A stretch of DNA of 64,000 bases from positions 14,579,820 to 14,643,819 of the forward strand of contig NC_135248.1 of assembly GCF_947623445.1 (NCBI RefSeq). Reading direction: 5' to 3'. Below are positions 1-64,000 of this stretch, piece by piece. The translations under genes and the position numbers were made by a program. This stretch comes from Clavelina lepadiformis. Lineage: Eukaryota; Chordata; Ascidiacea; Aplousobranchia; Clavelinidae. The notes beneath the pieces are model-generated. The model saw only the letters and a list, made by a program, of their open reading frames with translations. It ran no database searches and was not told the DNA's origin. The stretch's first letter is position 1. Every line of letters begins with the position of its first letter.

Positions 1-1309
1 CTTTACCAGGGCCATGTAATTTACCATAAACTGCAACATTTGTATTGCAATTATCACCTACACAAGAAATTATACTACCACCAGCATTTTTTACCGCTAC
101 TAGAGCTTCCAATAGAATTTTCTTGAGTTGATCTGAATTAAGTTTTGCAACAGGGTAAATGCGTAGTATATATCTAGGGCCACCAAAATGGCAGACAACT
201 TCAATCACCAAAGCATGTGTTGCAAGAACTTCGGCATCACCAGAACCATTTTGCGCATAACCAACAACACGACCACCTGAGTACCTAAGTGTTTCTGTGA
301 GCTTTACTTCATCAAAAAGAATGTTGACGAGACACTGCTGAGGTTGAAGCTTTTGGAAAAGTTGCTCTAAGTTTTCATCATGGAAACTACAGGAGAGTAG
401 TTTTTTCAACAGTTCCACTCTCGGTAAAACAATTGAACCGGACTTTCGTACCATTTTATATGCAGCTGGAGAAATGTTATGAAGTTCGGCAGCAAGAATA
501 TAAAGATTTTTGTCAAAACGTTGACCTTCTGGAGGAGTGAGCAGTAACTGTAACTGAGCATAAATAAACTGGAAATGAGGCGAATCAGAACAGCTCATGC
601 TATTCAATTCCTCTACAGCACTTTTTAGATAGTCTGTATCTTTGAACTCATACTCAGTAATGCATGACAGAATTTTGTCTAACTGTGACCACTTACTAAG
701 AAGGCTATTCTTTTGCAGACAACCAGCTTTGAAAAAATATGTTTTAGGTATGTCCTTTCCATTTTTCTCAACACATTTAAGATGCAAAAATCCAAATGAC
801 GATTGAACGCGTTGAAAATGAAGAAATTGAATAACAGAACGTCCTTTTGCATCAGTTTTAGAAATGTAAATGTCATCACTATCACAAAAAAAAAGATGAT
901 CCTTTGAGAAATGCTGCTTGATTTCATTACAAAAAGAAGAAAAGTCAGCTATCTTATCCAGGCCTTCAGTACGGAATCGTTCCTTTTCAGCTCTCGCCTC
1001 TGCTGAAGCAGTTCTAGGCCTAGGTCTGGGTGCTGAGGAGACCTGCTTTAAGCATGACTTTAAAACTCCAGGGAAAATGGACGGTGGTTGGCTTGGTCTT
1101 TTTCCACCTTTAACTGAAATCCATTTACAGTCAAAATGATTAGCACAAGCATAGATCTGCTTAAGCTGTAGCAAACTAGAACGTTCATTTGGCATGGCAT
1201 CAATCCAGCGGTTTCGTTCTACTTCATCAGTTGGAAATGATACCACTTTAGAGTACGGTTCCTCCCTGTAATTGCCTCGACAACCATATACATTACATTT
1301 CTTAGGCAT
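1..1309 (-). CDS. THAP-domain P-element-like transposase, N-terminal 436 codons (runs off left edge)
   Basis: The frame opens at ATG 1309 and is unbroken to the window edge. The N-terminus is a THAP zinc finger: C5, C10, C55 and H58 fit the C2CH pattern, W35 is present, and a PPSIFP stretch near residue 75 resembles the AVPTF element. A basic linker follows. Further on are two acidic motifs typical of the RNase-H-like fold of P-element/THAP9 transposases: FDEVKL (Asp 333) and GDNCNTN (Asp 419), 86 residues apart. The family cuts and pastes DNA, and THAP binds the element ends. The remaining catalytic acidic residues would lie beyond the edge. No stop or frameshift is seen, unlike the other transposases nearby, so it could be a young copy or a domesticated gene. 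I did not find terminal repeats upstream. Confidence 0.85.
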   Translation of the reverse strand, partial: MPKKCNVYGCRGNYREEPYSKVVSFPTDEVERNRWIDAMPNERSSLLQLKQIYACANHFDCKWISVKGGKRPSQPPSIFPGVLKSCLKQVSSAPRPRPRTASAEARAEKERFRTEGLDKIADFSSFCNEIKQHFSKDHLFFCDSDDIYISKTDAKGRSVIQFLHFQRVQSSFGFLHLKCVEKNGKDIPKTYFFKAGCLQKNSLLSKWSQLDKILSCITEYEFKDTDYLKSAVEELNSMSCSDSPHFQFIYAQLQLLLTPPEGQRFDKNLYILAAELHNISPAAYKMVRKSGSIVLPRVELLKKLLSCSFHDENLEQLFQKLQPQQCLVNILFDEVKLTETLRYSGGRVVGYAQNGSGDAEVLATHALVIEVVCHFGGPRYILRIYPVAKLNSDQLKKILLEALVAVKNAGGSIISCVGDNCNTNVAVYGKLHGPGK

Positions 1310-2516
1310 TGTGTGTTATTAACAGAGACCCCTGAAAAAACTTTGTTCCGATTATGAAATAGAAAAAAAGAAAAGTTGCTTTAAAAAATTACCCTACTCT
1401 ATCGGCATTGCCATAGCCTATAATTGGTTTCATCGTCACATGTGCTTATTTATCAGCTATTGAAGCAGTTAGAAAGCTTTAAAGTCACATATGCTTGTCT
1501 GCATGCCTTATTTTAAATATTTATACAGTTCTTTTCCAAAATTCAAAAGATTCGCGGCACACCTGAGAATCTGTGACGGCGCACTAGTATCTGTGATTGG
1601 GACCCAAGTTCCGTAACCCGAGAGTGCGAGTTACTAGTCCTTCTATTTAAGGTGTCTATGGTTCAAGCAATGAATGAAAATTGCTTCAATGCTGTACATA
1701 CAGTATCTTCACCTTAAATCTTCCTTTTAATCTGAGTGCAATTCCAATACATGTTAAACTACACAAATCAACTTTTTGCATACCCATTCTCTCAGCTTAT
1801 CTTTAACAACAGGCTGCGTGATCGTGAATATGCATCGTTAATTCCATCCATATTATAAAACCTTATTGAGTCGGGTTTCTTTTTGGATTTTCAGTGGTAG
1901 GTGCTTAAGGTGTCACTACACATTTAGCGCATATATCGCAAGTTACTATCTTCTGCTAAAAATCTTTGATGCAACCCCCCACAATATATATATTCCCAGA
2001 AAGGTCTTGAAAATCTCTATCTAAAGAACTTTACACTGACTTTGTAAAACCAACATCCAGCTAATTACAGGCATTTCCAAACATTTGTATGTAAAACATT
2101 TCCAATCACTCTGCACAAAACAAAGGAATATTTTGTAGAACCAACACCACTTATAGAAAGCCCCAACATTAGGCTATAAATTAATGACATACATTTGCCT
2201 AACTCAGTCTAACAAAAAACTTGGCACTTTCGCATTGAATTAGGGTAGATGCGTATGAATTTGGAAACAATTTAGAGTGTTACATCCAAACCACTTATAG
2301 AAATTTAAAATCATTACATTAATTTGAAGAATATGACCCATAGAGAATATCTGTGAAATTTGGGACAAATCCCATGACTAGTTTTTGAGTAGAGTTATTT
2401 TTAGTGCAGAAAATATTCAATTCGAGAAAATCGCATTTAAAACAAGATAAATACAATACATGTAGTAAGATGCAAAAAAATTTCTTATGAAGCTGTGTAT
2501 TAGATTCAGCTACCTT
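1310..2516. other. Non-coding stretch upstream of the THAP transposase
   Basis: I see no gene here. It may hold the transposase promoter and the element's 5' terminus. A segment near 1720-1810 containing gcatacccattctc resembles one near 29095-29190, which suggests a low-copy dispersed repeat. Confidence 0.4.
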
Positions 2517-2710
2517 TTAACACGTTCCCTGCGTTGTGACCCACCGGTGGGTCGTACAAAAAAAAAACTGTTTTTTTTACGTCCACGGCGATACGACTTA
2601 TTGTGTCATGCGTAAAATTTTGCTACTAAGTTGTGACCCACCGGTGGTTCTTACGAAAAAAATTACTGTTACTACATTTTTGCCGTTTTTCCTGTTTCAA
2701 TCTGTATAGT
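2517..2710. repeat. Twin palindromic repeat next to TTAA, piggyBac-end-like
   Basis: A TTAA (2517-2520) is followed by CACGTTCCCTGCG and then the self-complementary core GACCCACCGGTGGGTC. A second, slightly decayed copy (TGACCCACCGGTGGTTC) starts about 100 bases later, each followed by an A-rich run. A TTAA next to a terminal sequence with an internal palindrome is the layout of piggyBac-family element ends. A degraded piggyBac transposase lies 2 kb away on the minus strand, so this could be its 3' end. No matching partner end was found. Confidence 0.4.
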
Positions 2711-3160
2711 ATATAAATTAATGTATAGTAATTCAATATGTATATAAATAGTGAAATTTTTTGTTATTTTATTACATTGAAAAAGAACCTTTGTCGCATA
2801 ATTTTCAGTGAGAATGTTTCATTTGAAAGCAGGACAAGCACAAATATGGTTTGTTCTCGCAGCCTTCACAATAGGTTGATACTTTTCTAGCCGTTTTCGA
2901 TGCTTTCTGTGATCCTTCGTTCAAAGAATTCATTTCATAACAACCCAAGCACCTTTATCGGCTTCGGTTCGTTTCTCTCACCATTAGACAAATGATGTAA
3001 TCTGATATAAATAGACTGAATACGTCTATTGGCCAAATTTTGCCTTGTAAAGGTTCAGCCTGAATGCACAGAGTTTCTTGACCAGTGAACCCAAAATTCC
3101 TCTGCCCAACACTGGTAGCAGTCCAACTATTTTGAAGCGAGGCTAAACCAAAATTACCAT
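2711..3160. other. No recognisable feature
   Basis: AT-rich sequence between the palindromic repeat and the Mutator-like pseudogene. The reading frames here are short and unlike any family I know. Confidence 0.4.
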
Positions 3161-4306
3161 CTACCATGCCTGTGGTGGTCGCAACAGTGGATGAAATTTG
3201 GCGGGAAATCTCTGGCGGCAACTAGCGGTACAGAAAATTAAAGGGAATCGCAACACAGGAAAACAACGAAAATTCGGGATCGCAGGAAACGTGTTAATAG
3301 TTGCCTGGCTGATAATCATCACCACACTGTTTCTTTTTGGCCATTTCAGCTTGATTTTTTTGGCACAATTTTCTTCATAATTTTCTGCTCGCGACAACCT
3401 TTCATCATTTTTTGCTTGATAAAGCTTATTGGTGAAAAAGTTGAAGTCTAGTCCCAATGCATTCAATAATTGTTTGTAGTAGATTTTACCACTGTTCCAG
3501 GACGAAACTGCCAAATGGGCAGATCTTTTTACAGCTGAGGCTCCAAAAGCACGTTCTTTTGGACATCGTCTTCATACTGTGGCATTGAAGGCCTCGTTTT
3601 GATTTTGTGTGAAGCCATCCACACATCTCCTCAAAAGAGATTTATCAGACAGTCTTTGATACACCGATAGCAAATGGGGCAAAAAAGATTGAGGAAGTCT
3701 TTTCTTCTTATTTTCTTCATGGTTGTAATTAGAAGTGCCTTCTTTTTGGTCTTTGAGGAAGGGACACCAAGTTGAGTCACAATAGCTATGCTGTAAATTT
3801 GGATTTGGATTGAAAACCGAATGATGGAGATTTGCGATGATTCTTTGTTGCATGTTTTCAACACTTTTTTCAATTTCAGTTTGTATTTTTGATTTTGTGG
3901 TATTATCCATTATAGCTTTTCTGTAAAAAGATGCCATGGCCTCAATTTTCTTCCTGGTCAATCCTCCTCTGCCACCCTTCACCTCCTTGTTGCTCTTGAC
4001 CAAAGTACGCAGTCCAGCATGCATTCTTTTATGGACATGATTGACACAGTCTTTCTTTTCAATAGCTGTGACACTTTCATAAGGTATTAGCTCATTTAGA
4101 GCTGAAATTGTTTTATTGTCTCCATCGGACAAGACAGTTGTACTCGGTCCATCGCAATTCTTTTCATAAAAACCACTTTCGCTGTGTTCTCTCTTCCACT
4201 GATCATCTGCATTTACATTTCTGGAGCAAATGGAGCAGTCTTTGCAAAGGACCTCCACATCCAATACTTCTCCAGTATCAACTGACATGACAGCAACAAC
4301 ACCATC
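3161..4306 (-). pseudogene. Mutator-like (MULE) transposase, C-terminal part, one in-frame stop
   Basis: Read on the minus strand, the exon begins after a good acceptor (ttttttag) at 4306 with DGVVAVMSVDTGEVLD, then Cys-rich CKDCSICSR, DGDNKT, DCVNHVHKRM, a GGRGGLT turn, HSYCDSTWCPF, and RRCVDGFTQNQNEAFNA. This is the order seen in animal Mutator-like transposase domains, where the D of DGD and a later acidic residue are catalytic. A TGA at 3574-3572 stands where the family usually has Trp (N-x-W-x-RCPK). The frame resumes directly with RRCPKERAFG and VSSWNSG and fades by about 3250. The upstream exon is not recognised. One stop in an otherwise open frame suggests fairly recent loss. Confidence 0.75.
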
Positions 4307-5087
4307 CTAAAAAATGTACTTTTTGGTTAAATTTAGTCAAAAACTCTTTACTTCTAATTACTACTTATTAGTTATTACTTCTAATCATTACTTTAACTAA
4401 GTAATGAATTTAGGATGTATTTTACTTGTTCAGTTAAAACAAAAACTAGAATAGCTACAGCAAGTCGATCTTTTATGACGTTGCACAGATTTGTAAGGAA
4501 CGAAAAAAAACAACATTTATGATTTGAAAAAAAAAATGCTATTGTGATAGTAAGTATCTTAACAAAACGTTAACTTTTGTAGATAAAGGTGATATGATTC
4601 CTACACACAATATGAAAAGTCTTTTGAGTTTACAGCAGGACCCATGTTAATCAATTTACGTCGTGCAGTTTTTGCATTCTGTAAGCTTCCAGTCTCCGTT
4701 ACCACACACTCAGCAAGTTAACCTGCTGCAGTGACTGCAAACAGTAACTGTATTATTTTTGCAACCTTGTCCCGCACATTTCCTTCGTTTTCCAGATGGT
4801 CTTTTCTGTGCTGGGTTCACTTCTTTCTGGACCACTTACTTCCGCTTCACCACGTAAACATCCTTCAACCCCTCAAAAAACTTGAGTATGAAGCTTCGTC
4901 GGCTGATGTTGCTACCCGAACCTTTTCTGTACAGAATCCAGGAATTTAGCGCTGCTATGTCAAGTAGGTTTGTCCAAACAGCCAAAGGCCATCGTCTACT
5001 TGCTGCATGGGCTGTGTATTTTCTTGCCATTTGGTCGAAAAGGTCCACGCCTACCTTGTTTTGGTTGTAGAATTGTATAGCAGTAGG

Positions 5088-6922
5088 TAGGGATGCACAA
5101 TACAGAATACCTAGGTATTCTAGAATACTTAATTTTGAATCCAGAATTTCGAATCTATTCTGAAATTACGAGGCAATTTTTTCTAGGCAATTTTTTCCAA
5201 AGAATAACGAACAAAAAGCAAAAATATTTGTACATTATTTTGAATTGTATTAGTATCACATCACAAACAGTATAACATATGCTAAATCAAGCATCATACG
5301 ATTCATATTCAAGCATAGAGCCGTGTAGTTCTTGCCACCTGCACTACCAACAGTCTTAATATCATACTTTTCGGAGGTAACACATTTACACATCGAATCA
5401 TAGAATTAATCAAGAAGCTGCTTGTTGCAATGTAGGATATTCAGTGCTTGTAAGTGACTTTCGGTAAGTCGAGATCTCAGGACGGTTGCAGTTAAACCTG
5501 CGCTGGAGAAGCACCTTTCTGATGCTGCAGATGATGCTGACAGCAAAAGGTATTTCTGGCAAATGTTGTACAACATAGGGAATTCTTTTTTTTAAGTTCC
5601 AATACTCCAACACGTCTGTTTTATTGGAGTTCTCTTTTAGGTAGGCTGAAACCTCATTAGTCATTAGTTACAATAGTGTCAATGTCAGCTCCCTCATCAT
5701 CTGCATCTTCTTGGTTGCTTTGTTGCATCTCCATTCCTAAATTAAACAAATTTTCCATCATGGAAACAGAACTGGTGGTGCTGTCGCCAACAGGAATGGG
5801 ATTATGGGGTGGTCTATCACTGCTATGGTTGTGTCAGAAATCATTTCTGATTTTAAATGCAGGCGAACCCTTGTTGCATGATGAGGTTTAAAATACTTTT
5901 CTTTGTATGCTGGGTGAAGCCATGTTGCCATATCAAATAAAGATGGAAATGGAACATCATGAGATGCAACAGCAAAGTCAAATCTGCATTCTATAGAAGA
6001 TTTAATATTTTGTCTAAATGCAGAAATATGCACACTAGCACTGCTTGTAGAGAAGGAGCTTGAGTAGTTACTCGACAGCCCTTTAATTAATGGTATAATG
6101 GCTGCAGTTGTCACATATTTATCTCCTTCAATAAAGTCACTGGCCACCTTTAGAGGTAACAATTCTTCCACGAGTCCTTGGACAGTTGTAATTCCTACTG
6201 GTGTTGTCCCTACTTCCTACTGTTGTTATTTGCGCTTGCAGAGAGACTGCCTTTAATACCGCTGATATTTAAGAACACATGCTTTTTCTTGAAGTGCTTC
6301 AACAGACTGCCAGTACTGTTGCAATATGATAAAATTGCCTTGCAATGGCGACAAACCACGCTATTCTTTTCATCTGGCTTATAAAATGTTCCCACACGCT
6401 GGAACTTTTTTTTCGCCCACGACCAGTCGACATGACGCAGTGATAATTAATAGATTACCTTATTCCTCTTCACTTACGTACAGTCTACTGCTTAATTGTT
6501 TTAGAATCTCATGCGCATGGTTGGTGAGTGAATCAATGCGCGCGCGACTGCACTGTACAGCACACGTAATGAATCATTCGCCCGCACACACATGCAGCGC
6601 GTGCACACTTCAGCTTTTTCGTTGGCTTCATTGTTTTGCGTTACGGATGATTAAACACGGGAACGTACTGCGTGTCTGCAGTTCTGATAACTGCGTGAAC
6701 CCTATGAAGGAAGAAAGTAGGTGCTTGGAACAAACAGTGTATGAAGAAAAAAGGTGGCGCGCAAGACGGAAAATATCAACTATACATTTGTTTAACGTCG
6801 CACACTGTTCATTTAACAGATTTAATTTCGAATCCTGATCTCCGAAAATAAACTGCAAATAAGATTCGAATACATTGAGATTCGAATCTCTAAGATTCGA
6901 TATTCTGTATTGTGCACCCATA
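5088..6922 (-). mobile_element. Complete hAT element nested in the piggyBac gene
   Basis: The element is bounded by inverted termini TAGGGATGCACAATACAG (left) and TATGGGTGCACAATACAG (right, reverse complement). Both sides carry the 8-bp target duplication GCAGTAGG (5080-5087 and 6923-6930). An 8-bp duplication with TAGGG-type ends is diagnostic of hAT elements. Length is 1,835 bp, and it encodes a broken transposase on the minus strand. It interrupts the piggyBac codons for KKPTA|IQFYN, so it arrived after that element. Confidence 0.93.
5406..6433 (-). pseudogene. hAT transposase with BED finger, frameshifted and internally deleted
   Basis: ATG at 6433-6431 opens MSTGRGRKKSSSVWEHF. A one-base shift then leads into the BED zinc finger YKPDEKNSVVCRHCK...KHFKKKH (C-x2-C, H-x4-H). 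The middle piece (6171-5758) includes VEELLPLKVASDFIEGD and FAVASHDVPFPSLFDM, typical of the segment after the finger in ZBED-like transposases. The C-terminal dimerisation region starts at LEYWNLKKR (about 5600). After another one-base shift it gives SAASERCFSSAGL and SRLTESHLQALN, ending at the stop 5408-5406. Total coding length is about 340 codons against the usual 550-650, so much of the catalytic core is missing. It cannot make an active enzyme. Confidence 0.88.
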
Positions 6923-7740
6923 GCAGTAGGTTTCTTTTTTTCTGTTGCATCAGTGCTTGGGCTGTTGTGCATTGTCGATAAAAGTTTAACATTTTTCTGT
7001 TGTTTTCACTGGAAATTCACAAGCATGCAGTTTTCGGTAAATTGTAAAGAACTTGCAAACTTGTAAATTGTGAAAACTTTTCTTCCTCTCCTATTGTTAT
7101 CTCTTTTAAAAGTCCTTTGCTGTTGGGTCGAACCGTTCCTATAATTTCATATTTCTTTGGCTTAGCAAACCAGCAAAATGAACACTAGTAAAAAAGTTAT
7201 CTGTTGTGATGTTGCCATTTCTATCCAAGTTGCTTGTAAGTCTTATCACAACATCTTCGGCAAGAGGTCTGCCATTTCGCTGATCTTTTTCCAGAGCGCC
7301 GAGGTACGGCAAGATATTACAAACATATTTGGAGCTCACCTCAGCTAGTACCCAAAACTTCACCCCAAATTAGTCCGGTATGTTTGGCATAAAAACAATG
7401 AAAGGACGTTCTTCATCGGAAACAACTGCCCATCCACTGTTAAACTCCAATCCGGCCTGTAGCTTCGTAAGCAATTAGAGACCAATGCTTCCATAGGCTC
7501 ACGAATGTGTATAAATTTATCGGTTAACAGTCTCTGACTTAAGCAATCTTTGTTATCAAATCTAATATATCTTTTTACTTCTACAAAGTCAGCTCTTGAC
7601 ATAGTTTCCCTGAAGATAGGAGGGCCGTACTTTTCACTCCACAAAAAGTCGACAGAATGGCTTTAACCGTAAATCCCCATTGCGTACTGTAAGGAAATGT
7701 AGGCTTCCAGCTTTTCCATTGGTAAAAGGAAGTTGGGCTC

Positions 7741-8347
7741 ATGTTAGGTAGGTTCTCTTATTGTATGTGTTTTTATGGGGATTAAAATAGAGTTGCCAAC
7801 AAACAATTTCCAGCAATCGTAAGGGCTACTAGAAGCTCTGTAGCAAACACGGACAAAGTATGTGTATGACCTCATACATAGGCGCCAAAGCTTACAAAAT
7901 GTTGGTTTTAAAAGTTAATAGGTGGGAATTCCCCGTGTCAAGGATTGTTGTAAAAACACATAATAAAATAACATATCCTTCTAATCAACGTTATTTGTGA
8001 CAACAGCCATGCTGCAAGTTTTACGGCAAAAAATTAACAACATTCTTATACGCACTATTCATTCATTGTCTATTATTTAATTATTATTCATTTTTTAATT
8101 TATTCGCATCATCTTTAGTTTCGCTATTCTCTTTTTGCATCTGTCGTCCCAAGGTAATTTTTGGTCATTATGTTTGTCTGTACAGGGGTAACTTCCGTAA
8201 CACCAGAGACGAGAAAACACTTCCAACAAAAGCATATATAACCTTTTCACTCGAACTGTATTCATTTGAAACATACACACACACACATGACATTCAAAAC
8301 AAGAGTAACGAAAAGAACATAATAAAATGCACTGGGAAGTTAAAATA
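7741..8347. other. No gene recognised; (CA)n at 8276-8288
   Basis: AT-rich spacer between the piggyBac and ZMYM-like hAT remnants, with a short acacacacacac run. No terminal repeat for either element was recognised here. Confidence 0.4.
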
Positions 8348-8350
8348 ATA

Positions 8351-8812
8351 TCACTTGGAAAAAGTATTCTGGCGAAAGGGACTGCGACCAATCCATTCAT
8401 TGATTATAGAATTTAAGTCAAGTTTGTCTGCTCTTTTCTTTAACATGTTTAAAATGCAAACGTGATTAAGCCGTTTCTGAGACATGGTCGTACGCAAATA
8501 AGTTTTCAGGCGACGTAAAGTACTGAAAGATCGTTCTGCTTCACAGGCGGTACATAGCAATGACAGATAAATTCGGAGCAAGGTCAGAACATTTGGAAAT
8601 AAATTTTTATAGCATGCATCGGTCTTAAAAAACTCACAAAAGTCATTCACAGAAACTAGCCCGAGATATGGAGTAAAATAAGTCTCTATGCAGTATTTTG
8701 AGCAAATTCTCGTATCTGGAATTCTCCCACCAAATAAATACTTTTCACAAAAGCAGCCAAAAAGCCTTAATTTTAAACCAACACTGACATGAACTTGACC
8801 TAGACTCAGCAA
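8351..8812 (-). pseudogene. hAT transposase C-terminal fragment (ZMYM1-like group)
   Basis: The minus-strand frame reads FPNVLTLLRIYLSL then CEAERSFSTLRRLKTYLR, TTMSQKRLN and LNMLKKRADKLDLNSI. CEAERSFS.LRR.K is the hallmark of the hAT dimerisation domain in the group that includes ZMYM1-like transposases. Only the last ~150 residues are present and no start codon or N-terminal domains are seen, so it is a 5'-truncated copy or a last exon. It differs in sequence from the hAT element at 5088-6922. Confidence 0.8.
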
Positions 8813-10290
8813 ACACCATTACAAATTGACGTCACTTGCTCGCTGAACTGAAAAAATTGACATCACTGAACGAAGCATATGATCGATGGGTTTTATTTTC
8901 TAGCACTAAGCACCTAACAAAGTTATCCTGATTGACAATACTTCTTTTACAATGATCGGTTTAATATAAACAAATATGCCTCAGTAGCAATGCAGTTTAA
9001 TGTTTAAGTTTACGTGCGATGGCCGAACGTCCTTTGTATGATCAGCCTCAAGCCTTTTTTTCACTTAAACTAGACCAAAAACTGTTTTGTATTTATAATC
9101 GACTCGCAACAATATCAGCACAGTTAAAAGTGTGTACATGAAATCATTGTGAATCAATGCACACAGAAAATAGTGCGGCATTTATTCATGCATAATTATT
9201 TTCTGGAAACCCAGTAAACCATTTTTTTGCAAAGCAGTAATTATTCCACTCCCACATATAATCCACGTAAGTAATTGCTTTTTAAACCGTCTAATGGAAA
9301 AATGTTGTTTTTCAACTGTAAATAGTATGTCTTCAGTTTTTGCAGGGACAAGAAAAATAACATACGGCATGTACCATAATTACAGCATGCTTTGGTTGTT
9401 TGTTGATGTCGTGTTGTTGAAATGACAGTGTGTCAGATTTCAGTAAATGGCATATCTTGCTGTTTGCTGACTTCTTTTAAAGGAATTTGATGTGCTATTA
9501 ACAAGTACAAGTTACTATAACACACAATGGTCAACTTATGTTAAAAACTCCTGTTTTTAACTTTACATTCCAACATTATCAAAGCTAATAGAATTAGGTG
9601 AGATTTGTAAGGAAGTAAAATACGCAAATGCCCAAATTAAAAAACAAAAAACTGAGAAAAAAGATCATAGACTTAGTAGCAGCATCAAAAGCTTCAAGTT
9701 TTGTGCATAACCCTGGTTTAAAACTTAGAAGTTTGGTGGACATTGTATGAAATGTAAAATAAAATATCCTAAAAATGCGTGATTTTAAAAAGTTAACATG
9801 TAAAAAAGCAAGAAAACTAAAACACAAGTTGCTATAATGCACTTTTGAAGTGGAACACAGATGTATGATTTCTATGTGTATTTGTGAAAATATTCTTACT
9901 TGCTGTTTGTGTTATTTTCTTCTTTACTGAAACCTCTTTTTCTTGAAAACATTTTCTTTAATGTTTTAAAATTATTTCTTTAGGATTTTCTTCTATTTTA
10001 TCGTATGTCTGCAGGAATTCATCTTGTGAGTTTTCAGATTCAGCATTTTTATTACTGTTTGTAACAGCTCTGCTGTTTCTGATAATTTATTTTCAATTTG
10101 TGTGATCTTTTTACTTTCCAAGTTCTGCAACTCCCAAGCTTGATACATTGAAGGGTGGATTGTGTTTTCTCTACTTCTTTAGTATTTAGCATTAGCTAAG
10201 CTATTAAGTTAAGTGACCACTCGCGGCAATAGGTAAATGCCACACTTTTAAAATATTTGGTCCTAAACAACTTGGTATAAAGACTCAGAC
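8813..10290. other. Long AT-rich non-coding stretch
   Basis: Only short reading frames without codon structure or family resemblance. T-rich runs near 9880-10000 give spurious minus-strand frames. I see nothing to annotate. Confidence 0.4.
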
Positions 10291-10603
10291 CCATTTGATG
10301 CACTCCTTGCTGTTTGGAAGATGCAATCTGCCACGATCATCAATGCTCCCGCTTTCCTTGTGAAACAGATGCTGTTGACTCTATTATTTCCACACCTTTA
10401 CTGCTATCTACTCTTTTACGGTGTTATAACATTTCTCGGACTAAGAATATTGCCACACAAAGGAAATTCCGGGCTTCCAATGATTTTATTGTTGCCTCTT
10501 CACCGCCTTGATTATTGTACGATTTGAAACAGATTTCAAGCTCCCATTCACTTCATTACATTTACTGCAAAGTGCAAATAAAAATGATGGCGGGCTGCCG
10601 TTG

Positions 10604-10935
10604 GCCTTATTATTGCCACACTTTCACTTTAAAACAAAGATCGTGGGCTTATTGCCACACTTTCACTTTAAAACAAAGATCGTGGGCTTATTGCCACACT
10701 TTCACTTTAAAACAAAGATCGTGGGCTTATTATTGCCACACTTCAAATCAGAGGATCGCGGGCTTACTATTGCCACTTTTTCACTTCAAATCAGAGGATC
10801 GCGGGCTTACTATTGCCACTTTTTCACTTCAAATCAGAGGATCGCGGGCTTATTATTGCAACTCCTCACCTTCAAATCGAAGAGGATCACGGCTTACTAT
10901 TGCCACTTTTTTACTTCAAAACAAAGAAGATTTTT
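10604..10935 (+). repeat. Minisatellite of ~39-45 bp units
   Basis: About eight tandem units. The first three are nearly identical (ttattgccacactttcac, then tttaaaacaaagatcgtgggc). The next ones vary as cactttttcacttcaaatca then gaggatcgcgggc. Degenerate unit-like phrases (attattgcc, ggctt) extend from about 10290 to 11080, so the array looks older and larger than its conserved core. The two overlapping long frames here are simply translations of the repeat. Confidence 0.9.
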
Positions 10936-11160
10936 GACTTGACTTTATTGTTGCCATATTTCTGCTGTGGTTTTGTTCACTGTGAAACAGATACCAGGCT
11001 GTCATTGCCTTTGTTGTTGGCAAATTTTTGCGATAAGATGTACTGCCATTGGCTTCATTATTACCCAGAATTTTACCGTACAACGGACTGGACTGTCATT
11101 GTTTTTTGTTGTTGTGCTGATATTGTATTTCTATCTTTTCTCTTTTGTCAACCAAATTAA

Positions 11161-12116
11161 CCAGAATATGATAATATAGTGTATTTTTCTGAGTAGCTGT
11201 AAATGTTAATTGTGTTAAGTTGTGACAGAGTGTTGTTGAAAAAAAAAAAGAAAAAAGGAAATCAAAAAAATGAAAATATGTAAAAATGAAAAAGTGAAAA
11301 CTAAAGATAATAAAAAAAAAGATATCAAAACAAGAAAAGAAAAAAAAAACAAAAGAAAAAAAATGTGTCATTACTCATTACTAAGTTCATTGTGATCATC
11401 ATTTTAAAGCAAGTGTTCAAAATGGTTTGTTCTTGAGTAACGTTTTCTGTGTTCCACTTTGTTTAGGCATAAATTTTCACTTTTGTGCCCAAGCTGTTGC
11501 ATTATTTATTGTTTTGTTTTTCACATCTATTTAGCAAGTTTTAAAATGTTAATACAAAAATGGTTAAAAAATTAAAGTAAGTAATCAAAATTAAAAGTAA
11601 ATCATTTACTGCGATCTTAATTATTCAAGAGAATGCGAAATACAAAACTCCATTGCGTTAGGTTAAAGTAGAACCTTTAACTAATTCTGTTTATTTTAAA
11701 ATGCAAAAACCAGTTTACAGTTAATGACACCCTGATAACATTTATTTTTAATGAGACTCAATAGGCAAGCTAATGGTTTGTGAATGTATAATTGCAGAAC
11801 TAAAGTTCATGTGAAAGGGAAACATGTTGTGATGCATGATCATTGCTGCAACATAGAACAAGCCAAATCATTCTGTAATTGCTGTGCCAGGTTTAGTCAA
11901 GACCAGAATAAGACAGTAAACTGCGAAATATTTTTTTATATAACGAATATAACGCCAGTACAACCGAATTATGGCTTAGGATAGCCATCATTCAATCATG
12001 ACTTGTTGACAAGTGACCAAAACGCTTGACGTCAAATTAAAAGATTGTTTTACGAACATGTAATGTATCACCATGAGTCATCTCGCTTATGCTCACACAC
12101 GTCGAGCATATAAAGT
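11161..12116. other. AT-rich spacer with a purine-rich tract
   Basis: Positions 11239-11365 are almost pure A/G with many poly-A runs; the minus-strand frame over it is low-complexity Phe. The rest shows no gene. A possible TATA-like gcatataaag lies at 12108-12117, beside the foldback repeat. Confidence 0.4.
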
Positions 12117-12118
12117 AG

Positions 12119-12727
12119 TGTAGCGGCCGTTGGTTTTCTGTTTGTTTTGTGCTGGTTGTCGCCCTCACAATGCTCCCAGCACATGTTGATTTAAGCACTG
12201 CTAGTTTGTTTTACCGCCCCATTCGTTTTTTCACTGCCTGCGCGCAGGACATCAGTTTAAGTAAAGTCTTAAATTAAGAATGCTGTGTGCTTTTCATTTA
12301 ATATATGAGTGAAGGTAACAACCAACTGAGATAGCAACCTTCTGAGTAAAGGAGTCAGCATCGCAACAACTCAGGACGAAAGATTGAGTAAAGGTTAAAC
12401 TCAGAACTGCATGTTCATTTATTTTAATATATGAGCGAAGGAGAGAGAATATATGGCGAGGGTAGGTTGTCGTTGCTGTTGCGATGCTGACTCCTTTACT
12501 CAGAAGGTTGCTATTTCTGTTGGTTGTTACCTTCACTCATATATTAAAATAAATGAACATGCAGTTCTGAGTTTAACCTTTACTCAATCTTTTGTCCTGT
12601 GCACAAGCGATGCAAAACGGAATGGGGCGGTAAAACAAACTAGCAGTGCTTAAATCAACATGTGCTGGGAGCATTGTGAGGGCGACAACCAGCGACAAAA
12701 CAAACAGAAAACCAACGGCCGCTACAT
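12119..12727. mobile_element. Foldback-type element with long inverted arms and internal tandem units
   Basis: The outer arms (about 12119-12245 and 12606-12727) are near-perfect inverted copies of ~110 bp, starting with tgtagcggccgttggttttc. Inside, a ~120-bp unit occurs about twice in the left half (12299-12370, and 12371-12432 onward) and once inverted in the right half (12478-12600). The unit contains gtaaaggagtcagcatcgc and gttaaactcagaactgcatg. Long inverted ends with subterminal tandem units are typical of foldback elements. No coding region is inside and I could not define a target duplication. Confidence 0.8.
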
Positions 12728-13456
12728 ACATCTTTCCTTCCCGGCAAGAATGAAAAAGGGGTGGGAAGCGATGAAGAAAACAAAACGCGATCTAACAAAA
12801 CATGCGTTTTCGACGAACGTTGAATAAAGCACATTTCACATATAGCCTACACCAGCTACAACTATGATGACACACAAAAGTTGCAAAAGTTGAACGTAGC
12901 ATGCATATATGGGCTGAACTGCGAAACTAAGAAAATTTAAACATGTATCATGAATCATCAGATGTAAAACTTTTGTAGAAATGGTATTACGGTCATAAAT
13001 TGTACAACAGTAAATTTGGGTATCATCTCAGCGCCACAGTCTTAAAGTATCGTGCAAAAAAATAAGGACAAGTGTAGTAGCGTCAGTAGTGGGTAGGTCA
13101 TCACCTTTCCAAAACAGCCACTATGTGTACAGTGTACACCATAACAAAAGAACGCAAAGGAATAATTCTCCACGGCAGGAGTTCGCCGTCAGAGAGCATG
13201 GCAATTAAGGCCATCGGTAAGCTTGGCAATTAGGGCCGTTAAAATAAGCACAATCGGCAATATAACGCTATTACCCGTAACACCAGATCGTGTGGATTTT
13301 TATCAAAGGTTATAATAAGCCTTTGATAGGCAAGACAAAGTTACAGCTGGGCAATAATCTTCGGTGTAACACTCAAGTTACCCTTTGTAGGCGTGAGGAA
13401 AAAAATACACAACAAAATGGAAACGCTTAAAATAAACAAACGCAAACACAAAAGCT
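12728..13456. other. Spacer; may contain the 3' LTR of the Gypsy fragment
   Basis: Just beyond the stop of the Gypsy pol fragment, the minus strand shows a purine-rich acaaagggtaact followed by gtgttacacc, which could be a polypurine tract and an LTR start. Without a second LTR this stays a guess. Nothing else was recognised. Confidence 0.3.
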
Positions 13457-13990
13457 TTACGGAGTGTCCAGATACCGCGCAGGTCTCCTGACTGGCCTGC
13501 CGTGTCTCGTAAGTGGTTCAACATTCGCCGTTTCTTCGTCACTGTTATTTAGGTTGATGTGATCCAAAAACACGCTTTCGAGATGTCCGTCATCTAGACC
13601 CGAAGGACCTTCGTTAACAGTTGGTTGTAAATCAGTAAGCATATCGATAAAAGATGGCTTCAAACGATCGATACTGACGCTGTCTTGGTGAGTGCGATAG
13701 TCCAAAATAAAGTGCTTTTTAAAACGCGAAACTACCTTAAATGGGCCTCGGTATGGTCTGTCTAAGGATTTTTGGGTTGCATCGTTCCTGAGAAAGACGT
13801 GAGAGCAGGTGAATAAGCGAGGGTCAACGTGAACTTTCCTGTTCGTGGGGAAACGAGGAGCTTTGTATCTCACTGTCGTCATGAACTGGGACAATTCTGC
13901 CACAAAATTTGTGTTGGGCAGTTGCATCTGGTCACGTGGTGTAAAAAATTGCGCTGGGAGAAGTACCGCAGTATAGTAATATACTGTATA
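13457..13990 (-). pseudogene. Ty3/Gypsy retrotransposon pol, integrase C-terminal end
   Basis: The minus-strand frame (stop at 13457) reads LLPAQFFTPRD, FVAELSQFMTTVRY, HVDPRLFTCSHVFLRNDA, LDRPYRGPFKVVSRF, HFILDYRTHQDSVSIDRLKP. This series (THVFLR.D, PYEGPFKV, VSIDRLKPA) is the GPY/F-type tail that follows the integrase core in Gypsy-like elements of animals. Above about 13990 the frame runs into an AT-repeat (tatatatag) and homology ends, so only the last ~175 residues of pol survive. No gag, reverse transcriptase or confirmed LTR is visible. Confidence 0.82.
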
Positions 13991-14211
13991 TATAGTTATA
14001 GTACCAGTGCTGCTCATCTTCACCAACATGCTCTTTTTGTAACCGTTCTCCAAAAAAACCTTGACTGGTTTATTTCAGTTGTTTAAAACAATAAGTATAT
14101 ATACAAATATGCATGATTTGCACAAACCTTACAGACTGTACTAAAATAACACAATTGTCCTTCTGTAATAAATAATGGTGCAAGCAAAGGACAAGTTCAG
14201 CTTAGCTTAGC

Positions 14212-14705
14212 TTATGCCACCTGTTTGCACATACAAAAAATCACTTGTATATACCTTTTGGGAGCACTCCGATGGTTCAAATTAATTGTTTGCGTTTGGA
14301 CTTGTCTATTGTTGAATTCTAGGTTGCTGGTCTCAGCTGTGTTTCCATCTGAATCACTTTGACTTGATGTAACATGACCACTTGAATAAGCTTTACGTAA
14401 ACAACGTTCATACGTTTCTTGAAAAAACAAAACATATATACTGGTAAATATATTCTTTTATGAAATTCATGTTAAAACTGCATTTTACTTGGCAAACAAA
14501 AAAAAACATAAACTTACTTGACTGACACAATATTCCACAGAAAAATAGTTGTCACTCTGGTTTATCAGCTTTCTGTTTCACTAACAACTGCACATCAGAT
14601 TCATTTGGTGGCCAATAACATTTATTGTTGCCATGAAGCCACTTCTTGTGGACAACATCAGATGTGCCATCTTGGAATTTGACAAACACAAATTCCTTCA
14701 TAGTA
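14212..14705 (-). pseudogene. CYWPP-type (DUF4806-family-like) N-terminal fragment, frameshifted
   Basis: ATG at 14702 opens MKEFVFVKFQDGTSDVV and HKKWL...KCYWPPN, matching the N-terminus common in DUF4806-containing and transposon-associated proteins (VVEF.DG...VP..W....CYWPP). The frame stops at KPE*. One base shifted, it continues DNYFSVEYCVSQ to a gtaag donor near 14518. A second exon (14430-14255) starts after a tttcaag acceptor with ETYERCLRKAYSSGH, is Ser/Asp/Asn-rich, and ends at a gtatat donor. Partner exons were not found. It may be a broken host-gene copy or part of a mobile element; recognition rests on the CYWPP segment. Confidence 0.5.
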
Positions 14706-14708
14706 GGC

Positions 14709-15860
14709 TAGGCCTATATATTACAGAATGCTACGTCTCAACTAACTTATTTCTAACCAGAAATATTTTTGTTATGAAGTATATATGTAACCAAGATTTT
14801 CCTTAGCCAGGAATCTTCCCGCTCTAACGGCTAGTCACTTAGCCAGTTCCTGCTCACCTATATTTACGAGCATTCTTTCTTGAATAAAAACAAAGGTCTT
14901 TCTTGTATTAAAACCAAAAGTAGACTGATTTAACACTTCTCCTACAAACCACAGCGCAATCAATTAATCATCATTAGCATGCGAGGATGGAAACTACGGG
15001 CGGCGTAACATACCTCGGGGGGAGTTGTGGGGCGTAAAACGTATGCGTGTGTAGAAAACTTACAAACAATAAAAGGAGTCACAAGTGAAATATCGATGAG
15101 TTACTAATACTAAATAAAAACGCAGTCACACATTATGGCCACAACAATACGGGTGAAATACATCTTAATATAAATCTAAAAACACATCGTGGAATATACA
15201 ACTAAAACGTATCAATGTGCGGTGCTACATAATAAAACAAGTGTGTAAAGATATTCTCGTGACATATACAGGTAAAAAATTTCCAACTAACAATTGAATA
15301 CCTAAAAATGAGAATGGCCCAAGTCCAAGTGATACTATTTCGAGAAAATCAAAAAAAACTTCACAATTTTTTTTTTGTTAAAGTTATCAAAGCCTGGTTA
15401 ACGTGGGTAGTTACTCATGGGAATAGGCAACAAAAAAGCTGTATTGTGTGTTGCTGTGCGTTATACTTTATGCGGTGCGGAACATCAAACTCACTGGATT
15501 TGGGCAATTCTTGTATTCAGGACCTCACAAATTTGTAATGCACTGCGCTTTGCTCGGATATCTTGACAGATAACACCTTGCCCACTGGCGTAGGAACCCC
15601 CCTGCAATACCTGCAGTCGAAGGGGGGGCCCGTACCTAAAGAGCCCCACGTTTAAGGGCCCCCTCTCGAGGTTGAAGACTTTTTTTTGTTTTGAAAAACA
15701 ACTTTTTTGGGATATCATGAAGGAAATATGGAACAAACAACATCATGAAAGAAATTTGAGACTTTTGTTATGTACAGTAAAAGCAGTTTTTCAATTCATT
15801 GCGTCAGATAAAAGCAGTTTGTGTAAAAAGTAACTCTTTAGTTTTCATAGTCTGTGAGTT
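14709..15860. other. No gene recognised
   Basis: AT-rich sequence. Positions 15590-15690 are locally GC-rich (ccctgcaatacctgcagtcg, then a ggggggg run) but carry no convincing frame. Confidence 0.4.
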
Positions 15861-16271
15861 TTATGCCTGAAATAATGCATCTTCCGTTGTAACGAGGTGG
15901 TCTATCATGTCTCTTGTTTCTTGGCGCAAGTATCTTTTCAGTTTGATAACATCTTGCTTCTTCGCAGCCTTAATCGGTACTTGGCTAGTATTGCACTGAC
16001 TAGCTTCTAAGGTAGGAAGAACGTCAGGCTTAAGGATCCGAAATTTAGTTCGAACGAGTCCCATCATACTCTTTGAAACGTCAATTTCAAACAAATGCTC
16101 CTTCCTGAAACGGAAGCTTTTATATTCCAACACGAGATACTTCTCAGTTACCCGTTTCGTCGCTTTTTTGAAATATTGAGCCAAGGGTCCACGATAGTCT
16201 TTTATCAAGTCTTGGGTAACTCGAACCACTTCAAACTGTTCTTCAACCATGTTGATCCATCCATCCATCAT
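15861..16271 (-). CDS. Unrecognised 136-codon frame, probably repeat-encoded
   Basis: The frame opens MMDGWINMVEEQFEVVRVTQD and ends DHLVTTEDALFQA. It has protein-like composition: charged, with the phrases YFKKATKRVTEKYLVLEY, FEIDVSKSMMGLVR and IKAAKKQDVIKLKRYLRQET. A stop lies just upstream of the first Met, so it may be a whole small exon or a decayed fragment. The AKK.D..KL..Y pattern reminds me of uncharacterised repeat-encoded proteins in marine invertebrates, but I cannot name a family. Its surroundings are all transposon remnants, which favours a mobile origin. No signal peptide or membrane segment is visible. Confidence 0.35.
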   Translation of the reverse strand: MMDGWINMVEEQFEVVRVTQDLIKDYRGPLAQYFKKATKRVTEKYLVLEYKSFRFRKEHLFEIDVSKSMMGLVRTKFRILKPDVLPTLEASQCNTSQVPIKAAKKQDVIKLKRYLRQETRDMIDHLVTTEDALFQA

Positions 16272-16319
16272 ACCATTCCATCTTCTCTCTCCGCCGCTTC
16301 ATTTTCTCAATCGTAGCAA

Positions 16320-17054
16320 AATGCCAGTCACATGGTAGAAAACTGTGACCCCTAATTGGCAGATTATGATCAATAGCATCGAAATCTCCGTTTTTTACCA
16401 GTGTATGAAAAAACTGAACTGTGCTGTAGACCGTTACCGATGGTTGCTACAGAAACTACGTTAAAAGATGGAGTAGACTAAACTTTTAGTTAACAAAAAA
16501 GTTACTACACAGTACATATGCTAGAAACACAGCCTAAACTGTATTTTTTTTAGCAGAAAAGTGCGGAAGAATACCTAATATGTATGAAAGAATGGCCGAA
16601 GTCCTGGACTAATCATACAAAATTATTTGCCGTCGATAACACGTTTCAAAGCGTGAATTTGGAGCTTTCTTTTCCTTATAAGGTAGCGCTAGGCGTTAGT
16701 ATTACGTTGGTGAGTATAACTCATTTTTGCCAAAATGTGGACTTGGGCCCTTCTCATTTTCAAGTATTCAATTTCAATACTATATATAATGAGTAGGGCC
16801 ATTTTTATTTTGACCTAAAAAAAATTGCTGATTTGTAGAGGCCACAATTCTTCCTCGAGTTACCCAAACATAATATTTTGTCGATTTCAGACCCAAACGT
16901 AATAATTTGTCGAAAAGTCAAGGTGTTTTATGAATTAAAAAAAGTGTGTCGTGTTTTTTGGCGATAGATTTAGGTAGCTTGTGTTATTTTTTCCTTGTGA
17001 AAATGGCACTTTGCCTCGATTTTCTCCGCATGGTAAATTCTAATAAACAGCAAA
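16320..17054. other. No gene recognised
   Basis: Spacer between an unknown frame and a CGGBP1-like finger. Short frames only. Confidence 0.35.
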
Positions 17055-17264
17055 TTAAACAGGGAATGCTTGTTGTTGCTCTAATCCAGCTTGATGGCGT
17101 TTACTTTTCCTGTGGCTTTCAACAAAATACTTTTTATCGCACTTCACTATAACCTCGCAAAAATTGCATCTTAAATCACCCCCGGGAGTTGCATTAAATT
17201 CATCAGAAAAATCTCGACAAATCTGTCTAACTTTTGCTGAAGACGATTTAGCTTGCTTAGGCAT
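17055..17264 (-). CDS. CGGBP1-like zinc finger fragment, likely hAT transposase N-terminus
   Basis: ATG at 17264 opens MPKQAKSSSAKVRQICRDFS, followed by FNATPGGDLRCNFCEVIV and VESHRKSKRHQAGLEQQQ. A CNFC ... SHRKSKRH finger after an F..TP.G phrase is the N-terminal module of CGGBP1 and of the hAT transposases from which it derives. It binds DNA. The frame ends at a TAA 69 codons in, so it is either an exon with an unseen donor or a truncated relic. The hAT core at 18.6-19.7 kb is on the other strand and cannot belong to it as it stands. Confidence 0.5.
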   Translation of the reverse strand: MPKQAKSSSAKVRQICRDFSDEFNATPGGDLRCNFCEVIVKCDKKYFVESHRKSKRHQAGLEQQQAFPV

Positions 17265-17330
17265 TTTTGTATTACAGAATGTCAGTAGGCTATTCCTAAA
17301 ATCCAAACTGTTGATCTTCGAAAATACCAC

Positions 17331-18614
17331 GTTTATGAAGAGGAAGTGTTTAAAAAAGAATTATTTAAATACGTAACAATGAATAAACAATGGACAATTT
17401 GCGATAAAAGTTACTGCTGATCCAAGTGGGCATTGTGACTTATTTCCTGCTTTTATGGGTTAATATGTTTTAATTGTGTCGCAGTTCCTTATTTACAATG
17501 CTTCCACGAGGATTTTACAAGAATTACTCTCAAGAAACACAAAAACTTTGTAAAAAGCCATATTTTGACAAATTTTGACTTTATTGTAAATTTTGACTTT
17601 ATTTTGACCTATAAACTTCTTAGAAACAATCCCCTAGGTGCTGAAAACAACTTTATTCTTTGATTCGTGGTCAGACGAGGTCCTTAAAATTTTTTGACTT
17701 TATTGACTTTTGCGGGCCCTAATAATGAGCCACAAGAAATAAGAACGATACATTTTTAGTAATAACAGACGTTTTAAGCACATAACTTCGATCAAATACT
17801 TATGAATGAAACTTTCACACAATTGAGTGAAGCAATGTTATGGCAACAAAAGATTTTCCCTTATATGGAACAACCAAACATTTGATAAAATCTTTTGAAA
17901 AATTAATGACTTCAAACTCTTCGTTTAGTTGGCTAACTTTAAAAATTCCAACAACACATGATGAAATCGGATTCGAAAATAATTGTGATATTGCTTGTTT
18001 CTAAACTATAAACTTTTTTTTTCTGCTGCTATTTTTTTTTCAACAAGCCTATTTTCTTTGTTTTGAGAGAGCAGTATATGATTTATAGTATCTATTACTT
18101 CTAAGGCGAGTCATCCACATGAAAAAAATTACATGCGTTTCCCATAACTAATATATACTGTATTATTAATCTGAAACTTGCAGGGTATTGAAAGAAATAA
18201 ATTGGATCTCACTAAAATGCTGAAATGAAGAAAATAGGCTTAGTAGCGATTAAAGGTAGCGATTGTCTTGCCCACGTTTTAAACAGAATCCTTTAAAGGT
18301 TTCCACTAGAACCACATTCGGAAAATATAAAACTTTTTCACTTCTCATCCAATAAACTTTAGCACGAAGATTTCACCGACCGTGTTGCTTCAAACCTTCC
18401 TCTTTCATTCATGTGCACGTGCATGTGATAGTATGCATCATGTGCATTCATGTGCACGTGCAAGGTATGTCCATGATACTTACATCAGATCTTCTCCTAT
18501 TTTGTAAATTTGGTTAGAAAGTTTTCCACCCAACATCATTTTAACAAGCTGCCTGCTTTCAATGAGTTAATGAGCCACTATAACTAGATGTAAAGATTGA
18601 TGATTGATATAAAA
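17331..18614. other. No gene recognised; direct CA/GT-rich motif
   Basis: tcatgtgcacgtgca occurs twice near 18410-18465. Otherwise AT-rich with no usable frame. The missing front half of the hAT pseudogene that follows may once have lain here. Confidence 0.35.
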
Positions 18615-19695
18615 AAGGTATTCTCAGTTACAACAAAGGGTGCACCTGCTATGATAGGACGACACTGGATTTGTGACTCTTGTTGAGAAAAAGATTGGGC
18701 ACCTTGTTATGAAATTGCACTTCATTATTCTTTAAGAAAACCTTTGTGGGAAGATTTCAAATTCAGCTCTTAATGATGTAATGTCAACCGTAACGAATTT
18801 AATAACAATCAGACAGTTTCGATCTTTGCTTGAAGTGATGAACAGTGCATACCACGACGTGCCCCTGCACTGCAGTGTCAGGTGGTTAAGTCGCGGTAAG
18901 GTTCTCTTGAAATTTTTAGAATTTCTAGTCGAGATAAGGGTCTTTTTGGCAGGACAAGGTATACCGTGAACTGGAGGATAAAAAGTGGCTTGTATAACTT
19001 ATGTTTCTTGCCGATATCAACACCCACCTTAACAACTTAATCTTCGTCTGCAGGGTCCGCTACAAACGCTGATGAATCTTTTTGAGGCATGGAAAGGTTT
19101 TGTAGCTAAAATGGATATCTACACACAGGACATCCAAACTGCAACTTTTCGCTACTTTAAATACCTGAAGGTTTTCTCAGTGGATCACCAAGTCAACATA
19201 GTTCAAATTGGTATGTACATGAGGGATCTAACGTCTCAGTTTTGCAATAGATTTCAAGATTTTCAACATTTTGGTTCATTATTTTTTCTCATCAAGCCCG
19301 AAAGCAGCGAAGACTTGACCTTATCTGCATTTGAATGAATGGACATCGAAGAATTCCAGATGAAGCTGATCGATTTCAAAGCATCCTTTTTGTGGACATC
19401 GAAATTCGTCGAATTGCGGAAATCGCTGGAAATGATTGAAAACAATCAAACAAGCATTTTGACTTGCTGGGAATCTTTGCCAGAAACAATTAGCTGTCTT
19501 ACGAAAATGTCAATAACTTTGTTATCTGCATTTGGATCCACTTACTTGTGTGAACAATTATTTTCGCACATGAATTTTATTCTCAGTCCACATCGCAGCC
19601 GACTTACGGAAGATCATTCGGAAGCATGTGTTCTACTTAAAGTGTCTAAATATAATCCTAATACTACAGAGCTCAGTAAGAAAAAGCAAGGATAA
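18615..19695 (+). pseudogene. hAT transposase pseudogene, GTF2IRD2/SCAND3-like group
   Basis: Plus-strand pieces follow the order of this group: VTTKGAPAMIGRH (18625), VMSTVTN, QFRSLLEVMNSAYHDVPLH, SVRWLSRGKVLLKFLEF (to 18970), then after a frame change LADINTHLNN, LMNLFEAWKGFVAKMD, CNRFQDFQHFGSLF, IEEFQMKLIDFKASF, and the dimerisation signature LLSAFGSTYLCEQLFSHMN with HRSRLTEDH. A TGA at 19336-19338 splits the frame, at least two frameshifts lie between 18640 and 19070, and the DNA-binding finger and first catalytic Asp are absent. Such transposases gave rise to host genes in mammals, but this copy is clearly dead. Confidence 0.85.
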
Positions 19696-22099
19696 GGTTC
19701 TCATTAAAAAGTGATTCTTGCGACTGCATTCGATGTTATCCAATAAAATTAATAAAACAAATTTGTTTAACCAATCGTTCGCAAAGAAATCAAATGTTTG
19801 TAATTCAGCTGGTCAATAAATTAACAACTAAGATTTAATGATTAGCGGCAAGTTACTTTCTTGAGACTCGAGTCGTCATTTAATAACGATACTCGAGTGA
19901 TTAACACACCTGCTGCCAACCTTACATTGCAAAATTGTAACAAAAAGCATGACTCCTTTCACACGTATGCTCGACTTATTGCATTGTTACATAGTCAATA
20001 TGTAACAATGCAGCAATAATTAAAGATTTAAAGAAGCTGAAGTTCATTATTACGCAAATGCGATGCTTATATTTATAACATTTCGCGGACCCCTGTTGTA
20101 GAGTTTGCAAAAAACTACTTCACAATGGAGTGAATAGACAGACAGCTTCACACCGGTCTGTTTTGTATGTGCGTGTGAGACCTCTGTAACCCAATCAAAA
20201 TATTGTGTTTATATTTAACTTCTACTATTTTCTGCCAATGTAACTGGAAAAATAACTCATTTTGTTGCGCCTATTGCTGTTAAATCGTAAGTTTTGGATA
20301 AAAAAAAACTTGTAACGTTGGTGTACTGTACTTGCAGAAGCAGTCTGTTCAACACGAGCATCTGCGTTTGTAAGCGTACAGAAATAATTGCAAGGTTGGT
20401 AGCCGTCTGGTAGTAGTTACATGGTCATGAAAAAAGCTGTTATTGTAGTTATTGTGATTGATCTAAATTACGCCGAATATTCTTCGGGACATTTTCTTCG
20501 AAACTCTTTTGTGCGTGATTCGAATTTGGTCGGCTCAATGTAACGAATACCTAAGTTCGAGAACCCAACAATGTACCACGCGCAACCAAGGATCAAATCA
20601 CAAGCGAATTCGGGAATTACCACGCCTCAGCGGATGTGATGTGTTGGGCCTAAACTATCATCTTTGATATTGCGATTGAAATCAAATAACGATGTGGACA
20701 GCTATGCTATACTTTTATTCAACTGGGAAAGATTTGTGACGTGATAGGGGGTTAGGTATCGATTAAGATTGTTAAGATATTAATATTATCCTGGCAAAAT
20801 TAGCCTTTTGCAGGCAGGCGACAACTCATTTCACCAGTGAAGGTTAATTTTAGTGCAGTGTTCCGAGAACGAGGCACATATACCGTATTAACATTAAAGA
20901 AAAGACATGAAATGTGTGGAGAGTGGTATGAGTTGCAACAACTGAAAAACCATTTCATCAAGTTTATTTCAAAATAGCAAAGTCAAATAAAATTCTAATT
21001 TAGCATTTATAATACACAGCTATTGGACTTAAAATTTCATTAAGCCCAATTCCATTCAGGTCTGGTGAATGCGACTAGCAGTAATAAAACAGCATATATC
21101 GACGTAGCCACGTAAAACTTTTTACACTTCAGCAAACCAAATTAAAAGACTTGCACGAATCTAACTGTCGCCGATCTTAAACAACGATAAATTGCAAACG
21201 TTTCAAAAATTTTTGCCATTTTGAAACCGTTCAAGCGCCGGTAGGGATGTGATTCAACAAAGGCAAGGTTGCGCTGACCGCGATGTCCTAAATGTACGAT
21301 ATTTTTGTAATTATCTTCTGTTCATTGGAACAATTCTTTACGACGTCTTGTATCGAACTTTTTTTTGTCTCGTTTTACAACCCAACAAAGCTGGTCACGA
21401 TACGCGCCGCGTTTGGCGATATTTGATGCAGCTTACGATGAATTTAAAAATTATCGTTACTTGATAAAAATAATACACGTTTTTCGAACGTTTTATGCTA
21501 CTCATTGACAAAATTATTTACTATTCAGTCGTTAAACGTTTTTCAAAGATTGTTACAAAAACTTTGCAAGTTTTCCATTGGTCAGGTGGATTATTTCCTA
21601 CGTCATCTGCGTCATTTTTTGCTTAATACATAATTATCACTTGTGACGTCGCCACAGGATTTTGTGTGAATTAATTCGAAAAGGGTTTGATGCTTTTAGC
21701 GAGCCAAAGGACGCCTCGTGCGCATTTCAGGTTCATGTAATGAATGGTATCGTCGTCATCGGTTAGATCAAGACGTAAGGTGGGGGCGTTATATGAATTA
21801 TGTCATATAACTTTCATCAGCCTAACCGTGATTTTGGAGAAGTAAAATATATTTGTTTCGTTACGTTTTGTTTACCGCTTTTATGCAAATCGATTATGAC
21901 TGAAGTTTGACTGTTCAGTGATTTGATTGGCCGGCGCAAACGTAAAATCTCTGTGTAGAAAACTTTGTACCCTGTAAAGCTTTGTACCCAGTCAAGAAAT
22001 CAAGCAAAGATTGAACAGGTTTAAAGTGGAGAAGGCGATCAAATTACTATTGATTGAATGAATTACTAAATCTCCACTGGGTTTACAACGTGAAGAAAA
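19696..22099. other. 2.4 kb without genes upstream of the TRP channel gene
   Basis: AT-rich. A hAT-end-like tttcgcggacccctg at 20081-20095 could be the 3' terminus of the preceding hAT pseudogene; no matching 5' end was found. The proximal promoter of the channel gene should lie before 22100, but I see no clear TATA box. Confidence 0.4.
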
Positions 22100-25000
22100 A
22101 TGTCGAAACACGTGTATGCTGACGGACAGACTTACGAAACTAATCGGCGTAATTCACGAGATAAAAGACGTCGTAAGTGATGGATCGTTTTGCTCTTGCC
22201 AAAAATTTAAAAACGATCGCTGGTTCGCATTTTGTGTCTTCTCAAAAGTTTAATTTCAATCCTAAATATAATAGTTTTTGTTAAATATGATAAAATAAAT
22301 AAACTTAGAATTGATATTCATAGCATGATTTTTTTTTTTTAGAGACCAACGGTGTGAAAAACAGTGAAACTGAAAACTCGCCAAACACGTTCAAGCCAGA
22401 CGGCCAAAACGTAGGAAATGTAACATACCGTACTATTTTGTTGCATTTGTATTATTTTAGCTTTTTGGTGTTTATTACGAGAAAAAATGTTATTACAATT
22501 CAACGGCATCCTAAAGCAAAGAAATATTTACATTAACGATCATAAGAGAGCCTCAAGGGTCGATCAATACGTAAAACGATTAGATTATTAGAACATGGCG
22601 TGCATATGTCAGATGTGCCACATTTCTCCTGATCCAGCGTGTTACAACCCTTTACATTACGAAGTTATTTATTAGCATTGCAATAATTACGTTACAATTG
22701 TTTTTAGTAGTTGTTGATTTATTTTGAACATCAACACTTATCTCACATTTCAGAAAAGCGCAAAAGTTTTACCTCCTGACAGCAGAGAGAACACAAAACA
22801 ACAAAAATGGCAAAATTCACGGTTGACAAAAAGAACTCCGGAAAACGACGGTAAGAGATACAGCATTTGCTTCTATTTCTTATGAAACGAAAAAGAATTT
22901 AAATGACTTTAATTTTGACGTCACTGTAATGTTGAATCAACTTTAATGAGCGTTTGAATTTACCTGAGCAGTTGAGTGCCATCGCTAGCAGCTGTATTGG
23001 GTTACAATGGAGTACGTGTTGTAAACTAAACGCACATTCTGGTCACACTAACACACTGTTTGAGCTGACCCGTACACATCAGTACGAGTCAATACTTTCC
23101 TATTAAAAGGAAGGACAAATTCTTGACAGGATTAATGGTCGAGGGAGTAATAGCTAGTTTTCAAAAATGTCTATTTTCACCTTTAAGTGTTCAAATAACG
23201 ACTTAACAGCTTTTTGACACCAACACCAACATCTATGGACATGACGTTAGAAACCTCATGCTAGGATTTAAATTCATTGCTTATGTTGCATGTAGCCGCT
23301 GGTGTGTTGGATGGCGGGTTAGATGATGGATCAATTACATCTGACACGCAAGATCAAGCCACATCAGGGTCTGAAGTTCAAAGGACAAAAGAAGGTTTTA
23401 TGAGTTATTGCTCAATCATAAAAACATTGTTTGGTTGAGGTCTCTTGTTTAAAGTTAAAATGAAACACTTTTCAGCAAATGTTGTCAAGGAAGGATTCAA
23501 CAAACAACTGATTTCATACTTTGTTAAACTCGCCAAGAAGGATGAAGTAAGTCAGTTTGTCTTAATACTTCATTCGATCCCGGTCAATTTGGTTTCAAAG
23601 TCATGATATGACATCATTAGTGATCATGATTTTGCCACAAAAGAGCTTTAACCTTACAGTGACTTTAATTAGATTGACTTGAAATATGTTGACAAGTTAC
23701 TTCACGATGGAGCTGACATAAACTGCCGCGACAAACACGGACAAGGCCTGTTACATGAGGTAGACGATGTCTAGCAAGCACTTACCACTACCAGTAAAAT
23801 CTGTTGACATAAGTTTATATTTTGTTTCATAACAAACTCAACAGGTGGCAAGAAAATGGCCTCAGGACATTTTGGAGTTTCTGCTTGAACGTGGGGCGGA
23901 CATTGACATCAAAGACAGGTCAATTGGTTGAACTTTGTTTTTGATAAAAACGTAGTTTTGAATTTACATAAATTTGATCAGATGATGCACATTTTTTTAA
24001 AAGTAAATATGCGCAATAGTTCTGATATTAACGAATTCTAAAATATTAAGCAGAAAAGCAAAAACCAATCGTAAATTTTCTTTGTAACTAAATGCAAGAT
24101 GTCAAATAACAATAAAAGTTTTAAACATTTTCTCTAGCATTGATAGAATGTTTTTTCCTTCAGGTTACGCCGAACGCCTTTACACATCGCGGCTGCTGTG
24201 GATCGTCCAACAATGGTAGAACTGCTGATTGATGGAGGATGTAGGCGCATTTACTCTAGATAAGGATTCAAATTATCTCGTAACCTTATCGTCGTAAATG
24301 GTTACTGAATATCACTTCCTATACCTTAAGTTGAAAACAAAATTGAAGTATAAATGAAACGTCTTAAAACACGGACATTTACTGATTTCAGGCGACATAG
24401 AGGCGCAAACTACGGAATGTCAGACGCCATTGCATTATGCAGCACGATACGATGCTGCTTCGTCGTTAGAAGTCCTCTTAGCATATGAAGCGGAAATGGA
24501 AACGAAAGATCACAAAGGGAGGACGCCACTGTTTGTTGCTGCCGAATTAGGTTTGTATGACAATTACTTGAACATACAAATTTTCATCAACCTAAGCTTG
24601 TTCGTGTTCCCATGTTGGCGCACTTGCAAAATAATTGTAATTTGATTTTTTTAGTTAACTGACACGAAAGAGACTTGCAAATTATGGTATAAAAAAACTA
24701 AAATCGTCTAAATCAGGGACTTTTCTGGATGTCTCAATAACTACACATGAGTGGCTTATTCTTTTGCCGCAATGTTGGATGAATATGACAACCTGAATTT
24801 AATGCTTCAGTGATTAAAAATGATTTTGCAAAGTAAGTCTTAAATCTCCTGTTTGCAGATCGCAGCGTAGCAGCCAAATATCTTCTCGAAGAAGGTGCCG
24901 ATGCTTCTGTGATCAACAACTACAACCAACTTTGTTTAACCTTTATGATAATAAACATGGGCCCAGTGGTAAACTGTGTTTTTTTTTTGAAAAATGATTT

Positions 25001-28000
25001 TCATATTTTTTGTTTCCTCACAACGCTCTCATCCAGTTTATTCAAAAACAGTCCGTAATTGCTCTGGACCAATTTCATCACAAGGACAGGGCGAATAGGA
25101 AACAATATTTTCGTCTAAGTCGCCTTGAATCTGAAACTTGTCTGAAGCCAGAAAAGCAAGAAATCTTAAACCAGAAGAATAGGCCGAAGGCGGATACACT
25201 TGTGAAGCATCTTGGAGGTGATGAGACTAACGTGTAATGGCTCATCGTCGTTAATTTGTTTTTTTGAATGTAAAATAGTTTATTTTATATATACTATATG
25301 CACATGAAATCTATTCCAATTGATTTAAATAGGCTCGGGACCAAATTTGGCAAAGAACCCTGTGAGTAATGGAGGAAAAACTTTTGTGTTTTCTATGTCG
25401 TAACATTTCAGTCATTAATAAATAGTTTAAATAAATTGCAGTACTGGCACATAATGGACAAACTGTAATTTTTCTACAGCTTGAAGTAATTGTACAGTAC
25501 AGACAGCTTGAATTAATCATGCATCCAGTGATTAAAAGATTGATTGACGTGAAATGGGAGCAATTTGGAAGGTAATGCAGACAACGCCATTAAAGGCATG
25601 TTTTTAAGAATATGGTCCAGACATTGTGGTTTCAAATTAATTTAGAAGGAAAAAAACTGCTTTGTAAAAGACGAAAGAACTAAAAAAGTGATAAACATAC
25701 TGAGCAGCAATATTTAGACTTGTAGTTCAGCATAGATTCTTTGACTATTAACACAACAACAACGCACCTGAATGCAAAACGTTTTTATCTGAATCATTTT
25801 GTGAATGTTTGTTTTTCCGTTTAATTTTCCTGAATATGTTTTCAATACGTCTTTATTTTGTATAGGTCTACATAAGACGAGACGTTTCTGTTATTTTTAC
25901 AGGAGAACAGCAATCATTCATCTTGTTCAGAATTTCGTTTTCAACCTAATCTGGACCATACTAGGTGTAGGTGTGCCTTGGTATGTGCGGAACCAATACA
26001 ACTTCCCCCAGGTCTGTTACACACTTTTTTAAATTTCACCACGTTTAGAAATTTTTCGGATGACGATTTCTTTGATGTAAATTAACCAACTTTTCTAAGT
26101 GTTTCCTTGATGACGTCAATAATGACCATTGTGACTTGTGCTTTCAGGATGCGTGGAGGGTGGTGCTTCTGGTGCTGGGATGTTGCATGACCCTTTATTT
26201 TGTTGTTCTTGAAATAAAAGAAATCGTCTTGGCCAATTCGAAATTTGTTGATTGGCAGAAATGGCGGAAAGAACAAATAAAACATGACATAAGGCTTTGT
26301 CACCCGACGTGGAAAAAGGTTAACTAACTCAATCTCGAATAAGATTAGGCTAAATGGGGCAAGTTTGTGTGCTGAAAATCATCATAATAATTGTATTAAG
26401 ACTCTTTACATGAAGAAGTTTGTGCGCTTAGGAAAAAGAATACTTGAAACAACAGAAAGAGAAAGTTAAAAAAGCATCACCATCTTACTTCAAGGATTCC
26501 TGGAATTATTTCGATTGGGCAGTTTACTCCCTCATTTCCCTTGTCGTGGTATAGTTTTAATTACGTCACGAAATTATCAATTATAAATCTATTAGGTATT
26601 TAATTACATTCGTGATGTTTGAATTAATTTCAGTCAAAGTATACCATGGCAAAAATAGATTCTCGTCACAGAATAACTTTGTTTTTTTTTTATAGATAAC
26701 TCATGTGATTGACGTAGTGTTATCTGTTTCCAACCCCACCTCACCATGTTGTAATGCCGATGGACCCGCTGTCAGCTGCTTTGTTAACTCTTGTTCTACC
26801 GGATTCGTGAATAACCAGAGCCTGACCACATGGAACAATCGAATCTTCGTCATCACCATTATCTTGCTCTGGCTTCGACTCATGAAGTTTACCAGAGCAT
26901 TTCGGTGAAGCTGTTTATTACGAAAAATCTAGTTCTAGTCCATTCTAGTTTTAGTTGGCTTGCTGGTGCAACCATTAAAACATTGGCTTACTTTTGTGCT
27001 CTTTTCAAATTAGTAAAAATTTCCTTTCAGATTTTTCGGTCCATTCATTGTGATGTTGGGAAAAATAACTTGGGACATCCTGCGTTTCGTCTACTTATAC
27101 CTGGAGTTCTACATCCCTTATGCCTGTGCTTTCTGGATGATATTTGGTGAGTTGCACAATTTTAGTTTATTGTGATCGGTTAATTATTATGCAATGTCCT
27201 AAGAAATATTTTCTTGCAATTAGACATAAATTTGATTTATCAATTGGTTAGCACTACGCATAAGATTTGTTTCAAAAACTAGGCAATATTGAAAGCATAC
27301 CGAGCATGTTCACTGTGGACCAAATGCTCTTCTCATTGTACCGGATAACACTGGTTGACGATTATCAGTTTGATGAGATGCGCGCGTTCGATGTGGTCAT
27401 GGCGTACATTTTGATTGGAACATTCCTGGGGATCTCCGCTATCCTTTGCATCAACCTATTTATAGCACTTTTGTCCGACACGTTTCAAAGGTGACTATGA
27501 TAATATTGGAGTTGTTGGCAAAGCTTCGCGAAATTAGTGGATAACTTTTTTTATTCCGATGAATTTCTCCAGAGTGTATGACAATGCAAAAGCAAACGCA
27601 TTTATGCAACAGGCTTCGTTGCTGCTTAGTATTGAAGAGAATCTTGGAAAGGCTAAACAGGAATACACAAAGTACTACTACTAGTGTTGTTTTGTAGTTT
27701 TACAGCTAAAAATCGAATGGTTTTCATTAACTTGCTGAATATTGACAGCAGTCCTATACGCAGGCTTGTCCATGGGACATTTTTTTCTGTCCCATCCCAT
27801 CCCATCCCATAGCAATTCATGCCTGTCCCATCCCATCCCATCCCATGCCATCCCATCAAAATACAATTCAATAAATGTTATTAAATTTATGGAAATTTAA
27901 GTCTAATGTCTATTAGAATTGACTAAGGTACCTGTACCGAATAAGGCCCACCTAACATTTTTTTGAAAATAACTCAAGAACCATAAATGAGAATAAACTG

Positions 28001-30666
28001 AAAAATCGTATTCTATTAGTGAGGGTATATGACTACAACATATTAAAACCACAATACCTGACAACCCCCCAAAAAATTTTTATAAAGAAATTAAAAATTC
28101 CAAAAAATGGGCCTTATTAGGAGCATAGGCTCCTAATAAGGCCCACCAATTTTGGGAGTATTTTGATTCAAAACATAGTAATAGACAACATATAACATTA
28201 TTAGAAATTTCACATTTTAAGTTGTACAAACATTTAAAAAGATTCCACTAGGCGCATCAAAGTAACTGCAACAATTTGCCAACTGATGACTGGAACCACT
28301 CTTGAAGTCTGGACATCAATTAGCCAAGCATCTTGTATGGGCCTTATTAAACGCATGTGGCATCCACGAAAAAAATGTCACATTTTTATCATCAGAAAAA
28401 TTTTAGCAAAAAAAAGTGCATTATCCTTTTCAATACTAAGTTGGTTGTTACATGAAAACTTCAGCCGGCTGACAACAGTTCATTTAACCGGCCAAATTCT
28501 CACTTACTTTTTTTCTAAATTAACAAAACCACCTTAACTGCAAATATCAAATTTTTGTTGTGCTCTAGCGAATCGGTTGATCACGTGACAAGGATGAAAT
28601 CTGGTAAACCATCATGAATTTATATTAGTTTTTATGTAGGGACAAAATCTTTCATTTATTTGCACGGGTTTGCGAAATATGAGCAATGGGCCTTATTAGG
28701 GACCGGGCCTTATTCGGTACAGGTACCTTACATGTACAAAGAGAGATACAAAACGACAAAATTTATTGACTTTGTTAACTTTAAAGTTCAGAAAAGTTGT
28801 CTATCTATGACAATTTATTATCATTGGTACTCATATTCCGAGTCACTGTGCTCATTTAGCAAATTTTCAATGCCATGGGAATTGCAATTCGTGCTGTCCC
28901 ATCCCATCCCATTCCATGGGACATTTCCCATGGGATTCCCGTGGTAATCCCATTCCCATGGACAAGCCTGCCTATACGACTTAATATTGGCTACCACCAT
29001 TTTAATGGAAAAATTTGTAAATTTGAAGTTATTTTTGGAAGTGTTTTGTTAACATAACTTCAATTTTATAAAGTAATAATCTAAACCTTCCTATTATTCT
29101 AAATCTAACTCCAATTAATCACTATCTGCCTTTGGCATACCCATTCTCCTAAGCTAACCGCCTGTCTTTAACATCGAGCTGCACTACCTACATACGGTGA
29201 GTCACTCTGTTTTGTAACGTATCAAAATTTTCTCAGGCATATTGACGAAAACTGCAATCCAGAATCAAAGTATTATGACGATGACCTTACCATCGAGCAA
29301 GGATCTGATCTAAAGAAGGTCACGATTCAGATAAAGGAACAAATGAACGAATTGCTGACGTACGTACGCAAGGCGGAAACTGAGGAGAGGCATGCGGTAA
29401 GCTTCAATAGCAAACTGTATAAGCGTATTCATTGCAACTGCCCTTGTTCTTTTACTGGCCACTTAGAAAGCTTATTCCAGGAATAAAACCTTAACTTTTT
29501 GGTCACCAGTGTTGTGTAAAGCCGTCTTTAGTTTTAAGTTTGATCTCAATTCACTTATTTTGTTGTTAGTAAACTTATTTTCTTTCATTAATGCCTTGGT
29601 GTTGAGTAGTTTTACCTTTGAGTTTATATTCCACTTAAACGTTCCTTTGGCTATAATTCAACCTTCAAGAAGTGTTAATAATTTACAGGGATTAAGGAGA
29701 CTCGAAACCAAGATGAATAAAGCCGTGACATATGTTGGTAAGTTAACTTTGCAAGTTTTGCAAACACTTTCTTTATTCACTGAGCATATGATTGGCATTG
29801 GTTAATGCAAAACTCAAACCACCGGCAATAACTATGCAAGCTGTTGTTCTTTTCAGACGGTCCGATGTCTAATAAAGACATCAATAAACTATTTTCAAGA
29901 ATGGACAAACTCTTTCATAAAATGAATGTGATGTCATCTAAGTTGAAGGCACTGCAGGTGTGAACAGTGTTTACAGTTATGCGCACTTTTTGATCTTATA
30001 TGAATATTTGTGCATCTTCCATTGAATAACAATTAGATACACAAACATCAGTTATCTTTCACATAGACGCGCTGTGCAGCTTATACAATTAAGTGTTTAC
30101 TGATGAATGTTATTTTGATTTTAATTTTGGAGCTTGCTCAGATACAGACAAGGTCTCAGCAAAGAAGCCTTAGAGAATTAAGAGTAGGAGCGTTTGAAGA
30201 TTATTCAGAAGAACATTTGGAAAGGTTGCCAGCTAGGTAACACAAAAACATGAACTGCCACGTATACTTCTGGGGAAAATAACCAGTTATAGGTTTAATC
30301 AAACGTTTACAAGACCTCACTTTTATTTGTTTGTTGTAGCAGCAGCATAACTGTGCAATTGCCACAATTTATTGGCTTTCAATTACCTTTTATTGTCCTT
30401 TTTTTTCTTTAAGCCGAATAATAATGAGCAAAACCACGGAAATCGTTGTCATCAAGTCAAAAATGACGGTCAATAAATAGGAAGCAAACTGAAAAGGTCT
30501 TACTCGAATTACGTTGTTTCTTGTTAACATTAGGTTGTTCTCAGCACCTTCCGATAGGCTAAGCTTCGTATCTGAACAAGCTTTGTATCCCAACCCTGCT
30601 GATGCTTTTATTCCGAACTCATTACCATCATTGATTAGGACCAGGTTAGTAAGCGATAGTTATTAA
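22100..30666 (+). CDS. Ankyrin-repeat TRP (TRPA-like) cation channel, ~24 exons
   Basis: Exons: 22100-22172, 22343-22410, 22754-22850, 23296-23394, 23476-23546, 23673-23759, 23845-23918, 24164-24240, 24392-24550, 24859-24968, 25037-25231, 25480-25571, 25903-26011, 26148-26318, 26432-26548, 26696-26904, 27031-27146, 27283-27490, 27573-27671, 29237-29396, 29689-29737, 29857-29957, 30142-30236, 30534-30666. All phases agree, giving 922 aa. A Ser/Thr-rich N-terminus precedes 4-5 ankyrin repeats (residues ~136-305: LLHDGADINCRDKHG, LLERGADIDIKDR, TPLHIAA, TPLHYAARYDA, TPLFVAAEL). Then comes a HPVIKRLIDVKW linker and six membrane segments (S1 from ~400; S4 ILLWLRLMKFTRAFR; pore helix MLFSLYRITLVDD; S6 GTFLGISAILCINLF). 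The tail is a likely coiled coil (744-880). It is a plasma-membrane cation channel by family. Few repeats compared with TRPA1 (~16); subfamily unsure. The end is uncertain: the last exon could instead splice at 30644 to 30732-30828 or 33038-33113. Confidence 0.88.
27761..28970. mobile_element. hAT-type non-autonomous element in a TRP-channel intron
   Basis: The inverted ends read CAGGCTTGTCCATGGGA (left) and its reverse complement (right). An 8-bp target duplication, CCTATACG, flanks it at 27753-27760 and 28971-28978. Just inside each end are runs of tcccatccca. No transposase frame is present, so it moved by borrowed enzyme. It lies in the intron between exons 27573-27671 and 29237-29396 and is itself interrupted by a second element. 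Confidence 0.92.
27926..28728. mobile_element. TA-flanked inverted-repeat element nested in the hAT element
   Basis: Its ends are exact inverted copies of 24 bases beginning AGGTACCTGTACCG, flanked by TA on both sides (27924-27925, 28729-28730), as for Tc1/mariner-type insertion. The motif gggccttatta or its complement recurs about six times inside, including a hairpin pair around 28108-28143. There is no coding capacity. The flanking hAT sequence continues on both sides, so this is the younger insertion. Confidence 0.85.
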
Positions 30667-30828
30667 ACTAGTCTTTAAAATTGTAGATTTTCTTCAATGC
30701 CGCTTATACATTGTGTCAAATGTCTTGATAGGAATTTACGTATAACTCCGTATCAACAGCTCGTGGCCAGTATTCTTCTAACTAACCCATACTTTTGCGG
30801 CTTGAGCACGCTTTTGTTTTTAACTTGA

Positions 30829-31984
30829 TATTTTTACTTAATCAGTCTAAGTTTAACGAATTATTCACTAAGTTTTTAATCGCGCTTTTGCTTGAAAACA
30901 TAGACCTTCACTACCCCACGTTCAATCAATTCAGTTGCCAGGGACAACCGAAGAAGATTAATGATGCCGGTTCGATATGGTTCAAAGACTGCGATAGACA
31001 TCTAATTTTAGAGATAATTGTGCCATTGCGCTCTACAGTATGTTGCTGTAAAATATCAAGTAAAATCTTTAAGTGAGTTAAAGTGTCAGTTATTTGCTAT
31101 TGCACATGGTTGTTTCTATCACAGCAAGTTTTTCGAATTTTCTTTCGACTATTTACATTTAAAGCATTTAAGATATTAATGTACATGCGTGTAAGCACAT
31201 GCTAGACCTGTTTTTCTACATGACTTTTTGTATTATCCAAGACAACCTACAGACCAGTGTTAATTATCATTTTACGTAGAATTCATATTGATTTCAACAT
31301 CACGATATTCAATATCGATTACAACGGTAGTCTGTTTCGTTATTGCTTGTACGTAGGTATCTAAACACTGTGTTAATTTTCTTGATACTGATTATTATTT
31401 TGTAATTGTTTTGTTGTCACTGTGGTTTGGCGCTTGTTGAATAAACACTGATCTGTGTGTCCCTGACATGGGTGCAAGATCGTGAAAATTGCTTCCTTTG
31501 ATTAGAAAATTAGATAGAGTTACAAAACTAGTTGTACCTTAGCCTACCAAGTTAGTAGAAAAAGCGAAACGGTAAGCTATTATGTGCTAGCAACAACATT
31601 ATCTACATACCATATCATAGTACATCTAGTATCCTTTAGCGGTTACGCAGATTGCGTGTTAACTTTTGTTAAAATTCCTCGCAACCAGTCTCGGATTCAC
31701 TGCGGCAACTTACTAAGCTATGCAATAACTGCGTTTAAGTCTCCGGCACGTTGTAGAATAAAAACGCTTGATACAAGCTGCTGTATACAGGTGTCAGAGT
31801 GGTTAAGTCCAAAGTATCATGTTTAAGGTAGGAGAGTGCACGATTCTTCACTTGTGCTGCATACATAGTTATAAGATGGATAGCTGTATTAAAAAGTAGA
31901 ACTACTTGATACAAACAGCTAGTTTTTCACAGTAATACCTTCAAGTAAAATGCTAAAAATATTATCAAACAAATGTTAATTGCA
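30829..31984. other. Probable 3' UTR and downstream spacer of the channel gene
   Basis: An AATAAA at 31440-31445 is a plausible polyadenylation signal for the channel gene. A tRNA A-box-like tgtcagagtggttaag sits at about 31791-31806. No further gene is supported. Confidence 0.4.
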
Positions 31985-32176
31985 TTAGTCTGTAGAGAGT
32001 AATCGTATCCCGCACAACGACAAGGGTGAACTGTCCGCAGGCGGCGTCGGTTTCGACTTAAAGTTCTCCAGTTTCAATCCCACTTTGACTTGCGATGCAT
32101 TGATTAAAATATCAGAGTTGAAACGGCCCAAGGCTGGCGGAGAGCTCACGCTAACTTCTGTTTCTTTAAATTTCAT
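31985..32176 (-). CDS. Possible last exon of an unknown minus-strand gene
   Basis: The frame starting MKFKETEVSVSSPPALGRF and ending in LSLCGIRLLSTD has even composition and codon use. It continues upstream to an acceptor-like ctttaag near 32195. I know no family for it. No partner exon is convincing, and it lies inside a possible long terminal intron of the plus-strand channel gene. Could be spurious. Confidence 0.28.
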   Translation of the reverse strand: MKFKETEVSVSSPPALGRFNSDILINASQVKVGLKLENFKSKPTPPADSSPLSLCGIRLLSTD

Positions 32177-32225
32177 GCTGGTTTTGGTTCTTTTCTGCTT
32201 AAAGTCAGGTAAGGTTTTGATTTCT

Positions 32226-32345
32226 CTGCAAGTTATTAAGACCAGTTATTAAGTGAGTTACTAAGTAAGTTATTAAGTTAGTTAGTTAGTTACCAGTTAT
32301 TAAGTTACTAGACCATATTTTGTTTTGTTACAACAACAACAACAA
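32226..32345 (+). repeat. Simple-sequence tract, (agttattaagt)-like plus (caa)n
   Basis: Imperfect repeats of agttattaag and gttagttagtta, followed by a short (caa)5 run ending near 32345. Confidence 0.85.
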
Positions 32346-32353
32346 CGTAAAGG

Positions 32354-32611
32354 TTACATCATGCCATACATTTCGTGCGTTCTAGTCTGGCCTTTGACTG
32401 GAATCAAATCGTAGAAGTCTTCATCGTAAATTGGCAATTCAGCTTGCCAGTAGTCGGCCGGAGCAACCAGATTCAAGCGCCGGTATAAACGTCTTACTTG
32501 TCGGGTATCTTGTCTTAGGTAATGATGAGACTCTTCCAAGTCTTCCAAAGTGTCCTTTAACAATGTGATAAATATTTTATGCTTATAAACCTCACTGCCA
32601 GGACCAGTCAA
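32354..32611 (-). CDS. Possible last exon of an unknown minus-strand gene (basic/acidic)
   Basis: After a possible acceptor (ggtcctggcag, exon from 32592) the frame reads EVYKHKIFITLLKDTLEDLEE, SHHYLRQDTRQVRRLYRRLN, LVAPADYWQAELPIYDED, DLIPVKGQTRTHEMYGMM and a stop at 32354. The composition is that of a real protein: an amphipathic, Arg-rich helix and then an acidic Tyr-rich tail. I do not recognise the family. No upstream exon is clear within 33-34 kb. Confidence 0.38.
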   Translation of the reverse strand: MTGPGSEVYKHKIFITLLKDTLEDLEESHHYLRQDTRQVRRLYRRLNLVAPADYWQAELPIYDEDFYDLIPVKGQTRTHEMYGMM

Positions 32612-34080
32612 GGTTCATGTTGTAATCAGCAATGTAACGGTGCTAATTAGTTATTGTTATGTACTGTAGTTATTCCTTCAATTCCACTACGTATGGCAAG
32701 GTATAAAGTGATGGGATTCCGAGGTTTTGTGAGTTTCTTCAGTTAATTCATTGTTAAAATCGTTCAGATAATATTAAAAAAAGACTTAGACTATATTTAA
32801 ATAGTCCTTGTGAACCCTGTTTGTTACATATCGTTCGTGCTACAAATTATTGCTTGTGGCAAATTCAATTTCAGCCCGTTTGCTCTGTCTAGCGTTTAAT
32901 ATTGAACCGGCAGTGACGAATTTAATTTGAGATGGTTGATTGTAAGAGTTAGGTTAACCATATTGACTTTATTTAAACCTTAAATTGCTGCTAATACTAA
33001 TTAATAATATTCAATATCACTTTGTATACCCATGCAGTACCTCTATGTCTCCACGAAGACCGTACATCTTCCGTGATAATGTGCTTCCAGTTACAGACAT
33101 GACGCTTGATTGACATACACCTACAACACTTACAACTCTAATAATGTTAACTGTCGATGTTTCTAACTGGTCCGTGAAAAACTTTTGCTTTTACGTCTGA
33201 GCAGAACTGTTCTACTAGTTAGACATCGCCAGCTTAACTTTCTTGTTGAATATACTTTGAAAGATTTTCCTGGAAATGTTCACAGCTGAGTCGTCGCCAG
33301 CCACTTGTTTCATTGATTGTTTTTATTGAAACAATTGTTAACTTGTAACCGGAGATTTTTGAAAGGGTTTTTATAGGCCTCGTAGTTTGTATTATGACAC
33401 ATTCCTCGTTTGTGTTCGTATAGAATTTCTCCAAAACTTTCTTTTCTGACTGGCTTAAAAAACAATTTTTCACTGATCATCTGCCGTACGTTTAGTTTAT
33501 TAGGCTAAGCTTTATTTTTCGCGAACATACTGTTTTTACTCCATTGCATAAGCCGCAGTTTATGTAGAACTTTGCATCGTCATTTTCGGGCTTACTTTCA
33601 AGGGCGGCTCACTGTAGATGCGTAAGTTCCATTAATCATTACTTGCGGCTTGCATTACATTAGACTGATTAGATCATTCATTACATGCGGCTACTGTTGT
33701 TTTCACTTAAACATGTTGAACACTGCAAGGGTGTCTATTTCCTAATTTTCTAATAATTTTTAAAATACCAAAAATGTGGATACATGGAATAAAATCAGAA
33801 GAAAAAACATTCGAAGATTCACTAAACCATGTAACGTTATTTATTGGAACGTTTAAAGCTGGGTCAAGACAGGTCAAAATTGTCGGAGAGACGGGGGAAC
33901 ACCTGACACTACCGGATGACTCCGCCACTATAAGCTAACGACAGTGTCAGTTGTATAGTTGTTTTACTCGAAACTCGAATAAAACATAACTTTGATTTCT
34001 AAAATCGTTTGTACGTTACCGGTACCAAGGTGACGAAAAGTCGTCATGCTTCCGGTTAAACGAAGGTTTTTCGCTTGTCA
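32612..34080. other. Spacer; possible alternative final exon of the channel at 33038-33113
   Basis: After an acceptor (acccatgcag) at 33037, the frame in the phase left by channel donor 30644 reads STSMSPRRPYIFRDNVLP and ends VTDMTLD at TGA 33111-33113. This is a plausible C-terminus, but the 2.4-kb intron is longer than others in the gene. Nothing else was recognised. Confidence 0.3.
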
Positions 34081-34902
34081 TCGTTTATGTGCAAGTCATT
34101 CAGCCTTTTTCATATATTTGGCGGTGTTCATTTTTACAATTGTTGTAATGGCTTAGTTCGGGACATTTACCTAAACCGAGAATGGTTTAAATCATTGAGA
34201 GTTCTAAAGGACAATAAAATAATAAAAACATTAACATCAAAGTGTAAGCACTTTAAAATGACCAAGTTATTGGCAGGTTACGTTGTTCTAATGAAATGGC
34301 TGGTTAGGAGAAAATACACACAAACATCCTTACAGGTCAAATTATGATAAAATCAAAGATATAAAAGTTACAGTTAACTTAGGTGGTTGATCAACGACAT
34401 TCTTATATTCGGATTTAATTTTTGTTTAACCTAAAGACGAGTTATTCACTTTTAGATTCCGATGCGAAATCAACTTAATAGGAAAGAAACTTCAAAAACT
34501 TACTTTTTGAATCAAACTCCTTCGCCGGTTTCTTACACTTGCAAGTCCAGCATCCGTTGTCGTCTCTTTCACGGTTTTTACTTTTACACCTCAATTTGCA
34601 TTGCCGTTTGGGGCATTTACCTAAGAAAACATTTATTTAAATCAAAACGATTAATTGCAAGATAGAAAAAAGTATTGACGTCATGCGGTAAGTGATCTAT
34701 AGCAAGCCATGGATTGATTTTGCACCATCACTTCGTCAAAGATAAAGTGAGATGGAGAAAATTCATAATTATTGAAAACAAGTCAATGCTAGATTGTGCA
34801 GCGTTCTTGAATTAGTTAAAACTAATTAATCACAAACTTACGTGCTTCTGTGTTCACCAAAGCGATGATAAGAATGGCCACGACGTAATATTGCATACGC
34901 AT
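34081..34902 (-). pseudogene. Decaying divergent copy of the astacin gene 5' exons
   Basis: Exon 1 (34902-34842) encodes MRMQYYVVAILIIALVNTEA, one residue different from the intact gene. Exon 2 (34620-34504, the same 117 nt) still encodes the first antistasin-like module with all six Cys and a good donor. Exon 3 (about 34178-34081) reads GLGKCPELSHYNNCKNEH then KG*MTC: the codon of its fourth Cys is TGA, another Cys is lost, and a TAA follows. No astacin, kringle or TSP1 exon follows. It could at most make a short secreted one-module peptide by reading past exon 2; most likely it is a relic of an inverted duplication. Confidence 0.78.
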
Positions 34903-35093
34903 GGTGAATTCAAGAGCAATTCCTATGACTAGGCCTACTCTCTGCAATTAAAACAAAATTTTAGAAGATAAAGAAACGTGGTTTCCTATATCCCCTAATA
35001 CTCAAACAATCTAAACAAGAGCGCACTCGCTTCTCGTTCCTTGCTTTCCCCAGGTCGGGTCTTTGCAGTCTGCCACATCATATCGTTCCTTCC

Positions 35094-35101
35094 TATTTAT
35101 A
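35094..35101 (-). promoter_or_regulatory. TATA box of the left (pseudogene) copy
   Basis: TATAAATA on the minus strand, 192 bp upstream of ATG 34902, at the position matching the TATA of the right copy. The surrounding sequence is conserved between arms. Confidence 0.6.
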
Positions 35102-35410
35102 TCAGTCGATCATTCAATTAAATTGTAAACAATCGACTTTGGTCTTCGTAGTAATAGTACGCGACATGTGAAATTTTATGATTTCTTATTAATCACCTGT
35201 CAACATGGCCGCTTATCCACCTGGCCATGGTTATGTAACTTATGCTGGTTTATTGTACTGACCCGGTTTGTGACCGCTGTGGCCTTGGCGGTTATTTCTA
35301 TTTGCAAAATTTTTTTACGGAGTTTCGATCACCAATATTATTTTTCTCCGTTTTCCTAAATCTAATCATTATCGTAGACTATGACAATTTCAAAGCGCGT
35401 GACGTCATAA

Positions 35411-37179
35411 TCTGGAATCAGATTTTCCAACTTTCTTCCATGTTTCTACTCTTTGTCATGAATTCGATTCAATTAAAGTAAAATTTAAAATTTCTGAATT
35501 CTAATCGAACAGTTTTCTTTTGAGTTGAACTATATACACCTAAAAATTTTCCACACCTATTTATTTCAAAATAATTGCAAAGATAAATAATGCATTTTGA
35601 CGACCAAGTAGAATTCTCATAGTTTCAAAAATACCTGATAGGTTTTTTTTAACAACGCTATTACGATTACAATTTTAGATCCGCGAAAAAGTGTTCGATT
35701 TTAAAATATATTTTTTCAAAAGTATTTTTATATAAATTCATATATTACTCAATTACATTTATATAATATGCTTTAAATTAAATTCCAAGTTAAAAAAAAA
35801 CGTCTAACTTATTGCTTATTCACAAACTTTCATTGATTTTTCAGTTGGTGGAAACTTTTGTTGTTTCGTTGTTTAATCCCCGTTTTCCGTCTTGAGCACA
35901 ACAATTTATTTTTAAACAAACCCAGAAATTTCGGACAAATTGTCGCTAAATTATCAGCATATTCTTTAGATTTTTTTCGTTTGCTTTGTATGAACGTTAG
36001 CCTACACTTATGTGTACGTGTCAGTGGGTCAAAAAGCAGATATAGTTTAACTCTGTGCTGTGTAGGTCATGTGATCAGCTTTATCACGTGACAAACAGAA
36101 TTGCACGTTGTCTAAAACCAAACCTCAAAACCCGCTTACTGTTGTTTACTTTCAAAGGTCATTTTATCTGTAGCCTAAAAGTTGCGTAACAATTGTTTCG
36201 TAACAGACGTTGCGTAACACAATTTTGGTTTGGTTTGTTCCGGTACTTTCCTAATCACATCTAATTCTACTCGCCCTGAGACACGAATAAAAATACCCGT
36301 CATCAATTCAATTGGATCTAATATCGGTGTAAAACAATTCCCAAAAAATCTTACGTAATGTTTAACTTTTTGGAAATGAACTGAAACCTAACAAACCGTC
36401 ATGAACTCCTTTGAACTGCAGAAAACAAAAACAAAAGAAAAATTAAAAATGTTTTGGAATGAAAATTGTAATATTGGAAATTGTTGTGCTCACGACGCAA
36501 AACGGGGATTATTGGTTTCTGTAAATTTAAACGATCTCTCTCTTGCACGAGAAAGCAAAGTAAGAGATTCAAAGACATCGAAAGTGACATCATCTTAAAC
36601 TAACGATTTCTTATCATATAATACCAGGCATGGAAGGATACCGCGTCGCAAAGAAACTCGCTCGGTGATTGGTCGAATACACATCAGCTTAAAACAATGA
36701 AAATCATTTGTCAATGAAGATGAACAAGCTCAAAGTATTTTACCTGAAAATGAACCAAAGAATATCAATGAAAAATATATATTAAAATAATTCAGTTATT
36801 TCAAATTAATTATTAATTGCAGTTAAAACTGTTTTTATAAATACTTATTTAATTAAATAAATTAATTACTTAATTTAATGAAAAATATTTCATTAACACA
36901 GTTAGAATATGTATATTTCAAAAATGATATAAGTTCTTGTAAATACTGTGTGTTAAAGGCAAGAAATCTGTCATGCATTTACAAAAGTAATAGAAAGTAA
37001 ATTGTGTTGTTAAACAAAACATTTGTTTGATCTTTTCAAAATTACATCGGATGTAACTGGATATAACAAAGCGCATTGTTTGCCGTCAGTTTAATTGGTC
37101 TTCGAAACATCCTGTGTTTTTACATCAATTACAGAAAAAATTGGAATGTTAAACAAAAGTTCAATCTCTACGTTCATAC
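35411..37179. other. Unique spacer between the inverted arms
   Basis: AT-rich, no supported gene. The divergent promoters flank it, so enhancers shared by both copies could lie here. That is inference only. Confidence 0.4.
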
Positions 37180-37486
37180 TGTGACGTCACACGGCCTGAA
37201 ACGGCCACAACTTACGATAATAATTAAAGTATGGAATTTGAAAACAATGGGTTATCTTTCGAAACTAAGAAAAAACAATTTTGCAAATAGAAATAACCGC
37301 CAAGGCCACAGCGGTCACCAACCGGGCCAGTTCAATAAACCAGCATATGTTACATAACCATGGCCAGGTGGATAAGCGGCCATGTTGACAGGTGATTAAT
37401 AAGAAATCATAAAATTTCACATGTCGCGTGCTATCACTACGAAGACCAAAGTCGATTGTTTACAATTTGATTGAATGATCGACTGA

Positions 37487-37494
37487 TATAAATA
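37487..37494 (+). promoter_or_regulatory. TATA box of the astacin-kringle-TSP1 gene
   Basis: TATAAATA, 186 bp upstream of the start ATG 37680, inside a block conserved with the inverted left arm. A purine-rich aggaaggaacgag follows. A short 5'-UTR intron ending in aattgcag (about 37648) is possible. Confidence 0.6.
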
Positions 37495-37679
37495 GGAAGG
37501 AACGAGATAATGTCGCAGACTGCAAATATCCGACCTGGGGAAAGCAAGGAACGAGAAGCGAGTGCGCTCTTGTTTAGATTGTTTGAATATTAGGGGATGT
37601 AGGAAACCACGTTTCTTTATCTTTTAAAATCTTGTTTTAATTGCAGAGAGTAGTCATAGGAATTGCTCTTGAATTCACC

Positions 37680-40600
37680 ATGCGTATGCAATATTACGTC
37701 GTGGCCTTTCTTATCATCGCTTTGGTGAACACAGAAGCACGTAAGTTTGTGATTAATAGGTTTTAATTAATTCAAGAACGCTTCACAATCTATGTGTGTT
37801 GTAGCATTGACTTGTTTTCAATAATTATGAATTTTCTCCATCCTACTTCATCTTTGTCGAAGTGATGGTGGCGCTAAAGTGCAAAATCAATCCATGGCTT
37901 GCTATAGATCACTTACCGCATGACGTCAATATTTTTTCTATCTTGCTATTAATTGTTTTGATTGAAATAATTGTTTGTTTAGGTAAATGCCCCAAACGGC
38001 AATGCAAATTGAGGTGTAAAAGTAAAAACCGTGAAAGAGACGATAACGGTTGCTGGACTTGCAAGTGTAAGAAACCGGCGAAGGAGTTTGATTCAAAAAG
38101 TAAATTTTTGAAGTTTTGTTTCCTATCAAGTTGATTTCGCACCGGAATCTGAAAGCAAATGACTCGTATTTAGGTTAAACAAAAATTAAATCCGAATGTA
38201 AAAATGTCGTTGATCAACCACCTAAGTTAACTGTAACGTTTATATCTACGTTTTTATCAGAATTTAATTTCTACAACTGTTTTATTTAGGTCGAACAATT
38301 ACTTATGTTATATAACGCTGTACACTGTACAGCGTACAGTGTACATAAAGGTTTACCTGATTCGAAATAAATGCTCCATTTTTGCGTTGGTGTAAGTCTG
38401 TAAGATATCTATGTTGATATCATTTCTCTCAACTTGGCGTTTGTCAACAGATTTAGGTGAATGCCCCGAACTGAAATGTGACAACAAATGCAAACCCGAA
38501 CAACGCGAAAGAGACGAAGATGGTTGCATGACTTGCAGGTGTACGGAAAATTTTGGAGATCTACGTTTAACAGGTACTTGTAACGACTTTTATTTGCCTC
38601 TTACTGGTAATGTACAAACAGTAATCAGCCCCGTATTATGTTTTATATTAAGTTTAATGGATAAACTATAGTCCATAGTGAAAGTGGCACGCACGAGGTC
38701 AACGTGTACGCCGAATTTCTTTTTCTTCACGCCCATTTATAATAAATAAATAAGAACTGGTTACGTGAACTCCAATTCATAATAAACAGACAATTGATCC
38801 GTCTGTGATTCACAATAAACAACAAAAATTGATCCCTCTGTGAATGCCATCACGTCAAATTTTGTGTCTTTGCACATCTCTTGTCGGCCTACTGATAAGA
38901 GGTCTCCAGCAATCAAGAATTAACTCCCAATGTTTTGTGGAAATGTAATTTTTGTGCAATTTTACTCCACTTTATTTGACAAGAAAGAATAACACCGGTT
39001 ATAATGTGAAATTATTTCATGCTAGTTAAATACTTTAATAAATTAATGCGTTCTTAAATGTCTTAACAGAAAGACAAGTAGATTGGGCAAATAACCAGGG
39101 AAAATATGATGGTGGTGGAGCAAGAGACACGTCATCAGTGGTCAGAAAATGGACGAACGACGTCACAGCTGATGGTTATTACAGGATCCCCTTCAGTTAT
39201 TCAGACGAACTTTGTAAGATATTTGTCATACTTGTGTGAGAATTACCCAGATCACATATCTTGCTTCATGGTAGCGATAGCTCAGAGCTAGAGTGTACAC
39301 CATCATACTGTTAGTTAAAGGATTGTAGAGTTTTTGATTTACTTGTTTACCTGGTTGATTTGTGTTAACTGCTATTTCCAGTTTCTCATCCTGAACACCA
39401 AAACAGCATCAAAAAAGCTCTTTCAATTGTAAACGCGCTGACATGCATCGACTTTCAACCAGCAACGAAAGTAGACAGAGACCAACTGCATTTTACTGTT
39501 GGTCGAGGATGTTGGTCTTACATTGGAAGGAATGGTGGCAAACAAGAGGTGAGTAGATTTGAAAAGTTTGCAATTACTATCTTTTGTCAAGATTCAGTTC
39601 TACTTCAAAACGTGTTTAGTATTCAGATATTACAATGTGTCATTGCTTTTGTTTCATTCTGAGATCGAGATCAAAAAATTAACTTCTTTCCCCTGGCACA
39701 GGTTAATCTCTCCAATCATTAATAAGTTTGCTTGCTTCTATAAGGTATCTATTGACAAAGGATGCTATAGCACTGGAACAATTTTGCATGAACTGATGCA
39801 TGCTTTGGGATTCTGGCACGAACAATCACGAGGTGACAGGGACGTGTTCGTTGAAGTGTTAAAGCAGAACATTATATCCGGTAAGCGATTGTCGAGTTAT
39901 TTAAAAGTGTTTCCATTTGTTTTCCATTCACAACAACAACATATTTCAATGGATTTTATCAAAATTTTACCAGGCATGAGAAAAAACTTTTTCAAGAAGG
40001 ATCCGTCTCTTGTTGAATCGTTTAACTCGGGCTACGATTATAACTCTGTCATGCACTACAGTGGCTACTCGTTCTCGAAAAACAACCATCCAACGATAAT
40101 TAACTTGTGAGTTGGGCTGCAGAGTAAGCTTAAAATATTTTACGAAATATCATGCGTTCACTTTTACTTGTTCATGAAATTACTGTAGTCATAGAGGTAA
40201 TTAATTTACCTGAGCTCTCATGTTTTTGAGTTTATAACAATGTCAAAATCACAAGCTTTATGCTCTTATCATCGCCGCTATCCTCGAACTTGTTCACAAA
40301 TACTTCACTTAAATCTGCAGACAAACTGGTGAAGCTGTGGTCAGTCAAAGGATCATGTTGTCCAGTGAGGACCAATACCAGCTTCGAGCCATGTACAACT
40401 GCAATGGCAAGCGCAGAGTCCCGGAAACGACAGACTGCATGCACTCTCTGGACCAAGGGGCTAGTTATAGGGGCACAGCTTCAGTAACGGAAAGCGGGTA
40501 CGCTTGTCAACGATGGGATCGCCAATCACCACATTCACATGGCTTGTGAGTCTTGTTTTGTTTAAACTGTACTGAAAATAATTTTTCTTACCTAATTCTG

Positions 40601-42975
40601 TTGTTGTGCGGATGTAGAATCTCACAGCTGTATTTTATATCTGTATGTTTCCAGGGTTTTTGGTTTTTATTTAAATTTTTTCCTTCTTTGCATGTAAAAT
40701 ATTATTTATGTTTTGTTAAAATATTTTATAAATTGTATTCCAGTGATCCATCTCACATAACTGGGGCCGGATTAGAGAATAATTACTGTCGCAATCCTGA
40801 CATCAAAGATAAGCCTTGGTGTTACACCACGAACCCAAATAAGGAATGGGAATATTGCTCCATCCCAACTTGTGACAATGCAGGTTAGCTTCGCTTGGTT
40901 TCTTTATTGTTTTACTAATTAAAAGAAAATTATTCTGCTGAAGACTAACTCTGTATTTTTAGTTAGAAGTAAATTTACATTGAAGAGTGGACTGTATCCT
41001 ATTCTTTTCACAGCATCACCTACAAAGTAAACATGACCTAACACAAAAGTAATGGTCACATTGTTTTCAGTTCCAGAGCTTGTCCAGCCTCAACCACCCA
41101 CCAACAATCGTGGCTCCTGGTCTGACTGGTCGAGTTGGGGACAGTGCAGCTCTACTTGCGGAAGTGGCAATCAATACAGGTTAGCTGAACATAGAAAAAT
41201 TGGCTTATTCCTTTTCATTCAAAGCTCTTTTTTGTGTGTTATGTAATACAGCGATACAGAGCGCATCAAAATCTTTATTCAAGTTGGCTTTCTGTATCAG
41301 CTACTAATACAGAAAGCAATTTGAGGGCAATTTATTTGCAATTTCTTCCTTCCAATTGAATATAAGAACTTTGATTTCACGTGTACAATTTGTACATTAA
41401 ATGAACAGTTTCTTGCTCCATATTGGCAACAAACATATGCAATGGATTCATAGAATGAATGAATATTGTCATGAAATATCCAGTGTAATAACTAATAACA
41501 TAACCCTACCTATTGCCTGAGCTACATAACCCGTCTTCCTATCCGTAACAATGCATTTGACCACTGAAGTAGTCACTTTGAAATTCGTGACGGTTTAATT
41601 CTTCTTTTTCAGGACTCGTCGCTGCATCGGAGCTGATGTTGGATCCGAGCAATGTCCTGGAGAACACTGGGAGAGTAATCCTTGCGGTGCCCCCTGCCCT
41701 AGTGGCCCGGCATCTCCCGCCACAGGTGAAGACATCTTATAATTCAATGTTTTACTTGTTGGAGCTAGTTGTTAGGAGCAGCATGACCATCAACTTATTT
41801 GTTTGCAGGAAACTGGCAGCCTTGGATGTCGTGGTCAGCGTGTGACGCGGTGTGTGTGAAAGGAAACAGCGGACACCGATATCGCGTGCGTGCTTGCAGC
41901 AGTGAATACTGTGAAGGAGACACAATAGAAGAAGAAGTGTGCTCTCAACCAAGCTGTCCGACCTGTAAGTGAAGTTATTAATTGCACGAACAAAATAAAG
42001 GGTCCATTTGAATGACTTGCGTTCCACTGACTTTGATACAAGTTCATGGAAAGATAATTGAGTCATTCTGAGAAACCTAATTCATGAAACCGGCGTTTTT
42101 TGTTTCGCTTGTGGTTACAATTCGTCAAACATTCGTTTACCCATATAAGCTGACTGTTTGTCGGACTGACAATTATTTATGACGTCATCTTGTATTTTTT
42201 TCTTACCTCTTGAATCAACTTAAAATGCGCAGATGACAGCGGCGATTGCTTCAATGAGAACAACCCCGCTGCGTACCGAGGAACTCTCTCCGTTGCAAAG
42301 AATGGCGCAAGCTGCATTCCATGGAAAAACGCAAAAATGTAAGATGTGGTTTGTGCGGAGCTGAAATTGAATAGAACGTCGAAATTTATCAAGGGTTGTG
42401 TCTGCAGAAATGTTGATGTGTTTCCAAACGCCGATTTGCGTAACGATTACTGCCGCAGTCTGGGTGGTAGCGATGGTCCAGTTTGCTTCGTCAAGAAGAG
42501 GAAGACAAAAGCTTGTGCACCTGTAAAGTGCCAGAATAGTGGTACGTTGGCAGACTGTCAAATGACATTAACTGTAGCGTTAACAAACAATTACTCTAAA
42601 AACCTTAATACTTTAAGCTGTCAGTTTTAAACATTTCTCCATAATTTTTTTTAATTTGTCCCGATGAACGTGAAGTGTTTGCAAAACACTGGTAAAATGA
42701 TTAATTTCCTTAAATTCTTTTGGTTACTTTTATTCTATGAATGTGATATCAGTCAAGGAGTTGTTTGTGTATCTTATTTATTTCACTGGCTTGGTCATAC
42801 AGGTGCGTATTGGTCTGATTACTCGGGTTGGTCAGCTTGCTCAGCATCATGTGATGGCGGCTTCAAATACCGAACCAGAAATTGTATTCAAGGAGCCGTC
42901 GGCGAAGGTTCCTGCATCGGCGACGTGGTACAAGCTGAGAGATGCAACATCGAGGAATGTTCCAAGATATTTTGA
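37680..42975 (+). CDS. Secreted astacin metalloprotease with antistasin-like, kringle and TSP1 modules
   Basis: Exons: 37680-37740, 37983-38099, 38451-38573, 39070-39213, 39382-39548, 39745-39880, 39974-40106, 40321-40545, 40744-40883, 41071-41179, 41613-41725, 41809-41964, 42233-42338, 42408-42541, 42803-42975. All phases fit: 678 aa. Order: signal peptide (1-20, MRMQYYVVAFLIIALVNTEA); two antistasin-like Cys modules (21-100, C-x3-C-x3-C-x10-C-x2-C-x-C); astacin domain (~103-315) with the zinc site HELMHALGFWHEQSR (His219, Glu220, His223, His229) and Met-turn SVMHY (Met276, Tyr278); kringle (to ~415, ending NYCRNPD..DKPWCYTT); TSP1 (SWSDWSSWGQCSSTCGSG); TSP1 (WQPWMSWSACDAVC); divergent kringle (542-621); TSP1 (WSDYSGWSACSASCDGG). 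Catalytic residues are complete. The usual prodomain FxGD switch is not seen; antistasin modules, serine-protease inhibitors in other animals, take its place. Ascidian Tast proteases combine astacin and TSP1; this one has more modules. Confidence 0.92.
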
Positions 42976-43068
42976 AGGTTAGATTAAATTTTGAAAGTTG
43001 AAAGTCGCAAACCATGTTTTATTCAAGCACAAGAGTTTTTCTCATAAAGTTTTAAAATACTCCTACAG

Positions 43069-43275
43069 GTGGTAGAGTCCCCCCCCCCATCGACTGGTGA
43101 CAATGTCTGTTATGACGTCATTTTCAATTATCTTGGCAGCAAAATTTTCAACTTTTCTTACCGGAAGATTGATCCCCACAACCACTGTTGAAGTTCTGAC
43201 CATGACGAGCGCCCCTGGTGTCTCACTTTCAACCCTGATGTGGTTTGGGAATACTGTGACATTCCTGAGCGCTAG
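43069..43275 (+). pseudogene. Decayed extra kringle exon downstream of the protease gene
   Basis: After an acceptor (ctcctacag) the frame runs through CYDVIFNYLGS to HNHC, a TGA (43189-43191), then SSDHDERPWCLTFNP, DVVWEYCDIPE and a stop at 43273. RPWC.T.NP..WEYCDIP is the end of a kringle domain. The TGA sits where kringles have a basic residue after NYC (CGA to TGA would explain it). The first half has lost its G.C..W core. It indicates that the gene once continued past its present stop at 42973. Confidence 0.7.
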
Positions 43276-44322
43276 TAGCTTTCTATTTTCTACCTTTTGT
43301 AATTTTTTATCTACCTCTTTTACTTCCACTTTCTTTTTTGATTTTAATTTTTAATTTATTTACCGTTGCACTTCTCTTTTCTCGTGTCGTCACTTCGTCG
43401 TCCCTGGAGGCCTGACCTGTAATTAACACTCCACCTATCGCTTGGGTTCATTCTGCTGGTTTTGATATTTTCCCTCCAGTTTTGTGGCGTAATTCATTGT
43501 ATTCGGTGTTGAAACTTGAAAGAGCAAATACTGTTGTGTTTGTGTCCCAACGTTGTCAATCTGTCCCAGGTTGGTTGCTAGATTGTCGACGTTCACCACC
43601 TGGTCTGACACAATCGTGATACAAAATATTTTCAGAACATTTTTTGTAGTTTTTGTACTTGGATATTTAATATATTTTTATTGTTTCTCTAAGATCTATA
43701 TTTTTTATTGCCTTTTATATGTATTTTGAGAATGCGATATTGGCTGCTTAAATTTTTATTAAAACCAATAAACTTTTTTCAAAATATTTTCTTTGATCTT
43801 ACGCAGTTGGCCGTGAATTGGAAGAATCGTTGACTGCTGCGTTCTTGAACAGTTTTGTGCGAGTTAACTACGGTGCAATTATAGTAGGGGCTCGTTGGCA
43901 GATTGACTAATCAAGAAGTAATTCAAATAGAGAATGGGAACCAAACGAGCCAAATAAATAGTAGGCTACAATGTTCAAGATGTAAAACACACAAGATTAT
44001 CACCAATATTAAGATTGAAATATTATCTGATCCGCGTGCGCTAGACAACATGAAAAAACTTTTAGAAATTAGTGCTAAAAAATAACAACCAGCACAATAT
44101 ATTAATGGTTAAGCTAATTTTGCTGTCAATTGTACACACTAGCCTACGCGGAGTGTATTAACTCGACTTGCAATTCCAACACTTTAACCAAGTTTTAAAA
44201 AATATCATTGTCATGGGAAAGAAATTGCTTTTAACATGAGCAAATAATAAAGTGTCGATTTCGACTCGGCTTGATTTCTTAGCAAAATAGCTCAAAGTTT
44301 TAGTTGATTCTGTCATGTAGTG
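43276..44322. other. 3' UTR and spacer
   Basis: Pyrimidine-rich 43270-43400, the polyadenylation signal at 43767, then AT-rich sequence up to a MITE. No gene. Confidence 0.45.
43767..43772 (+). promoter_or_regulatory. Polyadenylation signal, astacin gene
   Basis: AATAAA 0.8 kb after the stop, at the end of a T-rich 3' region. It is the first good signal downstream of the gene. Confidence 0.45.
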
Positions 44323-44496
44323 CAGAGGTCACCAAACTACGGCCCGCGGGCCGAAACCGGCCCGCCACGTGCTGTTATTTGCGATTGTCAATGGAGATTC
44401 TAAATAGTTGTATATCTTTTCGCAATTTGCATCCGGCCCGCAGCTGTTAATCTCGCAGCAATCCGGCCCTCACAGAAAAAAGTTTAGTGACCCCTG
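44323..44496. mobile_element. hAT-type MITE, 174 bp
   Basis: The ends CAGAGGTCACCAAACT and (reverse complement) CAGGGGTCACTAAACT are inverted copies. The 8-bp duplication ATGTAGTG lies at 44315-44322 and 44497-44504. The interior is GC-rich with ggcccgcgggccg palindromes, unlike the AT-rich surroundings. Ends of the CAGRGGTC..CAAACT type are common to Charlie/Tip100-like hAT families. Confidence 0.93.
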
Positions 44497-44504
44497 ATGT
44501 AGTG

Positions 44505-46252
44505 CATGATGACATCCCGTCGCGCTTATGTTTGTACAAGCGTGTATACCTGCTAATAAAGTACCACTTTTATGATTATGACAATGATGGAATCACCGTT
44601 GTGCAGGCAAAGAATCGATCTAGCACCTGTTAATTATACACTTATTAAAGTTTTTTTTCATTTAGGTTTTTTGTTTTGTTTAGCATTTTATATCTTACAA
44701 TTTACATTACTTTGCCGTATTTTATTTGACCATTTGGTTTGAATATTTTAATTACGCATGTTACCTTGCTTTTTGGTTGAATGAGGCGTCGCGTCGCTCT
44801 TTGGTTATTTTGGGTTTTATGATCTTTATGGATTCTGCCAGACTGATGACGGTGGTTGCAGACTTGAGTAGCTTATCTGACTGTCTGGGTGTGTGTAGGC
44901 TACGAAACGTCGCGGTAGCCCAGTTTCTGTTGTATCCATGTTCCATAATACAGTAATCATAACAATTTAATGAAGCCCAAATATACTGCAGAGTCAGCCA
45001 CTACACTGGCTGAGTGGAAATCTGCGAGTTCCAAAAAATAGGCAGGTATCTAAAAATGAAGAGTTGCGCAGATGGCCGGCGACCACTCACTTAAACTTAA
45101 CATGTTAACGAAATTGCCTATGTTGATGTAAATTAAACTTAGATATGGAGTAAATGTAAAGTTTTCATGTTTGTCAGGCATTCATTTTTTAAAACTAGTG
45201 CATCAGCAAGCTATAGCCTAGGCTAGCTTGGCTTAAGCCACACTATATGAACTACAAAGTGTGGAGTGCAATGCTCATTGAGCTTGCTTGGTCTGCAGAG
45301 TATGGCCGTTTTCAGCAAGATCTTGGGTGCACCAAACAACCAACAATGACAAATTTGGTGTGCAAAAATGCTTAGATGCAATGGAAGTGCTCTTAGGTGC
45401 GCCAAAAAGCCAAATTCCTGGCGGTTTTAATGACCAACTTTCGCGACACCAAACAGTCACTATTCGGCATTTTACAATATGTTCTTACATCTTACCAATC
45501 CAAACGCTCATTTTTTCCGCAAGACAGCATTACTGTCACTGGGAAAAAAGCACAGAATTGCCCCATTTGTTTAGTCCAACAACTTCCTGCTTTATTAATA
45601 TTAGACCTTTTTTCCACTTAACGAAAATAAGCCCAATTTTGCAAAAATCCCAGGCATTTAAGCACTTTTTGACCTTTCTCCTGATGCAGATTTCAACACT
45701 AAAATCGTATGACTGACGTATTGCAACCATATTCCAGAGATTGGGAAAAACTGTCATAGCAATAGGCCTAGCAAATGTTATGACAAAACAGCAGATATTT
45801 TGTGTTGGTGTTAGGATGTATAATAAAAGAAATTTAATTATCAAAATCTGTCTGCTGGCCATCTCCCTACCATCTTCACTTTTGAGCTGATGAAAATAAA
45901 GCACCTGGATTTTTTTGCAGAATTAGGAATATTTTAGAACTTAATTTGAAACTATGCCTCATGAAGTGGGTTGTTGTACAAAATATTTTTTATTTGTTTT
46001 TAATGTCTTGTTTTGGGTGAGTCATAAATTCATCATATATACAGTAGATATTTTTAAAGATATGAATGTAGTTTTCCACAATTGTCAAGTATACTAGTTC
46101 TACTGCTGCTATAGACCATATTTTTTCAAACGTTTTTATAAATTAGATATTATCAAAAGTTATTTAAATTGATTGGAAAGAAGTGTATATATGCGGTATA
46201 CATTTGTTGTTGTTATGTTCTTATTCACCACTCACAAGCCTTTTTATTTCAG
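44505..46252. other. Spacer that should contain the tetraspanin first exon
   Basis: The coding start of the tetraspanin (N-terminal tail and first half of TM1) must lie upstream of 46253, but I could not recognise it. A segment at 45285-45420 is related to one at 53510-53625. Confidence 0.4.
45285..45420 (+). repeat. Dispersed repeat copy A
   Basis: Shares gcaagatcttgggtg and spaced blocks (cgttttc, aaacaa, tgacaa, aaaatgct, gaagtg) with 53510-53625 in the same orientation. No ends or duplication were found. Confidence 0.55.
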
Positions 46253-49200
46253 TTAATTGGACTGGGCTTGCTTGGAGCTGGCATTTGGGCATGGAGTGAG
46301 AAGGTTGGTTATGTCCCACAAAAGCAAATTCACAAATGTAGTATGTATGGCTTTTAAAATCTGAAGGGTTACTCGAAGCAAAAGTACTAGAGCAAGAGTA
46401 GATGCAAGATGTGTCCAGTATTTTTACATCAAACTACTTGTTCTTCCTACCATTTTTGCTTTTAAAAGATTATTGATCTATTAAATACTGGTATATGTTC
46501 TTAAGGGATTCTTTGACAACATTCAAACGATCAGCGAATTCCCGATCGATCCGGTCTTAATCATCATTATTGTTGCTGTTGTGATGTTTATTCTTAGCTT
46601 CGGAGGCTGCATTGGAGCACTCAGGGAGAACATCTGCTTTTTGAAATTTGTGAGTACCGAAAAGTCTTGTTGTGGCTTAACACAGCGAGTTTCATTCTGT
46701 GCAGTTTTCGCGAACTCCTGTACACTTTCATTAATAGTATGGCCTGGTGAGATGAGTAAGACAACTTTTCTTTGCTTCCATCAATCTAATAATCTTCATA
46801 GCTGGCAGAGAAAGTTTTTTTGGCAAAAAAAAGTTTGGTATAATCAGTGCTTTAACTTTTTGTACATCAAAGTATTAGGTGTAGGATGTTGTTGTCTTTG
46901 TAAGAACCCAGTTAAGTTCAAACTAGGAAACTTTACTACATATACTTAAGGCCTAATATTTGTTTTGTGAAAGTCATGTATGATGCATACGCAGCAAGGT
47001 TTTGGTTAAATGTAACAATAAATCTGTGGTAATCTCATATAATTGTTTTGTTTGGTAGACTGTTAGACACTAATGTGATTAATTTCTTTGACGTTGGTTT
47101 CGTTGTTTTTGAGAACATTGCTTATAACTGAGTTGTAGTTTTGCTATTTTCATTATATGTATTCGGGTCTAAGTCAGAAATGTGCAACCAAATGTCGTCA
47201 CGCTTGGGGTAGCAGGGGACTAGTATGCAAATACATCACATGGTTGTGCACTTCTGCGCTAGACCCAATCTAATTATGTCGTTAAGCGTTTGGGTTATCT
47301 ACTCAAGCCAAGCCATCTACCCTTCTAAACGAATAAGTTGTTGAATATTAACAGTCCTATTTTCATTTAAAATTATTGATACCAGCTGACGCCCAAGCAG
47401 TAGATCTAGGTAGACTAGGTCTTTGTATGACGCACATAATAACATGAGACGCCTGATGTCACAATTGGTTAAAAAGTTATAATTAGACTACTACAAGAAG
47501 CATATAATGTCTCATATTGGGCTAGTCTTATCACAACGGTCCAGTGAGATAAATTGTCTGGGCAGCGCAGCTTCTTTTGCTGTGTCGTCTTATTATAATA
47601 AAGAGGCGGATATTTAGGGAAAGAGAAGATGTTGTTTAAATTGCCTGACTGCACGTAAATATTTTCAAACTGTTGCAAGTTTCCCTATCTGACATTTCAA
47701 ATAGCTAGACAGTAAAACATTCCATTTAAAGGACAATTGCAACCTGGTTCATTCATCAAACATTGACGTCAATTGCAACACGCTAATGTTAGTCAGATAC
47801 TAGCTCTACCTAATACAAATAAGCTAAACTATAAAGATAGTGCGTGAACATATATGCATGTCATGTTGCCATTTCCGCTCAAATTTTTCACCCTTCCATT
47901 TGCTTTTATAGTTTTCCGTGTGTCTCGGCGTAATTTTCTTCGCTGAGCTGATAGCCGGTATTCTCGGTTTCGTTTACAAGGATTGGTTCCACTTGCAGTT
48001 CGCCGGATTCGTCAACAAAACTATCAAGGGATACAGAGATGACGTCGATCTCCAGAACATCATTGATTTTTTCCAGGAAAACGTGAGCTTGTCTTTCGCT
48101 CATTTAGGGGTTGTTTCGCTGTATGCGTGTTGTAACCCGACTCCTATCTGCAGGATCGACCCATTTTCGGGGATCCCATGTGGTAATTATAGTGCTGGAT
48201 AATCTGGGAAGGTTAAGAAAGTGCAACGGCGACGGGCACAAATGTTAATAGGACGGTGCTGCTATTGCCATATGGCAGTCACACGTGATAATAATTCTAA
48301 CTATCTGACATCATATAGTCCTGAAAAGTTACTGTACTTGGCTAATTTCCATCAAATGCGTCCTGTCCGGAATAACCAAGTAGTTGTGATTTGCCGTTAA
48401 GACACAAGCCCACAAATATATGCCAATTGCAAGACAAACAAACGCCTCCCATTCAACGAATATTTGCTGTCTTCTCCAAAAGTAAAGAACTTGTTAAACG
48501 TACTGGATTAACGCGCCAGCAATAAACTGTTGTTATCGGCAGCTGCAATGCTGTGGCGGCGACATTGGACCATCGGACTGGGACAACAACGTCTATTTCA
48601 AGTGCAATTCGGTCGTGATGGTGAACGGGCTCAACTACACCCCTGTCGAAGCCTGCGGGGTTCCCTTCTCTTGTTGTCTTCCGTCCACCCAAGCCGACGT
48701 CATCAACACTCAGTGTGGTTACAGCGTTCGACTTGATGACGAGGTGGGTTTGCGCAAAGTTGAAAGTAAGTTTCACCTTTTTCGACTAAAGGAACCGCGT
48801 TCATCCCGTTTCAAACACATTTTTGCCCTATAGGCTACTTTTTCGTTGTACGTTTCCCATATATTCCCACCGTTTTCGCTAGACACGTGAACAAACTGTT
48901 TGCGAACTTGTGCGTTAGCGCACGTCACTGGTGCTGTCCGTGACGCAACATGCACGTGTAAGGTATGCCTCTGTTACGCATTATGCATTGTTGTTAACAT
49001 ATAATGCGATTTACTTTGATGCCATGTGACTGGCCGTGCACAGCTTAATAATAAATCGAAATCGGTTTAAAGGCAAGATACGATCAATGTTCCCTCTAAG
49101 CTGCGCGCGTGCGCAAATGCGCACTGCTGACACGATCTCCGCGCACAGAAAATCTGTGTTGCGCACAAGAAAATAAGCCAACCTGAATTAAAAATAGAAT

Positions 49201-50195
49201 AAACGCATAATAATGGCCACAGTGCGCACGTGGCACGTCTGATGTTGCTCACAGTGGTCCAAGGGACCGCTCAGAGAGTTAGTGTGTTTGCTCAGACTCG
49301 TGAAAAATTAGAGGGAACATTGGATACGATCCATGTCAACTTTTGATCTTTTGCATTTACGACGCATTAAACTTTTAAATTTGGCGATGAACTGAAAGAG
49401 ATAGAATTAACTGCCGCTTGGAAATAGTGGCTTTCAATTTAATAACGCTATGTTAGGGTCCATTTGACGCTGACCTAACAGCAGGTGTCTAGTGCAACTA
49501 CGTCTTGTCTTCTCAACACTTTCCTAACCCGGGCCCATATACTCGCCTTTATCTTTCAGATCTTCAACCAGGACGGTATCTACACGACAGGATGTATATC
49601 CAGCTTTGAGGAGTTTCTCAGAACAAACTTATACACGGTGGCCGGTGTCTTTATAGGCGTGGCACTTATGCAGGTAATAGAACCATATTTTAAGTCGGTA
49701 CCGTATCACTGTAGGCTACGTTAAGAACTAATTAATTATAAAAATTAGGGTTGCACTGTTTGATTGATAGACAACATACAATCGGCTTTAACAACCATTT
49801 TGCCAATAAATAATAATTGTTGGTCATTCACGAAAGGATCCTATCATTATGACATCATTATGATATTTTTTGGATAAAATGCACCCGTTGTTGTTTTGCG
49901 AGTTCATCTGGGGCCATGCGAATGTTTTCAACAAAACCTCGTGTTATTTGAACTAAAAGAAGCAGAACTTTTTCACCGTGAAATTAAAATTTAGATTGTA
50001 GGCAGCCGATTAATCGGAATATGGTGATTTTCCATGCCCGGGCACTCGTTAATCGACCATTCCATGCATCCTTTGTGGTTTTTCCGAACAAAACTGCAAA
50101 AATTTCAAGTTTTATCATCACTTTTCCAGATCATTCCCATCTGCTTCGCCCAGAACCTCATCAGCGACATCCAGGCAGTGAAGATGGGCTGGTAA
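46253..50195 (+). CDS. Tetraspanin of the TspanC8 class (TSPAN5/14/17-like), first exon missing
   Basis: Exons, all in phase 0: 46253-46303, 46506-46649, 47912-48082, 48543-48743, 49560-49673, 50130-50195 (TAA), giving 248 residues. They encode the end of TM1 (LIGLGLLGAGIWAWSEK), TM2 with GGCIGALREN, TM3 (FSVCLGVIFFAELIAGILGF), and a large extracellular loop with YRDDVDLQNIIDFFQ, the CCG motif LQCCGG, PFSCC and eight cysteines in all. TM4 and the tail AQNLISDIQAVKMGW follow. Eight loop cysteines and the AQNL.SDI.AV tail place it with vertebrate TSPAN5/14/17, which escort the protease ADAM10 to the cell surface and so affect Notch cleavage. Exon boundaries match that family. The N-terminal exon was not recognised. 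Confidence 0.93.
49085..49322 (+). mobile_element. hAT-type MITE copy 1 (238 bp), in a tetraspanin intron
   Basis: Ends CAATGTTCCCTCTAA / TTAGAGGGAACATTG. The 8-bp duplication GATACGAT is at 49077-49084 and 49323-49330. Interior GC-rich with tgcgcgcgtgcgcaaatgcgc. Lies between tetraspanin exons 48543-48743 and 49560-49673, in the opposite orientation to the copy at 56838. Confidence 0.95.
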
Positions 50196-53100
50196 CGTTT
50201 GTTCTTCACCTTGTAAATGATCGTAGCGGCGGATGCGTCTTTAGCTTAATATGTTGTGTTTTTCTAACCATTAATACTTTCCGCAAATTGTAGTAACCTT
50301 TCGTCTGTTGCACGATTTTTGCTCTGTTCGTTTCTTTGGTTCTTTACCAAGCTGTCTCAACGAGGTTTGCTGTAAGGTGTAATGTACCTCTTTTTACACA
50401 ACCACATCTTCAAACCGGAACAAACCTGCTTGTAGTTGTATCGTCTTTTAAGATACACATGTATGGTTTCAACGTCATTATGACACAAACTTCTTCTGAA
50501 AATGTGTTATTCCTAAACCTTTCAATTTCTATGGAAAGTGATTGTCACAGGGCTCCGGAAATCCCGCAACGTTCAACAATTTGTCGAAGATTGAATTGTA
50601 GTTCTGCTTAAAGATCAACACCAGATTAGCGGACATAAGCCTAACCCGATGTACCTTAGCGGTTTAACCGAATAGGCTTAAATATAGAGGAAGCTTGCCA
50701 TGTTAAAGACCTATTGTTCCGTTTTTTTGCCTGTTAGTTAACAATTCGCAGTGACACTGGCTTTGCATAATCTGTGAATACGTTCTAGTGCTTTGTTCTA
50801 TAGCATTTCTACTAATATTAGCTGACATGCGCTTAGATTTTAACATTGATACCAATACTAATCCTGTGCGTTGGGTTGAAACTTGCGTATTAAGACTTGG
50901 CTGCCTTTCCTTGCTTCTGCTTTCTTCTTATCGTAGGCTCGTTGCAAATTTCTATGCTTTTAGTGTTTCTGACATCACTTGCCGTTTCTGTTTAAACTTG
51001 AATCATGAGACCCCTTTGCTTGCTTGCTTGCTGCTTTTCCTGTTTAGATTCTAGTTTTTGATCAAGTTTGATGAACAAATACCTGATGATGATTCTTTTT
51101 AACAGGCTGTCACGTGGTTACTGATTTTATCTACCAGTCTTCACAAGCCAAAAAGAGTTTTGTGTTTCGAAAATTATTTTTCACTTACGTTTGTGACGAT
51201 CAATTTCAAATCGACCAAAGTTTGTGGTGTATTTTCTAATATTAATGTAATTTCCTAGAATTTCGGCTTGTTTTTCGTTATAAGATCCAAACGTTTGTTT
51301 ATTAAAGTTAAAATTTTGTGTTTACAGTTTTCTCCGGTTCTCGAGTTGAACGCATGCGCACTGTAACTACAACATATAGTCACAGTTTAAACTATTTAGA
51401 CGGTGGTCTTACTGTTGGCATGAACATTTTTACGCATCGCGTATTGAGTTATCTTTTTGTTAATTTTTCTGTACCTTCTTTTCACCATTTCAAGTTGTTT
51501 TGCTTATATTGTAAAAAAACATTTTGTACTCGTCGTACTGCGTGTTTGTAGGAATACCGGCCGTACTTATCACACCGGGTCGCTTGGCCACCAAATAACT
51601 CTGTTTTTTGTACAGTACACAAATATATTGCGTTGTATAGTCATTGGTATTACTTTTACACTGCGTGAACACTTTGTTGATGGTATTTTCAAACGTATTA
51701 GACAATATGTAATAGTTGACGCGCATTGAAGTGTTGCTTATTGTAAATCATGTCATCTATTTCATCCTGTGCACCAACCAATGTACAAATGGAATTCAAC
51801 TACCGTCAGACTGCAGCAAGGGCGTCCACTTCACATTTTCCAGATAGGCCAAAATAAAGCATAAGCAGTAGAACTATGACCACTCGAAGGTAGTCTATTA
51901 CAACACAAAAGTTTCTGACTGAGAGCACAGACGCTATATTGGTGTCATTTCCATCAAAAATCTGGCAATGGACTCGAACCACATAATTTCGCAACCTCAA
52001 AAGCCGACAGCGTAGTACGCACGTGCTAACTTTTTGATTTTCCGAGAATCAAAAATTTATATTCGGGGCAATGATATTTAAAACAAAACTTATTAAGTCA
52101 GACAGGAAGTAGGCAAGTAGCAAAAGAGTTAAAAATATTTTGCAGACACCCTTGAACCTAACACGTTATTTCTACATAAAGACAAATTTTTATTAAGGTA
52201 CAGGTATAAAATGATTCAAAGTTAAATGTTAGGAAAGATTTTAAGCATTTCAAAATATTCTCGGACAATCTGAAGGCAAGGTGTTTGATGAAAAATAGAA
52301 AACAGATAAGCTCTTTTAATCCATTTAGCATTTTAGCCACTGATAGCACGAAATGTAGAAAATAAACTCAGGGAATTTGTGTCTACAAAAGTACAAGATA
52401 TCTATGAGCACGATGAAGATTTGATTTACTGTACAAAGAATATTGAAAATAATAAAATTGACAGAGCAAAGGGGAGTATCGTTTTGTGCTCGTCTCCGCC
52501 ATTCGTAAACAAATTTCAGCTAGGACTAAAAAGACTTTTGCTTTCAGTATTATGCGCTACATTAACAATTATGTAAACAGACAACATTTTAGTAGGCTAG
52601 AAATTATGCGGATATGATCCGTTGTGTATAAATAGTTAGGTCTTCAATAAAAGTTAGTGAATGCCGATTAAGACGTGAAAAAATGTCTTTTTATTTTTGT
52701 AAACATATCTTCTATTTTGCGGTAAAGACTAAAGAGTTCAGAGTGTGGCCATAGTAGAAAGTGTAGCAACAGCATCACGAGGTTCAGTAAAGTGCGTACT
52801 GAACTTTTTTATCTTCACGCCAATTTATAATGAATTAACAATGAATCACAATTTCTAGCCTAGGCCGGAAACCGTGGCCTTTTTCAATGAGATTTCGGGG
52901 ATGCAAGACGGTTAATATCTATGTGCAAGAAAGTGTATTATGTTATCGGTAATAAGCACAAAGCCTATAGCTACCGTTATGCCAAAACTTGCTTCTTTCT
53001 ATCTTTGCAAATACGATTTCTCGTCGAAAACTACTGTACTTTTCAGTCACTTGAGGATGTTCACATCAAACAGTTTGTTGAAATTGTAGCTTTGTGCAGC

Positions 53101-54256
53101 AACTCGCATGTTTATTGTTATTCTAGTGGATTTTTTCAGTGGCCGGGAAGTATTGAACTTTATTTTGCTTTGTTTCAAGGCATGGAATAATTCATTTGTT
53201 ATTTCAATGCAGAAAGCGATAAGTGAAAGCGATATATATATTATAGTGCTCTTGAAATTTTGGCAAACAAGCTTGACAAAATTTTGACTGAGAAATCATT
53301 AACATGCCTTCTACATTAAAACTTGTCTCAACAAAGAAAAAACACAAAAGTAAGCAAGTAGTGTTGTGTGTTGTACTGTTAGTAAGAAATCAAAAATGGA
53401 AATCAAAGTAGTGTTGTGATGTGTGATGGTTGGAAAATATATATATAGCAACTTTTGAAGAAGAATCATGCGTGCAGGCAAAAGCTAAAATCTTGGCATG
53501 ACTGCGTGCCGGTTTGCATAGGATAGTCGTTTTCCGCAAGATCTTGGGTGTGCAAAACAAGCAAAACTGACAAGTTTGAGGACGCAGAAATGCTGGAACG
53601 CACGAGAAGTGCACACTTAGGATTTTACGGAAATATACGCAGAGGTTGAAAGTGGAGTGCAAAAAAGTTCTGTTCAAGTCATTAAGTGCTAAATTAAATC
53701 TCAAAGTGCCCACTGAAGCTAACGAATAAACAGTATTGGGTGTGCCTTTGCCAAACTGTGCAGTCTGTACTCTGGACAGCTTGTACTGGAAACTCAGTTG
53801 TTTGCATGTAGGTCATAAATCCTCATATGCTTCCAAATGCACGGTATGCATCTGCTTAGATCCATGTGTTCCACATTATGGACAGATTTCTAAATCATTG
53901 GCAAAAAAATGTGCGCTTTGAAATTTTTCTGGGTTTAGTGTTGAATTGAAACTTATGAAATGGTAAAACTTTTATGAATTCTGTCACCTTATCGGACTAC
54001 AACATGAACCTGAGTCTTTTCAAAAATAAGCCAGACATTTCTTCATTTTTTACATATATAGTTAACTTAACTTTTTACTTTGAACTACATACTAGTGTAT
54101 TTAAGAGTATGATGCAAATACTGTATAAGTGTATATATACATATATATCATATATATGTGTGTGTTGAAAGCAAACTGCACATAGTGATTGTGATCTATA
54201 TAAGCACGGTCAATTCAAGTGAACCTAGTGAAAACCATTTTGATCATTCATTTTAG
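50196..54256. other. 4 kb without recognised gene
   Basis: AT-rich. Holds the tetraspanin 3' UTR, and the missing first exon(s) of LDLRAP1 should be here. A block at about 52747-52840 resembles 38671-38760 (ccatagt, cacgaggt, ttcacgcc, atttataat), suggesting a dispersed repeat. tatata-rich DNA lies at 54120-54165. Confidence 0.4.
53510..53625 (+). repeat. Dispersed repeat copy B
   Basis: Direct-orientation relative of 45285-45420, best preserved over cgttttccgcaagatcttgggtg. Family unknown. Confidence 0.55.
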
Positions 54257-57200
54257 AACTAAATGAAAATTGGATGGAAATAAAACCTGCCGTTGCAGAA
54301 GGACTAAAATTCACTGCAAAATACATCGGCATGACCTTGGTTGACTCGCCCAAAGGAGAAGAGATAGCGTCTGCTGCCATCAAAAGAATCGTTGACACGG
54401 TTTGTTTTTTTAGTAAATTGGCAACTATATTTGGTAACTGGTTTTTGTGTGAAGATGTTGTTCTTGTGTTCTTATAGAACAAGGCGTGTGGCAAGAATTC
54501 TGAAATTGTTTTGCTTACCATTTCTCCAAAAGGAATTCACGTCAAAAACGCAACAAATGATGAAGTGTTGTATGACATTGACATCACACGGTTTGTCACA
54601 TGGTTGCTTTTGTTTTTGTTTAACCGTGACATTTCTATTTTTATGATATAAGTTCATATAAATCTTTTCTGCTTACACCACACTGTCTGCCAAAATTTTT
54701 TAAAAACTGTTACCACACTTTCAGAATATCCTTCTGCACTGCTGACAAGATACATGGCAAAGTGTTTGGGTACGTTGCTCAAAATCCCTCAACTGAAGCA
54801 TTTGAATGTCATGGTTACATGTTAGGAAACAGAAAAGAGGTTTGATTTGTATGTTGTAAAAATTTAATACAGTCTGGAGATGATTGGTGAATACTGCCAT
54901 ATTCTGTAATGCACATCAAGGACTTAAGTATGGAATACTGAAGGATATAATGTATATATATCTGTAATGTTTTACTTGACAATAAAATGGCTATAGTTGT
55001 GTCTATATCTATGCTTATTTCTTTTCTAATGCAATTGAAACAGTTATGACGTATATTAGTTTGCACGATTGTATTTCTATGACTGAATATGGTGCTTCCT
55101 GTTCACCAGTGTGATGATTCCCCTAGCATGGGCTTTTAAGCGTGTTGACGTTGTGCCTTTGTTAACCATACATAGGGATATTTTAAGAATAGAAGGCGTG
55201 TCATTATGATTTTCGCTATAAGTAGGGATAATGATTGAGGTGGAGGCCATTTTATTACGCATATAAACCTTGTCAATAACCATACTTGTCATTCAAATAA
55301 CTAGGTTATAAAATAAGTTCATTCGCTATTTTTTGAACAGGCACAGTCGTTGACATTAACAGTCGCTCAGGCGTTTCGTATCGCTTACGACGTTTGTAAA
55401 AACGACGAAGATGTCTCCGACCTTCTTGTTTCAACCAATCACAGATCCGGCGATTCTTCTCCAAGTGTGTCTGGTGAAAAAAAGTGAGTTGGTAAAACCA
55501 ACACCATTCTCATTTTATCATGTTTTAAGGAAAGGTTTAGTGGCTCTTCAAGCAGGTTTCAGTTTTTTATGGTTGAAAGGAAAAAGAACTAGTTGAGGGG
55601 TCCAGCATGTTTGTGTTGAGACGTTTAATGTCGAAATTTCTTTCTTACATTGCAGACAGCTTTTTATTTTGTAAAAATTTAATCGTATCAAAATGCTGGA
55701 GTTTAATTATCGTTTCAGGCCGATGCACAACATCTATCACAGTATCGCAGATTCCAGATACAAAAGGTGAGAATTTATCTGGAATAATTTGTTAATTAAA
55801 AATTGATGTATTTACATTTGTAATAAAATATTCATGAAATATTAATTATTTTGATCAAACCTCCGAAGCTGAATTAGTACGACAGCCAAATCATGCTTTG
55901 AATCGATATTTCCAGATTATCAGATTCCTTTGAAGTCTCAGCCCAGGTAGTTGCAAAAGATACAACAATGACAGACAACATCGCAAAGGACACTCCTTCA
56001 CTAGAAGGTAATAGATTGTGTGTTGTGCTTTAGGTTATGCTTGACTGCTCTATGTCTACTTACCTATCCATTGTCCTGGTCGTCCTCACCGTAACAAACA
56101 TCCTGCCATTATGAAAAATATCAGCGTGGTTTCTGTAGTTTAAAAATATACTGGTTGGCCTTCAGTAAAAATGAAGGCTCTTGTGATGATCAAAACATTG
56201 TAACACTGTAATTTGCATTTTTAAATATGTTTGATATATTAGCAATCCAAATTATTAGATTAATCAACTGTGGTTCTAATTAATTCTTTAAGTCTATAGC
56301 GTTTTTACCATCATTTAATTCGATTTACTTTAACATCGTGACACATCTTGTGTTTTGTTGTCAAATGAAATTCCCATGGTGGACATTTGTTATTTTATCC
56401 TTAAATTGAAGTTGCGTATTTCTGTTGGTGCCATCCACTTAAGAATTCTCCAAACTCTTTGTGGTTTTAGAGAGCGAGATAACTTTGCCCGCAAGATTTG
56501 CAATGAAACCTGCGCAAGTTGCAAAGGAAAAGAGCTCAAATTGTCCGCCTGTTTCAATAGTTCCACCACCGAGCACAAAAGGTAACCCGTCATTATTGGC
56601 TTTTGTCTGCTACCATTCACCTATACTCTGGCTCACTTTGACCTTCTGCTGTTAGTGTATCAACAAAAAGCACTTGTTGCTATTTTTGACTGTCGCGTGA
56701 CATTTTTCATGTCAGCTTCGGCAAACAACATACATTTTTGAGTTATACTGTGGCAGTTATTATTAACTTGTAATGGAGGTTTCACATTTAAAGAAATACT
56801 ATCAGGCAATGTTAAACATAACAAAAATAGTCATAATCAATGTTCCCTCTAATTTTTCACGAGTCTGAGCAAACACACTAACTCCCTGAGCGGTCCCTTG
56901 GACCACTGTGAGCAACATCAGACAGACGTGCGCACTGTGGCCATTATTATGCGTTTATTCTATTTTTAATTCAGGTTGGCTTATTTTCTTGTGCGCAACA
57001 CAGATTTTCTGTGCGCGGAGACCGTGTCAGCAGTGCGCATTTGCGCACGCGCGCAGCTTAGAGGGAACATTGGTCATAATAGAATCCAGGAAAAAATCAT
57101 AATAAAACAGCTCGTCTGATATCAACCAAACTTCATGTCATGTCTGATTAAGAATCATAGAAGTGGTAGGATACGCTGATTACCATCAACATCTTATTTA

Positions 57201-58297
57201 CTGATAAATCCCATGAGAAGTGAAAACGTTAGTGATTGAAGCAACAGATTGCATTGTTCTTGCATAGTCAATACATTGATTTCTACGAAGGTATAATTTA
57301 TAATGTGGTGGAGCTTCATTAAATTTCATCTCATGCTGTCTCTCCCAGCTGTATTATGTTGTATCTGCTGCTGTTGTATCTATGGTTAAGAGCTAAAAAG
57401 TTGTAGTTAATAAACAATTCTATCATTTTATAAATAGGAAAAGCATCGTCACGTTCGAGGGTGACACCCACGGCTAATCTTATCGATATTTCTCTAAGCA
57501 CTGAGATCGACAAAGAAAATCTCTCTGAAGACAAACAGGTACCGTGGTAACTACCAGGGTTGCACTGGTTATTTGGCAGATTTTATTCGCAGCAATATCA
57601 AATGCTTGTCTTCGCATAAGCAATACCTCGTTATATGCTCATAAAAAACTTGTTTGCATTCTGTGTGCCATATGAATACTTTTAACCAGGTGCTTGATAT
57701 TATTGGAAATAATTGAAAAAGAACTTACTACCATGTGGTTAAGGCTTGAATAATTTTTAATCGGCTAACTTGCTTATTGGTGCTGCCTTAGTAATTAAAA
57801 ATGTTCAAGAATAAACCACAACCTACAGATATTTCTATTCTTCTTTCACGGCTTATTTTTGATTGAAGTCAGCTATTTCTGAAGCTAATTTTGTGTCTGT
57901 GCTTGCTTGTTTCACTATCACATTGATATTTCTCAACAACTCATACTTTTTTCGACAGGCAGCTGAAAATGAAGATCTAGATTTGGATTTTGCTGAGTAA
58001 GTGCTGTATGTATGAATGCAAATAATAGAAAGTCATTGAATGAATCTAAAATTCAAAATCGAAACGGAAATAAAAATGAATAAATAATAGATTTCACAAT
58101 AGAAATGAAATAAAACCTCAAATCAGATTATAAAATGAACAAAAATATCAAAACATTACATGGCCAAGTATTACAAAAAAACATAGCAGTATTATAGGCT
58201 ATTAAAGACCATTAATGTTTTTTGTTCTTTCCTGGTGAAAGGAAGAATCTGAACAAGTTAAATTCTTCACAGGCTTGCACTCTCACGAACAAAGTAA
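54257..58297 (+). CDS. LDLRAP1: LDLRAP1/ARH clathrin adaptor (PTB domain), first exon missing
   Basis: Exons 54257-54399, 54478-54590, 54725-54839, 55341-55483, 55719-55766, 55916-56007, 56471-56581, 57438-57538, 57959-57996, 58273-58297 join in phase: 308 residues plus stop. A PTB/PID domain fills the first ~140 residues: FTAKYIGMTLVDSPKGEE, AAIKRIV, ISPKGIHV, ISFCTADKIHGKVFGYVA, ECHGYML, LTLTVAQAFRIAYDV. It binds NPxY tails of LDL-receptor-family proteins. The tail has NLIDIS, like a clathrin box but without the usual final acid, and ends DLDLDFAELALSRTK, which fits the ARH AP-2 beta-appendage motif (F-x2-L-x3-R after acidic residues). So it links receptors to clathrin and AP-2 in endocytosis. 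The start exon was not found upstream. A 235-bp MITE sits in the intron after 56581. Confidence 0.93.
56838..57072 (-). mobile_element. hAT-type MITE copy 2 (235 bp), in an LDLRAP1 intron
   Basis: Same family as 49085-49322, inverted relative to it and nearly identical over most of its length. The 8-bp duplication GTCATAAT is at 56830-56837 and 57073-57080. No coding capacity. Confidence 0.95.
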
Positions 58298-60085
58298 AGA
58301 GGGAGCAGCATCCACGAATGCGTCGAATTACTTCATTTGAGTGAAGATTGACGCTCTATGACAAATGGCCGCCTGCACTTCACTATACAAGCATCCTATA
58401 CACATTTGTATTATTTCTATGTATTGATTGTCGCTCGTGGTTGCAAGTCATAAATCGGTGTTTACCTATTGCATTAGGCCTCTTAATCATATACCAAACT
58501 CATATTCAAAATTTTAAATGCCATGTTTTTGCATTTTTTTGTTTGTTACTTCAAAATCATTCACATGTACTGTCTAATATTTCCATGTTTTAATAATGAC
58601 TTTGCTGATGTCGTTTACACAGTTTCCTATCATGGTTTTTACATCGTTTCTACTCGCATTTTTACAATGAACAAGGATGGCAGGTTTATATTCCTCCAAA
58701 ACAGAAATTGTTACACCTTGTTATCTAAATCATGATCACAATACTTGAATTTCATATAATTCATGATTTACGCCACTATTTTATGAGGTCGAATATCTAC
58801 ATATGCCTGCATTACCTATACAGCTGTAAAGCTGATTCTTTCTCATGCACATTGTTTTTATTTTGGTACTATATTGCATGTAGTGCTGGTAGGGTGTCAG
58901 TTGTTCACCAGCGTTTTCTAGTATTTACTCATTTCTTTGTAAAATTTCTTAAGAATATTCGTTTTGAAGTACAACTATGCTATTACAGTATTTTGAATGA
59001 TTCATACACTTCCTTGTAGTTTTTCAATTTGAAATTTTCTGGAAGTTTCTGAAATTTTGTTTGTTAGCTCATGATCACGTGATGCTGCTGAACCAACCAC
59101 AAGTCTGTTCGATTATATTCACTGTAAACTTCTGCTATGGTGCTGGTACCTACCGCTTTACTCTGTTCTTAATCAAGGACATTTTTACCTGTGCAGTATG
59201 AGCTTTTTTGAATGATTTTACTGAAAAAATCAATTTTTTTCTTATTTTGTGAACATATTTTCATCATCGAGTTATATCGAAATAGCTTCAAATTTCTTTC
59301 TTCATCCTAACCAAGATATTTACTGATCTCTCTTATCTGCTTTGCATTCACCCATTTCTATTTGTTGACACTCAACATATTACGCATTTTATCATCACAC
59401 ATTTCCATTGCTTTGGCATTTAATAAACTGTGCCACATAACAAAGTTTGCTAAGTTTTCGCACCACTCAAGGTTAAACGTTTTCGAAGGGTCTTGAAATA
59501 GTGTCATGAAAAATTTTAAATTAAATCGGGAATATTAGCATTGTCAGTGCTTTTTTTGGCGACTAAACTTCGATTGGCAGCAATGGAAAACATCACGATA
59601 CTCTGTCCGAGTTAGGTTCTTTAGGCTTGGCTGCTTTTTTCCAGTCGTCAATCATTAGTGACCGTTTTTGTCACATCGTACAGTAACAAAGTCTTTCTTA
59701 ACGGTGAATTAACGGTTAACAAGCGACTATGGTGCAAGTTACGATGGAAACTCATTTTTTATATTTTTAATTTTTATATCATTGTGCCAGTTTTCCGAAC
59801 TTTTCATCTAATATCTGGACCACTGACCAGGACCAAGTGCCCAAAGGAATTCCAACAGTAGCATCTCTGGGCATCAAACACGGCAACACCTTTTTGTAAG
59901 CTCAGCCCACTAACTACTCAGCTACCAAGCCTACTACGAAACGTTTTCACGTGCGATTCGACATGAATAACAACCATTTTAATTCATGAAAGTTTTTCTG
60001 TTCAACACCAAGTTCGCCGACTTACGTGCAAATGTTTTCGGGTTTCACACATTCAACGGAATTATACTTAACGCTAGGTGACGCC
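58298..60085. other. LDLRAP1 3' region and spacer
   Basis: AT-rich with no coding sequence recognised. AATAAA at 59422-59427 is a possible polyadenylation signal. A tRNA-like segment on the minus strand at about 59840-59935 has A-box-like tagctgagtagttag and B-box-like gtgtttgatgccc, hinting at a tRNA-derived SINE. Confidence 0.35.
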
Positions 60086-60176
60086 CTACCATGTGAATTC
60101 TGCGAAAACGTACCCAGAAGTGTCGAGCGAAAAACCTCCAACATGGCAAGCGGCAAATTCGTACCGGCGATACTTC

Positions 60177-60216
60177 TCACCTGAAACCATTAATGCGTTA
60201 GTTCGACGGACAGCCA
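60177..60216 (-). CDS. Possible divergent first exon (MAVRRTNALMVS)
   Basis: ATG at 60216 on the minus strand opens MAVRRTNALMVSG, with a donor-like G|gtgaga just after, only 38 bp from the NUS1 start on the other strand. No second exon was recognised up to LDLRAP1, so it may simply be 5' sequence of NUS1. Confidence 0.2.
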
Positions 60217-60254
60217 TTGTTTTAGCGCTTGTATAAGGTTTTAACTGATGCAGG

Positions 60255-62513
60255 ATGGACGTCAGTTCTAAAAAAGACCTTTCTCTTGGTGTGCTTTGGA
60301 CGTTTGGAAGCAATCTACAAACGAGAGTGAACGCGTTTCTATTTTATATTGTCCATGTGTCAGTTTCTGCAATGCACCATGTAGCATCACTTATTCATTT
60401 CTTGTCAACGTTACATTTATCGTTTCCCGAGAAAACCATTTCAGCGGCTAAAGTTATGCAAGATGCGAAAAAACTAGCCAAAACACCTAAGCATTTGACT
60501 TTGCTCATCAATGAAGATAAGGTCGACTTTGCAGATATCACAAACATTATATACTGGTCTTTCTTTATGGGAATACCCTGTATAACGATAGCAGATAAAA
60601 AAGGTATCTTTTGCTGATTTTGGTTTGTGAAATATTTATATTAATATATAAATATATATATAGCTTATATCGTGTTTATCAGATTTGGAATATTTGTAAC
60701 AGTTTTCTTGAAATGACAAACTATATATAATTTTCACAAGTTAACTAAGTTTAAAACTTTTCTCCTCAATCCCTAACAATGTGGCGTGCACATTGATAAA
60801 TCTTGTGAGTGCATGTACCAGCCACACTTACCACGTCGGTGAATTTTTAGTGTAATAACCGATGTTAGTTACCACTAGGCCACGGAGCCACCTGCTTCTG
60901 ATAGAAATGATCATTTTAAACCATTGGGAAAACATTTACCGAATATCGTATTGGGATTATTGAACTCAGTAAACAGACGCCGATAAATAAGCTTATCAAT
61001 TCGAGTCGATAATACACAGTTGTGTTCAACATAAGTTCATGTACCATAAAAATCAAAAAAATAAATAGTTAAATAAAAAAGTGCATTGTGCTGGGAAAAA
61101 GATTTATTTGCCCGAATTTTAACTGGAAACATGACTCACAGGTTTTAGAATATTGTTAGAAAATGCCTTTTTTTAGAAAAAATGTTTATCTTTTTGCTCA
61201 AGTTTCTAATCTAAAATTTATGCTAATTGCCACAGATGCAAAACCAATCTCCAAAGTTTTGAAAAGATAAAATCTATTTATAGTTAATAATAATCCTTAC
61301 GTTCTTCATTTTTCATGAATCAGTTTTGTCACGTACTATGATACAGACTAAACTTTTTTCGAAGTAATTAGCGTTGGGTGATGCATTTCATTAAAATTAC
61401 AAATCTTCTGAGGAATAACAATCTTCATAGACTCCTACATAGGCAACTTTGTCACATTTAGATTAAATACGCGCCTTTAGAAATAAAGAAACTTCATTGC
61501 ACTACAAACTTACAAAGTGTGCATTTTATGTCTGTGTACCTGACTGGAATGTATGATATTGTTTTAAACAGAACATGCAGCGGAAACATTCAGGTGTGAC
61601 GTCGTGTCCTGCTGCTGTTATTCTTAACTATAATTTAGCATTAAAGAGGCCAAATTTGTTTGTTTATTATACATGTGCAATGTTGTGTGCATGAAAAGTT
61701 GAAAGAGTACGCTGATGAATTTATTTCCTATGTGTGGGTCACACTCTCCACTGTGATTTGTTTTTGGTGTAGATGTATATGACATGAATGCATTTTTTTC
61801 CACATTGAATATCAACACGGAGTTTGATAAATTGATTTATTTTATATTATATGTCTATGTCATGTAGGTATTTTGCAAAATAATTGCATCAAGCTGCAAA
61901 AAGAATTTGAAGATAAATTCAAGGTGTCAAACCAAGCTCCATCGCAGGCTTCAAACCTCAGGTTTCACGCCGGTCAATATAGCGATGCCGGTAAGCAAGG
62001 CTGTGAAAGTATAACTCATGCAGTTATTGTGTATTTTGAACTTGCATGTCTGAAATTTGAATTTTTTTAAGGTGATTATTCCGCTGTCACTTGCAACGTG
62101 GTTTTGACATCACTTCAACACGGTCGCAATAATTTTGTGAACTGCATTCAAAATCTCTGTGAGAACCTTGCTGCAGATAAAGAATTAAAGAATAAATTTG
62201 ATGCAAAATCATTTGATCAAAAACTCAAAGGTAGATTTGGAAAGTTGATCGTAGAACACGTTGAATATGAATACCCAAGCTTTACATAAAGTCTATGCTC
62301 AGCCTTTAACTGGTTTTTAAGTTACCTTGTTAATATGATTTTTTATGCATATATTTATATTGGGAGTCCATGTAATACGTCCTAAATCATTATGCTACTA
62401 TGTTGTATAGAAATAAATGGAAGTTTGGAAGATCCTGATTTTGCCATCACATTTGGTCCATATTATTCTCATTGGGGTTTTCAACCCTGGAACATACGAC
62501 TTACCGAAATTTT
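60255..62513 (+). CDS. NUS1: NUS1 (Nogo-B receptor), dehydrodolichyl diphosphate synthase subunit, C-terminus not found
   Basis: Exons 60255-60603, 61868-61990, 62072-62230 and 62411-62513 join in phase: 244 codons. The start ATG opens MDVSSKKDLSLGVLW. A hydrophobic N-terminal part (residues ~30-70) is followed by KTPKHLTLLINEDKVDFADI, IYWSFFMGIPCITIADKKG, and near the end DPDFAITFGPYYS and GFQPWNIRLTEI. These match NUS1, the non-catalytic partner of DHDDS in the ER that makes the dolichol chain for glycosylation. The next exon should carry the C-terminal RxG motif that completes the active site, about 40 residues, but I find none before a transposon-like region at 62.8 kb. It is either beyond the window or lost. 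Confidence 0.9.
60604..61867. other. NUS1 intron 1
   Basis: Long for this region. On the minus strand at about 60820-60895 the phrase ggtggctccgtggcctagtgg matches a tRNA 5' half with a perfect A box, but no B box follows in place; it is probably a SINE relic. AT microsatellite at 60637-60665. Confidence 0.35.
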
Positions 62514-62830
62514 GTAAGTTATTTGTTGGTTAGATACTTGGGTGAAACCATTTTTTTCAGCAAAATATTTGAGTGCTGTACTCACAGTATGTAACGATTC
62601 AGTAACTAACAAAGATTACAATCATAATTATTGGTGTTCGTCTTTTCATCGGCACTTCATATTCAAAAGTTTGGTACAAATATCATAAAAACCTTCCCAA
62701 ACATGAAAAATTTCTGTGCAATCCCATATAAATAGTGACGAACCACAGATGTATAATAAGTGGTTTGAAATGCTTTATGTATAGTAGGATGTTTCATTTT
62801 TTCACCATTTTGGAATTTAAAAAAGCTTGG

Positions 62831-64000
62831 GGTCTCCCTAGGCCGTATTTTGGGCACAATGAAAGAATCTGAATTTTTTTTAAATTTATGACGTCATTTT
62901 GAGGTTGCACCCCCTTGTTGAAGTTTCAGTGGGGGTGCATTTTTCTAATTGGCGATATCTTGGTAACCGATTGAGCTAGAGCCATAATCAAGGTGTCAAA
63001 AGATGCAGAATGGCTGGTTTCCTATAACCACTCAATACATTTTAATTGCATTTTCGCTCTAGAAAAAAAGTTATTTGAGAAAAACCAAAATTTTGACATA
63101 TTTTGCCTACAAGTCAACATGTCAGATCAACTGTTTGAGTAAAAGTTACCGTCATAAGCGAAAATATTACCCTGAGCAGTCTACTGAAAATTGTTCGTCT
63201 TCTAGCTTATCTTCAAAGTATGTTATTGCTGATAAAATAAGAAAAAAGTCTGGAATCCAAAATTTCAACGTCATGTCAGATTCGGAATCAGATTCAGGAG
63301 ATCATAAATCAGACCCAGATTTTGAAATCAAGAAAGTAATTGGTGGAAAATTCTATAAAAAAATTCATACGTTTTCTGTAAATCAGGAGATGTGCATGCT
63401 AGCTGACCGTCGTATGACTTCCATACGCCAGCACTCAGACCAACTGAGATCTTTGGCACGTGAAAAAATCGCAGCATCTCCAACAACTATTTTTCGCAGA
63501 CGAGAGAAAGTACGAATGAAAGCATTAGAAAGATGCCAATTAGAGATAAAGTCGTGTAGTGCAATGCAACTGTGATATGATGGTAGGGTGATTAACTCAC
63601 TTGACCGGTATGTTTTTGTTGGTCAGTTGTTGGATGACCAGAATAAAAAATGTGAGAGAATTGTTGGTGTCAAAACCTTTCCCAAAGGAACATCAGTTAC
63701 AGGGGAAATACTTTCCTCCACAATTATTGATGAGGTATGCGGTGATACTCTAAATAAGGTGTACTCAGTCATGGCGGACACTACAGCTGTTAACACAGGC
63801 AGGGTGTCAGGAGTAAATAAACGCTTAGCAGATTATTTTAGTTTGACCATTGGTCATGGGATTCATACCTTGGAATGTTTATTTCATGTCAATGAAATAT
63901 ATCTGTCCCATGTTATGCGTTTCATAGAAGGTGGAAAAAAAGGTCCCAGAGCACTTGAAGATGGTGCATTACTGAATATTATAAAAACAATACAGAAGCC
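62831..64000 (+). mobile_element. Transposon left end with unclassified transposase (continues past right edge)
   Basis: A possible terminus, ggtctccctaggccgtattt, lies at 62831. A hairpin, TGCACCCCC...GGGGGTGCA, is at 62905-62941. Transposase-like coding starts after 63075. The right end is outside the window, so neither inverted termini nor a target duplication can be checked. Confidence 0.45.
63075..64000 (+). pseudogene. Unclassified transposase-like frame with one in-frame stop
   Basis: The frame has a basic N-terminus, then an acidic MSDSESDSGDHKSDPDFE, then a helical, Arg-rich stretch (MTSIRQHSDQLRSLA), ending at TGA 63573-63575. It continues in the same frame: YDGRVINSLDRY, CERIVGVKTFPKGTS, VYSVMADTTAVNTGRVSG, HGIHTLECLFHVNE, FIEGGKKGPRALEDG. 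The pattern D.T.VNTG..SGV...L followed by LECLFHVNE..L.H recalls a group of animal transposon-encoded proteins with an RNase-H-like fold that I cannot place in a named superfamily. A WDG/YDG phrase normally follows directly on the helical part, so the single TGA looks like a nonsense change in an otherwise intact gene. Confidence 0.6.

Follow-up and report, generated by a model that had tools for sequence, protein, structure and literature searches.

A gene on chromosome 9 of the ascidian Clavelina lepadiformis, on the forward strand at 37680-42975 of the 64,000-nucleotide stretch analysed here (the window), probably encodes a secreted modular zymogen of the astacin family that resembles the tunicate Tast proteases. 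Asp96 would hold this zymogen latent, a propeptide bearing antistasin modules would be shed, and kringles and TSP1 repeats would serve for docking. As read from the sequence, the propeptide retains an aspartate-switch motif, and its N-terminal part is formed by the antistasin modules.

Gene structure and domain order

The gene consists of 15 exons, separated by 14 introns that are all GT-AG, which join into one uninterrupted frame of 678 amino acids with a TGA at 42975 (Table 1). From N- to C-terminus the protein reads signal, antistasin, antistasin, astacin, kringle, TSP1, TSP1, kringle, TSP1. The initial annotation had described a single gene with this module order and intact catalytic residues, and it is supported on all three counts: the splice borders are clean and module 2 shares an exon with the switch motif, Pfam supports the order once the weakly scoring antistasin modules are scanned alone, and HELMHALGFWHEQSRGDRD and SVMHY match the astacin family motifs HExxHxxGxxHExxRxDRD and SxMHY.

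Table 1. Features of the astacin gene and of the partial copies and remnants near it (window positions)
Feature	Position	Strand	Basis or detail
Exon 1, signal peptide MRMQYYVVAFLIIALVNTEA	37680..37740	+	signal called by eye
Exon 2, antistasin module 1 (aa 23-49, six Cys; reactive loop C-K-L-R-C; P1 Lys29)	37983..38099	+	
Exon 3, antistasin module 2 (aa 64-90) and switch motif NFGDL (FGDL 38552-38563, Asp96)	38451..38573	+	
Exon 4, propeptide end, activation region GGG-ARD (aa 115-120), start of catalytic domain	39070..39213	+	
Exon 5, astacin catalytic domain	39382..39548	+	Pfam
Exon 6, zinc motif HELMHALGFWHE (39787-39822)	39745..39880	+	Pfam and motif
Exon 7, Met-turn SVMHY (40045-40059)	39974..40106	+	
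Exon 8, end of astacin domain and first half of kringle 1	40321..40545	+	Pfam
Exon 9, second half of kringle 1, reads NPDIK	40744..40883	+	Pfam
Exons 10-11 (41071-41179, 41613-41725), TSP1 repeat 1	41071..41725	+	Pfam
Exon 12, TSP1 repeat 2	41809..41964	+	
Exons 13-14 (42233-42338, 42408-42541), kringle 2	42233..42541	+	divergent; 39.9 bits
Exon 15, TSP1 repeat 3 and stop	42803..42975	+	Pfam
Further kringle remnant, in-frame stop	43126..43269	+	
Head-to-head partial copy	34504..35316	-	5' region 34929-35316, exon 1 34902-34842, exon 2 34620-34504
Decayed copy of exon 3 (module 2), in-frame stop	34053..34176	-	

A Pfam scan of the whole protein gives 194.9 bits for astacin, 117.4 bits for kringle over two stretches, and three stretches of TSP_1; Antistasin is absent from this result. 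Kringle 2 scanned alone exceeds the Pfam cut-off (39.9 against 34.3 bits). The proposed likeness to Tasts is supported: an astacin domain with three TSP1 repeats falls within the Tast definition of astacin and at least two TSP1 repeats. Tasts of the sperm surface are further marked by a type II transmembrane N-terminus.

The antistasin modules give Pfam scores when they are scanned apart from the rest: module 1 scores 23.9 bits against a cut-off of 21.2, module 2 falls just below that cut-off with 20.5 bits, and the pair reaches 35.0 bits. Weak scores of this kind are a route by which such modules could go unnoticed. Each module has six cysteines, as does the C-terminal part of antistasin; the ten-cysteine domain is not present, there being no further cysteine upstream of module 1 or between the modules. 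When the PDB was searched with just the two window modules, no antistasin came up; a profile of 22 modules found hirustasin (E 3e-4) and, weakly, guamerin (E 0.12) and bdellastasin (E 0.33). AlphaFold modelled module 2 together with the switch at low confidence (pLDDT 68, pTM 0.36), and the top PDB fold match of this low-confidence module 2 model is gigastasin, at a non-significant E of 3.0.

The propeptide and its putative aspartate switch

The stretch that separates the antistasin modules from the catalytic domain is a short propeptide with the Asp-switch-type motif NFGDL. Animal astacin propeptides commonly contain FXGDI, the aspartate switch, according to the available part of PMC9848320; NFGDL is not an exact FXGDI, but it retains the Gly-Asp-hydrophobic sequence, with the Phe shifted by one residue. 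The switch Asp is present in 21 of 22 aligned switch exons. Among the 29 antistasin-linked genes that were read, 27 carry a switch-type Asp and an antistasin module in one exon. The first exception, L011, keeps its module and has lost its zinc ligands (zinc motif RELMHALGVWK); it is the only gene with Ser in place of the switch Asp, a single event in a gene whose zinc site is dead, and it offers a naturally occurring control on how the aspartate switch works. The second, C8:12.785, has a module exon without a switch and a switch-like motif in another frame segment. With the Ser-bearing gene counted, one exon holds module and switch motif in 28 of the 29 genes, and on this ground separate antistasin and astacin genes were rejected. 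Since the module exon also carries the switch motif, antistasin would not replace the astacin prodomain; the initial proposal that it takes the prodomain's place is not supported and was rejected.

We infer that latency would be imposed by the short propeptide, with Asp96 on the catalytic zinc, and that the antistasin modules, as a disulphide-knotted N-terminal part of the propeptide, would leave with it on activation. The activating cut would probably fall near Gly117-Ala118-Arg119 and be made by a trypsin-like or an astacin-type protease. Of eight relatives readable at the activation region, six have Arg-Ala there (seven of the eight come from the 15 matches of a second search and one from the paralogue exon search; a first search had found one locus); C3:5.277, C8:5.38 and the window gene lack it. 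The kringles and TSP1 repeats may then dock the enzyme on extracellular matrix, such as the egg coat, the tunic or tissue matrix.

A family of antistasin-linked astacins

In a genome-wide Pfam scan of C. lepadiformis, at least 28 of 37 astacin match clusters have an antistasin match upstream on the same strand, where 0.04 such links are expected by chance; chance matching was rejected on these numbers. Pfam genome scans give lower bounds, and the 37 clusters follow from a 4.7-kb joining rule, one of them (C4:16.716-16.719) containing two genes. A regular expression, applied to eight of the nine clusters that lacked a match, disclosed two additional antistasin modules, each followed by a weak x-x-D-V motif. 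Kringle genes make up 4 of the 37 clusters, all 67 kringle matches having been used; the TSP1 scan, in which 150 of 873 candidates were scored, is left out of the counts. Thus, the linkage of antistasin to astacin is common in one tunicate and no oddity.

Three paralogues have the module order of the window gene, with one readable antistasin module each, and a one-off architecture was therefore rejected. The initial annotation had called this order unfamiliar from any described protease: it is genuine, and no published description of it was found in the literature searched, but with four kringle genes, and antistasin in at least 28 of 37 clusters, it is not unique to this gene. As the window gene is a member of a large family in this animal, its odd combination can be taken as real and cannot be put down to a quirk of a single gene model. 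Pfam domains were recovered in two spliced paralogue models, antistasin scoring 10.4 bits in the full-length scan of one and nothing in that of the other. The exon search accepted only exons of the window gene's phase, so that agreement in phase is built in, and left exon length free within limits; exact lengths equal those of the window gene for 11 of 13 modelled exons at C9:2.74, 9 of 13 at C1:12.48 and 5 of 12 at C9:11.9. Only C9:2.74 yielded a good signal exon, and it also holds a remnant of the first antistasin module; the C9:11.9 model has no signal exon. In three paralogues kringle sequence also lies 3' of the third TSP1 repeat.

The window protein as a whole is under purifying selection: compared with its nearest paralogue, gC9_2.7, over 619 codons, Ka is 0.18, Ks 0.66 and Ka/Ks 0.27. 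In the same comparison Ka/Ks is 0.30 for the catalytic part, 0.16 for kringle 1 and 0.81 for the exon of antistasin module 2 and the switch (38 codons), which indicates weak constraint; against the more distant gC1_12.48, that exon gives 0.18, at a Ks of 1.8 that is near saturation. In a rough tree of 27 of 28 rows (C8:15.97 was too short and was left out), the kringle genes form a clade with a support of 0.87; the antistasin genes are spread over more than one group.

Possible roles of the antistasin modules

Among 23 aligned modules, 11 have Ser at P1, 4 have Ala, 3 have Asp (Asp70 in module 2 of the window gene and its equivalent in two kringle paralogues) and 2 have Gly, and there is a single module each with Val, Asn and Lys. 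The Lys, Lys29 of window module 1, is of the trypsin type and is the only basic P1; module 2 and 21 relatives have none. With P1 so varied, the family as a whole is not marked by inhibition of the trypsin type. There is about an even chance that the modules are not inhibitors at all, and that they form a folded cap, a secretion aid or a matrix-binding part of the propeptide. Indeed, the cysteines and the junction between module and switch are conserved across the family and P1 is not, and the zinc-dead paralogue retains its module; the loop of window module 1, however, fits inhibition.

Leech antistasins have Arg or Lys at P1 for trypsin-like targets, and antistasins known so far target serine proteases (PMC6265900, available part). 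Control across protease classes in cis is conceivable but rather unlikely: module 1, with P1 Lys29-Leu30, would restrain a trypsin-like serine protease, for instance the activator of the zymogen, and activation would free a small inhibitor and so limit itself. The C-K-L-R-C loop resembles those of poecistasin (C-R-L-L-C), hirustasin (C-R-I-R-C) and bdellastasin (C-K-V-K-C), inhibitors of trypsin-like enzymes, and the spacing of the six cysteines is that of the C-terminal part of leech antistasin. In addition, the head-to-head copy keeps an identical module 1 (115 of 117 bases, both differences silent), and the Arg-Ala of the relatives would suit such an activator. The variety of P1, basic in a single module, and the absence of the four-cysteine N-terminal part of leech antistasins argue against it. 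A wider version appears slightly less likely again, namely that most C. lepadiformis astacins bear a module of the serine-protease-inhibitor type on the propeptide, joined to the Asp switch, so that activation unblocks the metalloprotease and releases or spends an inhibitor of the activator, the free-standing copy of module 1 acting in trans. If true, the activation cleavage would couple two protease classes in one molecule.

It is very unlikely that the modules stand in for the prodomain and keep the metalloprotease silent on their own, the latency device first suggested for them: they do lie N-terminal of the catalytic domain and adjoin the switch motif, but that motif is present, its Asp is lost in the zinc-dead gene alone, and known antistasins inhibit serine proteases. 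Finally, it is scarcely credible that splicing on paper joined two distinct genes, antistasin and astacin, for although the model rests on genomic sequence and C8:12.785 has its switch-like motif outside the module exon, the sharing of one exon by module and motif in nearly all linked genes, the antistasin matches upstream of 28 of 37 astacin clusters and the clean splice borders all oppose it.

Comparison with known systems

Lysine-binding kringles have an acidic pair, Asp-x-Asp/Glu, whereas kringle 1 of the window protein reads D-x-K (NPDIK). This kringle aligns nearly full length with those of plasminogen and HGF; the window protein has no serine protease domain.

The Tasts (CiTast1 and 2a-2d; HrTast1-5) are tunicate proteins which, like the window protein, have an astacin domain followed by TSP1 repeats, and their genes, like the window family, form tandem clusters (PMC6353882, PMC11673157). 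The five CiTasts and four of the ten HrTasts are described there as type II membrane proteins, whereas the window protein has a putative signal peptide, a short hydrophobic N-terminal stretch ending in T-E-A that looks like one by eye; HrTast4 is described with a signal peptide. Neither a kringle nor an antistasin part is among the Tast domains described in the available parts of these articles, Table 2 included; the window protein has both. Further study of the Ciona Tast activator has been called for (PMC6353882, available part), and a serine-protease-inhibitor fold on the propeptide may suggest where to seek it.

Other animal astacins have a signal, a propeptide with an FXGDI-type switch and a catalytic domain (PMC9848320); the window protein shares this layout, with NFGDL as its putative switch. 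In the available part of that article the list of accessory domains includes kringle and TSP without antistasin, and no description of the order kringle-TSP1-TSP1-kringle-TSP1 was found. A literature search found no published description of antistasin, astacin, kringle and TSP1 in combination, in agreement with the initial impression of novelty. Antistasin thus adds to the listed accessory domains, and it is tied exon-for-exon to the presumed latency switch.

The leech inhibitors hirustasin, bdellastasin, poecistasin and gigastasin, as far as described in the available part of PMC6265900, resemble window module 1 in the six-cysteine C-terminal part and in a basic residue after the second cysteine. 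The leech domains have ten cysteines, whereas the window modules have six and are fused to the propeptide of a metalloprotease.

Structure of the astacin gene

The gene that the initial annotation had claimed in the window was found at exactly those bounds, and all 15 exons could be rebuilt from the DNA, with GT-AG ends in 14 of 14 introns and a frame of 2037 bases (678 residues and a stop). In a whole-protein Pfam scan Astacin scored 194.9 bits, and two kringles and three TSP1 repeats were recognised, but the antistasin modules were not picked up. Scanned in isolation, these gave 23.9 bits (module 1) and 20.5 bits (module 2), the antistasin cut-off being 21.2 bits, and 35.0 bits as a pair; each contains six cysteines. 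Among PDB sequences, a profile of 22 modules from the genome matched the leech inhibitor hirustasin at E 3e-4 and, weakly, guamerin (E 0.12) and bdellastasin (E 0.33); none of the three was found there with the two window modules alone as query.

Features of the window and of related loci
Feature	Position	Strand	Remarks
Astacin gene	37680-42975	+	
Kringle remnant	43126-43269		contains a stop; all that is left after the third TSP1
Inverted duplication	34504-35316 and 37272-38116	- and +	head-to-head; 5'/promoter region, signal exon, antistasin module 1
Tetraspanin-like open frames	46485-48830	+	downstream of the gene; by eye
Long inverted repeat	49079-49329 and 56831-57078		arms 96-98% complementary, about 7.5 kb apart
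Frames resembling transposon/retroelement remains	2-8818; 13460-14074; 19033-19692	-; -; +	by eye
L011 (paralogue, C9:11.9 Mb)	1521-5477		module order kept; zinc site dead; Ser for switch aspartate
Antistasin array	C5:14218638-14225965		ten antistasin matches, no astacin match
L015 exons	C1:7239087, 7239646		near-identical antistasin-plus-GDI exons, two ahead of one astacin gene

An antistasin-astacin family

Profile searches of the genome (209.06 Mb, 95 contigs) gave 85 astacin matches, which form 37 clusters when matches are joined over distances of up to 4.7 kb. A same-strand antistasin match lies 391 to 7254 bases upstream of 28 clusters, against a chance expectation of 0.04 such links. 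A pattern search of eight of the nine remaining clusters revealed antistasin-like modules also at C2:19.414 and C2:19.403 (contig:Mb; C9, which holds the window, is probably chromosome 9); accepting both would raise the total to 30 of 37. That antistasin modules are joined time and again to the astacin switch across one tunicate genome is a larger finding than the architecture of a single gene. Unlinked antistasin matches number 19 of 50, 14 of them in two arrays (C4:16.89 and C5:14.22 Mb). The antistasin-astacin genes at C2:16.29 and C2:24.75 Mb, about 8.5 Mb apart, have the same match scores and spacing, and may have arisen by recent duplication or be duplicated only in the assembly; a third antistasin copy, inverted, adjoins the gene at C2:24.75. 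The paired exons of L015 are perhaps alternative exons.

The aspartate switch

According to excerpts of PMC9848320, an FXGDI motif is common to animal astacin propeptides, and its aspartate sits on the catalytic zinc. The initial annotation, which placed the antistasin modules where the prodomain should be, proved half right overall: the observation itself stands, but the modules do not replace the prodomain. Since a switch-type motif, NFGDL (Asp96), follows them, they would form the N-terminal part of the prodomain, not its substitute. The antistasin-module exon was examined in 29 linked genes, among them the window gene, and in 27 its open frame runs on from the module into a switch-type motif with Asp (variants include FQGDI, FEGDI, FQGDV and LGDLRLT). 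The position reads GSL at C9:11.9; at C8:12.785 the module exon lacks the motif, and YEADI occurs in a later open stretch. When 22 module exons were aligned, leaving out near-identical copies and C8:12.785, the aspartate was present in 21, and the switch began some 4 to 8 residues past the module's last cysteine.

At C9:11.9 the zinc motif reads RELMHALGVWK and the Met-turn SVTNY. The catalytic glutamate is lost at C8:15.97, which retains all three histidines, and is replaced by Gln at C2:16.27; both keep the switch aspartate. The comparison supports a zinc-blocking role for this aspartate, through the single informative loss at C9:11.9. L011 is likely a pseudoprotease keeping its other modules.

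Kringle-bearing paralogues

The architecture of the window gene is not a one-off: three more genes (C9:2.74, C9:11.9 and C1:12.48 Mb) have their modules in the sequence antistasin, switch, astacin, kringle, TSP1, TSP1, kringle, TSP1. Each has one readable antistasin module versus two in the window gene, and C9:2.74 retains a remnant of a first. Exon lengths are identical to the window gene's in 11/13, 5/12 and 9/13 of the exons modelled, respectively; agreement in exon phase carries no independent weight, since the search was restricted to exons in the window gene's phase. All three also carry kringle sequence 3' of the third TSP1 repeat. Kringles lie downstream in 4 of the 37 astacin clusters (all 67 kringle matches used), and as the four kringle genes form one group in a tree built from 27 catalytic domains (support 0.87), kringles were probably gained once.

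The window gene and C9:2.74 encode proteins that are 70% identical (Ka 0.180, Ks 0.658, Ka/Ks 0.27; 619 codons), with Ka/Ks of 0.30 in the catalytic domain, 0.16 in kringle 1, 0.26 in TSP1 and 0.18 in kringle 2. For the signal exon (1.51, 20 codons) and the exon holding antistasin module 2 and the switch (0.81, 38 codons), this pair does not demonstrate constraint. Against the more distant C1:12.48 the latter exon gives 0.18, but at a Ks of 1.8, near saturation.

The head-to-head copy

The arms of the head-to-head duplication are 94-98% identical, and the copy matches the gene at 60/61 bases of exon 1 and 115/117 of exon 2. Module 1 protein is unaltered; module 2 is decayed, with a stop. Differences amount to 3/178 in exons versus 14/220 in intron 1 (Fisher p 0.025), and p is 0.084 when intron 1, 5' UTR and promoter are pooled. 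The copy could be a putative gene for free module 1 protein.

Inhibition, activation and known relatives

According to excerpts of PMC6265900, leech antistasins directed at trypsin-like enzymes have Arg or Lys at the reactive-site position P1, and guamerin has Met; the P1 residue of poecistasin is Arg27, which follows the second Cys of the matching part. The corresponding loop reads C-K-L-R-C (Lys29) in window module 1 and C-D-N-K-C in module 2. Among 23 aligned modules, 11 have Ser at P1, 4 have Ala, 3 Asp and 2 Gly, while Val, Asn and Lys occur once each. With Lys in 1 of 23, only window module 1 resembles a trypsin-type inhibitor, and the resemblance does not extend to the family at large.

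Arg-Ala stands at the expected mature-enzyme start in 6 of 8 readable relatives (NRAAS, DRAAS, PRAAS, QRAVY, GRASA, PRAVS) and is absent from C3:5.277 and C8:5.38; the window gene has GGG-ARD. Activation by a trypsin-like protease is plausible from these motifs. Lysine-binding kringles have two acids at a position where window kringle 1, compared with plasminogen kringles, has D-I-K, so that classical lysine binding by the window protein would be unlikely.

Kringles are among the astacin accessory domains listed in excerpts of PMC9848320. No description of antistasin within an astacin was found in the portions seen of the open-licence full-text literature, including those of PMC9382459, which mentions both. 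Five Tasts occur in the sperm-surface fraction of Ciona robusta, where Tast knockout impairs metamorphosis and a fertilisation role has been proposed (PMC6353882, excerpts), and four are transcribed in Halocynthia testis and ovary (PMC11673157, excerpts). Tast proteins join astacin to TSP1, as the window protein does, and, unlike it, have neither kringle nor antistasin in the domain lists of these excerpts.
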